Shown: positions 1 to 64,000 of the stretch, in pieces
How the letters are laid out: every line of letters starts with the position of its first letter
Numbering within the stretch: position 1 is the stretch's first letter
NCBI GenBank assembly: GCA_029204225.1
Contig: CM055099.1
Coordinates: forward strand, 61,659,753-61,723,752
Direction of reading: 5' to 3'
Length of the DNA stretch: 64,000 nucleotides
Source of the DNA: Diphasiastrum complanatum
Lineage: Eukaryota > Streptophyta > Lycopodiopsida > Lycopodiales > Lycopodiaceae
Translations under genes and position numbers: made by a program
Notes under the pieces: generated by a model
What the model was told of the DNA's origin: nothing
Databases searched by the model: none
What the model saw: the letters and a program-made list of their open reading frames with translations, nothing else

Positions 1-337
1 AGCGAGGGCAGAGATACAAAAAATTCCGGATTTTTTGTTGAAAAATTCTGGTTTTTACTTAGTTGTTGGAGCCCCACACCTGAAATCAGATCAGTCAGCT
101 ACTCAACTCAAGAACTAGGAAATTTGGCATCGTTTTGAAGTTTCAAATTGGCATTTTCCTGGACAGCAGGTCTGAAATCTTGGGGAAAAGAGCTGAAAGG
201 GTTCCTCTTCGTAATTTCTTTGGAAGTACAGTCCTCAGAAACAGCTAAGTCATCTTTCCTTTCCCTTGTACAGTTGTAAATTAGTCTTTTAGACTTTTTT
301 CCTTCAGAAGTTAAGGTAGCTCTCTTTAACCTATTGA
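1..337 (+). mobile_element. Leader fragment of a Ty3/gypsy chromovirus
   Basis: Bases about 115-337 closely match bases about 8455-8677, the untranslated leader just upstream of gag in the young chromovirus at 7526-13839. Shared stretches include the run around GAGCTGAAAGGGTTCCTCTT and the run ending GGTAGCTCTCTTT. Bases 1-114 match the preceding leader only loosely. The similarity stops abruptly at 337, about 10 bases before the point where gag would start, and a copia LTR stub begins there. No coding sequence is present. This is seen directly; how the junction arose is not known. Confidence 0.8.
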
Positions 338-380
338 TTAACTTTAACATAGTCATTTATTTCTAACACCCTCCTTAAAT
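338..380 (-). repeat. 3' LTR stub and polypurine tract of copia A
   Basis: On the minus strand, ATTTAAGGAGGG (380-369) is the polypurine tract, followed directly by TGTTAGAAATAAATGACTAT, the same first 20 bases as the 5' LTR starting at 4219. Similarity to the 5' LTR fades after about 31 bases, where the chromovirus leader begins. The 3' LTR is therefore truncated to a stub. Confidence 0.8.
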
Positions 381-429
381 GACAATGCAGAAAAACTGAA
401 ATCTTCACCATGTAATAAAGCCAACACGT

Positions 430-2040
430 GGTATTAAATTTAAAGCTTGCGTAAAGCTTCAAATCTGACTCTAGGCAACGCCTTAGTGAAGAGGTCGCAA
501 TATTATCCTCTGTAGGACAATACTCAAGTAAAATGTCGCCATCATGAAGTCTCTCCCGAACGAATTGATAATGGATCTCGATGTGCTTCGTCCTCGCATG
601 AAAAACCGGATTCCGTGCAATGGCAATAGCACTTTGACTATCACTCAAGATAAGAGTGGCAGAGGGCTCGCTTGCTTGACCAAGAAATTGCAGAATTTCC
701 ATAGAAAAAGCAATGTCCACTTGTATCCGAGTCACTAAAACCAACCAAACATGCATCATCACAAGCTGCATGAATTGACTCATGAGTGAGACACTATAAG
801 AAATGTTCGGTTTTGAATTACATAGGTAATGAGACAGCCAATAGCTTGACAATATAAAGTAGTATCAAATGGTTCACCATCACCTTGACTACTTAATTTC
901 AGGCCTGTCTCCATAGGTGTAGCAACTGGCTTGCAATCTCCATCCTGAACCGCTTCAAAATCTGCCCAATGTAGCGTTCTTGAGAGATGAAAATTCCAGC
1001 CCCTTTTTGTACAAATTTTAGACCATGATAAAAGTGCAATAGGCCTAAATCTGAGGTTTCAAAAACCATACCAAGATCAAGTATTACGGCATCAATCTGC
1101 TGCTCATTACTTCTCGTAATAATAATATCATCAACATAAAGCAAAATAATGATGATATAATCTGAAGTATGCTTGACATAAAGAGTAGATTCGCTAGGAC
1201 TATTAGTAAACCTGCGATCACAAAAATAGGCATGTATCTTTTGATACCACATCCTCGAGGCTTGCTTCAGTCCATAAAGTGCCTTCTTGAGAAGACAAAC
1301 TTTATCTTCTTGGCCTTCAACCAAAAAACCAGCAGGTTGTTGAAGGTACACTTCCTCATTGAGATCACCATTGAGGAATGCTGTCTTTATGTCAAGTTGC
1401 CGCAAACACCAACCAAAATGGGGAGCCAAAGAGGTTACTGCCCTCATGGTAGTCATCTGAGCAGTAGGAGAAAAAGTCTCCTCATAATCAATCCCCTTTT
1501 GCTGAGCATAGCATTTGGCAACAAGCCTTGCCTTGTACCTTTCAATGGTACCATCTGCCTTATACTTGATTTTGTGTACCCATTTAGAACCAATTGCCTT
1601 CTTCCCATGAGGAAGATCAACAAGAACCCAAATCTGGTTCTTCATGAGTGAGTCATGACTCATACTCATCTTGCATCACATCCTCCCAACATTTTACTCC
1701 CTTGGCCTGCTCATGGAAAACAGGTTCTTCCGCAACATCTCCATGAGATGTAAGAGCAAAATTTGAAAAATCAGCATAGTCCACTGATTTTGTAGAGGCA
1801 CGTGTCTTTCCATCATAAAAAGAACTTTCTTTTCTGTCCCGCAAAGTCAATAGCAGCCATCGTGGGACTGTTTTGGCACATTCTTAATGTACTTTTCTTC
1901 ACCATTAGGTAGAATGATGACTACAATTCCAATTCCATGAATAGAATAAGATGCATTATCCACACATTGTACCTTGCTTCCATTTTGCACTTTCACTAAT
2001 TTAGTGAATGCTTCTTTGCGAGAAGTCATATGACGAGTAG
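430..2040 (-). pseudogene. Copia A pol remnant: protease scrap, RT, RNase H
   Basis: Read on the minus strand, a protease remnant (about 2040-1847) carries the post-active-site segment, with the frame broken just after the DSG triad. A short piece (1850-1653) corresponds to the segment preceding RT. RT (1669-899) shows WVHKIKYKADG, YGLKQASR and the catalytic YVDD box. RNase H (852-430) shows SDSQSAIAIARNP and HARTKHIEIHY, the copia tether and substrate-binding region. Each block is in a different frame, so several indels separate them. No integrase HHCC or DDE region is present. Copia RT-RNase H normally copies element RNA to DNA inside Gag particles; this copy cannot be translated as one polyprotein. 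Confidence 0.85.
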
Positions 2041-3072
2041 ACCACTATCAATCACCCATTCAATGGGCTGAAAATCAGCAACTTGCAAAACAGAACCTGA
2101 ATTCCTCATAGATGTAGAAGTACTAGTAGAAGCAATATTAGACACAAAAGCAAAGTCTTGGTTGAAGAGATCACCACTAGCTTCAAGCTCTTGCTCCAAA
2201 GTAGCAAGTGAAGCACTAGTATCAATTCCTTTACTCTCCTCTTTCACAAGCTTCTTCTTACAATCCTTGATGAAGTGCCCATACTTCTTGCAATAATGGC
2301 ACTTCCCTTTCTTCTTTTGAGTGTTGACATCTTGACCTCCAATGGGCTTTTGCTCATCCTTGGAAGGAGGCTTCCCCTTTCCTTTTGACTTGCCTTTGCC
2401 CTTGCCTTTCGTGAAAAAAGCTTGATCTTGTTGAGTGTCACCCACAAAATTTTGCCTCGTTTGCTCCTCTTGAAGAAGCAGCCCAACAAGTTAATCAAAA
2501 GAGAGTTGCTGTCCCCTACTCAAAGATGAAACAAATGGAAGATAAGAGGAAGGTAATGAGTTGAGAGTAATGGAAACAAATTGAGCATCCTCAATTATCT
2601 CATCAATATTGAGAAGCTCCTCACGAAGATCTTTGATCTTCGTCAAGTGATTGGTCACTTGATCCCCTTCTTGCATCTTCAACAAAGAAAGCTGACTTTT
2701 GAGATACACCACTCTTGCTGGATTTTTGACTCTATACATAGTATAAAGTGTATCCCACGCACTTTTAGATGTCTTACAAGACCTAATATGAGGTAAGATA
2801 GATCTTTTCACAGCAAGAGCAACCATAGAATGTGCTTGTGCATCCCTTCTATCCCATTTTTTTGGTTCTTCCGAAGATGTAGAAGAAGATGATGATCCAC
2901 GAGGTGTAGGAGGTGCCAAAGAAGGAGGCCTTTCCTCATCACCATTGACCAAATCCCACAGCCCTTTCGCTATGAGAAGATTCTTTATCATGTAACTCCA
3001 CAAGGAGTAGTTTGTGCCATCCAACCGATTTTCACTAAACAAAGAACCGATAGCTTCCGATTCTTTAGCCAT
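2026..3072 (-). pseudogene. Copia A gag (UBN2 type) with zinc knuckle
   Basis: The chosen start is MAKESEAIGSLF at 3072, which begins a typical copia Gag: LDGTNYSLWSYMIKNLL near the N terminus, then the UBN2 region with SAWDTLYTMY and the late segment NSLPSSYLPFVSSL. A TAA at 2491-2493 interrupts the frame shortly after SFD; the same frame then continues to a Lys-rich stretch and a CCHC zinc knuckle (CHYCKKYGHFIKDC). It ends in the protease motif WVIDSG at about 2045, where the frame is lost. Gag would form the particle and bind element RNA. One in-frame stop and the loss of the pol frame mark it as dead. Confidence 0.85.
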
Positions 3073-3769
3073 TATCTCCAACAGAATTTCAGCTTGTAGT
3101 AGATGGAAAAGAGAGCCTTTCCACAACCAAATCTCCTCACAAAATTTGCAGCAAACAAAGAGCTGAAAGTAGGAGCACAAGATGTCTTTCAATCTGCAAC
3201 CAAAGTGCCCAAAAGATAATGGATAGATGGCTGTCTTTCTACACAAAAAAGCCAGCTTCTTGAAAATCAGTTTAGCTTCGATTGAAGCCTACACCAAAAC
3301 CCAATTAAGAAGCCAAATAGTGTGATCACATTCCAATAGGGTTGTTGAAAGCGCCCTATTGCTTGCTGAGAATCTGCAAATTTCCAGCCACAAGTTGACC
3401 TAACCCTGTTAGGGTTTGCTGAATTTTGGGCGCCCTCCTACACAAATGCAAACTTGAAAACAAAAATAGCAAGATAAGGGGACACCACAACCAAAAATCA
3501 GTAGCAGATTTTTGGGCGCCCTCCTCCAAACAAAACTTGTTGAAAACTGGTTGCATAAAAGTCTGATTTGAGATTCCGATTTTTGGGTGCCACAAATTGC
3601 TCCTCCAAGATCTTTGATGGGTGCCCTCCTTCAACCTAAAAAGAGACGAAAAAGCTTATCCAAACTCCACTTGGAAAGATCAGCAGGATGCTGAAATTTC
3701 AGAACAAAAAGTAGAGAAGCTCCTCTTCTGGTAGGCCGCCAGCATACAAGCTTGCTGCAGATCCGGTAA
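3073..3769 (-). other. Copia A leader with repeated GGAGGGCGCCC motif
   Basis: Untranslated leader between PBS and gag. The plus-strand string GGGCGCCCTCC occurs near 3428 and 3515, with a variant GGGTGCCCTCC near 3617 and another exact copy inside the LTR near 3857. No convincing ORF is present; a 92-codon minus frame at 3634-3356 has no recognisable domain. Confidence 0.6.
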
Positions 3770-3780
3770 CTCTGATACCA
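3770..3780 (-). other. Primer binding site of copia A (tRNA-iMet type)
   Basis: On the minus strand TGGTATCAGAG follows the 5' LTR terminal CA with no gap. It is complementary to the 3' end of plant initiator-Met tRNA, the usual minus-strand primer for copia elements. Confidence 0.9.
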
Positions 3781-3868
3781 TGTAGGAAAGCAAGAGTCAA
3801 GTCACCAAGATCTAGTTATCAATCAATCTCCACAAGAAACAAGAAAGAAGAGGCTGGGCGCCCTCCTC

Positions 3869-3920
<52 letters not shown>

Positions 3921-4219
3921 GCAACAAGAGCAATGGAGAGCAATGCTTAGCCAAACTGAAAAATGTGACACAATAAGCCAATATGTACTCTACCTACTTA
4001 TTGATTGTAGGGCACCCCCAAAAGTCAAGTTAGGGCCCCTAAACCAAATTAGACCCCTAAGGACCCATGAGTCAGTACATGACCAAAATTGGGTCCAACT
4101 GAACTTAAGACAAACTTAAGATGGCCTAAATAACTAAATACCCATGGTTACACAAATCTCGACCTTTTGGGTCAAAGTAACCTATGGAGTAAAATTAGCA
4201 TAGTCATTTATTTCTAACA
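3781..4219 (-). repeat. 5' LTR of copia A, with (AG)n tract
   Basis: Begins TGTTAGAAAT at 4219 and ends TACA at 3781 on the minus strand (439 bp), directly abutting the PBS. It contains a perfect (AG)n microsatellite at 3871-3917, which would be transcribed as a CT-rich tract near the 3' part of the LTR. Confidence 0.85.
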
Positions 4220-5316
4220 GAGCATCTATGGCCTAAAGCAATCAGCAAGGGCCTGGTTCCAAAAGAAGGATGAAGGTTTGAAGTTTCTTGGTTTTACTCC
4301 TATTAGTGCTGATCCAAATGTTTACACAAAGTACCTTAATGGGAAAATAGTAATCATTGGTGTTTATGTCGATGATACATTGATTGCCACTAAGTCCATA
4401 GAAAATATGGAGATAGTCAAGAAGCAAATATCCTCTATATTTGAAATTGCAGATATGGGAGAAGCCAAAGATTATCTTTGTGTGCAGATTGAAAAGAAAA
4501 ACTCTAACTATTTCCTACATCAATTTTCTATATTTCAAAGCTTCTTGATAGGTTTAACATGCAGGATTGTAAGGGGAAAATGGTTCCTATGCCTACAGGA
4601 ACCATATTATGGAAGGATGATTGTCCGACAACCAAGGAGGAAAAAGAGCAGATGGCTCTTATTCCTTATCAACATCTCATTGGTTCCCTTGTATACATAG
4701 CAACTTGGACTAGGCCTGAAATAGCTTTTTCAGTTTTCAGCCTTAGTCAATTCAATGCTAATCCAAGTTTGAAACATTGGAAATTAGCACAACATGTTTT
4801 GAAATATCTCAAGCATACTATAAACTATGGACTCATTTTTCCCATGACAAAAGCATAGAGGTAATCACCTATAGAGATGCAAGTTGGATGTCTAGGAAGG
4901 ATGATTCAAAGAGCATCTCTGGATGTGTTTGTCTAGTTGCAGATGCTGCTATTTCATGGGTATGTAAAATGCAATCCATTGTTGCTCAATCATCTTGTGA
5001 ATCGGAAATTGTGGCAGCAACAAAAGCGTGCAATGAGATCTTATGGATGCAATACATTTCGAACCAGCTTGGAGTTTTTCAAGAAAATCCTAACACTTCA
5101 GCTATCTTACTAAGCAAGGATTCAGTATTTCATCGAAAAACTAAGCACATAGCTATGAGATATCATCACATCAAAGATTTGGAGGAAAAACAAATCATCG
5201 AAGTGGAGTATGTGCTAAGTGAAGACGTGGTAGCCGACATCTTCACCAAACCATTGGATAAGAGCTTATTTGAAAAGCATCGGGAGGCATTGAAAGTTAT
5301 TTATTTAAACAAGTTT
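4220..5316 (+). pseudogene. Copia relic B: C-terminal RT and RNase H
   Basis: The sequence starts inside RT at YGLKQSARAW (4227 onward), shows the catalytic box as GVYVDDTL (about 4360), and then changes frame near 4510 and again near 4850. The second frame (4559-4858) carries LIGSLVYIATWTRPEIAFSV, the RT connection. The last (about 4855-5340) is RNase H, with YRDASWMSRKDDSKSISGC, SSCESEIVAATKA and the C-terminal ADIFTKPLDKSLFEKHR. At least two frameshifts are present. Everything N-terminal of RT is missing because copia A abuts at 4219. A purine tract (AAGGGGGAG, 5317-5325) and the start of a 3' LTR follow, as expected for a copia 3' end. Confidence 0.85.
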
Positions 5317-5326
5317 AAGGGGGAGT

Positions 5327-5546
5327 TGTTGAACTTATAAACCTAGCTAAATAAATTGAACATGGCACATGGTCATACTTGGGTCTAAATTTTTAAGGCC
5401 CAAAATAACTTAGGCAAATTTTTTTTGCTACAAACTCGTGGGAGGCCTTTTTGCATGATGATGGCACATAACCATTTTAGTTTGGTAGACCCCCATGCAT
5501 ATGTGCATGGGGGAGAATAAGTTAGTTTGCCAGCTATCATGACATG
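5327..5546 (+). repeat. 3' LTR of copia B, left part (split by gypsy I)
   Basis: Begins TGTTGAACTT just after the purine tract. It is interrupted at 5546/5547 by gypsy I and resumes at 18098; the 5-bp ACATG at 5542-5546 is repeated at 18093-18097. The far end of this LTR, probably within 18100-18300, could not be fixed because no partner LTR is in the window. Confidence 0.65.
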
Positions 5547-5995
5547 AGTTATGGACTCGGCTCATTACATTCGCCGCGTCCATTTACATTTACAGTTGCT
5601 TTACTTTATGCATAAGCAGGCCTTGGGTCCTTTCTTATTCATTAGTGACATTCAGACTATATGGTTGGCCTTTGTCCTTATTATTCATTATTAGGCCATT
5701 TGGACATATTACTGGAGAGTGGGGGCCTTCTTGGAGGGCGCACTATTATCCTTCCTAGTTGGGCCCTAGCCACTGGACGCTTCCTTTTAGGGCTTCCTCT
5801 TGGCTATAAGTAGGGAAACTGTGTCATTTGTCATTCAGCTGATGATATTGATCTCTCTCTTTAGCCTCCTTAATCTCTCTCTTTCCTGCTTTCTAGGGTT
5901 AAGTCTTGCTTATGTGTTGCTTTCATAGCTTAAGTCTTGCTTATGTGATGCTTTTATAGCTTAGCTCTAGATCAACTATGGCTCTATTCGTAACT
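5547..5995 (+). repeat. 5' LTR of gypsy I
   Basis: 449 bp, AGTTATGGAC...TTCGTAACT. A TATA-like CTATAAG at 5804-5810 is a candidate promoter. A near-tandem pair of the phrase CTTAAGTCTTGCTTATGTG lies in the last 90 bp. The LTR contains GGAGGGCGC near 5734. Confidence 0.92.
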
Positions 5996-6007
5996 TGGTA
6001 TCAGAGC
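5996..6007 (+). other. Primer binding site of gypsy I
   Basis: TGGTATCAGAGC directly follows the LTR end TAACT with no spacer. It matches the complement of the initiator-Met tRNA 3' end and so supports the unusual LTR boundary. Confidence 0.92.
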
Positions 6008-6682
6008 ACTTTTCTGAGCACAATCTGGAATTTTTTTCTTTGCTGCCTTGCCTTGCTCCTCCATCGCTGTTCCTACAGCTCCATTGCCGCTTTGACAGCC
6101 CTGTTCCATCGCTGCTCCTTCCACTCCTTCCTGCCTAGCGCTCCCCCTGTTTTGTCCCCTCTTTTCCTTGCTGCCCAGCGCTCCTCCTCTTCCTTTCCAT
6201 CGCTGTCCCTGCCTTTCGACCTGTCACTTTCGTCTGATATTTTTCCAGTTTGCAGCCATCTTCCACAGTTAGTTCCCTGACTGTCCAGCGCCCATCCTCA
6301 TTCAAAAACTACCCAATTCCGACATCATTTGCTATTCCAAACAACCAAAATTCTTCAACCTGTACATCGCTGCCTCAACACTCCCAACTTGTCACTTTTG
6401 CCTATTTTTTTCTCCATTTCTAGCCATCTTTTACAGCTTATCAAAAGGCTGTCGCGCGCTCATTCTCCACCACATTTTCAGGAATTCTGACTCCGTTTAA
6501 TCTTTCAAATTCACATTTTTTCCCTGGCTGTCCAGCGCATTTTTACAGCCCTCGTTTCCCACTTCTCCATTGTTCATTGCTACCTTTTTTCAGTTGTGAT
6601 GATATTGGTTGTAATAGGCTAATTTGGGGTGACGACAAGAGTAGGCTCCCTCAAGTTTTCGTCTATTCCTTCCACTATCATT
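6008..6682 (+). other. Gypsy I untranslated leader
   Basis: Pyrimidine-rich leader between PBS and gag. The open frame at 5978-6280 begins inside the LTR, is Ser/Phe/Leu-rich and has no domain, so it is not called. The same leader occurs at 42577-43875 in gypsy II, where a solo LTR interrupts it. Confidence 0.6.
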
Positions 6683-7525
6683 ATGGCACATTCACCTACC
6701 CCGAGTGAGACTATTCAGGAAACCTTATCCGATCAGTTTCGTCGCATGGATGAGACCCTTTTTGGCCTCGTTCTTCGCTTCGATTCAGTTATGACCGGCT
6801 TTGCTACTATGCAGCCACAGATTGATTTTTTACAGCCTCATGGTCCTGGTAAAGCTCCTGTTTTTCTTACATTTGGGACTCCCCCTCCATTTGGATTTCC
6901 ATCTTCTTCTGCTAGTCAGCCTGGTGGTGGACCGTTCACTCCATCTAACCCACCTCCTGGTTTCTTTCCTCGTCCCCCCCTTGCTCGAGACTTTCGTGAT
7001 AGGGTACAGCTTGCTACCTATTCCGGTTCCTCTGACGGGAACTTATTAGAGAAATGGTTTGCTAAGCTTGACACATATTTTCAGATTTACCCTAAGACTG
7101 ATCCTCAGAAGATCCAGTTGGCTGCTTTACATTTAGATGGACGTGCCGCCACGTGGTGGCGAGTTTATAGAGCTGATCCTGATCGGGAAGGGCTCCATGT
7201 ATGGCATACTTTTCGCCGTGACCTCCGCCATGCTATGATTGATCCTCAATGGCTTGACCGCCAACGTGATACATTCCGTAGTCTCACTCAGACCAGTGAT
7301 CTTGCTTCTTTTACAGATAAGTTTATGGAGCTTTCTTATCTTTTCACAGATCTACAGCCCATTGAGCTTATTTCTCGTTACATTGCTAGGCTTCGTGGTG
7401 CTTTACGTTATGATGTTTCTTCCTTCCGTCCTACCACACTTGTTGAGGCGATGTCTCTTGCCAGTACTTTACAGCATAAGTACTCTGACACCCTTCCTTC
7501 CCGCTTCTCCCGACCCCGTCCTTCT
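6683..7525 (+). pseudogene. Gypsy I gag, N-terminal part, cut by the nested chromovirus
   Basis: The start is MAHSPTPSETIQ at 6683, chosen because the same ATG context is kept in gypsy II, whereas the upstream ATG at 6629 is not. After a Pro/Gly-rich linker comes the Retrotrans_gag region: FRDRVQLATYSGS, EKWFAKLDTYFQI, AATWWRVYR and LRGALRYDVSSFRPTTL. The frame is open to 7525, where the nested element begins with its LTR after CTTCT; a few LTR codons extend the frame to 7558. Compared with gypsy II, a 17-base stretch coding part of the linker is missing here. The rest of gag resumes at 13845. Confidence 0.88.
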
Positions 7526-7883
7526 TGTTACGAGCTCGTAACCAGTGCCGAACCCTAGAGAACACAGATAGGTCAGATACCACAGTCAGGGTCGTGTCCA
7601 GCGTACATGACCAACAGGGCAAGACAGTGTGAGTAGTGTGCCCCAGCATGGTCCATAGCCATGGCGGGCCTAACACAGCCTAGGGACCCTGTCAGCAGGA
7701 TAGGGCCCCTAGTTGGGTCCCGACGTGCAGTCGGCCACGTCAGTGCCATGTGGCCGACACTTGGCAGTAGCATGCTACCAGTCCTCACACTGGGCTAGGA
7801 GGGGCTTACTCTATATCAGGGAGTAGGCAAGGTTGGGTGGATCAGTTAGTGTTTGCCCTACTGTGGTGTTAGGATCTATTACA
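7526..7883 (+). repeat. 5' LTR of young chromovirus
   Basis: 358 bp, starting with the short palindrome TTACGAGCTCGTAA just inside the TG. A weak TATA-like CTATATC lies near 7811. Followed by one spacer base and then the PBS. Confidence 0.95.
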
Positions 7884-7884
7884 C

Positions 7885-7897
7885 TGGTATCAGAGCC
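7885..7897 (+). other. Primer binding site of young chromovirus
   Basis: TGGTATCAGAGCC lies one base after the LTR end. It is complementary to the 3' end of initiator-Met tRNA. Confidence 0.93.
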
Positions 7898-8686
7898 ATC
7901 TCCATCCTAGGGAGTTTAGGACAGCAGTAGAGAAAGCTATCAGAAGATAGGAAGGGTTTCTCAGATTCTCAGAGAGGAATAGAGGAGGAGGATCGCTGTA
8001 GGAGCAGCCTTCAAACTTCTGATTTCCACTGAGAAATCACAGTAGCAAGGAGTCAGATTCCAAGTGTAGGTAACTCGCTGAAAAAACAGCTGTTTCTCAC
8101 TGACTTCAGAGGATTCTTCGTAGTTTTCCCAGCGAAATTAGAGTAGGAAGAAGCCAGCACCTCCATCGCTGTACAGTCAGAGACCTACATCCGATTTCCA
8201 GGGAAAAAGTTACTGGTTCTCAGCGAGTTGGAAGCCAAAAAAGAGGAGCAGGGCTAGCGCTGCCAGTGCTTCTGAAAATCTGGTTTTTCAACAAGTTTTT
8301 GGGCCCCAACGTCAGAGGTTTGGAGCAAGAGGATTCCTACCAGATCAGCGAGTAGGAGACTTCTGAAATTTCAGAACTCAGAAGGGTTTTTGGACTTCAG
8401 ATTTGCCTTTTTGTGGACAAGTTGGATTGCAATCAGACCAGCGAGCTACTATCCTCAAAAAACCGGGAAATTTAGTACCGTTTTGAAGCCTCAAACTGGC
8501 ATTTTTCGGAACAGCAGGTCTGAAATTTTGGGGAAAAGAGCTGAAAGGGTTCCTCTTCATTCTTTCTTTGGAAGTACAGTCCTCAGAAATAGCTAAGTCA
8601 TCTTTCCTTTCCCTTGTATAGTTGTAAATTAGTCTTTTAGACTTTTTTCCTTCAGAAGTTAAGGTAGCTCTCTTTCAGTTTCGAAG
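7898..8686 (+). other. Leader of young chromovirus
   Basis: About 790 bases between PBS and the gag ATG, A/G-rich, with no convincing ORF. Its last 220 bases are the part copied at 115-337. This segment would hold packaging signals, but none can be pinpointed. Confidence 0.6.
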
Positions 8687-11600
8687 ATGACCACTCCTCA
8701 GGGACCTGATCAACCCCAGGAGAGAGGCTTCGACGAACTTGAAACAGAAGCCTTGGCTTACAGAAAAGGGAAGGAACCCATGGAAGTAGAAGAACAGGAA
8801 CAGTTCGCCGAAGAACTCGACGAACTGGTTACCAAGGAGCAGTTCCTCCAATTGGTAACAGAAGTGGATGAACTGAAGCTGGCATTAGCCAATTTCAAGT
8901 CCAGTGTGGACGACTCGTTCGCTGAACTCAAAAACTTGATTTTGAGCTTCGCGAAAGGAAGCCTTCCCTCCACTTCTCAGTTATCCCCTTCTCCACTTCC
9001 ATCAGTTTCGGGTGAGACTTTACGGTCTCACCCCAGTGTTTTTAAAGATTTAAAGCCTCCTACTTTTAATGGGGAAGAGAAGGATAGAAATGCAGATATT
9101 CTACAAACCTTCCTCAGCAAATGGAAGAACATTCATGCTCTTAAACAGACCCCTGACCATTTGCAAGCAATTGAGGCCAGTCTTTCTTTAGGGCCTATGG
9201 CCTATAAGTGGTGGTTAAATCTCCAGGAGACTGGGCAGACTCCCCGGTCATGGAAAGCTTTTGAAGAAGCTTTCCTAAGAGAATTTCTACCAGAGAATGA
9301 ACTTGATAGAGCCTGGGAAGCCTGGGAAAGAACAGTAATGGACAAGTCCCTCATCCAATATATCTCGCAGTATCGAGAGGCAATTTTAAAGATTAAAAAT
9401 ATGGATGACTATCAAAAAATCAGGGGATTTGTCCGTGGCCTCAAAGATGAATATAAAGCAGAGGTCCAGAGAAACTCGCCTACTACCCTTGAGCAAGCTC
9501 TCAGATATGCTCAAATCTATGATGATTCAGTGGGTAGGAAGAGAGCGAGACAACAACCACTTTCTGAGCAGCTTCCTCAGAAAGACTTTCAATTTAAAAA
9601 GAAATTTTTAAAAAGAAAGAAAGAAGATAAATTTAAAGGTGAAGCTCCTCAGAAACGCCCTTCACTCATACAGCCCTTAAAACCAGATGATTTTGAGAAA
9701 GCCAAACAAGAACGTTTGTGCTTTGTGTGTATGGGCAAGGGACACACAGTCAAACAGTGTCCCAAGGGGCCTTTCACTAAAAAAGATAAGAAAGATAAAA
9801 AACAAGTTCATCTTGTTCAGACTGTAAGTTTCCCCAGTGACTCGGCAGCTTCCGAGATCAAAGTGTATCATGAAGATCATGAACACTGTTGCCAGCTGAC
9901 CTCTGCAATGCTAGCGAGACCCTTCAGCTTTGGGCCGCATGACCTAGTACGTATGCATGGGAAAGTTGGTAACCAGTCAGTAAGAGTCATGGTTGATGAT
10001 GGGGCAACCCATAATTTCATCAACCACACCCTGGTTAAAAAGCTTAAACTACCAGAAGTACCTAGTCAGCATAGGTACATAGTTTCATTAGCTAAGGGTG
10101 AAGATAAAAAAATATGGGAAACTATGGTAAGTAAGTTAAATCTTGGTATTCAGGGGTACCAAGATCAAATAAACTTTCAGATAATGCACCTGGATCGAAC
10201 AGACATTGTTCTCGGGAGAGATTGGCTCTACAGTTTAGGACCTTCCCTCCACAGAAACTATCAGGAGAACACCCTCAGCTTTCAGTATAAAGGCCGAGAG
10301 ATCCAGTTGCATGGGGAGCATGATGTTCCCAACAGCCCTATGGTCTGCAGTTTTGAGCTCTGTCAGCTAATCGGAGACGAAGACCATCAGGTATTCTTAT
10401 GTGACTTTCAGTTTATTCCTGAAGTTTCTATTTCCAGTTCTATTCAGCAGAAAATCAGTAAATTAGAAACTTTATTGTCTAAATTTAAAGATGTTTTTCC
10501 TGAAGATTTGCCACATGGTTTACCACCTAGCAGAGAGGTAGATCATGTAATAAACCTAGTACCAGGTACAGCACCTGTTTCTAAACCTCCGTATCGGGTC
10601 AGCCGAACAGAGGATGAAGAAATAACTAGGCAGTTAACAGACTATCTTGGGAAAGGCCAAATTCAGACCAGTAGTTCACCATGGGCCTCACCAGTCCTAT
10701 TGGTGAAAAAGAAAGAGGGGTCTATGCGTCTTTGCGTAGATTACAGAGCCCTCAATAAAGTCACAATTAAGAATAAATACCCTATGCCTCGAGCAGACGA
10801 GTTGTTTGATCAACTCGACGGGGCTAAGTTTTTCAGCAAAATAGACCTCAGATCGGGATATCATCAAGTCCGTATAAAATCGGAAGATGTCTCGAAAACA
10901 GCTTTTAGGACTCGTCACGGTCATTATGAGTTTAAGGTGATGCCATTTGGGCTCACAAATGCTCCAGCTACCTTTATGACCTTGATGAACAGTGTCCTCA
11001 GACCATACTTGGGTAAATTTGTAGTCGTATTTTTAGATGACATCCTCGTTTACAGTAAAACCAGGAAGGAGCATCTAAAACACCTCAGTAAGGTGTTTCG
11101 ACTGCTCAGAAAGCATAAGCTTTATGCTAAACAATCCAAGTTTGAATTCTTCGTTGAAGAAGTAGCATATTTGGGTCACATTATCTCTTCAGATGGGATT
11201 AAGATGGACCCAAATAAGGTTAAAGCCATACTCAGTTGGCTGAGACCTCAGAATATTTTGGAACTTCAAATCTTTCTTGGTCTGGCGGGATATTACAGAC
11301 GATTTGTCAAGGAATATGCTCAGACAGCAGTCCCTATGACAAATCTCCTTAAGGGGAAGGGAAAGGAGTTCATTTGGGAGTCCGCACAACAGGAGAGCTT
11401 TGATGCTCTCAAAACAGCCTTAGCTACAGCACCAGTTTTAAAGGTCGTCGACCCCAATCAGCCATTTGTGGTCGAAACAGATGCTAGCGACTTTGCAGTA
11501 GGTGCTGTGCTAACTCAGGGTGGACGACCAGTTGCGTTCGAGAGTAAAAAACTCGAGCCAGCACAGACTAGGTATAGTGCCTATGAAAAGGAACTCTTTT

Positions 11601-11734
11601 CTATAGTCCATGCCCTTAAGACTTGGAGGCATTATTTGTATGGTGCCAACTTTGAGGTCCAGACCATGAGAGTCTCAGATACCTTTGCAATCAACCTGAG
11701 CTTAGAGGTCGGAAAGCTCGTTGGGCAGAGTTGA
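8687..11734 (+). CDS. Chromovirus Gag-protease-RT-RNase H polyprotein, 3' end frameshifted
   Basis: A 1015-codon frame starting [14 protein letters not shown]. Gag occupies about residues 1-330, with the Retrotrans_gag core around [12 protein letters not shown] and [18 protein letters not shown] knuckle [14 protein letters not shown] is near residue 344 and the aspartic protease motif [11 protein letters not shown] near 436. RT spans about 600-850, with [24 protein letters not shown] and the catalytic FLDDIL near 783. RNase H starts at [13 protein letters not shown]. The frame breaks after FEVQT (about 11665): four bases are missing relative to the expected reading, consistent with loss of one of two adjacent GACC units. 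This removes the last catalytic Asp region of RNase H and gives a short nonsense tail. In life the polyprotein would act in cytoplasmic particles. It is otherwise intact. Confidence 0.95.
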
Positions 11735-13470
11735 TGCAAGAGTTTGACATGTCTATCAGATATAGGCATGGAAAATTCAATACAGTAGCAGATGCCCTTA
11801 GCAGAATGCCTATGATAAACGAGCTGAGTTTTACTCAGATTCGTAATGAGTTACTCGAGTCCTTGAGAGGGAAATGCCAGCATGATGCATTCTTCTCTAT
11901 TATCTGGAACTCAGTCCAGAACAGACAGTTACAGACTCCAGAACCAGTTCCCGAGGCTGGTGCCAGTTCATCCAAGAATACGGCAGCTTCCGTTGAGGAT
12001 GATGATGAGTCCGAGTATACGTCGTCAGATGACGTTGAGGATTCTGAGCCTGTATTACCCAAGCAAACCCCAGTGGTTGAGGGTCAGTTGACTCAAGGAT
12101 TCAAATGGAAACAGTATTCCATTCAGGATGAGTACTTGCTCTATAGAGATAGAGTATGTGTCCCCAATTCAGAGGATTATAGGCAGCAGGTCCTATATGA
12201 ATGTCATGACAATCCTAGCGCGGGACACCCAGGCATACAGAAGACCTATGAGCTTCTTCGTAGGCAATTTTTCTGGCCCAGTATGAAAAGGGACGTCCAC
12301 CAGTATGTAACCAGTTGCCAGAAATGTCAAGTAAATAAAGCAGAGCGTTTAAAGGCAGGAGGGTTGTTGCATCCCTTAGAAATACCAGCTGGTAAATGGG
12401 AGAGTATCTCCATGGATTTTATAGTAGGCGTGCCTAAAACCCAAAAGGGTAATGACGCTATATGGGTCACAGTTGACCGTCTGACCAAAATGGCTCATTT
12501 TATTCCGACCAAAACAACCGTTAGAGCTCCAGAGTTAGCGAGGTTGTTTGTAGACGGGCTATTTAAATTGTACGGTCTACCTTCCGGCATAGTCAGCGAC
12601 CGGGACAGTAAGTTTACTGGAAATTTTTGGAAGGCAGTATTCCATCATCTCCATACTAAACTTAATATGAGTACCACCGACCATCCACAGACGGACGGTC
12701 AAACAGAAAGGGTAAATCAAGTGCTGGAGGATATGCTTCGTGCATACGTCAGCAAGAAGCAGACTAATTGGGAGGAGTATCTCTCGATATTAGAGTTTGC
12801 TTACAACAGTACCAAACATTCAGCTACGGGATACAGCCCATTTATGCTGATGTACGGTTTTCAGCCACGCTCACCCACAGCTGTAGGGTTTAAACAAGAA
12901 AAAGTTGAAGCAGCCAGAAACTTTTTAGAAGACCTAAACCAGATGATAGAACATGCTAAGCGTAGCATTAGACAATCCCAGGATCGAGCCAGGCATTATG
13001 CAGATCCACACAGACGGGATGTGCAGTTCTCCACTGGTGAGAAAGTCTACTTGAGAGTCCCAGTTGACTCTAAAACCCTCAAATCAGGAGTGTGTGCTAA
13101 GTTGTCTCCAAGGTATTGTGGTCCCTTTACCATCAGTAGGAGACTAGGCGAGGTCACCTATGAACTAGAACTCCCACACAGCAGTAAGGTTTTTCCAGTC
13201 TTTCATGTAAGTCAGTTACGAAAAGCCTTAACCAGATCAGATAATCTGGTAGGGGACAGTGTTCTAGTTCTCCCATTGGATCCTCAACAACCTCCACATG
13301 AACCAGAGGAGATTCTTGATAGTAGAGAGACGCAGACTCGTCATACTCTATACCGAGAATATCTGGTTAAGTGGAATGATCAGCCTGTTGAGAATGCCAC
13401 TTGGGAAAGAGGCAGCGTCCTTCGCAAGATTTTTCTAGACTTTGTCTTAGAGGACCAAGACGGTTCTTAA
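11731..13470 (+). CDS. Chromovirus RNase H end, integrase and chromodomain
   Basis: A 579-codon frame that continues the polyprotein after the 4-base loss upstream; its first Met is internal and not a natural start. It begins at the RNase H end ([20 protein letters not shown]). The zinc-binding H2C2 module ([11 protein letters not shown] to CQKCQ) is near residues 165-205. The integrase core has MDFIVGVP (first Asp near 229), [12 protein letters not shown] (second Asp near 290) and [13 protein letters not shown] (Glu near 326). A C-terminal chromodomain ([19 protein letters not shown]) occupies about 530-575. Such chromodomains are known to steer chromovirus integration to modified histones. 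All catalytic residues are present and the frame is intact. Confidence 0.93.
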
Positions 13471-13481
13471 GGGGGAGGGAG
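13468..13481 (+). other. Polypurine tract of young chromovirus
   Basis: TAAGGGGGAGGGAG overlaps the stop codon of the integrase ORF and directly precedes the 3' LTR TGTTACG. It is the expected plus-strand primer. Confidence 0.9.
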
Positions 13482-13839
13482 TGTTACGAGCTCGTAACCA
13501 GTGCCGAACCCTAGAGAACACAGATAGGTCAGATACCACAATCAGGGTCGTGTCCAGCGTACATGACCAACAGGGCAAGACAGTGTGAGTAGTGTGCCCC
13601 AGCATGGTCCATAGCCATGGCGGGCCTAACACAGCCTAGGGACCCTGTCAGCAGGATAGGGCCCCTAGTTGGGTCCCGACGTGCAGTCGGCCACGTCAGT
13701 GCCATGTGGCCGACACTTGGCAGTAGCATGCTACCAGTCCTCACACTGGGCTAGGAGGGGCTTACTCTATATCAGGGAGTAGGCAAGGTTGGGTGGATCA
13801 GTTAGTGTTTGCCCTACTGTGGTGTTAGGATCTATTACA
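13482..13839 (+). repeat. 3' LTR of young chromovirus
   Basis: 358 bp, matching the 5' LTR except for one G-to-A difference seen near 13541. Followed by the CTTCT target duplication and then by resumed gypsy I gag. Confidence 0.95.
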
Positions 13840-13844
13840 CTTCT

Positions 13845-14549
13845 GCTTCATCTTTTCCCGCTACGTCCACCCCTACATTGGCCCCTTCTGTTCCAGCTCT
13901 CTCCATTGCCCCTTCGCCTCCTCGTCCTCCGACTCCTCGACCTGCTTATGTCCGACGTTACACGTCTGCAGAGTTCGCTGATCTTCAGCAGAAGCGTCTT
14001 TGCTTTCATTGTAAGAGTCCTGACCATCTTGCCCGTGATTGCCGCCAGCCTCTCCCTACTACTACTGCTGTTTTTTACCATGAGGGCACTACTCCAGATG
14101 ATTCCGATATCTACATTCATATTTCTGATGAGCCTGACTTATTATCTGAGCCTTCCCCTGATTTACTTCCTGCTACTTGCCATGCTCAGCTTGCCTATGC
14201 TACTTGGACAAGGCGTCCTGGTCCTCGCTCCATTCGGTTACGTGTGCGTATTACAGGTCGTGAGTATATTGCTTTAGTTGATACTGGTAGCACTCATTCT
14301 TTTATTAGCAGTTATATCACTAGTCGGATCCGTGCTTCACCTATTCCTGCTCTACAGCCTCTCACAGTTGAGGTTGCCAGTTCTCATTCTTTTCCTAGTT
14401 CTCGGATGTTTCAGCGTTTACCATACCGCATTGGAGATTTCTCTAGACAGACAGATCTTTACATTATCCCTATGGAGCGTTATGATCTTATCCTTGGTGC
14501 TGATTGGTTTGCATCTCTTGGAGCCGTTACACTGGACTTGACACAGTAG
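13845..14549 (+). pseudogene. Gypsy I gag C-terminus, zinc knuckle and protease
   Basis: Resumes the gag of 6683-7525 after the nested element (SASSFPATSTPT, a Ser/Pro/Thr-rich linker). It carries a CCHC knuckle CFHCKSPDHLARDC and the retroviral aspartic protease motif ALVDTGSTHSFISS, then the later protease strand LILGADWFASLG. The frame stops at TAG 14547-14549; gypsy II has CAG at the same position, so this stop is a private C-to-T change. About 85 bases further (near 14634) a second TAG follows GK in the same frame, and that one is present in both copies. Confidence 0.88.
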
Positions 14550-17500
14550 ACATTGACATTTGTACATGATGCAGTTACACACTCACTTGTTGGCATTGAT
14601 TGTCAGGGAGACTTCCAGTTGATTACTGGGAAGTAGTTTATTCGCAGCCTGCCAAAGGCTCATTGTGCTGCCGTATTATGCGTTCAGCGGGCAGTACCAG
14701 TTCCTCCAGTTTCTACACCAGCAGCTGTTCCTCAGGTGATTTCTGACTTATTACATCAGTATGCTTTTGTCTTTTCAGAACCTACGACGCTACCACCATT
14801 ACGTGACGTGAACCATCATATTGACTTGCGTCCTGGTTCTGCTCCTCCTTCCCGTCCCCCTTATCGTATGTCTCGATCTGAGCGTGATGACCTTGAGCTC
14901 CATATTACTGCCTTGTTAGATCAGGGTCTCATTGTTCCTAGTCACAGCCCTTTTGGTGCTCCTGTTCTCCTTATTAATAAGAAAGATGGTACCAAACGCC
15001 TTTGTATTGATTACCGTGCTTTAAATAAGTTGACTATTCGTAATCAGTACCCTATTCCACACATGGATGACCTCTTTGACCAGCTCGGTACCTCTAAAAT
15101 CTATTCCAAGATAGACCTTCGTTTTGGATATTACCAAATCCGGATGCACCCTTATGACGAACATAAGACTGCTTTCCGTACTCATCTTGGTTTACATGAA
15201 TTTCGTGTGCTTCCTTTTGGTGATACTAATGGCCCTCCTACGTTCCAGAATGTGATGAATAACGTCTTGCGTCCGCGTCTTGGTCATTGTGTCTTGGCTT
15301 ATTTTGATGATATTCTTATTTTTAGTCAGTCTCTTGCTGAGCATGTTGCCCATCTTTCCTCTGTCTTTCAGTTACTTGTACACCACCAGTTATTTGCTAA
15401 GTTGTCTAGATGTTCTTTTGCTGTTTCTGAGATCGAGTTTCTTGGTTTTCTTATTTGTAATGGTCACATTCGTCTGGACCCTCATAAGGTTCAGGCCATC
15501 TAGGATTGGCCTATACCTACTGATATTCATCATGTTCGTATGTTTCTTGGGTTAGCCACTCACCTTCATCGTCCAGTTTCTCATTTTGCCACTATCGCAG
15601 CTCCTCTTCATGCACTTTTGAAGAAGTCTAGTACTTTTCTTTGGACTCCTGATTGTCAGACAGCGTTTGATACTCTTCGTCGTGCTGTTGTTGATGCTGC
15701 CGTTATGTGTTTACGTTGATCAGAAGTTTCTTGTTGAGACTGATGCTAGTAATGTTGGTTTGGGTGCTTTACTTCGCCAGTCACAATGTATTATTGCTTA
15801 TGAGTCGCGTCGTCTTCGCTCTTATGAGCAACGTTATTCTATGCATGAGAAAGAGCTTCTTGCTATTATCTATGCTCTTAAGAAGTGGCGTCATTATGTG
15901 TATCGAGTCCCATTTGACATTATTACTGATCACCAGTCTTTACGTTATCTGTTTTCTCAACGTGACCTTAGTGATCGTCAATTTCGTTGGTTGCAGTTTT
16001 TAAAGTCTTTTAATTTCTCCATATTGTATCGTCCTGGTCGTGCTAACACTGTTGCTGATGCATTATATCGTCTTCCAGCTTTGTTAAATACACTCGTTTC
16101 TACTATTCCTCCATGGTTTGATGCCCTACCCGTAGCATACCTTACATGTTCTGATTTTCGTGATGTTTATGCCCCACCTGTTTCGTCCCGTCCTCATCAG
16201 GTTTACTCCATTAGTGACAATCGTCTTTATCATTATGATTCTCTTTGTATCCTTAGTTCTTTGGGTATCCGTTCCCAGTTGTTGCTCATTCCTCTCCTGT
16301 TGGGAGTCACTTTGGTTTTCAGAAGTCTTATGCTCATCTCAAAGACCATTTCTATTGGCCCTCTCTTCGATCTGAGCTTGCTGTACTTATTTGTACCTGT
16401 CCTTTTTGTTTTCGTAATAAGTACTCCCGTGCTAAATCTGCTGGTTTGCTCCAGAGTTGGCCTATTCCTCATCGCCAGTGGACTGATATATCTATGGACT
16501 TTATCCTTGGCCTTCCCCATACCCAGCGTGGTCACGATTCATGTATGGTGGTAGTTGACAGGTTCTCGAAACAGGCACATTTTATCCCAGTTCGCAGTAC
16601 TATCACAGCGGAGCAGTGTGCATGTTTGTTCCTGTCAGAGATTTTCCGCCTGCATGGATTTCCTCGTACTATCCTTTCTGATCGGGATAGTAAGTTTACA
16701 TCTATATTCTGGACAGAGCTTATGCATATTTTGGATGTTCAACTTTTTATGGGTTCTGCTTATCATTCTACTTCTGATGGGCAGTCTGAGGTCCTTAACA
16801 GGATCCTTGAGGATTATTTACGCCATTTTGTTACTCCTTCAGGGAAGGATTGGGATCAGCATTTATGTTTAGCAGAGTATAGCTATAATAGCTCTGTTAG
16901 TACCAGCACAGGTGTCTCACCATTTTTATTATCTCATGGCTATGCACCTCTTTTACCTGGCATTCCTCTTCCTCCTGAGGATACACCTGTTACACTTGCA
17001 TCTTTTCTATCAGGTGCTCGAGAGCTTATTACCCGGGCCAGTTCTCATTTACAGCATGTTTAGCAGCGTTATCAGACCTCAGTTGATCGTCACCGCCGCC
17101 ATGTTGAGTTTCAGCTTGGAGATATGGTTTATCTACGCTTACGGTTTGCACGTCCAGGGCCATGCTTCTACTGAGAAGCTTGCACCACGTTATTATGGGC
17201 CTTATCGCATTGTGGAGGTTCTTAGTCCAGTTACATATCGCTTACAGCTTCCTGCTTCCACACGCGCCTGTGATGTATTCCATTTCAGTTTATTACGTGC
17301 TACTATTGAGGATGACGCTCCTTGTGATGCTGAGTTTCCTACTGCTCCAGAGTTATTTCCATTTTTACCTGCTGCTATATTACAGGTCCGTCTATACCAT
17401 AGTCGACGCCGCCGGCAGATTCAGTTTTTGGTCCAGTGGGATGGTCGTCCTATTGAGGAGGCCACATGGGAGCCTATTGATGTCTTTTATCATACACCAT

Positions 17501-17610
17501 TACTTGCGGATTAGGCTCGTGCTCTTGCTGCACTTGTTGATTCCTCTACATCAGATGTTTCTCTAGCTGTTGATGCACCAGGGCTTGCTGCTACTTGATC
17601 CGGTTATCTT
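14550..17610 (+). pseudogene. Gypsy I pol: RT, RNase H, integrase, chromodomain-like tail
   Basis: RT (14736-15501) has KRLCIDYRALNK, FSKIDLR-type and HEFRVLPFG boxes and the catalytic YFDDIL; it stops at TAG 15499-15501 where gypsy II has CAG. RNase H (about 15715-16090) shows FLVETDASNVGLGALL and DHQSLRYLFSQRDL. A 5-base loss near 15714 and a 7-base loss near 16280, both relative to gypsy II, shift the frame. The integrase core (16446-17063) has [25 protein letters not shown] and QSEVLNRILEDYL. The tail (about 17160-17514) holds an SH3-like stretch and a chromodomain-like FLVQWDGRPIEEATWEP. The RT box FGDTNGPPTF differs from the usual [10 protein letters not shown], and gypsy II has the same change. 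Confidence 0.88.
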
Positions 17611-17644
17611 TTCGGCAGTTGGGTCTTTTTTTTGTGTTGGGGAG

Positions 17645-18092
17645 AGTTATGGACTCGGCTCATTACATTCGCCGCGTCCATTTACATTTATAGTTACTTT
17701 ACTTTATGCATAAGCAGGCCTTGGGCCCTTTTTTATTCATTAGTGACATTCAAACTATATGGTTGGCCTTTGGCCTTATTATTCATTATTAGGCCATTTG
17801 GACATATTACTGGAGAGTGGGGCCTTCTTGGAGGGCGCACTATTATCCCTCCCAGTTGGGCCCTAGGCACTGGAAGCTTCCTTTTAGAGCTTCCTCTTGG
17901 CTATAAGTAGGGAAACTGTGTCATTTGTCATTCAACTGATGATATTGATCTCTCTTTAGCCTCCTTAATCTCTCTCTCTTTCCTGCTTTCTAGGGTTAAG
18001 TCTTGCTTATGTGCTGCTTTCATAGCTTAAGTCTTGCTTATGTGATGCTTTCATAGCTTAGCTCTAGACCAGCTGTGGCTCTATTCGTAACT
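17645..18092 (+). repeat. 3' LTR of gypsy I
   Basis: 448 bp, AGTTATGG...CGTAACT, preceded by a weak purine tract GTTGGGGAG and followed by the second ACATG target copy (18093-18097). Differs from the 5' LTR by about 17 substitutions and 3 short indels. Confidence 0.92.
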
Positions 18093-18097
18093 ACATG

Positions 18098-19721
18098 CAT
18101 GCATGAGAATTTGAACACTTGGCAAATGCATGCCAGCTATTGTACATACTCAAATTCTAATTAATAGAGGCTCCACGAGTTGGAGGGTGTGAGATTTTGG
18201 AATCATCTTCCATCTTCATCATCTATGTGTCTTCTTGATCCCTTTTTTGTGTAGGTACTCGCTGCTGGACCTGATCTGACTTTTCAGATGGTTCTCCCTC
18301 ATCACTCATCCAAATTTGATGAGAACAAATGCAAACTGATTGTAGGAGGAGGGCGCTACTATTCATACCATTTCCACATCCAAATTTGATGAGAACAATT
18401 GCAAACTGACTGTAGGAGGAGGGCGCTACTACTCATACCATTTCCACTTCCAATTCATGCAATTCTGAAACCAGATCAGCCATCAAACATTTGTGGGAGG
18501 GCGCTGGCTCAGTTTGTTTTATCTTTCATTTTCTCTTTGAAGAATTGTCAGAATTTGATAGAATCAGATGCATATGTTTTCTATTACACTATCATTACTT
18601 ATGATTAGAAGTCAATTAGAATCTGTTGTTCAGATCTGACACTCCTAATTGTATTGGCCAGCAAGTAGAAATCATTTTTTTCTTGATTCATCTAATTGCA
18701 TAGAGTAGAGTTCACAGATGTGAACTAGGATCAAATTTATGATCCACAGCTTGCTGGTTTTTCCATTTCAACTTGCATGACAGTTGCATGTCAAGTTTCT
18801 ACATTGCATGTTCCTTTCCTAGTCATGTTAGGACCAAGTAGACTTGAAGATAACATCACTAGGGCCCTGTGTTCAAGTAATTTCAAGCTATTCTAACATC
18901 ATCATTTTACGACACATCGCACCTGTCTGCAGCTCCATCACATCACTGAGGCAGAATTTTAGCAATCTTTTGGTGGATTTCGAGGCAGAAACAGGGCTCC
19001 AGCACAGTGAAGAGTACCTGCTGTTTACAGACGCCAACTCACAACCACAGTCAGAAGTTTTGAATCTGTTTGGGGCATACCTGTGTACCTCCGTATTACC
19101 TTAGTATTCAGGGAGCCATCTTTTCCATTTCTTTTCTGTTGATATTCAGTTCATTGTTGTTTCCAGCTAGTGGTAGTCAGTAGATAGAAAAGTCGTTTCT
19201 TCTGTTGGTCATCATGGCTGATGATAGAGTATTCGTACTAGTCCACCAGTTTCTCTTCAAACTCCACCAACCAGTGCTAATCCTGATCGTAATCCCAACA
19301 CGGTGATGACGAGTCCACTTGCAAGTGTCCCTCCGTTCGTGCAGGTTCGCATGGACAATATGGAGAGAAACATGCTTCCATGGCTGGAAATTGCGCATCC
19401 TTTTCTCAGTATCCTCCGCCGCACCTGTTGCAATTCCCTTCTCAGATGTCGCCACAGTTTCCCATTCCATCCTCCGGATGACCTGTGAATACTTAAGCTT
19501 CTTCACCGCATGAGAGTTGATAATATTAGAGAGGCGCCAGTGTCGAATATCACAAGAACAGTTCAACCTTCCAGCTTCCCCCTCATCTGTATCAGCTCAC
19601 AATCCGAAAACTGATAACCATCTCGTGCTCTGGTGGAAAGGTAACAAATTGGTGCATCTAGAATAATCTTCCTCACTGAAATGGTCGTGACATGCTTAGT
19701 GTCCTCATCATTGCTACCCAG
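18098..19721 (+). other. Rest of copia B LTR and unassigned sequence
   Basis: The first part continues the copia B 3' LTR split by gypsy I; its end is unknown. The remainder has no recognisable gene. An open frame at 18844-19104 (86 codons, ending in TSVLP) and a plus-strand Pro/Gln-rich stretch around 19380-19480 have no domain I recognise. Confidence 0.4.
18308..18447 (+). repeat. 70-bp tandem duplication
   Basis: Two adjacent 70-base units (18308-18377 and 18378-18447) with only a few differences. Each contains TTTGATGAGAACAA and GGAGGAGGGCGCTACTA. Confidence 0.85.
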
Positions 19722-20050
19722 TCAATCATCCAACATGTCCTCATCCTTGTCCCGTTCTTGGCGCAGCTGTAGAGTATGAAGTTTCTTGCCCGTGCGCCGA
19801 GGAAAATCCTTGAACAGGTGCTTGCCAAGGCAAAAAAAACACAGTCCTTCTTTCTGGGCCTTTTCCTTTCGTTCCACTGTGAGGGGAGATTTACTGTAGG
19901 AGCGTTTTGGCAAAGAAAGTGTCGGCTTGCATTTCAGAACCTGCTGCATCTAGATAGGGTGTCCCTGCGAGAGATGTTTGTGGCTCGGCTAGCCCACCTT
20001 CCGCGACCCCTTCTTCTAGTGCATAAAAGGCACTCCAGAATCAGGCTTGC
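19722..20050 (-). pseudogene. Gypsy gag relic with zinc-knuckle remnant
   Basis: On the minus strand, frame 19949-19722 reads a basic linker followed by EGLCFFCLGKHLFKDF, a degenerate CCHC knuckle in which the last Cys is lost (Phe-Pro in its place). Sequence upstream on the minus strand (to about 20050) may be more gag but is out of frame. It lies opposite in strand to the protease and RT relics that follow, so it is a separate or inverted fragment. Only the Cys pattern and basic context support the call. Confidence 0.5.
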
Positions 20051-20239
20051 TTCTGACATTGCCTTCGTAGTTGAGAGCCGTCTTTGACATGAGCAATTTC
20101 TACTACCACCTGTCAGCAAAATCAATAAAATGGTATACCGCTTTCCGAATTCTCCAACCCTCATTGGTTGGAGCTCTTTTAAAAACAAAATACTCTTCCC
20201 ATTTATGCAACCACTGATCTACCACATCAGTGGTTCTCT

Positions 20240-20480
20240 ATTTCCAGCATATTTTGCAGGTTTTATGTCTTTATCATCTGGGGGTATTGTGCCTTCGGAT
20301 TACTGGTATACAGTTGAGATGCCGTATGGTAAGGGCACAGAGGTGTGGGATCGACGAATCTCTCAGGCGTTGCTTACTATTCACGCTTAGTCTGAGAAGT
20401 TAGACTTTGAGATCACCAAGTTAGCCAAGTTTGATGTTGTACTTGGAAAGCAGTGGCATGCGAGTAAGCAGCCCGCTGTA
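20240..20480 (+). pseudogene. Gypsy protease relic
   Basis: Reads WYTVEMPYGKGTEVWDRRIS, then past a stop at 20388 KLDFEITKLAKFDVVLGKQW. The latter resembles the conserved second half of gypsy aspartic protease, where I/VLGxxW is typical. The catalytic D-T/S-G is not seen here. The same KGTE-WD phrase recurs in the next fragment, so both belong to one family. Confidence 0.5.
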
Positions 20481-20559
20481 GGAAATCATAAACCAAACAA
20501 TAGAGCATTCAACATAACGAATCTCAAACGCACATGGAGGAGGAGATGGCTGGTTGCCC

Positions 20560-21290
20560 TCTAATATACCTAAAACATCAAGTGATCAGGCGCAAGGGGA
20601 CCAAATACCTTGGAGAAAGCGCAAATTCAAGAAGTTCAGAGGCCAATGGCAAGGGCAAGCTCAAGGTGGCGAAAAGGGAAAAGTGGTTGTTGCTCAAAGG
20701 CAAAGGGTTGTATGGGTGGCTTAATTAAAGCCCAAGGGGGTCAACGCTCTATGTTGTCTCCACAAGAGTGGGCAAAAAGAAAAAATTTATGCTTTGGATG
20801 CTTGGGACAACATCGGTGGAAGGGATGTTCACGTAATTAGATGAGACCCTAATAATCTTCAACTGGAGCAACAACAACAACAACCAATGGAAGACTGGAA
20901 GTAGAAGAGATCGAGCAAGAGACTAATCCTGACGTTTTGCATTTGATGAATGTTTCTGTGGTGTTGAAGGTGGACACGGCTTCTCTAGTGCCATTGTCGA
21001 AAGCACCGCAACATGGGTATCAATTTCCCAGCATTTTTATGATAGTTATGTATGGACAACTTTATAGTAGAGATGTTTTACTTCTATTTGACACTGGGTC
21101 CTCACATAACGTCATGATTTCAACTCTAGTTAAGAAGTTAAGAGTGAGCACACAATCGTCCAAGTATCAGTGTGCAGTTGAAACGGTTGACGGAAAGGGT
21201 ACGGAGATTTGGGACACAAGGTTTGTGAGTATTCCCTTAACTATTAAGGTTATTTTGAGGAGTTGGACTTTGAGATAACTTTGATGGGTG
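20560..21290 (+). pseudogene. Gypsy gag knuckle and protease relic
   Basis: Frame 20610-20840 ends with KRKNLCFGCLGQHRWKGC, a CCHC-like knuckle. Frame 20937-21278 carries the protease active site LLLFDTGSSHNVMISTLVKKL followed by DGKGTEIWDTRF. A stop and a frame change separate the two. The order gag knuckle then protease is as in gypsy elements. It probably belongs with the RT fragment at 21570-22060, with the intervening RT N-terminus degraded or lost. Confidence 0.65.
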
Positions 21291-21569
21291 TGCTTTGATG
21301 CCATTCTGGGGATGTGTTGGGACTTGATGTGAAAGCCTTAAATGCCTGGGACATTCATGTGCATGAGTTTGGGCATGGTGGTAAGCTTCATTTTATCCGT
21401 GGCAAGTGATGTGCCTCCAGGACCACTGGTCTCAACTATGCATTTGTTTAAGGTAAGCTGTGAAAGTATGTATGTTTGTTTTTTGCTGGATATGACTAGT
21501 AGTAGCGACAATAGGATATGGCACGTGCAAGACAATACTTCAACTAGTCTAAACTGTGTATGAGTATCT

Positions 21570-22060
21570 TGTGAGGCCCTTGGTTTAACTAACGTCCTAG
21601 CTACATTCATGATGTTGATGAATGACATGCTCAAACCGTATATGGGTAAGTTTGTGGTAAATTCTATTGATGACATTTTGACTTACAGTGCAGGTGAGGT
21701 CAAGCATATGACTCACCTTAGGACTGTGCTAAGTCTACTTTGAGGAAAAAGAAGTTGTCTGTTAATGCTAGAAAGAGCGCACTTTACCAAAAAAGAATTT
21801 AGTATTTAGGTCAGGTTGTGACTTTTGATGGAGTAAGACCAAATTCTAAGAAAGTTGTTGTGACCATTGTGTGGCTTGTGCTAGTTGATTTGACAACATT
21901 GCAATCTTTTCTAGGATTGGTGGGTTTCGATAAAAAATACATTAAGGATTACTCCCTGGTCGCAACGCCTATGTCTGACATGACTCAAAAGAACAAGTTT
22001 GGTGAGTGGACTGAATTGCAGTGCGTGCAAGTGGCCAAGTGTACATGCCATATGGCATGA
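21570..22060 (+). pseudogene. Gypsy RT relic
   Basis: Several frames together give ALGLTNVLATFMMLMND, then KPYMGKFVVNSIDDILTYS (the YxDD box as SIDD), and after a stop YLGQVVTFDGVRPN and FLGLVGFDKKYIKDYSLVATPM. These are successive gypsy RT and connection motifs in the right order. At least three stops or frameshifts are present. The relic ends near 22080, where the minus-strand copia C begins. Confidence 0.75.
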
Positions 22061-22089
22061 GATCAAGGTGGAGTTGACTCCTCAATAGT

Positions 22090-23652
22090 TTCTATTTATG
22101 TAATGGAGTCATCCTCAAGGAGGCCCACACCCACATCCTCCTCTCCCTCTAATCAAGCATTTGGAGTTCCCAACTTTGTTCTCTTGTGGTGCTTAAGCTT
22201 TCCTTGTATCGTTCATGCTTCCATAGCTTGTTCCCTTCAAGCTTTCATTTTTGCTCCACATAGACTTCCTCCTCTAGAAATCCATTAAAAAATGCACCCT
22301 TAACATCCATTTATTGGATATTCCAACCAAAATGAGCCGCTAATGAAAAGATTGTCCTCATAGTAGTCGACTTTGCATCTAGTGCAAACGTTTTCTATAG
22401 TCAATTCCTTCTTGTTGTGCATACCCTTTTGCAATCAACCTTGCCTTGTGCTTATCGATATAACCATTTAATTGTATTTGGTTCTATGAATCCATTTACA
22501 ACCAATAGCGTTTTTCCCTATTGGTAAACACACAAACCTCCAAGTATTGTTCTTCATAATAGAGTTGTACTCCTCATCCATAGCTCCCCTCTAATCTCTT
22601 CTTTTTCAGCTTCTTTGAAAGTAGATGGATCTTTCATTTTCAATACCTTAAACCATGAATGCAAAATGTACATCCTCATCCTCATGCCGATCCTCGTTTC
22701 GATCTTGATGTTGATCCTCACGCTGCTTCTTAAGCCTTGCGGGTCCTCTAGCTCCTTGTTTACTTGACTCTGTTTGTTCCAAGAGAACTCCATCTTTGAT
22801 GCTCAAATATTTGACTTCCCTTTTTTTCCTGTCTCTTCTAAGGCTTCTCTAGGCAAGTGAGTTGGTGTAGGTGATACATGTATTGATATAGGCTCTTGTA
22901 ATGACTTGTCACAGATAATAGGAATACTATCATCTTGCTCCTTCTCACAAGATATTTTTGTATTTTATGAGATCCTATCTCATGAAAGATAACATCCCTG
23001 CTGTTAATAACCTTATTTCCTATGATGTCATAAAGCTTGTACCCCTTGTCCTGATCATTATATCCAAGCATCAAACACTTTGTTGCCTTTGAATCCAACT
23101 TGCTTGTCATGTCCTTAGGTATATGAGCATATGCAATACTTCCAAACACCCTCAAATGACTTACATTAGGTTTTTGACATGTATAAGCTTCTTCTGGAGT
23201 TTGATTCTTTATTGCTTTAGTAGAACTTCTATTCAAAAGATAAATCGCTGTTTGAATTACTTCACCCAAAAAAGAAGATTCTTACTCTTCAACATGCTCC
23301 TAGCTATCTTTACAATAGAAGAATTCTTTCTTTCCGTGACTCCATTTTGTTGAGGTCTTTTTGTACTTGCAAATTGTCTTTTTATACCATTGACCCGTGC
23401 AAAACTTTGAAATTTTGTAGAAAGAAACTCTCCCCCTTTCTCCAAGTGAAGTATCTTGATTTGTCTATCTGTTTCTTTTTCCACTTGTGCCTTAAACTAA
23501 GTAAAGCTTTTGCCTGAATCTTATTCTTGAAAAGATATACGTATATTCTCCTAGAAATATTTTCCACAAACATCATAAAACTTGCTCTACCATAATTGTG
23601 TTGTCATAGGACCACACAAATTTGTATGAACAAATTTTAGAACATTTTGTTG
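22090..23652 (-). pseudogene. Copia C integrase and RT start
   Basis: Integrase pieces on the minus strand are the segment with FVHTNLCGPM (about 23640), FENIS-type text to 23382, HLEKGGEFLSTKF with the second catalytic Asp region replaced (expected S/T-D-x-G-G-E-F), RPQQNGVTERKN with the catalytic Glu (23484-23257), and the C-terminal block SHLRVFGSIAYAHIP to KLDSKATKCLMLGY (23269-22838). RT follows as a multiply frameshifted trace: IMKNNTW, AIGCKWIH and remnants to about 22100. The RT catalytic centre is absent. Confidence 0.75.
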
Positions 23653-24445
23653 CCTTGAACCATAGTTGCAGCGAATCGCGATTCGCTAGCTTCACGATTC
23701 GGGATTCGCTTCACAGAATCGTGGAAAAGAATCTTTAGAAAAAAAAAACCAAAAACTCGATTTCGGGCCTCCTCGTGCACAGAACCGCGCCAGTAGTGGA
23801 GGAGGCAAATTTTTTTTTTGAGAGCTTTGGGCGTCCAATCTTCGCAAGTGAATAGTTGGCAGGCATCTACTCGGCGATACGGAGGTGGTGTGCACGGTGC
23901 CGGGTGGGTCTGAGCTTCGTGGAGAGCGAAATGACCAATTTTTGATATTTGGTAAGTGTAGGCTTGATTTTTTGCAATTGTTGACATTGAGCTGTAGGCA
24001 ACCAAATCGAGCGTAGTTTGGCTCTAGACCACCTTTCTTCACGCCCACAGTGATTCCTACAGTGTCAGTTTCAGCCGTTATGGCACGCCTAGCGAGATTT
24101 GAACACCACATTCCAAATGCTTGTGTATTTTTGCCATTTTCACAGAATGACTTGTTGGAAACCGAGTGAGGTGATGTCTGAGCCTAGAATGCATTTCCAC
24201 ATGCCTGCACAGACTTTTATGACCTCCGTTTCGCCCGTCTACGTCCGTATCACAAATTTCAATATTCATGCCCTGATTCCATACTTTTTAGGGTTTAGGC
24301 GTGGACCATCGTGCAAACATCTGCTAGGGGCGCGGTTTGTTCACAAACACCAACTACATTGCTCGATAGACAACCTGTTCCTCTTCTGCGTGTGATACAA
24401 GGCCCAGGTGCTCCATTTCCGCTCACAAGCTCCTGCTGAACAGTT

Positions 24446-24847
24446 TTGTGCAAGGACTCTCTCAGCCAATCGCCTCAGGTCACCTGTGCTGCGCCCATGG
24501 ATGCATCCTCCCTCCGCCGACTCTGCTCTCCATCGAAAGGAAACTGGAAGCGCTCAAATGCGAGCAACTGGCTTGCAATGTTGGCCAGCATCGGACCTGT
24601 TGGCAGTAGACACAGGGCTGGGGGAAGCCAGATGGGGGCCAGAGGAGGGGAGAGAGGCAGAGGCAGAGGCAGGGGGAGGGGGGTGGTCCAAAGCCAGGGC
24701 ACGCAACAAGGATCCAGAGCACGCAGCAGAGCCAGGGCCACACCACGGCATATGGCTCCCTCCAGTTCCGATTCATATGCGGACCCATGGGACCTGCAGT
24801 CCACAGATTCGGATGATTTATCCTACCATGACTCTGACGAGCCTTAG
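24446..24847 (+). CDS. ORF inside the hAT-like element, unknown product
   Basis: A 133-codon frame, MCKDSLSQSPQVT to YHDSDEP, GC-richer than its surroundings. It has a Gly/Arg run (GERGRGRGRGRG) followed by a Ser/Asp-rich acidic end (SSSDSYADPWD, STDSDDLSYHDSDEP). RG-rich and acidic C-termini occur in some plant hAT transposases, so it might be the last exon of a lost transposase; that is inference only. An overlapping frame (24408-24926) is open over the same stretch. No zinc finger or dimerisation motif is visible. It could also be captured host sequence or chance. Confidence 0.3.
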   Translation: MCKDSLSQSPQVTCAAPMDASSLRRLCSPSKGNWKRSNASNWLAMLASIGPVGSRHRAGGSQMGARGGERGRGRGRGRGVVQSQGTQQGSRARSRARATPRHMAPSSSDSYADPWDLQSTDSDDLSYHDSDEP

Positions 24848-25016
24848 TTATATAGTTTTCATTACGTTCATGGAACATCATTGTACCCCTTTTTGGTGCC
24901 ATGTGGCCCGATATTATATATTATGATGATCCTATTCACAGCATTGTCGTGATTCAGTATTGTTCTTTGTGGTTTTAGTTCAGTAACTTCGGTTTTATGG
25001 TTTATGATTTATGGTT

Positions 25017-25018
<2 letters not shown>

Positions 25019-25112
<94 letters not shown>
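25019..25112. repeat. (AG)n microsatellite
   Basis: About 47 uninterrupted AG units inside the hAT-like element. The Glu/Arg alternating ORF across it is an artefact. Confidence 0.97.
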
Positions 25113-25115
<3 letters not shown>

Positions 25116-25550
25116 GGTTGTTTTGTCAAAAATTGTTTCATTTAAGGCTAAAGTTCAGAATGATTTACCTAGGTTTTTGTTCAGCATGGTTTTAGTTCCG
25201 TTTGTTGTGAATTGTGATCAGAGAGTGAGATAGATAGAGGGAGAATCAGAGAAAGGGAGATCCCTGCTATGTTCATTGGGAATGCCCCAATGTGTTCTCT
25301 TTTTTTTTATATGGGATGTAGCTTTAGCGTAAAGGGACCATCTTGCACCTGAAACAGTCGGCAAACTACACAATCGTATTCCCCTCGATTAGAGCTTTCA
25401 TCTGATACCCATATTTCACAAAAAAATTTCAAAAAAAAAAAAATCGATTCTACGCAATTCTGGGAAAATCCCAAATTGCGAATCGGGATCGCGATTTTAA
25501 TCACGATTCTGAATCGTGATTCAGAATCGCGCTGCAACTATGCCTTGAAC

Positions 25551-26960
25551 ATACTACATGGAGATTTTTGCCTATGATGTTTTGTAAAGACCTTCACAAA
25601 ACCTATGATGTGAAACAATTTGAGGTAACCATATTGAATTTCCTCAAAACCTGTAGATTGTTATATTTCAAATGTCCAAACCTCTCGTGCCATGACCTAC
25701 TCATCGTACCTTGCAATTGCCGCTTGATGACTCATCACCTGAGCTTGAAGTTTTTATGACTTACTTGCGAGAACACTTTTAGCTACCATTTCATTGTGCT
25801 TCTTCTTGATAAGACATCGTTCTTCATCAAATTGCGCAATCACATGTTGCTTCGCATAGTTGAAACTGAGAGTAAGTTCTTCTTATGCTAGGTACATTAA
25901 AAACATCCTTGATGTCTAGAACTTGTCCTGAAGGTAAATGAATCCGTACCCTTAATGTCATAGTTGTCCCCAACTTGAGTTTACACATCATCTAGTTGTC
26001 AAGAACTAGATAGCCAATTGCATCGTCTTGTCATATGTCGTGATGCACTTGAGTCTTGAATCTATGATGTCAGATGAAGATGCTGATGCCAAAAGCAATT
26101 CACAATTGCCAAGCTCCAAAGCACCTATCTTCGTATTAAATTTTTCGATTTCCCACCTTTTTCTTTTTGTTGAACTTGTTTTTTCAGCATTCTTTTGCAT
26201 AATGGCCCAACTTACCGCAAATAAAGCAATTTCCTTTCTTGTTTGAATTTGCCTTCTTTTCACCTTTGATTGGTCTTCTCTCAATTCTATTGTTGATCCT
26301 GCTGCTTTTTCTTTGCTTTGTTCTTTTGCCTTTTCCACGTTTCCTGAAATTTTGTCCTAGCTTCTTTGCAATGGATGCTAGTTTTCTATCGTCTCATGAC
26401 AAAATTTTGATAGGCTAGCGATAAACTTTGAAGCATAATGGAAACCAAACCTGAATCAGGAACACTTTCTCCAGTTGCTATAAATTGCCCCCCCCGAGGT
26501 CTTTTTGTTCAAAGAAATTCATCACTGATTCTCCTGTATCCATCTTGAAAGTATGTAGCTTATTAGCTAAGAACAGAACCCTAGATTGATTTACATTCTC
26601 GTACAAATTCTTGAGGACTTCCCAAGCTTCCTTGGGTCTAGCATCATCTCTAATATGAGAGGTATAATCATATCTTTATCTGATAAGTTAGTGATATGAA
26701 GCTTTTCTTCTTCATTTCGGATACTCTCCCAGCTCCCTATCATTGGCTGGAGGTATCTCAGCACCTGTAACAATATCCCAATATTCTCAATCAATGAGAA
26801 ATTTTAAATCTTGAGTTTCCAGATGCTAAAATTCGTACCATTTAGATTACTAGCTTTTGGTAACACAACATCAATCAAACCTGCCATTGTAAAACAATAA
26901 CACTGATCTTCCCTGTAATACGATTTCACATTCTAGAAATCTATAATCTGATCATGCTCC
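25551..26960 (-). pseudogene. Copia C gag, zinc knuckle, protease, GAG-pre-integrase
   Basis: On the minus strand the gag start region near 26885 reads as a Met-Ala-Gly followed by LNGTNFSIWKLK, then the 26794-26591 frame. A CCHC knuckle of the form CFICGKLGHYAKEC lies near 26225 but out of frame with its neighbours. A protease trace, IIDSRLKCITTYDK, stands where DSGASxHMT would be (26070-26030). A GAG-pre-integrase trace (HLKYNNLQVL) is near 25660. Stops and shifts occur every 100-200 bases. The call rests on the order of motifs rather than on any single frame. Confidence 0.7.
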
Positions 26961-27410
26961 AAGTGCCCTAAGCACTTAACCGAATCCTGGAATCTTTGTC
27001 GATTCTTGATCCTGGGACCTGTGTTGATCTCGAACAAACTGTAATAAAGATCTTGTGATCCTTCCTTGACATGCAACAGGTTTCATACACATCCAACAAC
27101 CATGCGAAGAACCGGTAACATGATCTCCAACGATCATGCAAACTCAGCAATATGTTTTCCAATGAACATGCAACACATAAACCAGTTTGCTTCTAGTAGA
27201 AAGTAGTGACCTATGCGAGCTCACTCCAGCAATCAGCAAATATATCTTACTAAAAAATCAGTGTTCAAACTGCCTGAGATCAGCAAACAATAATAGTTCT
27301 TCCAATGAACAATTCCCAATAAAAACTTCCAGCAATCTGTCTCCTTGACTTTCAGCGATCTAGCACAGTGGTAATCAGCTTTCAATTCTGCCTTGCAGAT
27401 CCGGTGAATA

Positions 27411-27536
27411 ACCTGAAACACCAGCGAACAGCGTCCTGGAAACCAGCACATAACCACCTGAATCTCAGCATTTCTAACCACCTGAAATGCCAGCGAACAG
27501 CCTCCTGGAAATCAGCAAATAACCACCTGAAACAGC
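27411..27536 (+). repeat. 71-bp imperfect tandem repeat
   Basis: Two copies of CCTGAAA-CCAGCGAACAGC-TCCTGGAAA-CAGCA-ATAACCACCTGAA, starting near 27411 and 27482. A shorter echo (CAGCAAACAG) follows. It may belong to the leader of copia C. Confidence 0.7.
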
Positions 27537-27790
27537 AGCAAACAGTCAACACCTGTCCAGCATACAATTTTGCTCAATTTCCAACAACAATCTCCAATAA
27601 GTCCTCCGTTGTATCCAAGACAATGACATTGTAGCAATCTCCAACCAACAATGGAATTCGAGAAGTTATCAACTTATCAATCAATTAGTTCTAACATGAA
27701 TATCTCAATCTATTCTAAACTGTGAGGTGTCCCTTAGAATCAGTATAGTGTCAGGTTTACAGATTTTTACCTGTCAACCACTGAGGACCT

Positions 27791-28480
27791 TAAGCGCCAA
27801 TGTGGACCCTGTAAAAGGTGGCATTATGCTTTTTGATTTTTCATATAAGTTGGGAGTTGCATGCTAGTTGTATGAGAGATAGTAACTCTCTGTAAATTTA
27901 TCAATTAGTTCAAAAACTGCATCTGACCCTTTTCTAAATTGCCAGGTATAACGTAAAAACGGTCTAGTGTCAGTCAGATAGTTATATCAGGTGCATAGGT
28001 GTTGAACTAATCTTGTTAACTATGAGGGTTTAGTGCTTTGTAAATCCTGTCAAACACAACCACAGGAAGTCTTGTGCATTTATTCTATCCAAGTAAGAGT
28101 GCTACCTTGTTTGTAATGGTACCCAACCAGCTTGTTGTCTTAGTTGTAGATCATGAACTGTATGCGGGTGCGTTGTAACACTTCTTTTTTCTTCTGAAAT
28201 CATTGCATGGTCTGCGGCATGATTTAAAGTGTTTTCCTTTTCCCAAATCGTGGTTGGATGAGCGTCAATTCTTCAAATGCATGTTATAATTAGGATTTCT
28301 TGTAGAATTTTGTACTTGATGTATAAAGTCTACTGATTCGAGCTGACCAGAATAATGTGTTTCTGTTGTAGTCACCGAGCTTCAAAAGCTATGCACCATT
28401 TGCATATAGTGAATTTGCAATGGAAATCTTTATAATTATAAGTTCCATAACAATGTTGTGTGCTGTTTTCCCGGGTGCAG
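27791..28480 (+). other. Probable intron sequence, no gene seen
   Basis: Between copia C and the exon at 28481. No ORF or repeat is recognised. It ends in the acceptor CCCGGGTGCAG with a pyrimidine stretch (GTGCTGTTTTCCC) before it. Confidence 0.4.
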
Positions 28481-28546
28481 GTAGCATTTTCTGTTAATGG
28501 GGTGGTGTTGCTGAGTGTCTTATGGATCTCCAAGGCCTTCCTTGAA
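28481..28546 (+). CDS. Internal exon of a host membrane-protein gene (unidentified)
   Basis: A 66-base, 22-codon phase-0 block between a good acceptor (GTTTTCCCGGGTGCAG) and a strong donor (GTAAGC). It encodes a hydrophobic segment, VAFSVNGVVLLSV followed by LWISKAFLE, which fits half of a membrane hairpin or one transmembrane helix. The next phase-compatible block is the exon at 38266. None of the surrounding transposon families reads through here in this frame. Upstream exons were not found; they may lie left of the copia C insertion or outside the window. I do not recognise the family. Confidence rests on splice sites, phase match and hydrophobicity. Confidence 0.55.
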
Positions 28547-30313
28547 GTAAGCTATTTCAGCAATCGTCAGGTCCTCTGTTATCTCTTTACTCAAGCCTTC
28601 ATACGTGCTCCTTCTTGGGTTCCTCCTTGAAGTCTTGTTCCTTCATCATGCCAACTCCCTCTTGATGTTGATCATGATAACAAGGATCCAAACTAAGATT
28701 TTTTCAAGACTCTCAAGAACTTTGTTTTTAAAAATGTTTTCAAGTCTCAAAAACTGAATGTATGAGATTGTGGAAAACACCGGCATTTTGAACTTAGCTT
28801 AGATTCAAGCATGGTTCACAAGTGGATTCAACATGATTTTTTCTACGAACGAAGAATAAAGGGAGTTGTTTTTATTGTGGTCATCAGAGGCTGAAGTCAC
28901 ATGAAACAATTTGCACAAAGCATGAGAGGAAGGGGTGTTAAAAATTTATATATAGGAGAATATGTGATAGACTATTTTATAGTCTATGAAATGATCAGTC
29001 AAATAATGGTCTTATGACACTTGGCAGTTGTCAAATATAGATCTCAAATTATTGAATGAAGATTCAGATGTGATTTTAATCATAAAAATCACTACAGAAT
29101 ACTGTGTCCTGACTTTTGGTCAGTTTTCTGTTTTTGTACGATTCTCATTCATGTGAGATAAGTATTGATGTTTGAATATCATTTGCATACTATTAAGATA
29201 GTACTTGAGAAATGAATCAAACAGAAACATTAGATATTCAATGTACGATAGATTTTGTGAAAGAAATCTTCATTTTCTTAAAAATACAAAGAGAATTGAA
29301 GAACGTGATAGAAAATCAAATGTACTGAACATTCAAATGAAGTCTTTAGCTTCTGTAGAGCGATTTCCTCATCTGAACCTTTCTCCATTCAGTTTTAATC
29401 ATTCTCCTCTCAAGAATTGTTAGTTCTCCTAATAGATTGCACACAAAATTTTTCTCTTCTCTCTACGTTCACTCTCTCTTGGAGTGTTATTCAAAAAAAC
29501 AGATCCTATTTAAAATTTTCTGTTTAGAAAAGTCTAGAAGCTGAACATTCTAGATTATTCTACTCTAATGGGAATTTCTAGAATCTTCCACTACTATGTA
29601 AAGTTAACATAGAGTGTATTATTAAGTAGGACCCTTGAATTTAATGATTGACCCTTGAATAGGGGTGTACTTAATTATTTTGGTAATAATGATTGACCCT
29701 TATGAGGGCCTCATAATTAAATTACCAACATTTTATATACTTGACAAGGGGGAGAGGATCAGCTTCTAGATTATTCTACTTTAATGGGAATTTCTAGAAT
29801 CTTCTACTACTATGTAAAGTTAACATAGAGTGTATTATTAAGTAGGACCCTTGAATTTAATTTCAATGTATATTAGGGGTCTACTTAATTATTTTGGTAT
29901 TAATGATCGACCCTTATGAGGGCCTCATAATTAAATTACCAACATTTTATATACTTGACAAGGGGGAGAGGATAATATGATGGATTTCCAGTTCAGTCTT
30001 AAAGGCAATCCACAAATTTGTAGGTCAAGATGAATAGGACCTTCTTTTCATGGATAACAGAATAAGTTCAATTGAAAATGGTTGGTATCCGCATTTGGTT
30101 GCCTCTTCTCATAAGATGTAACATAGAGGGTGGTTTTCTCACGTCAATGAGGAGAACAAAAACAAAGTGATTCTTGGTGATGATAGCACTCAAGGGGTTG
30201 AGGAAAGGAGTATGAAGTGAGGCAAGCTCTACAAATTGCAAGTTGTTCTGAATCTTCAAATCATTTACGGTACAAAAGGATGATCAAAGTCTTCTATGAC
30301 TTAAGAGACTGGG
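28547..30313 (+). other. Intron, left part
   Basis: AT-rich intronic sequence with a short spurious ORF (29205-29423). It holds the 216-bp duplication listed separately. Confidence 0.45.
29551..29973 (+). repeat. 216-bp tandem duplication with purine tracts
   Basis: Two adjacent copies (29551-29766 and 29767-about 29973) of a unit beginning TAGATTATTCTACT and ending TTGACAAGGGGGAGAGGAT. They differ by scattered substitutions and a short indel. The final purine tract resembles a copia plus-strand primer, so this may be a dimer of a degraded element 3' end. Confidence 0.8.
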
Positions 30314-30318
30314 TATCT

Positions 30319-30773
30319 TGTTACAACTCCCAAGATCTCTGATAGCTTTGAAGGTTGACGCACACCCCATACAAGTGACGAAGCACTGTAACTGCCCATC
30401 CGTAGGATCACTCTTGACCCACTCCCATGCATTGGAGTTATCGACACTGCCTCCAACAATAACTAGCGTTCCATACCACCAGCCATCGCCCTCAACTCTC
30501 CCTAGCATACATCTCTTGGTTTGGAGATACATCCTGGCTATTGCATTTGCTCTCCCTCCACCAACTCCTGGATAAACTGAGTGAATGGCAAAAGGGATAC
30601 CCCACCTCTATATAGGGATAGTACAAGTGGGTCCCATCAAGCATGGTCCCACCGGCAACACGTGACCGCCTAGGATGGTGACACGTGGCACCCAAACATG
30701 TCGATAACGCCATACTTGCGTCCTGCCCCTCGCGAGGCCATCACTCAAGGATGTATTGTTATGGTAGATAACA
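30319..30773 (-). repeat. 3' LTR of chromovirus III
   Basis: 455 bp; on the minus strand it begins TGTTATCTACC and ends GTTGTAACA. A TATA-like CTATATAG is present near 30608. The purine tract ATGGGAGAGAGAA immediately precedes it on the minus strand. Confidence 0.88.
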
Positions 30774-30801
30774 TTCTCTCTCCCATAAAAATTTTCTTCT
30801 A

Positions 30802-33260
30802 TTAGAGAAAACCAGGGAATCTAAGTTTCAAATCATCATCCTCCTCCCAGGAATCCTCATCATCTGACTTACCCTTTCCAACGGTTAGATGTTCAGAAAT
30901 CAATCTATTTCTAAACTGATGACGTCGAGTATCCATGATCCTTTTCAGTTCATGGGGTACAAAGGAAGTCAAATCCTGCAATGACACTAGTTCATCTTCT
31001 GGAACAAGATTATCCTTTCCACCAAGTTGTTCCTTTAAACAACTGACATGGAGTACATGATGAATTGAAGTTCCTTGTAGAAGATCTAGTCGATAGGAGG
31101 ATTGATTAGTTTCGTTTACAATCTTAAAAGGACCGTCGTATCTGGGAGATACTTTAGGACATTTCCCCGTTCGAAGCACCTTAGAATCTTTTGGGATTCT
31201 AAGATACAGCCAATCTCCAATCTCAAATTCTCTAGGAAAGCGACTTCAATTAACATAGAATTGTGCTTTATCTTGAGCTGATCTAATACTTTCCTTAGCC
31301 ACCTACAACATTTCCTACATATCATGCAAGAAATCAGCTGCAGCTTGTAGCTCGAGACCTTTGAGTCCAACAAAGATAGGGGAACGAGGCTGAAAACTGC
31401 ATAAAAGCCTGAAAGGACTAAATCTGATGGCAAAATGCTTCATACTATCGTATGCGAACTCAACTATTGGGAGGTACTTTTCCCAATCCGATTGTTGTCT
31501 AGAAACATATGCCTGAAGCATATCTTCCATAGATTGGTAATTTGTTTGACACATTCGGTCTGCCCATCAGATTCTAGGTGATCCGAAGATGAGACACTCA
31601 AGGTAGTTTCCAATCTTTCAAGGCATGCCAGTGAACTTAGAACCACAATCACTAACAATAATGTTCAACAAGCCATTTGGTTAGCTTGTCAACTACTACC
31701 CAAATGGCATCATGACCTTTCCCAGATCTGGAAAGTTTGATCACAAAATCCATGGAAATACTTTCCAACTTCTTACTAGGGATATCCAATGGATGTAATA
31801 GAGCAGCTGCTTTGAGTCTTTCAACTTTAGTAACTTGGCATTGTTCACATTTTTGAACATATGCCTCCACATGACCTTTCATTTTGGCCAATAAAATTCC
31901 TTAACAAAGGTCGTGTCCTTTGTATACCAGGAGGTCTCGCATTGGGACTATCGTGACATTCATGTAGGATTTGGGCCCTAATAACGACACAATTCGATGT
32001 ACGATGACGGTACTTAATGTCGAAATCGAACTCCTGAATGAGTTCTGACCAATGGGCCTTACGACCCATAAGGTCCACGACATCACATATAAACTTAAGG
32101 GACTCGTGATTAGTCATTACCATGAATTTAGATCCATACAAATAATGTCTTTAGATCTTCAATGCGTGGATGATAGCAAAAAATTCCTTCTCATAAGTAT
32201 AATATCTACTTTGAGCTGGGTCCAACTTCTTGCTTTCAAAAGTCACAGGTCTACCATCCTGGTAAAGGACTGCTCCCACTGCATAGTCACTAGCATCTGT
32301 TTCCACTACGAAAGGTTTGCTAGGGTTCACTATGTGTAAGATAGGGGATGGGGACACTAGCAACTTCAAAGCCTCAAAGATTTGATTCAAGTCATCGGTC
32401 CACTCAACTGGCGGGGGACTGATCTTACTTAGTCATCCGGCTTTCTTTTCATTACCATTTTTGGTTTTTCTTTTGGCGTTCTCCACTCCCTTGAGAAGGT
32501 TAGTTAAAGGTAATGCAATTAAGGCATAATCTTTGATAAACTTATGAAAAAATCTTATGAAGCCTAAAAAATATTTTATTTCTCCAATGGCTTTCGGGAT
32601 AGACCAGTCACGTACTTTACGGACTTTATTATAATCAATCTCAAGACCATGATTGGAAATGATATGTCCAAGATACTTGAGTTTTGTTTGAAAAAACTCA
32701 CACCATAGAGCTTTGCCTGCCTTGGAATATCTAAGGCCGTATGCAAATGCGCTTCATGCTCCTCAAAAGTTTTGCTATAAATTAAATACCATAAGAAATT
32801 GTCCCAGATATGGACGAAAAATATCGTTCATCATCTGCTGGAAAGTTGATGGGGCATTACTTAGACCAAATGGTAAAACCAAAAATTCATAGTGGCCGTA
32901 TCTAGAACCAAAACCATTTTGGAAACATTTCCCTCGTTAATGCTTATTTGATGGTAACCCGGTCTAAGGTCCAATTTGGTGAAATACTTAGCACCATTCA
33001 ATCGGTCCATTAGATCATCCATCCTTGGTAAGGGATAACGATCCTTGATGGCCATTTTAAGTTTCTTGTAGTCGATGCAAACACTTAAAATGTCGTCTTT
33101 TTTGCCGACTAATAACATAGGAGCTCCCCAAGGATATTTACTAGGTTGGATATGGCCCATACGTATACTCCTGTAGTTCCCTAGCAATCTCATCTTCTTC
33201 CATCGGGATCATCCTATAGGGAAATAACAATACAGGAGTGATATTAGGAAGGAGATCTAT
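30802..33260 (-). pseudogene. Chromovirus III pol: RT, RNase H, integrase, chromodomain
   Basis: Reading leftward: RT (33193-32861) with KYPWGAPMLLVGKKD, VCIDYKKL and FTKLDLRPGYHQI. RNase H (32390-32151) has [16 protein letters not shown] and DPAQSRYYTYEKE, then the segment with SELIQEFDFDIKYRH (about 32030). The H2C2 zinc module appears as PPGIQ and CEQCQVTK (31891-31830). The integrase core follows with SISMDFVIK, DAIWVVVDKLTK and QSMEDMLQAYV (31750-31490). The C-terminus (31179-30802) has KVSPRYDGPFKIV and a chromodomain-like ISEHLTVGKGKSDDEDSWEE. The RT catalytic YxDD stretch falls in a gap between readable frames. Many frameshifts make it non-coding today. The lineage is the same broad one as the 7.5-13.8 kb chromovirus. 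Confidence 0.85.
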
Positions 33261-33268
33261 GTGATGGT

Positions 33269-34000
33269 CTACACCCCAAGAGGGGGTAAGACCCTTAGGC
33301 AACCGCTCAAGGAATACATCATCGTATTCCGTCCTAAGTCTTTTAAAGATTTTACTTTCAAGGGTATTTTGTAAATTAACATATGAAAAAGGCCACTTTT
33401 TAGGAGAAGACGATACATCAATTTAAAAATTTTGAGTAACAAAAGCATCCATATAACAACCATCTTCCAGATAGCATAAATAGGAGTGATACTCAGAATC
33501 TAATAAACATTGATTCGCTTCGTAGATCAGGCACATCGCCTTTAAGATGAACCATAGAGCCATTATGCAAAAACGATAAACTATGAGTTACATAGTCCTT
33601 CTTTAATGACTCATTTCTAGCGTAGAACCACTCTTTACCTAAAATTAACTCTACCTTATCAAGATTCATGATATAAAAAGACAAGCTATCTACATAATCC
33701 TGAATATTCAGCTGTAAGCGAAGGACAAATTGGTCCCAGACCTGCTGCCATCCTGACTACGTACTTGTGGTCACTTGGTGCGGTTGCTACGTTGAGCTTA
33801 TACACCAATTTCGCATTAATACAATTATGTGTTAAACCATCATAAAAAAGAACACTTACGACTTGATTACATACGAACCCATTCATGCGAATGAGGTCAT
33901 GAGGTTCAAAAACCGCCATATGAAAACAACATTTATTACAAATTGTTTCATCCTTAAAGGATACATCAAGGCAAGAAATAGAAGAGGTAAACGTAGAGCC
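33269..34000 (-). pseudogene. Chromovirus III protease region
   Basis: Frames 33919-33686 and 33684-33493 give VSVLFYDGLTHNCINAKLVYKL, where the catalytic DGATHNFIN-type triplet has become DGL. They then give YIMNLDKVELILGKEWFY, the second conserved protease strand. The frames are separated by a stop at the junction. This matches the order and wording of the young chromovirus protease ([21 protein letters not shown]). Confidence 0.8.
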
Positions 34001-34861
34001 TTAAAGGAACGGGCAACCTTCTTTTGTTTCTTTGGACAAATGCCCCTTCTCCATATAGGAGAAACACAACTTGTCACTCTTGACCTTATCAAAGTCTGCC
34101 CTCTCCAATTGAGGATGTTTCTTCTTCTTTCTCGATGGTGAAGCAATGTCAAAAACCTTCTCCTTGCCCTTCTTGAAGGAGGCACCCGAAGATGGTTTAT
34201 CTTTGGGTTCGGATTCTTGGCCTTGTCGCTCTTTACAGGTCATAGGGTGCGTATCGTCAAAGATTCTTGCGTAGCACATTGCATCTTCCAAGGTTTGTGG
34301 TTGATTGTGACGGACTTCCAATTGATAGTCTTTGGGCAAGTCCAAAATAAAATGCAACTTTAGAAGGATCGGGTCCATCCTACTGGCAAACCACGAAACC
34401 ACTTTATGAAAATCTTGTAAGTAAGCATCAAACGGTTTCGTGCCCGTTTGCACAGTGGCAAATCGATGATAATACTCAAAATCGGTCAAGATTGGCATAA
34501 GCGCGGCCTTAAAGGCAATTTGAAAGTCTTCCCAAGTTGTAGGAACATTTTTTTGTGTTCGTTCTTTTGACTTCTTCATGCAAAGAGGCATGACTTTGGA
34601 GGGCTTCTGAAACGAACTACATGCCAAAATCACATCTTGGTGCCTGTCTTTTTTCTGTTCTGTGAAAAAACTCGGGGTAAACATCGGGTTGAGGAGGGCT
34701 TGTCGAGATTGCGCCATGGCCTTCATCTCTGCCTCCACCCGTTCATGTTTAGATTGCATGTCTTTAATTTGTTGCTGCAACAAATTGATAGCCTGCACCA
34801 TTTCCTCCATATCGGTTGCTGCTGGGCCTAAAGCTTGGGTTTCTTCCCTTTGAGTGTCCAT
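34001..34861 (-). pseudogene. Chromovirus III gag
   Basis: The start chosen is MDTQREETQALG at 34861; the frame is open further upstream but without gag-like text. A coiled-coil-like N-terminus (MVQAINLLQQQIKDMQSKHERVEAEM) precedes the Retrotrans_gag core (TWEDFQIAFKAALMPIL, FDAYLQDFHKVVSWF). A basic linker leads to a broken zinc knuckle CFSYMEKGHLSKE, in which the second and last Cys are lost. The gag reading frame itself is open for about 285 codons, which is notable for an element with such divergent LTRs. Confidence 0.82.
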
Positions 34862-35813
34862 GACGATGAGAGAGAAATGTGTTGCAAAATAGCAGAGGCA
34901 AAACGGCAATCGTAGGTTCAAAAATCGGCTCAAATAAGTGTATGTAGCAAAAGGGGCTCAGTAATACACAAGCATAAGGAGCTAACTTGCAAGAAGGGAA
35001 GTGGAATGAATGGGTCCCCAAGTCACCCCCTTCTCATGCAAAAGGGACAGGCGGGGCCTAAAAGGAGCCCACTTGTTCCATGTTGACTTATTGACCAAGG
35101 TGGATGTCAAAAGGGCTTCCACTTGGCCTAAGGAACCGAAACTATATATCATTTCCATTAAGCCCCATTCCCTCTCCACTCCTTCCCTCCTGCGTACCTC
35201 TCCTCTCTCCAAGATACGTGCACTCTCTTGGAATTTGCAGGTACGTAGAAGAAAGAAAGATGGAGAGGAGATGGTACAACCTATGATTGACAGTGTACCA
35301 AAAAAGGAACCATGGCCTAAAGTTCTTTTTACTTGGTTTCCACTTTCTTTTAAACCTAGATTTTTTAAGCTTAGCTTTTAGCACAAAACATTTATTTTAA
35401 ACCAAAGCTTTACAAGCTTAGTTTGCAAAAGAAACCTTAGAGGTTTAGAGAGGCACACCCTTCCTCACCCATCACATCATGGTAGATGGTAGTAACACAA
35501 GTGGTGGCGGAGGTACACGTACCCCTCCCCTCGCTTCACATGGCCACCGCTGCCGCAAACCTCCCAGTCACAACATGAATGGGGGGAAGTAAGATCCCTG
35601 CCCCTCTTCAGACACGGTACGGCCCTGACAATGGCCCCCGAGGGGCTATGTAGGCAGCAGGCCCGCGCAGGCCCCGAGGCACAAGCTGGCCCGCCCAGTA
35701 GTTTAATTTTAATTTTTAATTTTTTGGAAGTTCATCTTCTCAAGTAAAGAAATGGGTGAAGTTGCAAAAGAGGGGGGGGGGAATAAAAACCTTAACTCTA
35801 AGTTAAACTTAAG

Positions 35814-36201
35814 CATAGTTCCAATGAACCATGGACGGTTCACCACGGTTCTTGGAACCGTATAGTGACCGTAGGGTTCACAAAGTTTGGTTCCAAGAAC
35901 CGTGGTTTATTTATTTTTTTACTTCCATGAGTGCCAAAAACAGTGAAATGAGGGCCAAAAATAGTGAGTGCCAAAAAACAGTGAGTGCCATGAGTGCCAT
36001 GAGTGCCGAAAACAGTGAAATAAGGGCCAAAAATAGCGAGTGCCAAAGAATAGAGTGCCAAAAACATTGAGTGCCATGAGTGCCAAAAATCCGTGGGAGG
36101 GGTTTTGGGGGGAAAGGGTAAAAAACCATGGTTCATGAACCGTGGTACGCTTCACCCCATGGTTCCCAAGACCCACAATTCTGAGAACCGTGGGTTCTAT
36201 G
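35814..36201. mobile_element. CATAG-type hAT-like MITE, 388 bp
   Basis: Ends CATAGTTCC...TTCTATG, flanked by the perfect 8-bp duplication AACTTAAG (35806-35813 and 36202-36209). Sub-terminal words of the type GAACCGTGG occur repeatedly in both orientations (for example about 35850, 35898, 36138 and 36186). The middle is a minisatellite. There is no coding capacity. Its terminal CATAGTT is the same as in the 1.88-kb element at 23661. Confidence 0.88.
35926..36090 (+). repeat. GAGTGCCA minisatellite inside the MITE
   Basis: Irregular repeats of GAGTGCCA(AAAACAGT) and GAGGGCCAAAAATA, at least ten units. They generate low-complexity ORFs on both strands that are not genes. Confidence 0.9.
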
Positions 36202-36506
36202 AACTTAAGTTACCCTTTCTTTAAACCATTGTTTTAAAGAAATTAAGTAAACTTCATTCTTTCCTAGGAAACCAAATAAAACTTAAGCTTCCTAAGGTTA
36301 AAGGTTTAAAATGAAAAAACCATAGCCAGCATAACAAACCCAATGTTTGCTATCATATAATAATTTTTTTCCAGCAAACCATACTCAGCCTTTTTCAGGG
36401 ATTAACCTAGAAATAAAGGCTAAAGGTAAGCCAAATTCCCTAGAGGAGTAAATCAACCAAAAGAGCATGAAAAGGGAACATATGCACCTATACAAAGGAA
36501 TCGATT

Positions 36507-36518
36507 GCTCTGATACCA
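36507..36518 (-). other. Primer binding site of chromovirus III
   Basis: TGGTATCAGAGC on the minus strand, next to the 5' LTR end. Initiator-Met tRNA type. Confidence 0.9.
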
Positions 36519-36900
36519 ACTACTACAACTCCCAAGATGTCCGATAGCTTTTAAGGTTGATGCCACCCTATACAAGTGAGGCAACGATAACTGGCGTCCC
36601 ATACCACCAGCCATCATCCTCAAGTCTCCCCAGCATACACTCTTGGACTGGAGATACATCATGACTATTGCACGTGCTCTCCCTCCACCAATTCCCGGGA
36701 AGACTGAGTGAATGGAAAAAGGGATACTCCACCATCTCTATATAGGCATACTACAAGTGGGTCCATCAAGCATGGTCCCGCCGGCGACACGTGACCACCT
36801 AGGATGGTGACGCGTGGCACCCAAACATGTCGATAACGCTAGATGGATCTTGCACCTCATGAGGCCGTCACTTAAGGGTGTATCGTTATGGTACATAACA
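36519..36900 (-). repeat. 5' LTR of chromovirus III
   Basis: About 382 bp; begins TGTTATGTACC on the minus strand. It lacks roughly 75 bases present in the 3' LTR. Its inner end (GTTGTAGTAGT) is altered relative to the 3' copy (GTTGTAACA). Confidence 0.85.
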
Positions 36901-36905
36901 TATCT

Positions 36906-38265
36906 ACTCAAGCCTTACTAAAGACATTTGGTCTACCAAAGATCGTTGATGTTTCAAGAGGGTGAGCTTGTGTTATGGGTTAACAACAAAGAAATAAAAT
37001 TCCTTGAATTGGAGTGTATAGAGCAAAGGACGTTTTGGTGTCAATATGTGCTATATTTGGGGATTGGCAAAAATACAATTTTTTGAAGCTTTGATCTATT
37101 ACATCATGGTCATTGATGCTTACTCAAGAAAACATAGTTTCCCACCTTTTTAGGATGGCTCTTTCTAGAAGTGGAAGAATCAGCTTTTCAAGCAGTTCAG
37201 TATTGGTCCCGCCTAGAAAAAAACTTTGAAGAATTTGTTTAGGGTTTCAAAAGATTATAATTTTTATTAGTTACCAGAAAATCAATTGTAGTAAGATTGG
37301 GTGCACTATATATCACAGTCACTCTCGAATTTACAGTCAAATTTAGTCATTTAGAATGAGATAAAATATGATATTGATGATACTAGTGTTGATTTTATAT
37401 GAACCGAGGTTCAGATAACAGGCAGAACCAACCCTGAAACTGTTTTGAACAAGAAAAAGAACTAGAACGAGAAAGAAACAAAAGCCAATAGCTCCTCTGG
37501 AGCAGGGGATCTGTAAACATTTGCACTTGGTGTTGAAGTGGATCGAATTGGATGAACCCTTTCAAATTGGAATTGTGGTTCAAATCTCAATGAATTGGAG
37601 AATAATGGTTCTACTTTGTGAAGCACAAGCCTCAAGCCATTCAATCTTTTGGGGAGTTTGGTTAAGAATTGAATGGAAAGGAAAATGAAAGTGCTAAGGA
37701 ATGATAGAGGAGAGTATAATTTTCAGGAGTTCGATGCGTTATGCAAAAGGGCCATTGAAACCACTTGAAGTTGAAGATTTTCAAGCTCATAGTTGGTGTT
37801 GTGTGAAGATTGACTTATCGTGTGAAGCTTGCTGGAAGGAGACGTGCACTATGACCCACATGAATGCTTGTAGCTTTACATGAATTCTTCAGCAAAGTCC
37901 ACGAGGTAGTTCAATAAAGCAACATGGATGAAGATTGTAGCCTCTAGGAATGCATGAAAATTTCTTGAAGGAGGCAACGTAGAAGGAATGCATGAAGGGC
38001 AAGAATCTTTTGGTGCATAAGACCCTTCAATGTGATGCATCTCTTGTGTGTAGAGGGTTTGTGTTACACTCCAGTAATTTTAATCTTCTCTACTCCTCCC
38101 AAAGCTCTAGAATTCTAGTTTTGTTTCTAATGATTGATGTTGTGTTTCAGATATTCGACTAACTTAAGATTTTCAACTTGAGTTTTGACATACTAGTTGA
38201 AGTGGATAATTTCACTTGACACAACAGAGTTTAACAAGCATGGGCAATTTCTTAATTTGATGCAG
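36906..38265 (+). other. Intron, right part
   Basis: No gene recognised. It ends with the acceptor TTAATTTGATGCAG. A weak minus-strand trace near 37395-37583 is discussed among rejected items. Confidence 0.45.
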
Positions 38266-38439
38266 GTTATTTGTGCAGTGGGGAATGCCATATTTTTTGC
38301 ACTTCTTGTGATACGAAGTATTTGGTCCGTACTCACTTATATCCAGTCCCAAAACCGTCAGTTTGAAGTCAACAATACTGGAGCAGATGGTGGAGGAAAT
38401 CAACGCCCTGATTTTATGGTTCCAGGAGCTCCTGCATAG
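38266..38439 (+). CDS. Last exon of the host membrane-protein gene (unidentified)
   Basis: After the acceptor GATGCAG the frame reads VICAVGNAIFFALLVIRS, then IWSVLTYIQSQNRQFEVNN, and ends in a polar Gly/Asn-rich tail closing with DFMVPGAPA and TAG. The first part is a clear transmembrane helix, which would follow directly on the hydrophobic exon at 28481 in phase 0. The short soluble tail and downstream AT-rich sequence look like a normal 3' gene end. The frame extends upstream to 38197 only by chance. I cannot name the protein. Transcript data would settle whether the 9.7-kb intron is real. Confidence 0.6.
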   Translation, partial: VICAVGNAIFFALLVIRSIWSVLTYIQSQNRQFEVNNTGADGGGNQRPDFMVPGAPA

Positions 38440-40254
38440 ACATCTTGTCGTGGCTCTGCCACCAAAAGCAGATACAGATTGAGATCAAACATTTAGTATG
38501 ATATGAAATCCTTGATGTTCTGAAAAGGTGTGTTTCCATCACAGAAAATTTCAAACTCTTGAGCTTTCATACAGAGACTGCAAGTATTTGTTCATGAAGT
38601 TGAAATGGACGATTTTTGTTATTTGCAGGAACATCACACTTACTAAAAATAAAGTCAGGATACTAAAACAAGATGAGAAGGCAGCTGTTTTTTGTGATTC
38701 CTTCTAAGAGATATAGAAAGAATAGTGAAGAACCTAGCTGTAAATAAATTTTTTTTGCAACACTCATGGGCTTATGAGGTAGAAATAGTAATTATGGTCA
38801 TCTTTGTATTTGACATGAGCGGGGAGCTTTTACCTCTATTATAGAGCGACGAGCAGGCAAATGAAAAGCTGATACAGATTTCTCATTATCATCCTTTTGT
38901 AGTACCAAGTGCTCGTATGTATGAATGGGCAATATTGTGGAAATTTGTGAACTGCAGGTCAGACAACCAACGTGCAGCTTGCTATATCTAAAACAAAGTT
39001 CTTCAATCTTTGTATTACGTGGTGATTGATGTATAAATAAACTTTCGTGTGAACTTCCTTACAGGTTCAAAAGCTTTTTGGATGGTCTTATAGATCAGAT
39101 AGCATGCTTATTTTTTAGCCATTGCCATCTTCCACAAGCATTGTTGTTTTGTACATTTTTGCTTTCTTATCGAATGACGGCTTTGAAAATGGGAATGGCT
39201 AATCATGTTTCTTTTACTTTTATTGCACAGTAAGCTGAGTATTTAAATTTCACACGATCTTATAATTATAAACTCGCGGCATTGCACAGTAAGCTGAGTA
39301 TTTAAATTTCACACAAGATCTTTCAATTATAAACTCGCGGTAATTTGAATCTTAGTGCCATTACCTTGTAACTTTTATTATTTGCTCATCTGTGGTATAA
39401 CAACAGAGTGCATGACAAAAAGTGTCATCTTTGTTGCACAAATAGACTTACATTAACCAACTCAACATGTTGAGCAACTTCCTGGTTTGGAAATGTGCCG
39501 TTTCTATGAATGGTTTGATTGAAAAAGGCTAATGATCGTGTACATAAAAAACAAAAAATGAAATTAGTTCAGACACGGCCCATAAGAACTAGAGTATGTG
39601 GAATATATAGTATTTATGTTTTCAAATTGAGAATCCTATGGACAAGACACGAAACGACTCTACTGAAGATGATGGTTTTACCTATAGTAATGACTATTTT
39701 TGATTGAGGGCAGTATGTCTTTTATGACCTTGTGAATGATGCACTCATGAATTACAACTACTATTACTCTTGATTGCATGATGTGCCTTTTGTTGAATGT
39801 CGATGTCAATTGCTTCCAATTTAATTGAACGATTGGCCCTCTTCAAATAGAGGGGGATCAAAACTCTCTAGGCAGGTGAAACAGATCATTGGGGCTACAA
39901 ATCAACACCATTTCAAAGTGGAAAAATGCTTGGGCCGATCATTGAAACACAGTCTCCATCCAATCAGGGCACCTTGGGAATTGGGCCTCAAATTTAGGCA
40001 CCATATGCACATCAAGCATGAGAGATACTGGAAAAAGAGCCTTTCATTGACGGGAGAAAAAAGTGAGAGAAAATATAACCTATTGTTAGGCATGGACATG
40101 TTAGGCTAATATAGGCACTTGTATAAAAAGCATGATCATTATCCCATTGAAAATTGTAAAAGAAGGGTAAATAGGGAGAGTAAATATGGAATGGTGAGTA
40201 CATTGACCACTCCTTGAAATACTAGTATGATTGATGAGTGTCCTATTGTTTTCA
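38440..40254 (+). other. Probable 3' UTR, then intergenic sequence
   Basis: No further coding sequence recognised. The frame at 39825-40109 has no identifiable domain. A 59-bp duplication is listed separately. Confidence 0.4.
39222..39340 (+). repeat. 59-bp tandem duplication
   Basis: Units 39222-39280 and 39281-39340 begin ATTGCACAGTAAGCTGAG and end ATAAACTCGCGG, with a few differences. Confidence 0.88.
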
Positions 40255-41500
40255 TGATAGAAACTTCTCGAACATATTAGGGCATATCAAGGCCATTAGG
40301 AGTTTAAGGTAATGCCTTTCAAGCTTACCAACGCTTTGGCAACACTACAGTGTATTAGACAATATCTTTGTAAATTTGTCATCATCTCTTTTGGTGACAT
40401 ATTGGTCTATAGCGAGACTAAACAACAACATTAGAAACATGTTTATATTGCTGCAAAATCATAAGCCTTGTGCTAAAAAGTCCAATTGCAAGTTCTTTAC
40501 TAAAGAAATAAGTTATTTAGATCAGCTAATCTCAAAAAATGGTATTAGAATGAATCCAACTAAAGTAGTCATTTTGAATTGGCCCAATTTTTCCAATCTT
40601 ACCAATCTCCAAGTTTTCTTGGACTTATTTGGATATTATAGGAGGTTCATCAAGATATGAACACCACCTGCGATACCCGTGACTAATCTCTTGAAGGGTA
40701 AGAGAAAAGATTTCAGTTGGCAACAATCGCAACATGAGAGTTTTGACACACTAAGCGAATTCTCACTATAGCACCAATACTAAAAGTCATGGATCCAAAT
40801 TAGCCATTTGTGGTTGAAATAAATACAAGCGACTTTGCAATAGGAGCAATTTTAATTCAGAATGGGAATCTAGTTGCCTTCAAAAGTAAAAAGTTAAAAC
40901 TCGCTCATGTAAAGTATAGTAGTACCTATGAGAAAAAGCTCTTCTACATTCAATCCATGCCTTTAAAGTCTGGTGCCATTATTTGTATGGTTCATGGTTT
41001 GAAATTTTAAGTGACCATGAAGGTATTCATTATCTTTGTAATCAACTTGACTGTCGAGAAAGAAAAAACCCAATGTTCGGATTCGATGTAAGAGTTTGAG
41101 ATGACAATTCACCAAAAGTCTAAGTTTAATGATGTAGCAAATGTACTTAATCGAAAACCCATAATTAATGAATTGAGTTTCACTTCGATTGACAATGCTT
41201 TTTTGGACTCCTTGAAAGGGAAATGTAAGGAAGACCCTTGTTTTTCTATTACTTTATATATAATCCAAAACATAAATTCAAATTAAATGGGTCATTAATA
41301 GTATCTAGGATTGAGGACACGAATTCCAATAATCTTTTAGACCATGATGAGGATGAGGAATCTATTGCAACAAACCATGTGGAGAAATTCAAGAGGGCTC
41401 AAATGGAAACATTACTCTATAGAGAATGAATATACACTATATAGATGTAGGATTTGTGTTCTGGAATTTGATGATGCAAGGCACCAAATTCTTTATAAGT
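40255..41500 (+). pseudogene. Old chromovirus relic: RT, RNase H, integrase start
   Basis: Consecutive, mutated motifs match the young chromovirus: EFKVMPFKLTNAL, KFVIISFGDILVYS (catalytic DD changed to GD), YLDQLISKNGIRMNP, FLDLFGYYRRFIK, then RNase H VVEINTSDFAIGAIL (catalytic Asp changed to Asn). Next come KSKFNDVANVLNRKPIINELSFT and the H2C2 approach ending HQILYK at 41500. Multiple stops and shifts. The relic is cut at 41500/41501 by the TRIM array; its continuation is found at about 52030. Confidence 0.85.
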
Positions 41501-41654
41501 TGTGAAAAGTTTTTGCACTTGGTGTGTGTGGTTCGGCTAGGGATTGAAACCTAGATCCTCCCCTATTCCGGTGGGGCGCTCTACCATTGAGCTACCCATC
41601 CATTTGTGTTCATAGAATGTTGTGCAAGGGCTATAGCCTTGACACTTTCTAACA
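41501..41654 (-). repeat. TRIM LTR copy A
   Basis: 154 bp, TG...CA on the minus strand. A-box TAGCTCAATGGTAGAGC is intact; the B-box carries one extra T. Confidence 0.85.
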
Positions 41655-41727
41655 CTCCCCCTCAAGGCATAGTCTTTTTTAGCTACCGCCTACCTAGACC
41701 ACATCCACAACCATAGCTCTAATATCA

Positions 41728-41860
41728 TGTGAAAAGTTTTTACATTTGGTGTGAACCTAGGACCTCCTCCATTTTGGTGGAGTGCTCTACCATTCAGCTA
41801 CCCGTCCCATTTGTGTTCCTAGAGAGTTGTGCAAGGATATAGCCTTGACACTTTCTAACA
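41728..41860 (-). repeat. TRIM LTR copy B
   Basis: 133 bp; the tRNA-like part is shortened and the B-box eroded. The preceding 73-bp internal domain (41655-41727) has a mutated PBS (TGATATTAGAGC). Confidence 0.85.
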
Positions 41861-41933
41861 CTCCCCCTCAAGGCATGGCCTTTCTTAGCTACCACCCGCC
41901 CAGACCACACCCCCAACCATGGATCTGATACCA

Positions 41934-42082
41934 TGTGAAAAGTTTTTACACTTGGTGTGTGTGGTTGGGCTAGGGATTGAACCACCTCCCCCATTCTGGT
42001 GGGGTGCTCTACCATTGAGATACCCGTCCATTTGTGTTCCTAGAGTGTTGTGCAAGGGCTATGGCAATGACACTTTGTAACA
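41934..42082 (-). repeat. TRIM LTR copy C
   Basis: 149 bp with the best B-box (GGTTCAATCCC). The adjoining internal domain 41861-41933 has the clearest PBS, TGGTATCAGATCC. Confidence 0.87.
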
Positions 42083-42120
42083 CTCCCTCTCAAGGCATAG
42101 CCCTTTTTAACTATCACCTG

Positions 42121-42564
42121 AGTTATGGACTCAGCTCATTACATTCGCCGCATCCATTTACATTTACAGTTACTTTACTTTATGCATAAGCAGGCCTTGG
42201 GCCCTTTTTTATTCATTAGTGACATTCAGGCTATATGGTTGGCCTTTGGCCTTATTATTCATTATTAGGCCATTTGGACATATTACTGGAGAGTGGGGGC
42301 CTTATTGGAGGGCGCACTATTATCCCTCCCAGTTGGGCCCTAGCCACTGGAAGCTTCCTTTTAGGGCTTCCTCTTGGCTATAAGTAGGGAAACTGGGTCC
42401 CATTCAGCTGATGATATTGATCTCTCTCTTTAGCCTCCTTAATCTCTCTCTTTCCTGCTTTCTAGGGTTAAGTCTTGCTTATGTGCTGCTTTCATAGCTT
42501 AAGTCTTGCTTATGTGATGCTTTCATAGCTTAGCTCTAGATCAGCTGTGGCTCTATTCGTAACT
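42121..42564 (+). repeat. 5' LTR of gypsy II
   Basis: 444 bp, AGTTATGGAC...CGTAACT, followed at once by TGGTATCAGAGC (42565-42576). Confidence 0.92.
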
Positions 42565-42877
42565 TGGTATCAGAGCACTTTTCTGAGCACAATCTGGAAT
42601 TTTTTCTTTGCTGCCTTGCCTTGCTCCTCCATCGCTGTTCCTACAACTCCATTTTCGCTTTCACAGCCCTGTTCCATCGTTGCTCCTTCCACTCCTTCCT
42701 GCCCAGCGCTCCCCCTGTTTTGTCCCCTCTTTTCCTTGCTGCCCAGCGCTCCTCCTCTTCCTTTCCATCGCTGTCCCTGCCTTCCGACCTGTCACTTTCG
42801 TCTGATATTTTTTCAGTTTGCAGCCATCTTCCACAGTTAGTTCCCTGACTGTCCAGCGCCCATCCTCATCCAAAAAC

Positions 42878-43527
42878 TGTGAAAGATTCAACTAGTTTCA
42901 TCACATTTTGCAATATTTCCATATTTGGCATATTGAGGCCAAAACTTGTTTTAGACTTAGAGGTTGACTTTTCAAAGTTCATTAGTCTAAATTTCATTTG
43001 AATAAACACTTTTTGAAAGTGTGGGAAAGATAGAATGTGAGTTTGAGTAGATTCAATTTGAATAAGTTGGGTACATTGAATCTAGACCCAAAATTGCTAG
43101 GGTTAGCATTTTGGTGGGAAAGCCAAGTGGCCAAATAGGGTTTGGACCTGCTATTAAAGGATGTAACTCGTGGAGAGAGTCATCTTCTCTCTTCTCTATC
43201 TCATTTCATGCTTATACATGGTTCTCTTGGGTTCTACTATCCATTGGTGCACTATCTTGGTGATTACTTGCAATTCTATGTGTTGAATGATCTATATTTG
43301 CTATTTTTGGATCCACACGTGTGAAATACAGTAGCTTGCTGGTTTTGTACGGACAGCAACAGTACATAATCATTTCATTCAAGTTTGATCAAGTTCTATT
43401 AGTGTTTGCATCTCAAATTGTGTGTAGATGCTGATTTTTCTACATTGGTGAGATTGGTAGTGTATTTTTCTTTCTAACCAAAGGTCATTCAAGTAGATTG
43501 GATCTTAAGGATCTGAAATCTTTCACA
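42878..43527 (+). mobile_element. Solo LTR related to the copia III LTR
   Basis: 650 bp beginning TGTGAAAGATTC and ending ATCTTTCACA, flanked by AAAAC/GAAAC (42873-42877, 43528-43532; one mismatch) and inserted in the gypsy II leader. It resembles the 647-bp LTRs at 55546 and 60455 along its length: the same TGTGAAA...TTTCACA ends, the CACACGTGTG palindrome at 43313-43322, and phrases such as TTGGGTTCT. The match is clearly diverged, so this is a related family or an old copy. No internal domain is present, as expected after LTR-LTR recombination. Confidence 0.8.
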
Positions 43528-43875
43528 GAAACTACCCAATTCCAACATCATTTGCTATTCCAAACAACCAAAATTCTTCAACTTGTACATCGCTGCCTCA
43601 GCTCCCAACTTGTCACTTTTGCCTAATTTTTTTTTCCATTTCCAGCCATCTTTTACAGCTTCTCAAAAGGCTGTCGCGCGCTCATTCTCCACCACATTTT
43701 CAGGAATTCTGACTCCAGTTAATCTTTCAAATTCACATTTTTTCCCTGGCTGTCCAGTGCATTTTTACAGCCCTTGTTTCCCACTTCTCCATTGTTCATT
43801 GCTGCCTTTTTTCAGTTGTGATAATATTGGTTGTAATAGGCTAATTTGGGGTGACGACAAGAGTTCGCTATCATT

Positions 43876-45530
43876 ATGGCACATTCACCTACCCCGAGTG
43901 AGACTATTTAGGAAACCTTAAGGGATCAGTTTCGTCGCATGGATGAGACCCTTTCTGGCCTCGTTCTTCGCTTAGATTCAGTTATGACCGGCTTTGCTAC
44001 TATGCAGTCACAGATTGATTCTTTACAGCCTCATGGTCCTGGTAAAGCTCCTATTTTTACTATATTTGGGACTCCCCCTCCATTTGGATTTCCATTTTCT
44101 TCTGCTAGTCATCCTGGTGGTGGACCGTTCATTCCATCTAACCCACCTCCTGGTTTCTTTCCTTGTTCCCCCCCTTCCTGAGCCACACTTTGCTCGAGAC
44201 TTTCGTGATAGGGTACAACTTGCTACCTATTCCGGTTCCTCTAACGGGAACTTATTAGAGAATTGGTTTGCTAAGCTTGACACATATTTTCAGATTTACC
44301 CTAAGACTGATCCTTAGAAGATCCAGTTGGCTGCTTTACATTTAGATGGACGTGCCACCACATGGTGGCGAGTTTATAGAGCTGATCCTGATCAGGAAGG
44401 GTTCCATGTATGGCATACTTTTCGCCATGACCTCCGCCATGCTATGATTGATCCTCAGTGGCTTGACTCCCAACGTGATACATTCCGTAGTCTCACTCAG
44501 ACCAGTGATCTTGCTTCTTATACAGATAAGTTTATGGAGCTTTCTTATCTTTTCACAGATCTACAGCCCACTGAGCTTATTTCTCGTTACATTGCTGGGC
44601 TTCGTGGTGCTTTACGTTATGATGTTTCTTCCTTCCGTCCTACCACACTTGTTGAGGCGATGTCTCTTGCCAAGTACTTTACAGCATAAGTACTCTGACA
44701 CCCTTCCTTCCCGCTTCTCCCGACCCCATCCTTTTGCTTCATCTTTTCCCGCTACGTCCACCCCTACACCGGCCCCTTCTGTTCCAGCTCTCTCCATTGC
44801 CCCTTCGCCTCCTCGTCCTCCGACTCCTCGACCTGCTATAGTCCGACGTTACACCTCTGCAAAGTTCGCTCATCTTCAGCAGAAGCGTCTTTGCTTTCGT
44901 TGTAAGAGTCCTGACCATCTTGCCCGTGATTGCCGCCAGCCTCTCCCTACTACTACTTCTGTTTTTTACCATGAGGGCACTACTCCAGATGATTCTGATA
45001 TCTACATTCATATTTCTGATGAGCCTGACTTATCCTCTGAGCCTTCCACTGATTTACTTCCTGCTATTTGCCATGTTCAACATGCCTATGCTACTTGGAC
45101 AGGGCGTCCTGGTCCTCGCTCCATTCGATTACGTGTACGTATTACAGGTCGTGAGTATATTGCTTTAGTTGATACTGGTAGCAGTCATTCTTTTATTAGC
45201 AGTTATATGACTAGTCGGATCCGTGCTTCACATGTTCCTGCTTCACAGCCTCTCACAGTTGAGGTTGCGAGTTCTCATTCTTTTCCTAGTTCTCAGATGT
45301 TTCAGCGTTTACCATACCGCATTGGAGATTTCTCTAGATAGACAGATATTTACATTATACCTATGGAGTGTTATGATCTTATCCTTGGTGTTGATTGGTT
45401 TGCATCTCTTGGAGCCGTTACATTGGACTTGACACAACAGACATTGACATTTGTACATGATGCAATTACACACTCACTTGTTGGCATTGATTCTCAGGGA
45501 GACTTCCAGTTGATTACTGGGAAGTAGTTT
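43876..45530 (+). pseudogene. Gypsy II gag and protease
   Basis: Starts at MAHSPTPSETI (43876) and carries stops that gypsy I lacks: TAG near 43909, TAG near 44317 and TAG near 45339, each where gypsy I has CAG or a sense codon. A one-base insertion near 44671 and a base difference in the Pro-rich linker shift the frame. Gag core (DFRDRVQLATYSGSS, TTWWRVYRADPDQEG), CCHC knuckle (CFRCKSPDHLARDC) and protease (ALVDTGSSHSFISS) are present. The region ends with GK and TAG near 45526, the stop shared with gypsy I. Confidence 0.88.
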
Positions 45531-48231
45531 ATTCGCAGCCTGCCGAAGGCTCATTGTGCTGCCGTATTATGCGTTCAGCGGGCAGTACCAGTTCCTCCAG
45601 TTTCTACACCAGCAGCTGTTCCTCAGGTGATTTCTGACTTATTACATCAGTATGTTTTTGTCTTTTCAGAACCTACGATGCTACCACCATTACGTGACGT
45701 GAACCATCATATTGACTTGCGTCCTGGTTCTGCTCCTCCTTCCCGTCCCCCTTATCGTATGTCTCGATCTGAGCGTGATGAGCTTGAGCTCCATATTACT
45801 GCCTTGTTAGATCATGGTCTCATTGTTCCTAGTCACAGCCCTTTTGGTGCTTCTGTTCTCCTTATTAATAAGAAAGATGGTACCAAACGCCTTTGTATTG
45901 ATTACCGCGCTTTAAATAAGTTGACTATTCGTAATCAGTACCCTATTCCACACATGGATGACCTCTTTGACCAACTCGGTACCTCTAAAACCTTTTCCAG
46001 GATAGACCTTCGTTCTGGATATTACCAAATCAGGATGCACCCTTCTGACGAACATAGAATTGCTTTCCGTACTCATCTTGGTTTACATGAATTTCGTGTG
46101 CTTCCTTTTGGTGATACTAATGGCCCTCCTACATTCCAGAATGTGATGAATAACGTCCTGCGTCCGCTTCTTGGTCATTGTGTCTTGGTTTATTTTGATG
46201 ATATTCTTATTTTTAGTCAGTCTCTTGCTAAGCATGTTGCCCATCTTTCCTCTGTCTTCCAGTTACTTGTACAACACCAGTTATTTGCTAAGTTGTCTAA
46301 ATGTTCTTTTGTTGTTTCTGAGATCGAGCTTCTTGGTTTTCTTATTTGTAATGGTCACATTCGTCTGGACCCTCATAAGGTTCAGGCCATCCAGGATTGG
46401 CCTATACCTACTGATATTCATCATGTTCGTATGTTTCTTGGGTTAGCCACTCACCTTCGTCGTCCAGTTCCTCTTTTTGCCACTATCGCAGCTCCTCTTC
46501 ATGCACTTTTGAAGAAGTCTAATACTTTTCTTTGGACTTCTGATTGTCAGACAACGTTTGATACTCTTCGTCGTGCTGTTGTTGATGCTGCCGTTATGTG
46601 TTTACCACAGTTTGATCAGAAGTTTCTTGTTGAGACTGATGCCAGTAATGTTGGTTTGGGTGCTTTACTTCGCCAGTCACAATGTATTATTGCTTATGAG
46701 TCGCGTCGTCTTCGCTCTTATGAGCAACGTTATTCTGTGCATGAGAAAGAGCTTCTTGCTATTATCTATGCTCTTAAGAAGTGGCGTCATTATCTGTATC
46801 GAGTCCCATTTGACATTATTACTGATCACCAGCCTGTTTTCTCAACGTGACCTTAGTGATCGTCAATTTCGTTGGTTGTAGTTTTTACAGTCTTTTAATT
46901 TCTCCATATTGTATCGTCCTGGTCGTGCTAACACTGCTGCTGATGCATTATCTCGTCTTCCAGCTTTGTTAAATACACTCGTTTCTACTATTCCTCCATG
47001 GTTTGATGTCCTACCTGCAGCATACCTTACATGTTCTGATTTTCGTGATGTTTATAGTTCTGTCCAACCTGTTTCGTCCAGTCCTCATCAGGTTTACTCC
47101 ATTATTGACAATCGTCTTTATCATTATGATTCTCTTTGTATCCCTAGTTCTTTGGGTATCCGTTCCCGGTTGTTGTCGGATGCTCATTCCTCTCCTGTTG
47201 GGGGTCACTTTGGTTTTCAAAAGTCTTATGCTCGTCTCAAAGACCATTTCTATTGGCCCTCTCTTTGATCTGAGCTTGTTGTACTTATTCGTACCTACCC
47301 TTTTTGTCTTCGTAATAAGTACTCCCGTGCTAAATCTGCTGGTTTGCTCCAGAGTTGGCCTATTCCTCATCACTAGTGGACTGATATATCTATGGACTTT
47401 ATCCTTGCCCTTTCCCATACCCAGCGTGGTCACGATTCATGTATGGTGGTAGTTGACAGGTTCTCGAAACAGACACATTTTATCCCAGTTCGCAGCACTA
47501 TCACAGCAGAGCAGTGTGCACGTTTGTTCCTATCAGAGATTTTTCGCCTGCATGGATTTCCTTGTACTATCCTTTCTGATCGAGATAGTAAGTTTACATC
47601 TATATTCTGGACAAAGCTTATGCGTATTTTGGATGTTCAGCTTTTTATGAGTTCTGCTTATCATTCTACTTCTGATGGGCAGTCTGAGGTCCTTAACAGG
47701 ATCCTTGAGGATTATTTATGCCATTTTGTTACTCCTTCAGGGAAGGATTGGGATCAGCATTTATGTTTAGCAGAGTATAGCTATAACAGGGCCATGCTTC
47801 TACTGAGAAGCTTGCACCACGTTATTATGGGCCTTATCGCATTGTGGGAGGTTCTTAGTCCAGTTACATATCGCTTACAACTTCCTACTTCCACATGCGC
47901 CTGTGATGTATTCCATGTCAGTTTATTACGTGCTGCTATTGAGGATGACGCTCCTTGTGATGCTGAGTTTCCTACTGCTCTAGAGTTATTTCCATTTTTA
48001 CCTGCTGCTATATTACAGGTCCGTCTATACCATAGTCGACGCCGTCGGCAGATTCAATTTTTGGTCCAGTGGAATGGTCGTCCTATTGAGGAGGCCACAT
48101 GGGAGCCTATTGATGTCTTTTATCCTACACCATTACTTGCGGATCAGGCTCGTGCTCTTGCTGCACTTGTTGATTCCTCTACATCAGATGTTTCTCTAGC
48201 TGTTGATGCACCAGGGCTTGCTGCTACTTGA
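45531..48231 (+). pseudogene. Gypsy II pol: RT, RNase H, truncated integrase, chromodomain-like tail
   Basis: RT and RNase H share one 407-codon frame (45627-46850) with KRLCIDYRALNK, FGDTNGPPTF, YFDDIL and FLVETDASNVGLGALL. It ends where about 11 bases, present in gypsy I, are lost just after DHQ in RNase H. The H2C2 module (VGGHFGFQKSYARLKDHFYW) is intact to a stop near 47268. The integrase core (47392 onward) has [25 protein letters not shown] and SEVLNRILEDYL. After AEYSYN about 270 bases are missing, and the frame continues to the chromodomain-like FLVQWNGRPIEEATWEP and a stop at 48231. This copy is useful as the comparison that shows which stops in gypsy I are private. Confidence 0.88.
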
Positions 48232-48276
48232 TCCAGTTATCTTTTCGACAGTTGGGTCTTTTTTTGTGTCGGGGAG

Positions 48277-48725
48277 AGTTATGGACTCGGCTCATTACAT
48301 TCGCCTCGTCCATTTACATTTACAGTTACTTTACTTTATGCATACACAGGCCTTGGGCCCTTTTTTATTCATTAGTGACATTCAGACTATATGGTTGGCC
48401 TTTGGCCTTATTATTCATTAGTAGGCCATTTGGACATATTACTGGAGAGTGGGGACCTTCTTGGAGGGCGCACTATTATCCCTCCTAGTTGGGCCCTAGC
48501 CACTGAAAGCTTCCTTTTAGGGCTTCCTCTTGGCTATAAGTAGGGAAACTGTGTCATTTGTCATTCAACTGATTATATTGATCTCTCTCTTTAGCCTCCT
48601 TAATCTCTCTCTTTCCTGCTTTCTAGGGTTAAGTCTTGCTTATGTGCTGCTTTCATAGCTTAAGTCTTGCTTATGTGATGCTTTCATAGCTTAGCTCTAG
48701 ATCAGTTGTGGCCTTATTTGTAATT
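48277..48725 (+). repeat. 3' LTR of gypsy II
   Basis: 449 bp; starts AGTTATGG after the purine stretch GTCGGGGAG. Its last bases have decayed to TTTGTAATT. Confidence 0.9.
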
Positions 48726-48757
48726 GCCTACCTACTAGACCACACCCACAACCATAG

Positions 48758-48886
48758 TTTTTACACTTGGTGTGTATAGTCAGCTAGGACCTCTCCCATT
48801 CCGGTGGGGTGCTCTACCATTGAGCTACCCATCCATTTGTGTTCCTAGAGTGTTGTGCAAGGGCTATAGCCTTGCACTTTCTAACA
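48758..48886 (-). repeat. TRIM LTR copy D
   Basis: About 129 bp; the A-box is kept, the B-box is degraded. A small deletion has removed the PBS and the LTR end. The internal-domain remainder (48726-48757) continues the sequence interrupted at 42120, which shows that gypsy II inserted into the TRIM. Confidence 0.85.
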
Positions 48887-48960
48887 TTCATCAAGCAAAG
48901 AGAATTGTATACAAATCAAGCTAAATTTGAGGACTATGAAAAATTGTCAAAAAAATTGAC
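48887..48960 (+). other. Short unassigned spacer
   Basis: Between TRIM copy D and the LINE. The frame RELYTNQAKFEDYEK faintly resembles the gypsy RT segment [11 protein letters not shown], but this is too short to claim. Confidence 0.3.
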
Positions 48961-50583
48961 AAATCCTACTCCTACGGTGCTCCTCTCATTTCATCATTTC
49001 TCTGAGCAACTGCCTTCTCTTGGTTTGTCTATTCAACCTCGCAAGTGTTCAGTGTGGTCTCCAACAGGTCTACCCCCGGACTTTGTTCCTCCTCAAGGTC
49101 TCCTTGCTCCTTCGGATGGCATTCGCATTCTGGGTGTTCCTTTTGGGTCTGCTTCCTTCAGCTCTACTTTTCTTGGTGAGGCTCTCCAGGAGGATGTTGC
49201 TCATTCAGATCTGCTTCCCTGGTTGGGCAACAATCAGGTCACGTTTGCATCTTGATGTCTTGCTTTATCCAGCGTCCTTCTTATCTGCTGCGGACTTTCC
49301 TCCCTACTTAGGACTTTTTGCATCTTCTCTCTTCCTTTGACAGCTCTATTATGGATTTTTTTGGCTGCCTTTTGGGCCCAGGTTTTTTGGATGGTGTGGA
49401 GACCCTTTCAACCAGGCTCGATTACGCATTTCTTGTGGAGGTGTGGGTTTTCTCTCTACGGTTTCTTCTGCACATGCAGCTTTTCTTGGGAGCTGGGCTC
49501 TTGTCGCCCCTACTTTGTCTTCTTTGTTCCTCTCTGGATTTCGCCCTCTCTTGGCGGATTGCATTGCTCATGTGGATAGCGGTTCTCTGCCTTTCCAACA
49601 CCTCCTCATCGCTGCGCGAGAGCTCCTCCCCCTCTCTGCCCAAGCTTGTCTTCATCCTTTTGAGCAACTCCCCATTTTCAGCTCAGATCACCTGCAAGAG
49701 ACCCTCTTGGAGCGCGTGCACAAGCAAACCCTTTTCAGCATGCTCTCTAAGGCTCCTTCGACGTTTCATCGAGCTTGGCTTCTTTCTTGTGCGGGTCCTG
49801 GTGCGAGGGCTTAGCTGTCAGCTCGGCCTATTATTCCTTCCTTTTGCTTGTCTTCGGCCATCTTCGCCACTGCTCTTCATCTTCGCTTGGAGCTATCTCA
49901 TCCTTCGGTCTTGGGTCTCTCCAGGTTTGTTTGTGGTCACCCTATTGATGCTCTTGCTATCCACCTCCTTCGTTGTCCTTCTGGAAGTGAGCGCACAACT
50001 ACGCATGATGTTGTCAAAGATGCAGCAGCCGCTATAGCCAGAGATGGAGGATTCCATGTCCTCAGAGAGCACTCTTGTGTCCTTCCTTCTTCCGCATCCC
50101 ACTCTTCGCGCAGGTGTGTTGACATTGTCCTCTCTCGGGATGGGCTTCGTACTTTGGCAGATGATGATGTTGCTGATCCCATGCATGGTGACCTATTGCC
50201 TTGCTCTGCCTTCACACCAAGAGAAGCGGCAGGCGTGGCAGCACAAGAGAAGGAAAAAAACTACTCCGACAGGCACCCCACTGATGCTTAATTCCCCTGA
50301 CAATTGAGACTTATGGCACCTTGCATCGACGCTTTGAGGATTTTCTTCGCATGTGTTCTCATCAGGCGGCAGAGCGTCAAGGTATTCCTGGTTCTATTCT
50401 CGTGGCTTCTGTCAAACAACGTATTTCCATTGCCTTGCAACGTGCTCAGGCCCTATCAATTCTGCAACGGGCGACGGTGGCTGGATCTGCTACATCTCAT
50501 CTCCCTTCATTAGCCGACTCCCCACTTCTTCACTTTTCTGATTTGCTGCAGTCATTTGGCAGACTCCCACTGACATCATCATA
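48961..50583 (+). pseudogene. LINE RT C-terminus and endonuclease-like domain
   Basis: The readable frames are 48961-49255 (RT thumb-like), 49443-49814 (alpha-helical linker), 49848-50291 (Cys/His cluster and nuclease-like block) and 50321-50584 (C-terminal HFSDLLQSFGRLP). Stops separate them at about 49255, 49815 and 50291. The RT fingers and palm with the YxDD box are missing, as in 5'-truncated LINE copies. In intact elements this protein nicks the target and reverse-transcribes its own RNA there. I see no APE-type endonuclease because the 5' part is absent. Confidence 0.65.
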
Positions 50584-50741
50584 GTTTATGCACTTTTAAT
50601 TTTAATGCCAAGATCTGGATTAATCTTAACTTTACTGCAAGCTTCGCTCTTGTTTGAGCTTACTTTTGTTTAAACCTCCCCTTCGGGGTGTATATATCTT
50701 TTTCATCAATGTACCTACTACTTTTTCCTATGAATAAATGC
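48961..50741 (+). mobile_element. LINE 3' part (5'-truncated)
   Basis: Coding remnants in three frames. The first resembles the RT thumb region of non-LTR elements (GLSIQPRKCSVWSPTGLP, DGIRILGVPFGS). Next comes a long helical region (49443-49814: QTLFSMLSKAPSTFHRAWLL). Then there is a Cys/His cluster (CGHPIDALAIHLLRC, near 49932) followed by VDIVLSRDGLRTLADDDVADP and the end segment ERQGIPGSILVASVKQRIS. A Cys/His cluster followed by a D...D nuclease-like block is typical of LINEs with a restriction-like endonuclease; that assignment is inference. The 3' UTR ends GAATAAATGCACCAGGGTA. An inverted second copy of the 3' end lies at 51263-52041. Confidence 0.75.
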
Positions 50742-51262
50742 ACCAGGGTACTTATATGTAAATTAGTACATACGTGGATCCCACATGTGATCCATGTTTC
50801 CACGTGTGTAGGCTATTCTATTAGGTTACATATCATTCATATGGTTAGTTAGGTTTGTTTGGTCATAATTTCATATTATATTATATTATATTATATTATA
50901 ACCCAACGGGGTTGTCTTAGTTGGTTAGCTTGACATCCAAAGTTTCTTTGGTCTCAGGTTCGAGCCTCCCCTTGGAAACCAAGAAGCATAATTCCATATT
51001 ATAGGACCAAACTATTCCTTGAATCGTGGAGGTGGATAACCAACCTACCCACCAACTTGGCAAAACTCTAGGGTTAGGTAAGATTGACAAATTAGGGCAA
51101 AAATGGTAAAATCATATTCCTTATTACATGCTGGATTTTCACCTAACTTGAGGTGGGGAAGAGCTTATTGTACATACAATCCATCATTCCATAGTGAGGG
51201 GCTAGAATTTTTGGAGCATATTGGCAATCTTGAGTATTCTACATATTTGTCTTGAAGAAATA
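50742..51262. other. Spacer between the two LINE ends
   Basis: AT-rich spacer holding the SINE-like insertion (50901-50986) and an (ATATT)n run at about 50875-50900. No gene. Confidence 0.5.
50901..50986 (+). mobile_element. tRNA-derived SINE-like insertion
   Basis: An 86-bp tRNA-like block beginning ACCCAACGGGG, with an A-box-like TTAGTTGGTTAG, an anticodon-stem-like hairpin CCAAAG-TTT-CTTTGG and a B-box GGTTCGAGCC. Near-identical 17-bp direct repeats flank it: CATAATTTCATATTATA (50864-50880) and CATAATTCCATATTATA (50987-51003). A short (TTATA)n expansion lies between the left repeat and the block. The long direct repeats indicate LINE-type retroposition. It is not a working tRNA gene: the acceptor stem does not close properly. 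Confidence 0.65.
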
Positions 51263-52041
51263 CCCTGGTGCATTTATTCATATAAAAAACTATTAGGTAC
51301 ATTGATGAAAAAAATATATACACCCCAAAGAAAAAGTTTAAGCAAAAGTAAGCTCAAACAAGAGTGAAGCTTGCAATAAAGCTAAGATTAATCCAAATCC
51401 TGGCATTCAAAATAAAAGTGCATAAACTATGATGATGTCAGTGGGAGTCTGCCAACTGACTGATTGTAGCAGATCAGAAAAGTGAGGAGGTGGCGAATCT
51501 ACTAATGAAGGGAGATGAGATGTAGCAAACCCAGCCACCGTCGCCCGTTGCAGGATTGATAGGGCCTTGACACGTTGCAGGGCAATGGAAATACGTTGTT
51601 TGAAAGAAGCCATGAGAATAGAACCAGGAACACCTTGCCGCTCTACCGCCTGATGAGAGTACATGCGAAGAAAATCCTAAAAGCGTCAATGCAAAGTGCC
51701 ATAAGTCTCAATTGCCAAAGGAAGAAGAGCATCAATAGGGTGCCTGTCGGAGTAGTTTTTTTCCTTCTCTTGTGCTGCCACGCTTGTCACTTCTCATGGT
51801 GTGAAGGCAAAGCGAGGCAGTAAGTCACCATGCGTGCGATCAACAACAACAACATCTGCCAAAGTACGAAACCCATCCTGAGAGAGGACAATGTCAACAT
51901 GCCTACGGAAAGAGTGGGATGCAGTAGAAGGAAAGACATGCGACTGCTCTCCAAGGACATGGAATCCTCCATCTCTAGCTATAGCGGCCGCTACATCTCT
52001 GACAACATCATGCGTAGCTATGCGATCACTCCCAGTAGGAA
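51263..52041 (-). mobile_element. Second LINE 3' end, inverted
   Basis: Minus-strand copy of the same LINE family: the frame 51664-51407 (ERQGVPGSILMASFKQRIS, SILQRATVAGFATSHLP) and the 51972-51787 region match the 50044-50584 region of the first copy. Both copies end in GAATAAATGCACCAGGGTA, so they lie tail to tail. Several frameshifts. The 5' boundary is near 52041, where the old chromovirus relic resumes. Confidence 0.8.
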
Positions 52042-52210
52042 ATACCTAGTAATTCAAAAGACTTATAAAAACAACAGTTCTTTTGGCCTAAAATAAGGGT
52101 GGCCCTCTAGTATGTTACTAGTTGCTAGAATTGTCAAGTGAATAAGGCAAAGGACATAAAAGTTGGTAGTCTATTGTAGGCCTTAAAAATCCCAACCGGC
52201 AGATGGAAGC
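52030..52210 (+). pseudogene. Continuation of old chromovirus relic: integrase zinc module
   Basis: In plus-strand frames this reads IQKTYKNNSSFGL and then CQVNKAKDIKVGSLL and LKIPTGRWKPI. These correspond in order to [30 protein letters not shown] and [11 protein letters not shown] of the young chromovirus integrase. It follows, after only a few missing residues, on the HQILYK end of the relic at 41500. The two pieces are therefore one relic split by everything between 41501 and about 52030. Stops are present. Confidence 0.75.
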
Positions 52211-55200
52211 CCATTCTAAACCTTATCTTAAAGTAGTAACCTTTTAAAATTCCAATTGAGCTCTTTGCAATTAGATACATGTGAACTTTTTTTTTTACTT
52301 TTTATGAACAATTTCACTAACATAAGTATCAAAAATTGCCTAAACTCTCTATTTTTAAATTAGTTTTGATTTAATCCTTTTCAACTACCAATTAAGCTCA
52401 TTTGTCTTCAAGAATATTTCCAATCCTATAAAAGAACAAAATATTGGGCAATGGTGGGAAAGGTTAGATCCATCCCAAAAACCATGCTCCCCAATTTCTT
52501 CCATAATTTTTATGAGGATGTTGTAAGAGAATTAATCAAAAAAAAAAAAAAAACTCAAAAATTGATTTGTATAACATTGAAACTACTCATAACTACATTA
52601 CAAATCATGCATTGAACATCAACAAAAAAAATCTTTTTTTCTTTTAAGATATGTGACAATTCATAACAAGTTTTCAAGAACTACTCAACAACATTTTTCA
52701 CGAGGGAGTATTACTCCCTAAAAATCAATTGACATTAGCATGATGAGAATGTTCAACAATTCTCTTGCAAACTCTTTTTAACTATTCAAAAACTAAAGGT
52801 TTCCAAATGATATCATTTGTTTTAATCGAAAGGCAGTGCATTGTTTTAAATGGGTAAGGCTTTGAAGGTCAGGTATTAGTAAGCATACATAGTTCAATAT
52901 TCATAAACGCCATTCATCATTATTGAATGCAGTTAAGAAAATGATTTATATTCCGCTTAACTTGGGTAACCAATCTAGGCAAGGAGCTTGGAGAGGTTGT
53001 TACTATAAATGAATCTATAATGTCTACCGAACTTTTTCAATTTCTCATACCATGTTTTCAATGGCCTCCAGACAACATATCAATATTCTATAGCCACCAC
53101 ACACTTTCTCTAGTGTTGCTCAAATTTCTCAACATATGAGTTTTCCATAAATATAAGCCTAGGCTTTGACATTAGATTCGAGGGCATCAGACACGATGAC
53201 ATTTGTTTTGGGACTTTGACCTAAAAAAGAGTAACCTTTTTTGGTATTTTTTAGCAGTCTTAGTCATAGGCCAAAATCATGGCTTTTTTTAGGGATTCTC
53301 TAGAATTTTTTTTCTAATACTTAATCTTCAACTTATACAAAAAAGTACATTTTTATAATACATCATGACAAATAAAAATTACAAACTTCGTAAAACCCTC
53401 ATAATAAAAAGAAAACAATATTGAAAAATAACACATGATTTTGTAGAAGTCAAATTCTAAAAAAATATATGAGGGCCCAAAATATGTATACAGAACCTTT
53501 TTTTATAATACATTTTTCAAAGACTTTTCACTAATGTCTCTCAATTTGGAACTTGATATATTATCAATGCTCTTTGTTTTAGATAATGAAATTGAAGGCC
53601 CTATCTTCTTCATCAAAATCAACTTACATATTTTCTTTTTAATCGGTTTCAAATATTGACAAGAAATTGTGTAAGTCGGTCTTCTTCGTTAGGTGACGAA
53701 ATGAAGACAATGGTTGTCCAATTAATCCAAGTCATTTTTTCTAAATAGATATTGTTGAATTTCGTAAATGGTTGGTTATTATCAATTTAAAATTAAATAT
53801 TAAAACATCCACATCTGTTAGACATAAATTGTCAACCCTTTATTGATTTTTTTCACAATTGTTTTTTCTTGCTCTCCGGATGTAATTGCAACATTTCTTA
53901 TTTGTACATTTTCAAAAAATATTAGTTAACATGGTGTGCAACACAGACCCATAATATTTTTATTTAGTTACTATTTTGAATAAATCTAAACACTTATACA
54001 ATAGAAAACAGATGTTTTTCGCTATATTTAGAAGCCAAAACGTGCAACAAGACTTCTAACATGAAGCTCATTAGGATTATGACACATTTCAACTCATGTT
54101 TTTCTAAAAAAAAATTCAAACATATCATCTTTTTTCAAACTACAATTTGTTTTATCTTTCTAACACACTTCACATTATTTGTGAACTATCAAATTACTCT
54201 TATGTTTGAAATTTTAAAATTCTTTATCTTAATATTTATTGTCAACATTTAGATTTCTAATTATTTATTTATTTTAATAATCTAATAGTTTTTAAAAAAT
54301 TTAGCTCTTCTAGTTTTATTATTATTTTTTAATTGAGTTTTTAATTTTAAGATATTTTAAAACTTTCATTTCTTTAAAATCTGTAGAATTTTTATTTTAT
54401 TTTTTTTAGATTTCTCAAATTTAATACATAGTAGAGTATAATAACAAAAAAACTTATGCTATGTTGAGCATAGCAAGAGCAACTTTTGTTGTGCTAAGCA
54501 TATCAAAAGAACGGACTGAAAGTTGCTTTTGCTATGCTCAACACAAGAATAAGCATGAGTATTCCTTGCTTTTATCAACAACTATGTTGACAAAATGGAG
54601 CTATGTTCAATATTGTCTACTCAAAATTTCAATGGCTTTAACTCTACTATGACCCTAACCTATGTCTTTAACTGTATTGTGACCCTCATCTACAAAACAT
54701 GGTCCTAGTAAAGATTTGGAGACCAAGGTGCGACAGGAGATCTAATGAACGGAAGAAAACTCTAAAATATTGAACATAAAAAAAAAAAACTTTAGAGCTT
54801 TGCTAGCTCTCAATTTTGAACCTTTGACAAAAGGCGACACGACACAACACGACACAAAATCAGTCGTGCCTCACGAACAACCAACAAAAAATCAGCCAAA
54901 TACCATGGGATACAGATATTTGATCTGATCTCATGACATCATCAGAAGTATTCTAGATCGTGGCTAATCTACCACTCTTGTAATTTGCGAACTAATTGTA
55001 GATGTTTAATCTTTCTAATCTGTAAGTTACAAGAATGTGACACGAAATTGTTCACGAACTGTATACTTTCTGTTTTGATGCATAATATAAGTCTAATGCT
55101 AGTAAGCAAGACAAGACATCAGAAGAAGAAATATACAGAATACGAATCCGCTTGCGTGCGAGATAATTCTGTATAGGATCTGTAGATCTACAAGTCCGCT

Positions 55201-55545
55201 AATAAGCGAGACTCGAATTCATGAGAGAACTGTATTTCTCTCACGCCAACACACTGTGTGGATCTGCATGCGGTGCTTGGAGAATCAGGAAAAATCAATA
55301 GATAATTTTGTAGCTGTTGTGCACATTATTATTCTAGATGATTGTATGATCTTGTATGTAAATTCGTCTGCTACTATTCGTGTGTCTGATTCGCTTGTTC
55401 ATTCTATTCCGCACTTTGGTTTGATCTTGTTGAATGCTACATTAATTTGTTAACGTAGATCAACAGTGTCTGACTACTCTCCGAAAGATTGTAGGAGTGA
55501 TACAATTGGCAGTGACCAGCAATCACATCTGAATTTCTAACGAAC
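52211..55545. other. AT-rich sequence without recognisable genes
   Basis: No coding feature found on either strand; short frames such as 54061-54252 are low-complexity Phe/Ile/Lys text. The last part (about 54850-55545) is interrupted by copia III and continues at 61107, and probably belongs to the LTR or leader of copia D. One hairpin is listed separately. Confidence 0.5.
54462..54543. repeat. 25-bp inverted repeat (hairpin)
   Basis: Arm 54462-54486 begins TGTTGAGCATAGCAAGAGCA; arm 54519-54543 is its reverse complement with one mismatch. The loop is 32 bases. No target duplication or gene is associated. It could be a MITE remnant or a small-RNA-forming hairpin; neither is shown. Confidence 0.75.
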
Positions 55546-55622
55546 TGTGAAAATTGTCAACATTTCCTTGTCTAGTTTTAGGCCAAAATTGCTAAAAATG
55601 GCACATAGTTTAGGATCTGACT

Positions 55623-55638
55623 TTTCACACGTGTGAAA
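55623..55638. promoter_or_regulatory. Palindrome with ACACGTGT core in the LTR
   Basis: TTTCACACGTGTGAAA is a perfect 16-bp palindrome upstream of the TATA box, repeated at 60532-60547. The core CACACGTGTG is kept in the diverged solo LTR at 43313. ACGTG cores bind plant bZIP and bHLH factors, so it is a candidate enhancer. It also looks like an LTR end (TTTTCACA) facing an LTR start (TGTGAAA). Confidence 0.55.
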
Positions 55639-55815
55639 CAGGTCTAGATATTTTTAGTAAGTGTATTTTTTCAGTATGAAGAAGTGTCAAACTTCAAGAC
55701 CTTCGAAATGAGTCCATTTTCATGTATTTTGGACATATATGCCAATTTTACCTATATAGGGCATATTTTAGGTAAGGAGGGTCTAGAGAGAGGAGAGAGA
55801 GTCATCTCTCTCAGC

Positions 55816-55823
55816 TATATATA
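55816..55823 (+). promoter_or_regulatory. TATA box of element III LTR
   Basis: TATATATA in CAGCTATATATAGCAGG, with a purine-rich stretch upstream. The position, about 270 bp into the LTR, suits a U3 promoter. Confidence 0.7.
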
Positions 55824-56192
55824 GCAGGTAGGCCGTGGAGAAACAGGTTGGAGCAGATCCATTGTATTCATTTGCTTAATGAGAGATTTTTCTATTGGGT
55901 TCTCCTTCCATTGTTGGCATTGTGTAGTGATTGAGTTCAAGCTTTGTGTGTATGATCTTAGGTGCTTTCCAAAAGTGGTAGGCTGATGTATTATGGACTG
56001 TATAATGCTATTTTGGGCCGCACTTGATGTTTATGGAAGTTTCCATTTGTGATAAATGTTTTTTGATCAAGTTCTTTGCATTCTAGGTAGCATAGAATGT
56101 GTTGCCAATTCCTAGCTTATGTAGTTTGGAGTGCAAGCATTCAAGCCAATGATCTTGGAGTTTAGATCCACTTAGGATCTGTATTTTTCACA

Positions 56193-56204
56193 TGGTATCA
56201 GAGC
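56193..56204 (+). other. Primer binding site of element III
   Basis: TGGTATCAGAGC immediately after the LTR terminal CA. Initiator-Met tRNA type. Confidence 0.96.
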
Positions 56205-57366
56205 TGGTTGGCTTCTATTCATAGTAAGTATTCCATTTTTGGTGATATTTGGATGTTTGATCAAGTTCTAGCATGATTTTGCATTGCTTTGTTGATCAAA
56301 TCTTACTAACCTTTGTTTTGTGAGTTGAACTTGTGGATCAAAAGCATATTTCAGGTCTATTGAAGATCAGAGGCTGAAAAGAAACTATTTTGGATCAGAT
56401 CATAACACCTAATCATTTGTTGATTGTGAGGCTTGTGCATATTCAATACTAACAATGTTCTTTTCAATCCTATTGTTGACAATCTCCATTCTTGGATGAA
56501 CACTCTCCTTAAGTGGATGAAACTTCTCCTTAAGTGGATGACAAATGCTCTTTTGAGTGAGTTGTAATTCTCCTAAAGGCTGAGCAAAGCTCCCATTTGG
56601 ATGAAAGATCCCCTTTTTTGGGTGAACATATTGTAAGCTCCATTGTGAAGAGCATATTGTAAAGATTGTCATCAATTTTGGCATAAATTTTGGTGTACTT
56701 TGTTGAGCATGTAAGTAACTCTCCTTATGTAATTTGATTGGAGCATTTGCTGGAAGGTGTTAACCATTATGCAAGTGTGTTTTCAGGTTCTTAACAGGTT
56801 GAGGAACATTCTCATGTGAAGTGATCTTAGATCTACATCTAAACACCAAATTTTGACAAGATAGTGAAGCTAGTCTTGTGATTCACTAAGTGTGCTCATT
56901 CATTCACCTCTAAATATTGTATTTATCACTTGCTGGAGTTTATAAACTTTTAGAAGTGTGGTTTACATGTGGTTTTACAGGTTGAATCAATATCTTAGTG
57001 TGGTGATCATATGTTGATCAAGTTTGTTCATTACTAGGTAATTTTGGCATCCTAGTTTTGGGTATTTTCTAAGAATGCAAGTAACTCTTCACACCATAAC
57101 TTGATTTGGTCACTTGCTGGAAAGTTTGAGAGCTTAAGCAAGAGTGTGTTCAGGTTGGTTTGAGTTTGTAATCCATTCTTAGTGTGTGCAAAGTGTTGCA
57201 TGTGTTTCAATCTTCCTTTCTATGCTTGAAAGCCAAATAGTTTCAAGATAGAGGTCATTTAGGGTTCTAAATCTTTTAAGATCTTCTCCTTCTTCATTTA
57301 TTGAGAGAAAGGAGAGTGCTAGGTGCATTAGAACAGAGCCTAAGGACACAAGAAGATTTTAGCATC
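56205..57366 (+). other. Element III leader with three ~184-bp repeats
   Basis: Three diverged units, spaced 183-184 bases, share CACTTGCTGGAAAGTTT (near 56746, 56929 and 57113) and a following CAGGTT (near 56785, 56983 and 57154) preceded by T-rich sequence. Two units also share GCAAGTAACTCT-type starts. GTAAGT occurs near 56222. The CAGGTT sites look like splice acceptors, so the leader may be spliced; packaging or internal-initiation roles are equally possible. Confidence 0.6.
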
Positions 57367-60300
57367 ATGACATCCAATGGTGGAATCATGTTGGAAGCTA
57401 AAGAGAGGTTAAACTCTACAAACTATTCAACTTGGAAAGTGAGGATGGAGTCTTTACTAGAGTTGAATGAGCTAATGGATATAGTTGTGGGAATTGAAGA
57501 AAGACCTCTAATTCTTCAAGAGCAACTAAATTTTGATAGAAGGGCTAAAAGAGCCTTACATATCATAAAGATGAATGTTACCAATGAACTTCTTAAAGAA
57601 GTTGGTAAATGTACTTCTTCAAGTGAAGCATGGAATGCTTTGAAGAAGATCTATGAGTCCAAATCCACATCTAGGGTTCTCACCCTAAGAAGGCAAATCT
57701 TCCAAAGTTGTCAAAGAGAGGGAGAGAGTGCACATTCATTTGTCTTGAAGGTTAAATCCTTGAATGATGATCTAGCATGCATAGATGAAAGCATAAAGGA
57801 TGGGGAACTAGTTCAAGTCATGTTGAATGGTTTGCTTGATGAACATTCTAACCTTGTACAATGCTTTGCTATACAAAAGTCCTTGCCAAGTGTCAATGAC
57901 TTGCAAGAGATCTTGGTGGCTGAAGAGCATAGGTTGCAAGCCAAAGGTGGTGGTGCATCAACACAAGGTGGAGATGAAGAAGCTCTTTTCACAAAGGGCA
58001 AGTTCAAAGGCAAGTGGTCCAAGCAAGGTAGTTTGGAGCATGGAAAGCATTCTTCTTCTTTGCAAAGTAGGAAGCAAGATAAGTCCAAGTTCAAATGTTT
58101 TTATTGTGGGATAAAAGGACATTTTGCAAATGAATGCCATAAGAAACAAAATGCTAGATCTAGGTTGAGATCTAATGTACTTCTTGGAGATGATAATTGT
58201 TGTGCTAACTTGGCAAGCTTTGGTGAATCTATGGTCAATTTTTTGGATCCATTGGATCTTGAAGATGCACTAGTGTTACCTACTAGTCATATGGAGTCAT
58301 GTGGAGCTAAATTAGCATCATGTTTGTACTCTTCTACTCATGGACTTCCAAGGCTTGGTGGTTCTTCAATGGTGCTAGATGGCAAGTGCAAAAATGGAAA
58401 AGGTAAGGAAGGAGCTAACTTCATCAATGGAGTTGATGAAGATTCTTCTTTGGAAGTGATTGTTGCTAATGACTTGTTTGTTCATATGGAAAAAGATGGA
58501 GATGCTAAGTGTCATTCTTTGCAAGAAGATGGTTGTTCTTCTAATTCTTTTCATATTGATGTATGTAATCATGTGGGAAAAGATGATGGTGCTTTGAGCA
58601 TGCTTGAAGGAAATGGTTCTTTTACATCTTTTTGTGATAAAGTCATTTGTGCAACAAGTGGTGTCACATTTCTTCATAAAAAGAGTAGATCAAAGGTTTC
58701 TATCATGAGACTTGGTGAGGGAGATCACAAGTCAAAAGGAAGAGAAGTATGTGAAGTGTTCAAAGTAGGATGTACTTTGAATGATGTTTTTATGAACGAT
58801 AGTGAGGAAGAATCATTATCATATGACTCATTACCTAAATCATTGAGTAGAAGTTCATGTTTGAAAAGAGAGAGTACTTCAATCACTCTTATGTTGAAGG
58901 TACTAAGGATTCTTTTCTTGGCTTCTAATATTCAAGAGTCTTCTACTTCTTATGGTGCAACTATCAAGAGGGAGGTTTCTAACTTTTGTGGTGCTAGCAT
59001 TAAGAGGGAGTCTTGTGAAGGAAAGGGCAATGGAAGAGTGGTTCTTGGGAAGATCCAAAGCATGGATCTAACATCTCTTCATCAACTCAAAGCATTCTAT
59101 GATTGTGGTGGATTGTTCATTCATGGTCAAGATGGCAAAAGGTTGGTTGAAGAAGACTACATGGAGCAACTCAAGTGGCAACTTCTTCAAGGCAAGGGAG
59201 ATATCATTGGTGAGCTTATTGAGGTTTGTTATGAACTCAAGAGGGCTGTTTTGATTAGGTTTGATACTCATCTTCACCTACTCTACTTCATGTTAAATGG
59301 AAATGTTGGAATCTATCTTTTGGTTTATGATGGTGGCATTGTTTTCACTAACTATAGTGAAGGGTCAAATTTGAGCATTGATGAGATCTTGTGGGATCTT
59401 AATCATGTGTTTGAGAGGGAGTATCTTCAGAGTTTCAGATCTGAAGATGTTCACATATGCAAGATCTTTGATGTCTTATTGGAAGATCAAGAGGTTGATC
59501 TTGGATTGCTTCATCAACACCAAGAGACAAGTGGCAATTCGAAGCTAGTGAAAAGCATCAAAGAAGAGACAAATGGTCAAGGCATTTTGGATCTGTTTTT
59601 ACAGGTTCTTGAAGGTTCAAGTAAGGTCTTTGGAGCTACAAGGAAGTGTCTTCTTACTCTACCTCACTTGCCTAATCTCATGTATGAACATTGTTATGTC
59701 AATGTGTTGAAATTGTCAAATTTCAATAAAACTAGTTCCATAGTTTTGCATCCTTTGGATCTTGGAGATGGAATAGTTATCATTGCTGGTTTGTATGATC
59801 AAGTACATGAATTCATTCAGATCTTGAAAGGTATTGAAGTGGTCAATATGTTTTCTTTTGAACAAAGTTCAAGATCTAGTATTCTAGTGTTGGCAAATTG
59901 GCAACTTGTTGACATTGTAGGATCAAGCGTTGTGTGCAAATCTTGTGGAGGTACTTCAAGTATTTCAAGTTCAGGTTTTGGTCATTCAAATGGAGTAGGG
60001 AACACATCTTTTTGGCATTCATTCACTCAAAGGCTTTCATGGATTGAAGATCTACAAAGGCAAGGTGGTGATGGAAGTTCATTCATGGAGATACATGTTG
60101 CATTCACTATATGTATAGTGAAATGTGGAGGAGGCATGCAAACACTTGTTGATCACTTTCATTTACAACTTGTTTGCTACTATTTTACAGAGAAACCAGA
60201 GATGGATACATGGAGGAATTCATTAATTGAGATTCTATGTTCTTTTACATGTACCATTTTTATGATTCTATGTAAAATTGATGTAAGAAATAGTGAAGCA

Positions 60301-60441
60301 TCCTATATGGACACTATTATCTATATCAATTATGTTGTGTCCTATTTTGTACATATTAGGATCCTTGAGAAGAGATCTATTCTGATGATGGAGATCATTC
60401 TTAAGTTGGAACAAAGTAGTGTTGTAAAACTAGCAAGTTAA
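57367..60441 (+). CDS. Gag fused to a ~770-residue unknown domain
   Basis: The start ATG at 57367 (MTSNGGIMLEAKERL) is chosen as the first Met of the copia-like Gag text; the frame is open back to 57301 without one. Residues about 10-190 are a UBN2-type Gag: LNSTNYSTWKVRMESLL, SEAWNALKKIYESKS, MLNGLLDEHSNLVQCF. A CCHC knuckle CFYCGIKGHFANEC starts near residue 244. The rest matches no family I know. It is Ser/Gly/Cys-rich around 290-560 and more hydrophobic later (for example LIRFDTHLHLLYFMLNGNVG, SIVLHPLDLGDGIVIIAGLY, FTCTIFMILCKIDV). No DSG protease, DDE, YVDD or RNase H motif is seen. An uninterrupted 3-kb frame in an AT-rich element argues that it is translated. The function of the tail is unknown; it may be a captured host sequence or a replacement for pol. 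Confidence 0.85.
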   Translation: MTSNGGIMLEAKERLNSTNYSTWKVRMESLLELNELMDIVVGIEERPLILQEQLNFDRRAKRALHIIKMNVTNELLKEVGKCTSSSEAWNALKKIYESKSTSRVLTLRRQIFQSCQREGESAHSFVLKVKSLNDDLACIDESIKDGELVQVMLNGLLDEHSNLVQCFAIQKSLPSVNDLQEILVAEEHRLQAKGGGASTQGGDEEALFTKGKFKGKWSKQGSLEHGKHSSSLQSRKQDKSKFKCFYCGIKGHFANECHKKQNARSRLRSNVLLGDDNCCANLASFGESMVNFLDPLDLEDALVLPTSHMESCGAKLASCLYSSTHGLPRLGGSSMVLDGKCKNGKGKEGANFINGVDEDSSLEVIVANDLFVHMEKDGDAKCHSLQEDGCSSNSFHIDVCNHVGKDDGALSMLEGNGSFTSFCDKVICATSGVTFLHKKSRSKVSIMRLGEGDHKSKGREVCEVFKVGCTLNDVFMNDSEEESLSYDSLPKSLSRSSCLKRESTSITLMLKVLRILFLASNIQESSTSYGATIKREVSNFCGASIKRESCEGKGNGRVVLGKIQSMDLTSLHQLKAFYDCGGLFIHGQDGKRLVEEDYMEQLKWQLLQGKGDIIGELIEVCYELKRAVLIRFDTHLHLLYFMLNGNVGIYLLVYDGGIVFTNYSEGSNLSIDEILWDLNHVFEREYLQSFRSEDVHICKIFDVLLEDQEVDLGLLHQHQETSGNSKLVKSIKEETNGQGILDLFLQVLEGSSKVFGATRKCLLTLPHLPNLMYEHCYVNVLKLSNFNKTSSIVLHPLDLGDGIVIIAGLYDQVHEFIQILKGIEVVNMFSFEQSSRSSILVLANWQLVDIVGSSVVCKSCGGTSSISSSGFGHSNGVGNTSFWHSFTQRLSWIEDLQRQGGDGSSFMEIHVAFTICIVKCGGGMQTLVDHFHLQLVCYYFTEKPEMDTWRNSLIEILCSFTCTIFMILCKIDVRNSEASYMDTIIYINYVVSYFVHIRILEKRSILMMEIILKLEQSSVVKLAS

Positions 60442-60444
60442 GTT

Positions 60445-60454
60445 GAAGAGGGAG
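60445..60454 (+). other. Polypurine tract of element III
   Basis: GAAGAGGGAG directly before the 3' LTR TGTGAAAA and just after the ORF stop. Confidence 0.88.
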
Positions 60455-61101
60455 TGTGAAAATTGTCAACATTTCCTTGTCTAGTTTTAGGCCAAAATTG
60501 CTAAAAATGGCACATAGTTTAGGATCTGACTTTTCACACGTGTGAAACAGGTCTAGATATTTTTAGTAAGTGTATTTTTTCAGTATGAAGAAGTGTCAAA
60601 CTTCAAGACCTTCGAAATGAGTCCATTTTCATGTATTTTGGACATATATGCCAATTTTACCTATATAGGGCATATTTTAGGTAAGGAGGGTCTAGAGAGA
60701 GGAGAGAGAGTCATCTCTCTCAGCTATATATAGCAGGTAGGCCGTGGAGAAACAGGTTGGAGCAGATCCATTGTATTCATTTGCTTAATGAGAGATTTTT
60801 CTATTGGGTTCTCCTTCCATTGTTGGCATTGTGTAGTGATTGAGTTCAAGCTTTGTGTGTATGATCTTAGGTGCTTTCCAAAAGTGGTAGGCTGATGTAT
60901 TATGGACTGTATAATGCTATTTTGGGCCGCACTTGATGTTTATGGAAGTTTCCATTTGTGATAAATGTTTTTTGATCAAGTTCTTTGCATTCTAGGTAGC
61001 ATAGAATGTGTTGCCAATTCCTAGCTTATGTAGTTTGGAGTGCAAGCATTCAAGCCAATGATCTTGGAGTTTAGATCCACTTAGGATCTGTATTTTTCAC
61101 A
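60455..61101 (+). repeat. 3' LTR of element III
   Basis: 647 bp; reads the same as the 5' LTR throughout by eye. Followed by the second CGAAC. Confidence 0.96.
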
Positions 61102-61106
61102 CGAAC

Positions 61107-61509
61107 TAATCTCGTTTGCGAATCCTTTCGCTTCGTGATTCACTTCACTTCGCGATCACCTGGCTACAAGAATAAATCAATTACAGAGCTCACCTAGGTT
61201 TCATTTCGTTTCGTCATATTTTGTTTCATCTCGTCTCGTTACAGAGCCTACTTGATCCAACTCAAACAGAAATAATTCGAGTGTCGCAAAAAGTTTCGCG
61301 AATCGTTCGTGATTTAATTCTATCAGTTTGTCACCAGAGTTTTGGCTAGAATTTTGTATTTTGTGAGTGCATTTTTCTGCATATTTTTTGCATTTGTAGT
61401 ATAAGAGCCAACCTTGCCATAATCTGACATAGCCAAAGGGCAATCAAATCAAAGGGGCTAAACCATTCAAACAATCAACCATCAACAAGTGCACACGAAT
61501 TCAGAAGCA
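61107..61509 (+). other. LTR tail and leader of copia D, with degenerate PBS
   Basis: Continues the sequence interrupted at 55545. TAGTATAAGAGC (61397-61408) differs from the usual PBS at two positions and lies about 100 bases before a copia gag start. The upstream sequence, rich in TCGTTTCG-type words, would then be LTR. No second LTR was found to confirm it. Confidence 0.5.
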
Positions 61510-63035
61510 ATGGCTTCAATCGGTAGCATACAATCCAAGATTTGTACAGTTCTGGATTCTTCAAGATCTAACTTTCTAGCATGGAAAGTTAAGACATCGT
61601 TGAGACTAAAGGGTGAAGGTTTATTTCCCTAGGTGGATAGCACAGAGGGGATGCCTACAACATTAGGCAAAGAGCTACGCGAGTGGAGGGAGAAAAATGA
61701 CAAGGCAGTAGCCTTGCTATCATCATCCATCGAAGATAGTCTCACACTTGACCTAGCTACACTCTCCAAGGAAAAGGAGATGTGGGATACACTGCTCACG
61801 AGATTTCAAACGAAATCACGAAGTCAAATAATGATGCTGAAAGATCAGTTGACAAATCTACAATGGGATGGAAAAGACCTCACTTCTATTGTAAGGAAGA
61901 TATGCTCAGAGAAACTCGATCAAAACATTCACCAAACTTTCAGAATGAGAAATATATGGCACCAATATTCCATGACTTGGAATTGAGTGGCCAATACTCA
62001 TATCAATACTCTGGATTATTGTTCGATGCCTTATGGATCCATTAGTGAAGAGCTTCAAGTGGCTTTTGTTGGAGAACTTTGCTCCTATCATGCATTCTCT
62101 AGAACTCAAAAGCCAATACGTAATTTACATGCATACTCAAAATGTTTGAATGTGAATACTGATTGGAAACATTCTCTCAGTCAACCAACACTCTATAGGA
62201 AGCTGATTTTAAAATATGCCATCAATCTATATCAGTTTCTTTGGAGAGCTTTACATTGCTCAGTAGACTCAAATGTGATCAATCCTCTATTGGGTAATGT
62301 CAACAATAATTGTTCATCAGAGGTTATTTGGAACAATCGAAACATCAAATCCCTGGTTCAACTCTGGAGTGTATTTTCACTATTTGGGATTGTGCTTCAG
62401 TCATTTATATGGGCGATTACAAGTCTTATATTTCAAAATGAGAGTCAATTTTTTATGTTAATCAGGTCAATTACTCACAATTATCTATGAATGAATTATT
62501 GACCAAATTTGAAGAAATATATTTTGGCCAACAGTATGCCCAGATATATGCTTCATCGTACGATTGAGTGTCAATATTCATGTCGGCTACTTCGTATGGA
62601 GCATTTATATACAAACAACAATTCATGACTACCATTGTTCATGAAAGAATTGTAATTTTCGTCATGAAATTGGTCACAAAACATGGATTGCCAGCCATGA
62701 CAGAAAAGTCGGATGCAAGACAAAAACAAAATTTCAAGGGAATTGGATAAGCATCCAATTTGATATGATGTCGAAGAAGCAGACAAAAGAGGATATTGCG
62801 ATGATACACTCTGTCCATTCCATATAGATTGGTCGCCAACAAGCAATATGGTACTTTATCAATCTCTCCTTTGACCATCATTTTGCCTTCATGGGAATAT
62901 GGGTTACAATTTGAAGCCAACAAATGGACTCCATTCAACATGTTAGGGCAATTTTTGGCAAGGGATTGGTCCCACCAAAAAGTCCTTGAAAAGTCAAGGG
63001 GCACCACTTCTGATGGTGGTTATGCCCTACATGAG
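61510..63035 (+). pseudogene. Copia D gag relic
   Basis: Starts MASIGSIQSKICTVLDSS at 61510, continues SNFLAWKVKTSLRLKGEG, hits an in-frame TAG at 61630-61632 and goes on as LREWREKNDKAVALLSSSI and KEMWDTLLTRFQTKSRSQ (to about 61890). This is the N-terminal Gag of copia elements. Later sequence is out of frame; a trace CNFRHEIGHKTW near 62660 looks like a zinc knuckle with two Cys lost. Between about 61990 and 62600 no clear homology is visible. It has no intact function. Confidence 0.65.
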
Positions 63036-63639
63036 TAATGGAGGTCTTGTCACATCCAATCCTGGGGGCTTTCTTTGTTACCCTGTGCTCTCGAGCCAAT
63101 GAGAATTTTCCAAACTCTCAGAAGTATGACTGTAAGGAGGGGGTGCTAGTACTTTTGATGCAATGATTCACTAGCTTTTTAGGGTCACGGTTCCATACAA
63201 ACTTTTGGTTGCTAAATCGCGATAGGATCTTGCTAACAGTATGTTTGACTTTTAAATGGCCTTTGGGAGATGTGACTTAGGGCATCCTCTGGCGGCTCTG
63301 AGTATTGCCTTCATTTCCAAGGTACTGTCCCTATAATGAGGGTGTTAGCGGATCGTGGCCATGGTGATCACAGACATCCTTAGTCCACTAAAATCCCATA
63401 ACCTACGTGTTCCCCTTATATCTTAAAATATTATCTTTATGTCTTTAGGATACCATCCTTTGAGTCCTAAGAACTTGTCCTTAACTCCTTAAGGATTGGT
63501 CCTTTAAGACTAGGATACTACCTTTAAGTTTTAGGACTATGCCTGTAGGCCACAGCGTGTAAGTACGTGTCTTTGAGGCCGTGGGACACTCAATGGGTGG
63601 GGCTAGGCTCTTGCCAGATCATATGGGGTGTAAGAGGCT
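63036..63639. other. Unassigned sequence with short internal repeats
   Basis: No gene. Words such as TTAGGATACCATCC, TTAAGGATTGGTCC and CTAGGATACTACC recur between 63440 and 63540, a short decayed repeat. Part may be LTR. Confidence 0.35.
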
Positions 63640-64000
63640 GACACTTGCAATTAACAATCATAGAGCATACAAAAAAAGACTTTGCAATATCAATGCTCGT
63701 CAAATGGATTTGAGGCATCCTCTTTTTAGTTATTTTTCCGTGCTGTATAGACTCTAATGATACTTGATTTTGATTGTCACAATAGATTGTTGTAGGAAGT
63801 GTTTGTGTAAGGTTGATGTCTGCAAGCAGTTGCTTGAGCCAAATCGCCTCTTTGGTTGCATTTGTGGTAGCTATGTATTCAGATTTCGTTGATGATAATG
63901 CAACTGAGGTCTGCTTCCGGCTGTTCCATGAGATTGGGCCTTGGTTGTATAAGAATGTAAATCCAGAAGTTGATTTTCTGGTGTCGACATCTCTTGCCCA
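63640..64000 (-). pseudogene. Copia RNase H relic, cut by the window edge
   Basis: On the minus strand from 64000 it reads WARDVDTRKSTSGFTFLYNQ, ISWNSRKQTSVALSSTKSEY, KEAIWLKQLLADINL and TTIYCDNQNQVSLE: the core of copia RNase H. All are in one frame as far as about 63740. Beyond that the tether region (expected H-x-RTKHI) is degraded to QIHLTSIDIA. RT should lie right of the window. Whether it pairs with copia D cannot be told; the opposite strand suggests not. Confidence 0.8.

Follow-up and report, generated by a model that had tools for sequence, protein, structure and literature searches.

Anatomy and insertion of the element

A complete LTR element lies at positions 55546-61101 of the window (the whole 64-kb stretch of DNA analysed), and its anatomy and coordinates were verified in the sequence. 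On the forward strand, it comprises a 647-bp 5′ LTR with TG...CA ends (55546-56192), the primer-binding site TGGTATCAGAGC (56193-56204), a long leader (56205-57366), a single open reading frame (57367-60441), the polypurine tract GAAGAGGGAG (60445-60454), and a 3′ LTR (60455-61101) that is the same as the 5′ LTR at 647/647 positions. A perfect 5-bp target-site duplication, CGAAC, to which no strand is assigned, flanks the element at 55541-55545 (5′ copy) and 61102-61106 (3′ copy). The features by which an LTR retrotransposon is recognised, namely an LTR pair, a target duplication, a primer-binding site, and a purine tract, are all present. The original prediction had given the coordinates 55546-61101, identical LTRs, a 5-bp duplication, a primer-binding site, a purine tract, and a single frame of 1024 codons, and on recheck each of these was confirmed. 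Because the LTRs are identical and the duplication is perfect, the insertion fits a recent and ordinary integration. Within the 64-kb window, no further copies of the LTR were present. In PMC3977881, the primer-binding site of Tos17 and Lullaby is given as the identical 12 bases.

In the 5′ LTR, a TATA-like TATATATA near 55816 and a G-box-like CACGTG at 55628 are putative promoter elements, and the latter is the site of one of the four CGs of the LTR. The leader contains 17 upstream ATGs, the longest upstream ORF being 23 codons, and it may be spliced, as it carries donor-like GTAAGT sequences at 56224 and 56711 and several acceptor-like CAGGT sequences. It also contains a forward-strand repeat (56674-56818 and 57040-57186) whose copies are 70% identical over 149 columns (E 2.6e-15 vs 0.001 for the best of 40 Markov shuffles).

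The open reading frame encodes an intact copia-type Gag

The ORF runs from the ATG at 57367 to the TAA at 60439-60441 and encodes 1024 amino acids, consisting of a Gag part and a tail. Pfam identified a copia-type Gag at residues 15-193 (57409-57945), composed of DUF4219 at residues 15-40 (E 2.3e-6; 27.6 bits, barely passing the cut-off of 27) and Retrotran_gag_2 at residues 27-193, the latter satisfying the Gag definition of the Copia superfamily (PF14223, E 5.3e-22). A CCHC zinc knuckle at residues 243-257 (58093-58137) scored below the curated Pfam threshold (E 0.0035; 17.8 vs 20.8 bits), yet its CX2CX4HX4C pattern is exact. The copia-type Gag and its one knuckle thus span residues 15-257 and are intact; the element can provisionally be labelled copia from this Gag, no pol having been found whose PR-INT-RT-RH order could be read. 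The tail comprises residues 271-1024 (58177-60438). The original prediction had put the unrecognised part at about 770 residues; it indeed gave no significant match, and it amounts to 754 residues when counted from residue 271, or 767 from the knuckle end.

The tail has no recognised relatives

Searches of the tail against Pfam (best E 0.55) and NCBIfam gave nothing significant, and the PDB sequences returned no match up to E 10. With the whole ORF, the PDB sequences gave just four matches (E 0.18 to 9.2), all of them to the knuckle. One weak NCBIfam match, with E 0.045 for the tail and 0.025 for its last 504 residues, reached 14.3 and 15.2 of 94 bits and was rejected. The protease, integrase, and RT motifs D[ST]G[AS], [FY].DD, and HHCC were absent from the ORF in a pattern scan. 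When tail pieces were compared with the 64-kb window, the single match besides the tail itself had an E of 0.26. In the reverse comparison, the relic pol ORFs of the window gave nothing below E 0.5 within the tail; the lowest value (E 0.010, one ORF) fell in the leader on the opposite strand.

Alignment of the tail to degenerate copia pol had been named beforehand as the result that would count against the prediction, and it was sought and not obtained. Four pol ORFs of the window were scanned as controls: Pfam recognised the two that encode copia RT, at E 5.3e-73 and 4.5e-21, and the other two, read as RNase H, were without a match. Because these RNase H controls were also missed, the silence of Pfam alone is no bar to a fast-diverged pol remnant. 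Since no pol was recognised by Pfam, by motif patterns, or by comparison with the window, the element is most likely non-autonomous, in agreement with the original prediction.

Viral contigs searched with the whole ORF, two tail stretches, and Gag gave 0, 0, 1, and 4 pattern-matching stretches, and prokaryote genome contigs gave 12 with the tail (734 residues) and 19 with the whole ORF; none was confirmed in either collection. Plasmids gave no match to the DNA of 57367-58800 or to the tail protein. As these collections are viral, prokaryote, and plasmid, their silence weighs little. AlphaFold2, run without relatives, gave models of very low confidence (mean pLDDT 34.8 and 40.0) that were uninformative on the tail fold. 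An env-like tail was considered and rejected: the peak hydrophobic stretch (residues 953-971, mean hydropathy 2.07) was equalled by 36.4% of 1000 shuffled tails. Within the tail, 58201-58274 and 59703-59777 are 72% identical over 76 columns (E 2.8e-6 vs 0.001 for the best of 40 Markov shuffles), which is probably an old real duplication; a protein self-comparison of the ORF did not list this repeat.

Evidence that the tail is coding sequence

The tail contains no stop among its 754 codons in the Gag frame, as expected from the predicted placement of Gag and tail in one frame, while 2000 base shuffles had a mean of 57.2 stops and a minimum of 35, and the five other frames of the tail contain 35, 78, 45, 45, and 69. 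A base-position score trained on Gag ranked the reading frame as the best of six in 14/14 windows, with the caveat that a stop-free frame alone already biases codon positions. In three parts of the tail taken separately, period-3 power was higher than in any of 200 shuffles. The same spectral measure gave 2.7 for Gag itself, below the shuffle maximum of 2.98, and since Gag falls within its own shuffles, the measure is not sensitive. The length of this open frame and its in-frame base periodicity argue for selection acting on a protein, lending support to the earlier proposal that a Gag-fusion protein is kept under selection.

CG and CHG depletion are common to Gag and tail

The whole element contains 11 CGs where 177 were expected. 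Gag has 0 (28.1 expected), the tail 3 (69.8 expected), the leader, counted from 56193, zero, and each LTR four. CHG sites are scarce in the ORF, with Gag and tail similar, and the neighbourhood of this nearly CG-free element does contain CG. Because the LTRs are identical, the composition was inherited and not acquired since insertion; and because this inherited CG/CHG loss is common to Gag and tail, the tail has probably been resident in the element for a long time. Among the titles and abstract openings of the literature searched, no CG-free plant element was found named, and a separate search for CG/CHG site depletion as silencing evasion gave nothing; neither is proof of absence in print.

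Comparison with known elements

AT5TE33540 (ATCOPIA63) is a single-ORF, 562-aa GAG element that transposed in Arabidopsis ddm1 (PMC8704663). Like it, the present element has two LTRs and one ORF with a copia Gag, and no pol is recognised; unlike it, the ORF is 1024 aa, about three quarters of which is unrecognised extension. A TR-GAG element is defined as a single ORF that contains a GAG domain, lies between two LTRs, and is not accompanied by pol (PMC9784723, PMC8704663). The element has this structure. With regard to the stricter wording "GAG only", its ORF holds approximately 754 extra residues of unrecognised nature. A LARD has a long internal region without coding capacity, whereas the ORF here has 1024 codons. 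In the BARE-2 type, gag is disrupted and the remaining genes are intact (PMC9744471); the present element shows the reverse, an intact Gag and no recognised pol.

The original prediction held that non-autonomous elements carry Gag only or nothing, which is too narrow, as semi-autonomous elements encoding GAG and protease are described in wheat, together with non-autonomous variants whose short ORFs are unique (PMC9744471). Mobilisation by an autonomous partner has been proposed for RLG_Sabrina and RLG_WHAM (wheat, barley) and RLC_Giselle (barley), and some Sabrina variants have unique short ORFs, four of them showing no homology to any other protein of wheat (PMC9744471, PMC5738225). These three elements retain Gag and lack RT and integrase; here too Gag is retained, and neither enzyme is recognised. 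Sabrina and WHAM, unlike the present element, are gypsy and retain protease in wheat, and in the Sabrina variants short ORFs take the place of GAG-Pro, whereas the tail here extends Gag.

Maize Bs1 is a Gag fusion lacking a full pol. Both it and the present element are LTR elements with additional coding sequence, acquired in Bs1 by transduction (PMC7264820) and here apparently not of retroelement kind. Bs1 carries recognisable host gene pieces, whereas the tail here is unrecognisable and has the element's own composition. SIRE1 is a plant LTR element with an additional ORF. Bagy2, Grande, and Retand likewise have additional ORFs, of unknown role (PMC7264820). They resemble the present element in retaining extra coding sequence, but their ORFs accompany gag-pol and are mostly separate, lying after pol and before the 3′ LTR, unlike the tail. 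HadGAG1-3 / Ctrg10 are domesticated GAG fusions, with PF14223 in HadGAG1 and 2 (PMC9784723); Gag is joined to another protein there too, but they are multi-exon genes without flanking LTRs, whereas here the element is mobile, with intact LTRs.

Discussion

We consider it likely that this is a recently inserted, semi-autonomous, TR-GAG-like copia, probably from a plant and mobilised in trans, whose Gag bears a family-specific extension, one copy being known here. In cis, such an element would give an RNA that has LTR, primer-binding site, and purine tract and presumably also carries a packaging signal, and it would make a Gag polyprotein of capsid, zinc knuckle, and the C-terminal extension. 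The enzymes (protease, integrase, RT, and RNase H) would come in trans from a helper copia within mixed particles. The extension would be an old member of the family, held open by selection, and its likeliest role may be that of a particle component, a cargo or spacer borne by Gag where Gag-Pol carries pol, whether or not the helper's protease cleaves it from Gag.

The absence of a match to any retroelement profile would also suit a tail of host origin, a coding sequence picked up by a copia through transduction and fused to Gag, for which there are precedents in the transduction of Bs1 (PMC7264820) and in sunflower genes without LTRs that have Gag fused to host proteins (PMC9784723). We regard such a capture as unlikely, given that the tail has no significant Pfam domain or PDB sequence match. 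Its CG/CHG loss nearly matches that of Gag, which disfavours the captured host domain of the original prediction as a recent event, while an old capture, unrecognisably diverged, is compatible with the data.

It is very unlikely that the tail is a former copia pol diverged past recognition once its enzymatic role was lost. It does occupy the place and frame of pol, and Pfam likewise missed the window ORFs read as RNase H, but the RT ORFs of the copia relics were readily recognised, the comparisons between tail, window, and relic pol ORFs yielded only the values above, and stops would be expected if decay had been strong enough to obliterate RT. The remaining alternative, that one copy of an otherwise autonomous family gained a functionless tail by an accidental in-frame join, is about equally improbable: a single copy is known here, but 754 stop-free codons that show periodicity in frame call for a coding origin, and the extreme composition is common to leader, Gag, and tail.

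The nearly CG-free sequence raises a testable question, namely whether activity is kept because few maintenance methylation sites are offered; alternatively, the CG loss may be a mere scar of long methylation in a protein-keeping lineage. A more speculative proposal, which we think doubtful, is that a family with Gag and an unrecognised protein, having lost nearly all symmetric methylation sites, those of CG everywhere and those of CHG within the ORF, could stay transcriptionally active amid silenced neighbours, and that the tail could be an old, element-specific, Gag-borne protein aiding competition for, or exploitation of, helper copia elements. If further copies confirm the favoured trans-mobilised copia, the element would be a Gag-only parasite with a large family-specific Gag module in the place of pol and would offer a natural setting in which to test the role of a Gag extension in plant retroelements.

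Structure of the element and its surroundings

The LTR retrotransposon occupying 55546-61101 is complete and inserted recently. Its two LTRs, each 647 bp long, are identical throughout and end in TG...CA, and the target-site duplication (CGAAC) is perfect. The PBS (TGGTATCAGAGC) directly follows the 5' LTR; the 3' LTR is directly preceded by a purine tract. Together with a single ORF of 1024 aa (57367-60441), all structural features of the original prediction, including the frame length, were found again. If substitutions accrue at 1.3e-8 or 5e-9 per site per year, 647 identical bp give a 95% upper bound on its age of about 0.18 or 0.46 million years, respectively. The types of element present in the window suggest a plant host. 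No further copy of the LTR was found within the 64-kb window.

Elsewhere, in a nested insertion (5546-18092), a gypsy-looking (by eye) element, with LTRs 99.7% identical (7526-7885 and 13482-13841), lies within an outer element whose LTRs are at about 5546-5995 and 17644-18092; a relative of the outer element, about 95% identical, is found at 42120-48726. An inverted repeat of about 780 bp has arms at 49976-50753 and 51258-52040 (88% identity). Rfam matched a tRNA on the minus strand (41529-41601, 42.6 bits), where ARAGORN reported none; beside repeated sequence (41548-42118), it is possibly a tRNA-derived repeat.

Gag and the unrecognised tail

Pfam placed DUF4219 at residues 15-40 and Retrotran_gag_2 at residues 27-193 (E 5.3e-22) of the ORF, and the zinc knuckle occupies residues 243-257. 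The closest match of this Gag in the window was a minus-strand relic (2251-3042, 31% identity), with a second, weaker match at 26187-26869. The tail, the 754 codons from residue 271 to residue 1024 (58177-60438), had been unrecognised in the original prediction, and neither Pfam (best E 0.55) nor NCBIfam (best E 0.045, 14.3 of 94 bits) recognised it; the PDB gave no match up to E 10, and a pattern search of the ORF revealed no copia protease, integrase or RT motifs. The Pfam control, confined to RT and presumed RNase H, comprised four ORFs from pol regions of the window's copia relics: two RT ORFs were recognised (E 5.3e-73 and 4.5e-21), and neither of the two ORFs read by eye as RNase H was. 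Given this detection of RT and not of RNase H, the silence of Pfam on the tail argues against RT and only weakly against RNase H.

When the tail was compared directly with the window, it matched itself and one other stretch, at E 0.26. Among matches of the copia relic ORFs to the element, Gag aligned with Gag (9e-18), one opposite-strand match (E 0.010) fell within the leader, between the PBS and the ORF, and the rest had E of at least 0.49; the tail, examined for degenerate pol, matched none of these ORFs significantly. An internal repeat (58201-58274 and 59703-59777, 72% over 76 columns) codes for the similar peptides LDPLDLEDA and LHPLDLGDG.

Coding character of the tail

The tail contains 0 stops in 754 codons, whereas 2000 shuffles averaged 57.2 and never had fewer than 35. 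Two further signals, to which a stop-free frame by itself adds, were observed: a Gag-trained base-by-codon-position score, in which the reading frame topped all six frames in 14/14 windows, and period-3 power, which was measured in three segments of the tail and came to 9.2, 9.0 and 4.5, respectively (shuffle maxima 3.75, 3.0 and 3.8; 200 each). The score was below zero in 7 of the 14 windows, so Gag's base positions are not closely matched by the tail. Period-3 power was 2.8 in the leader (shuffle maximum 3.3) and 2.7 in Gag (2.98); Gag would therefore escape this measure used alone. The natural reading, from this one copy, is that selection has kept the frame of the tail.

CG and CHG depletion

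Beyond the original prediction, the composition of the element is unusual. It contains 11 CG sites versus 176.7 expected from base content: 0 versus 36.1 in the leader, 0 versus 28.1 in Gag, 3 versus 69.8 in the tail, and 4 versus 21.0 in the LTR, where a CACGTG box at 55628 includes one of the four. GC dinucleotides were about as frequent as expected over the whole element (173 versus 176.7), with a mild shortage in the tail (56 versus 69.8). CG stood at 0.46 of expectation in the whole window. When 252 1-kb windows were compared, excluding 8 that straddle the element's edges, the CG ratio had a median of 0.03 (range 0 to 0.14) in the 18 inside and 0.47 in the 226 outside, one of which (at 4001, 0.087) fell in the inside range.

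CAG/CTG counts, judged against a Markov expectation, were 1 versus 29.8 in Gag, 12 versus 76.2 in the tail, 15 versus 39.0 in the leader and 10 versus 20.3 in the LTR; the left and right flanks gave 1536 versus 1806.6 and 58 versus 86.4. The CHG depletion is less singular than that of CG, as 27/226 outside windows fell in the inside range (0 to 0.43), with two no higher than the inside median; none of the 226 was in range for both jointly. The GAC/GTC control ratio was low in the leader (0.37) and tail (0.56), not in Gag (0.86). In synonymous re-draws of Gag and of the tail, 0/1000 were as CG-poor or CHG-poor with the protein fixed, and likewise 0/1000 with codon usage also fixed. All 38 arginines are coded AGA or AGG.

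Origin of the composition

Because the LTRs are identical, decay after insertion is ruled out as the cause, and the element's lineage already had this CG/CHG-poor composition before insertion. Either long methylation led to deamination of the sites while selection kept the frame, which presupposes a plant host, or losing methylation sites was itself favoured. TG (1.22) and CA (1.60) are raised as deamination predicts, with 1.15 and 1.23 in the whole window. Under either reading, composition, rather than relatives, suggests that the tail has probably long resided in the element. Its signature nearly matches that of Gag, which disfavours the proposed capture of a host domain as a recent event.

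Leader and proposed mobilisation

Counted from the PBS, the leader has 1174 bases, 17 ATGs and a longest upstream ORF of 23 codons. It carries donor-like sites at 56224 and 56711, acceptor-like sites, and a repeat of 149 columns at 70% identity (within 56674-57186). The first repeat copy holds a donor-like GTAAGT and the second GCAAGT; the repeats also hold acceptor-like TTCAGGTT. The leader is possibly spliced, and splicing would be a plausible way past the upstream ATGs: the leader would be removed before translation, and unspliced RNA would be left for packaging.

Lacking recognisable pol, the element would need protease, integrase, RT and RNase H, and another copia would supply them. In passages of PMC8704663, TR-GAG elements (two LTRs around one GAG ORF) are known to be mobile, and a copia-type GAG element of the same kind, also in one ORF, transposed in Arabidopsis ddm1. 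Figures in the PlantLTRdb paper include 3,147 TR-GAG among 520,194 intact elements (PMC10025401), and excerpts on wheat and barley describe GAG-keeping non-autonomous or semi-autonomous elements with proposed partners (PMC9744471, PMC5738225). The Gag-tail protein would assemble together with Gag and Gag-Pol from the helper, and it would package the element's own RNA. Taking the place of pol in Gag-Pol, the tail would be located in the particle, where it may serve as cargo or spacer.
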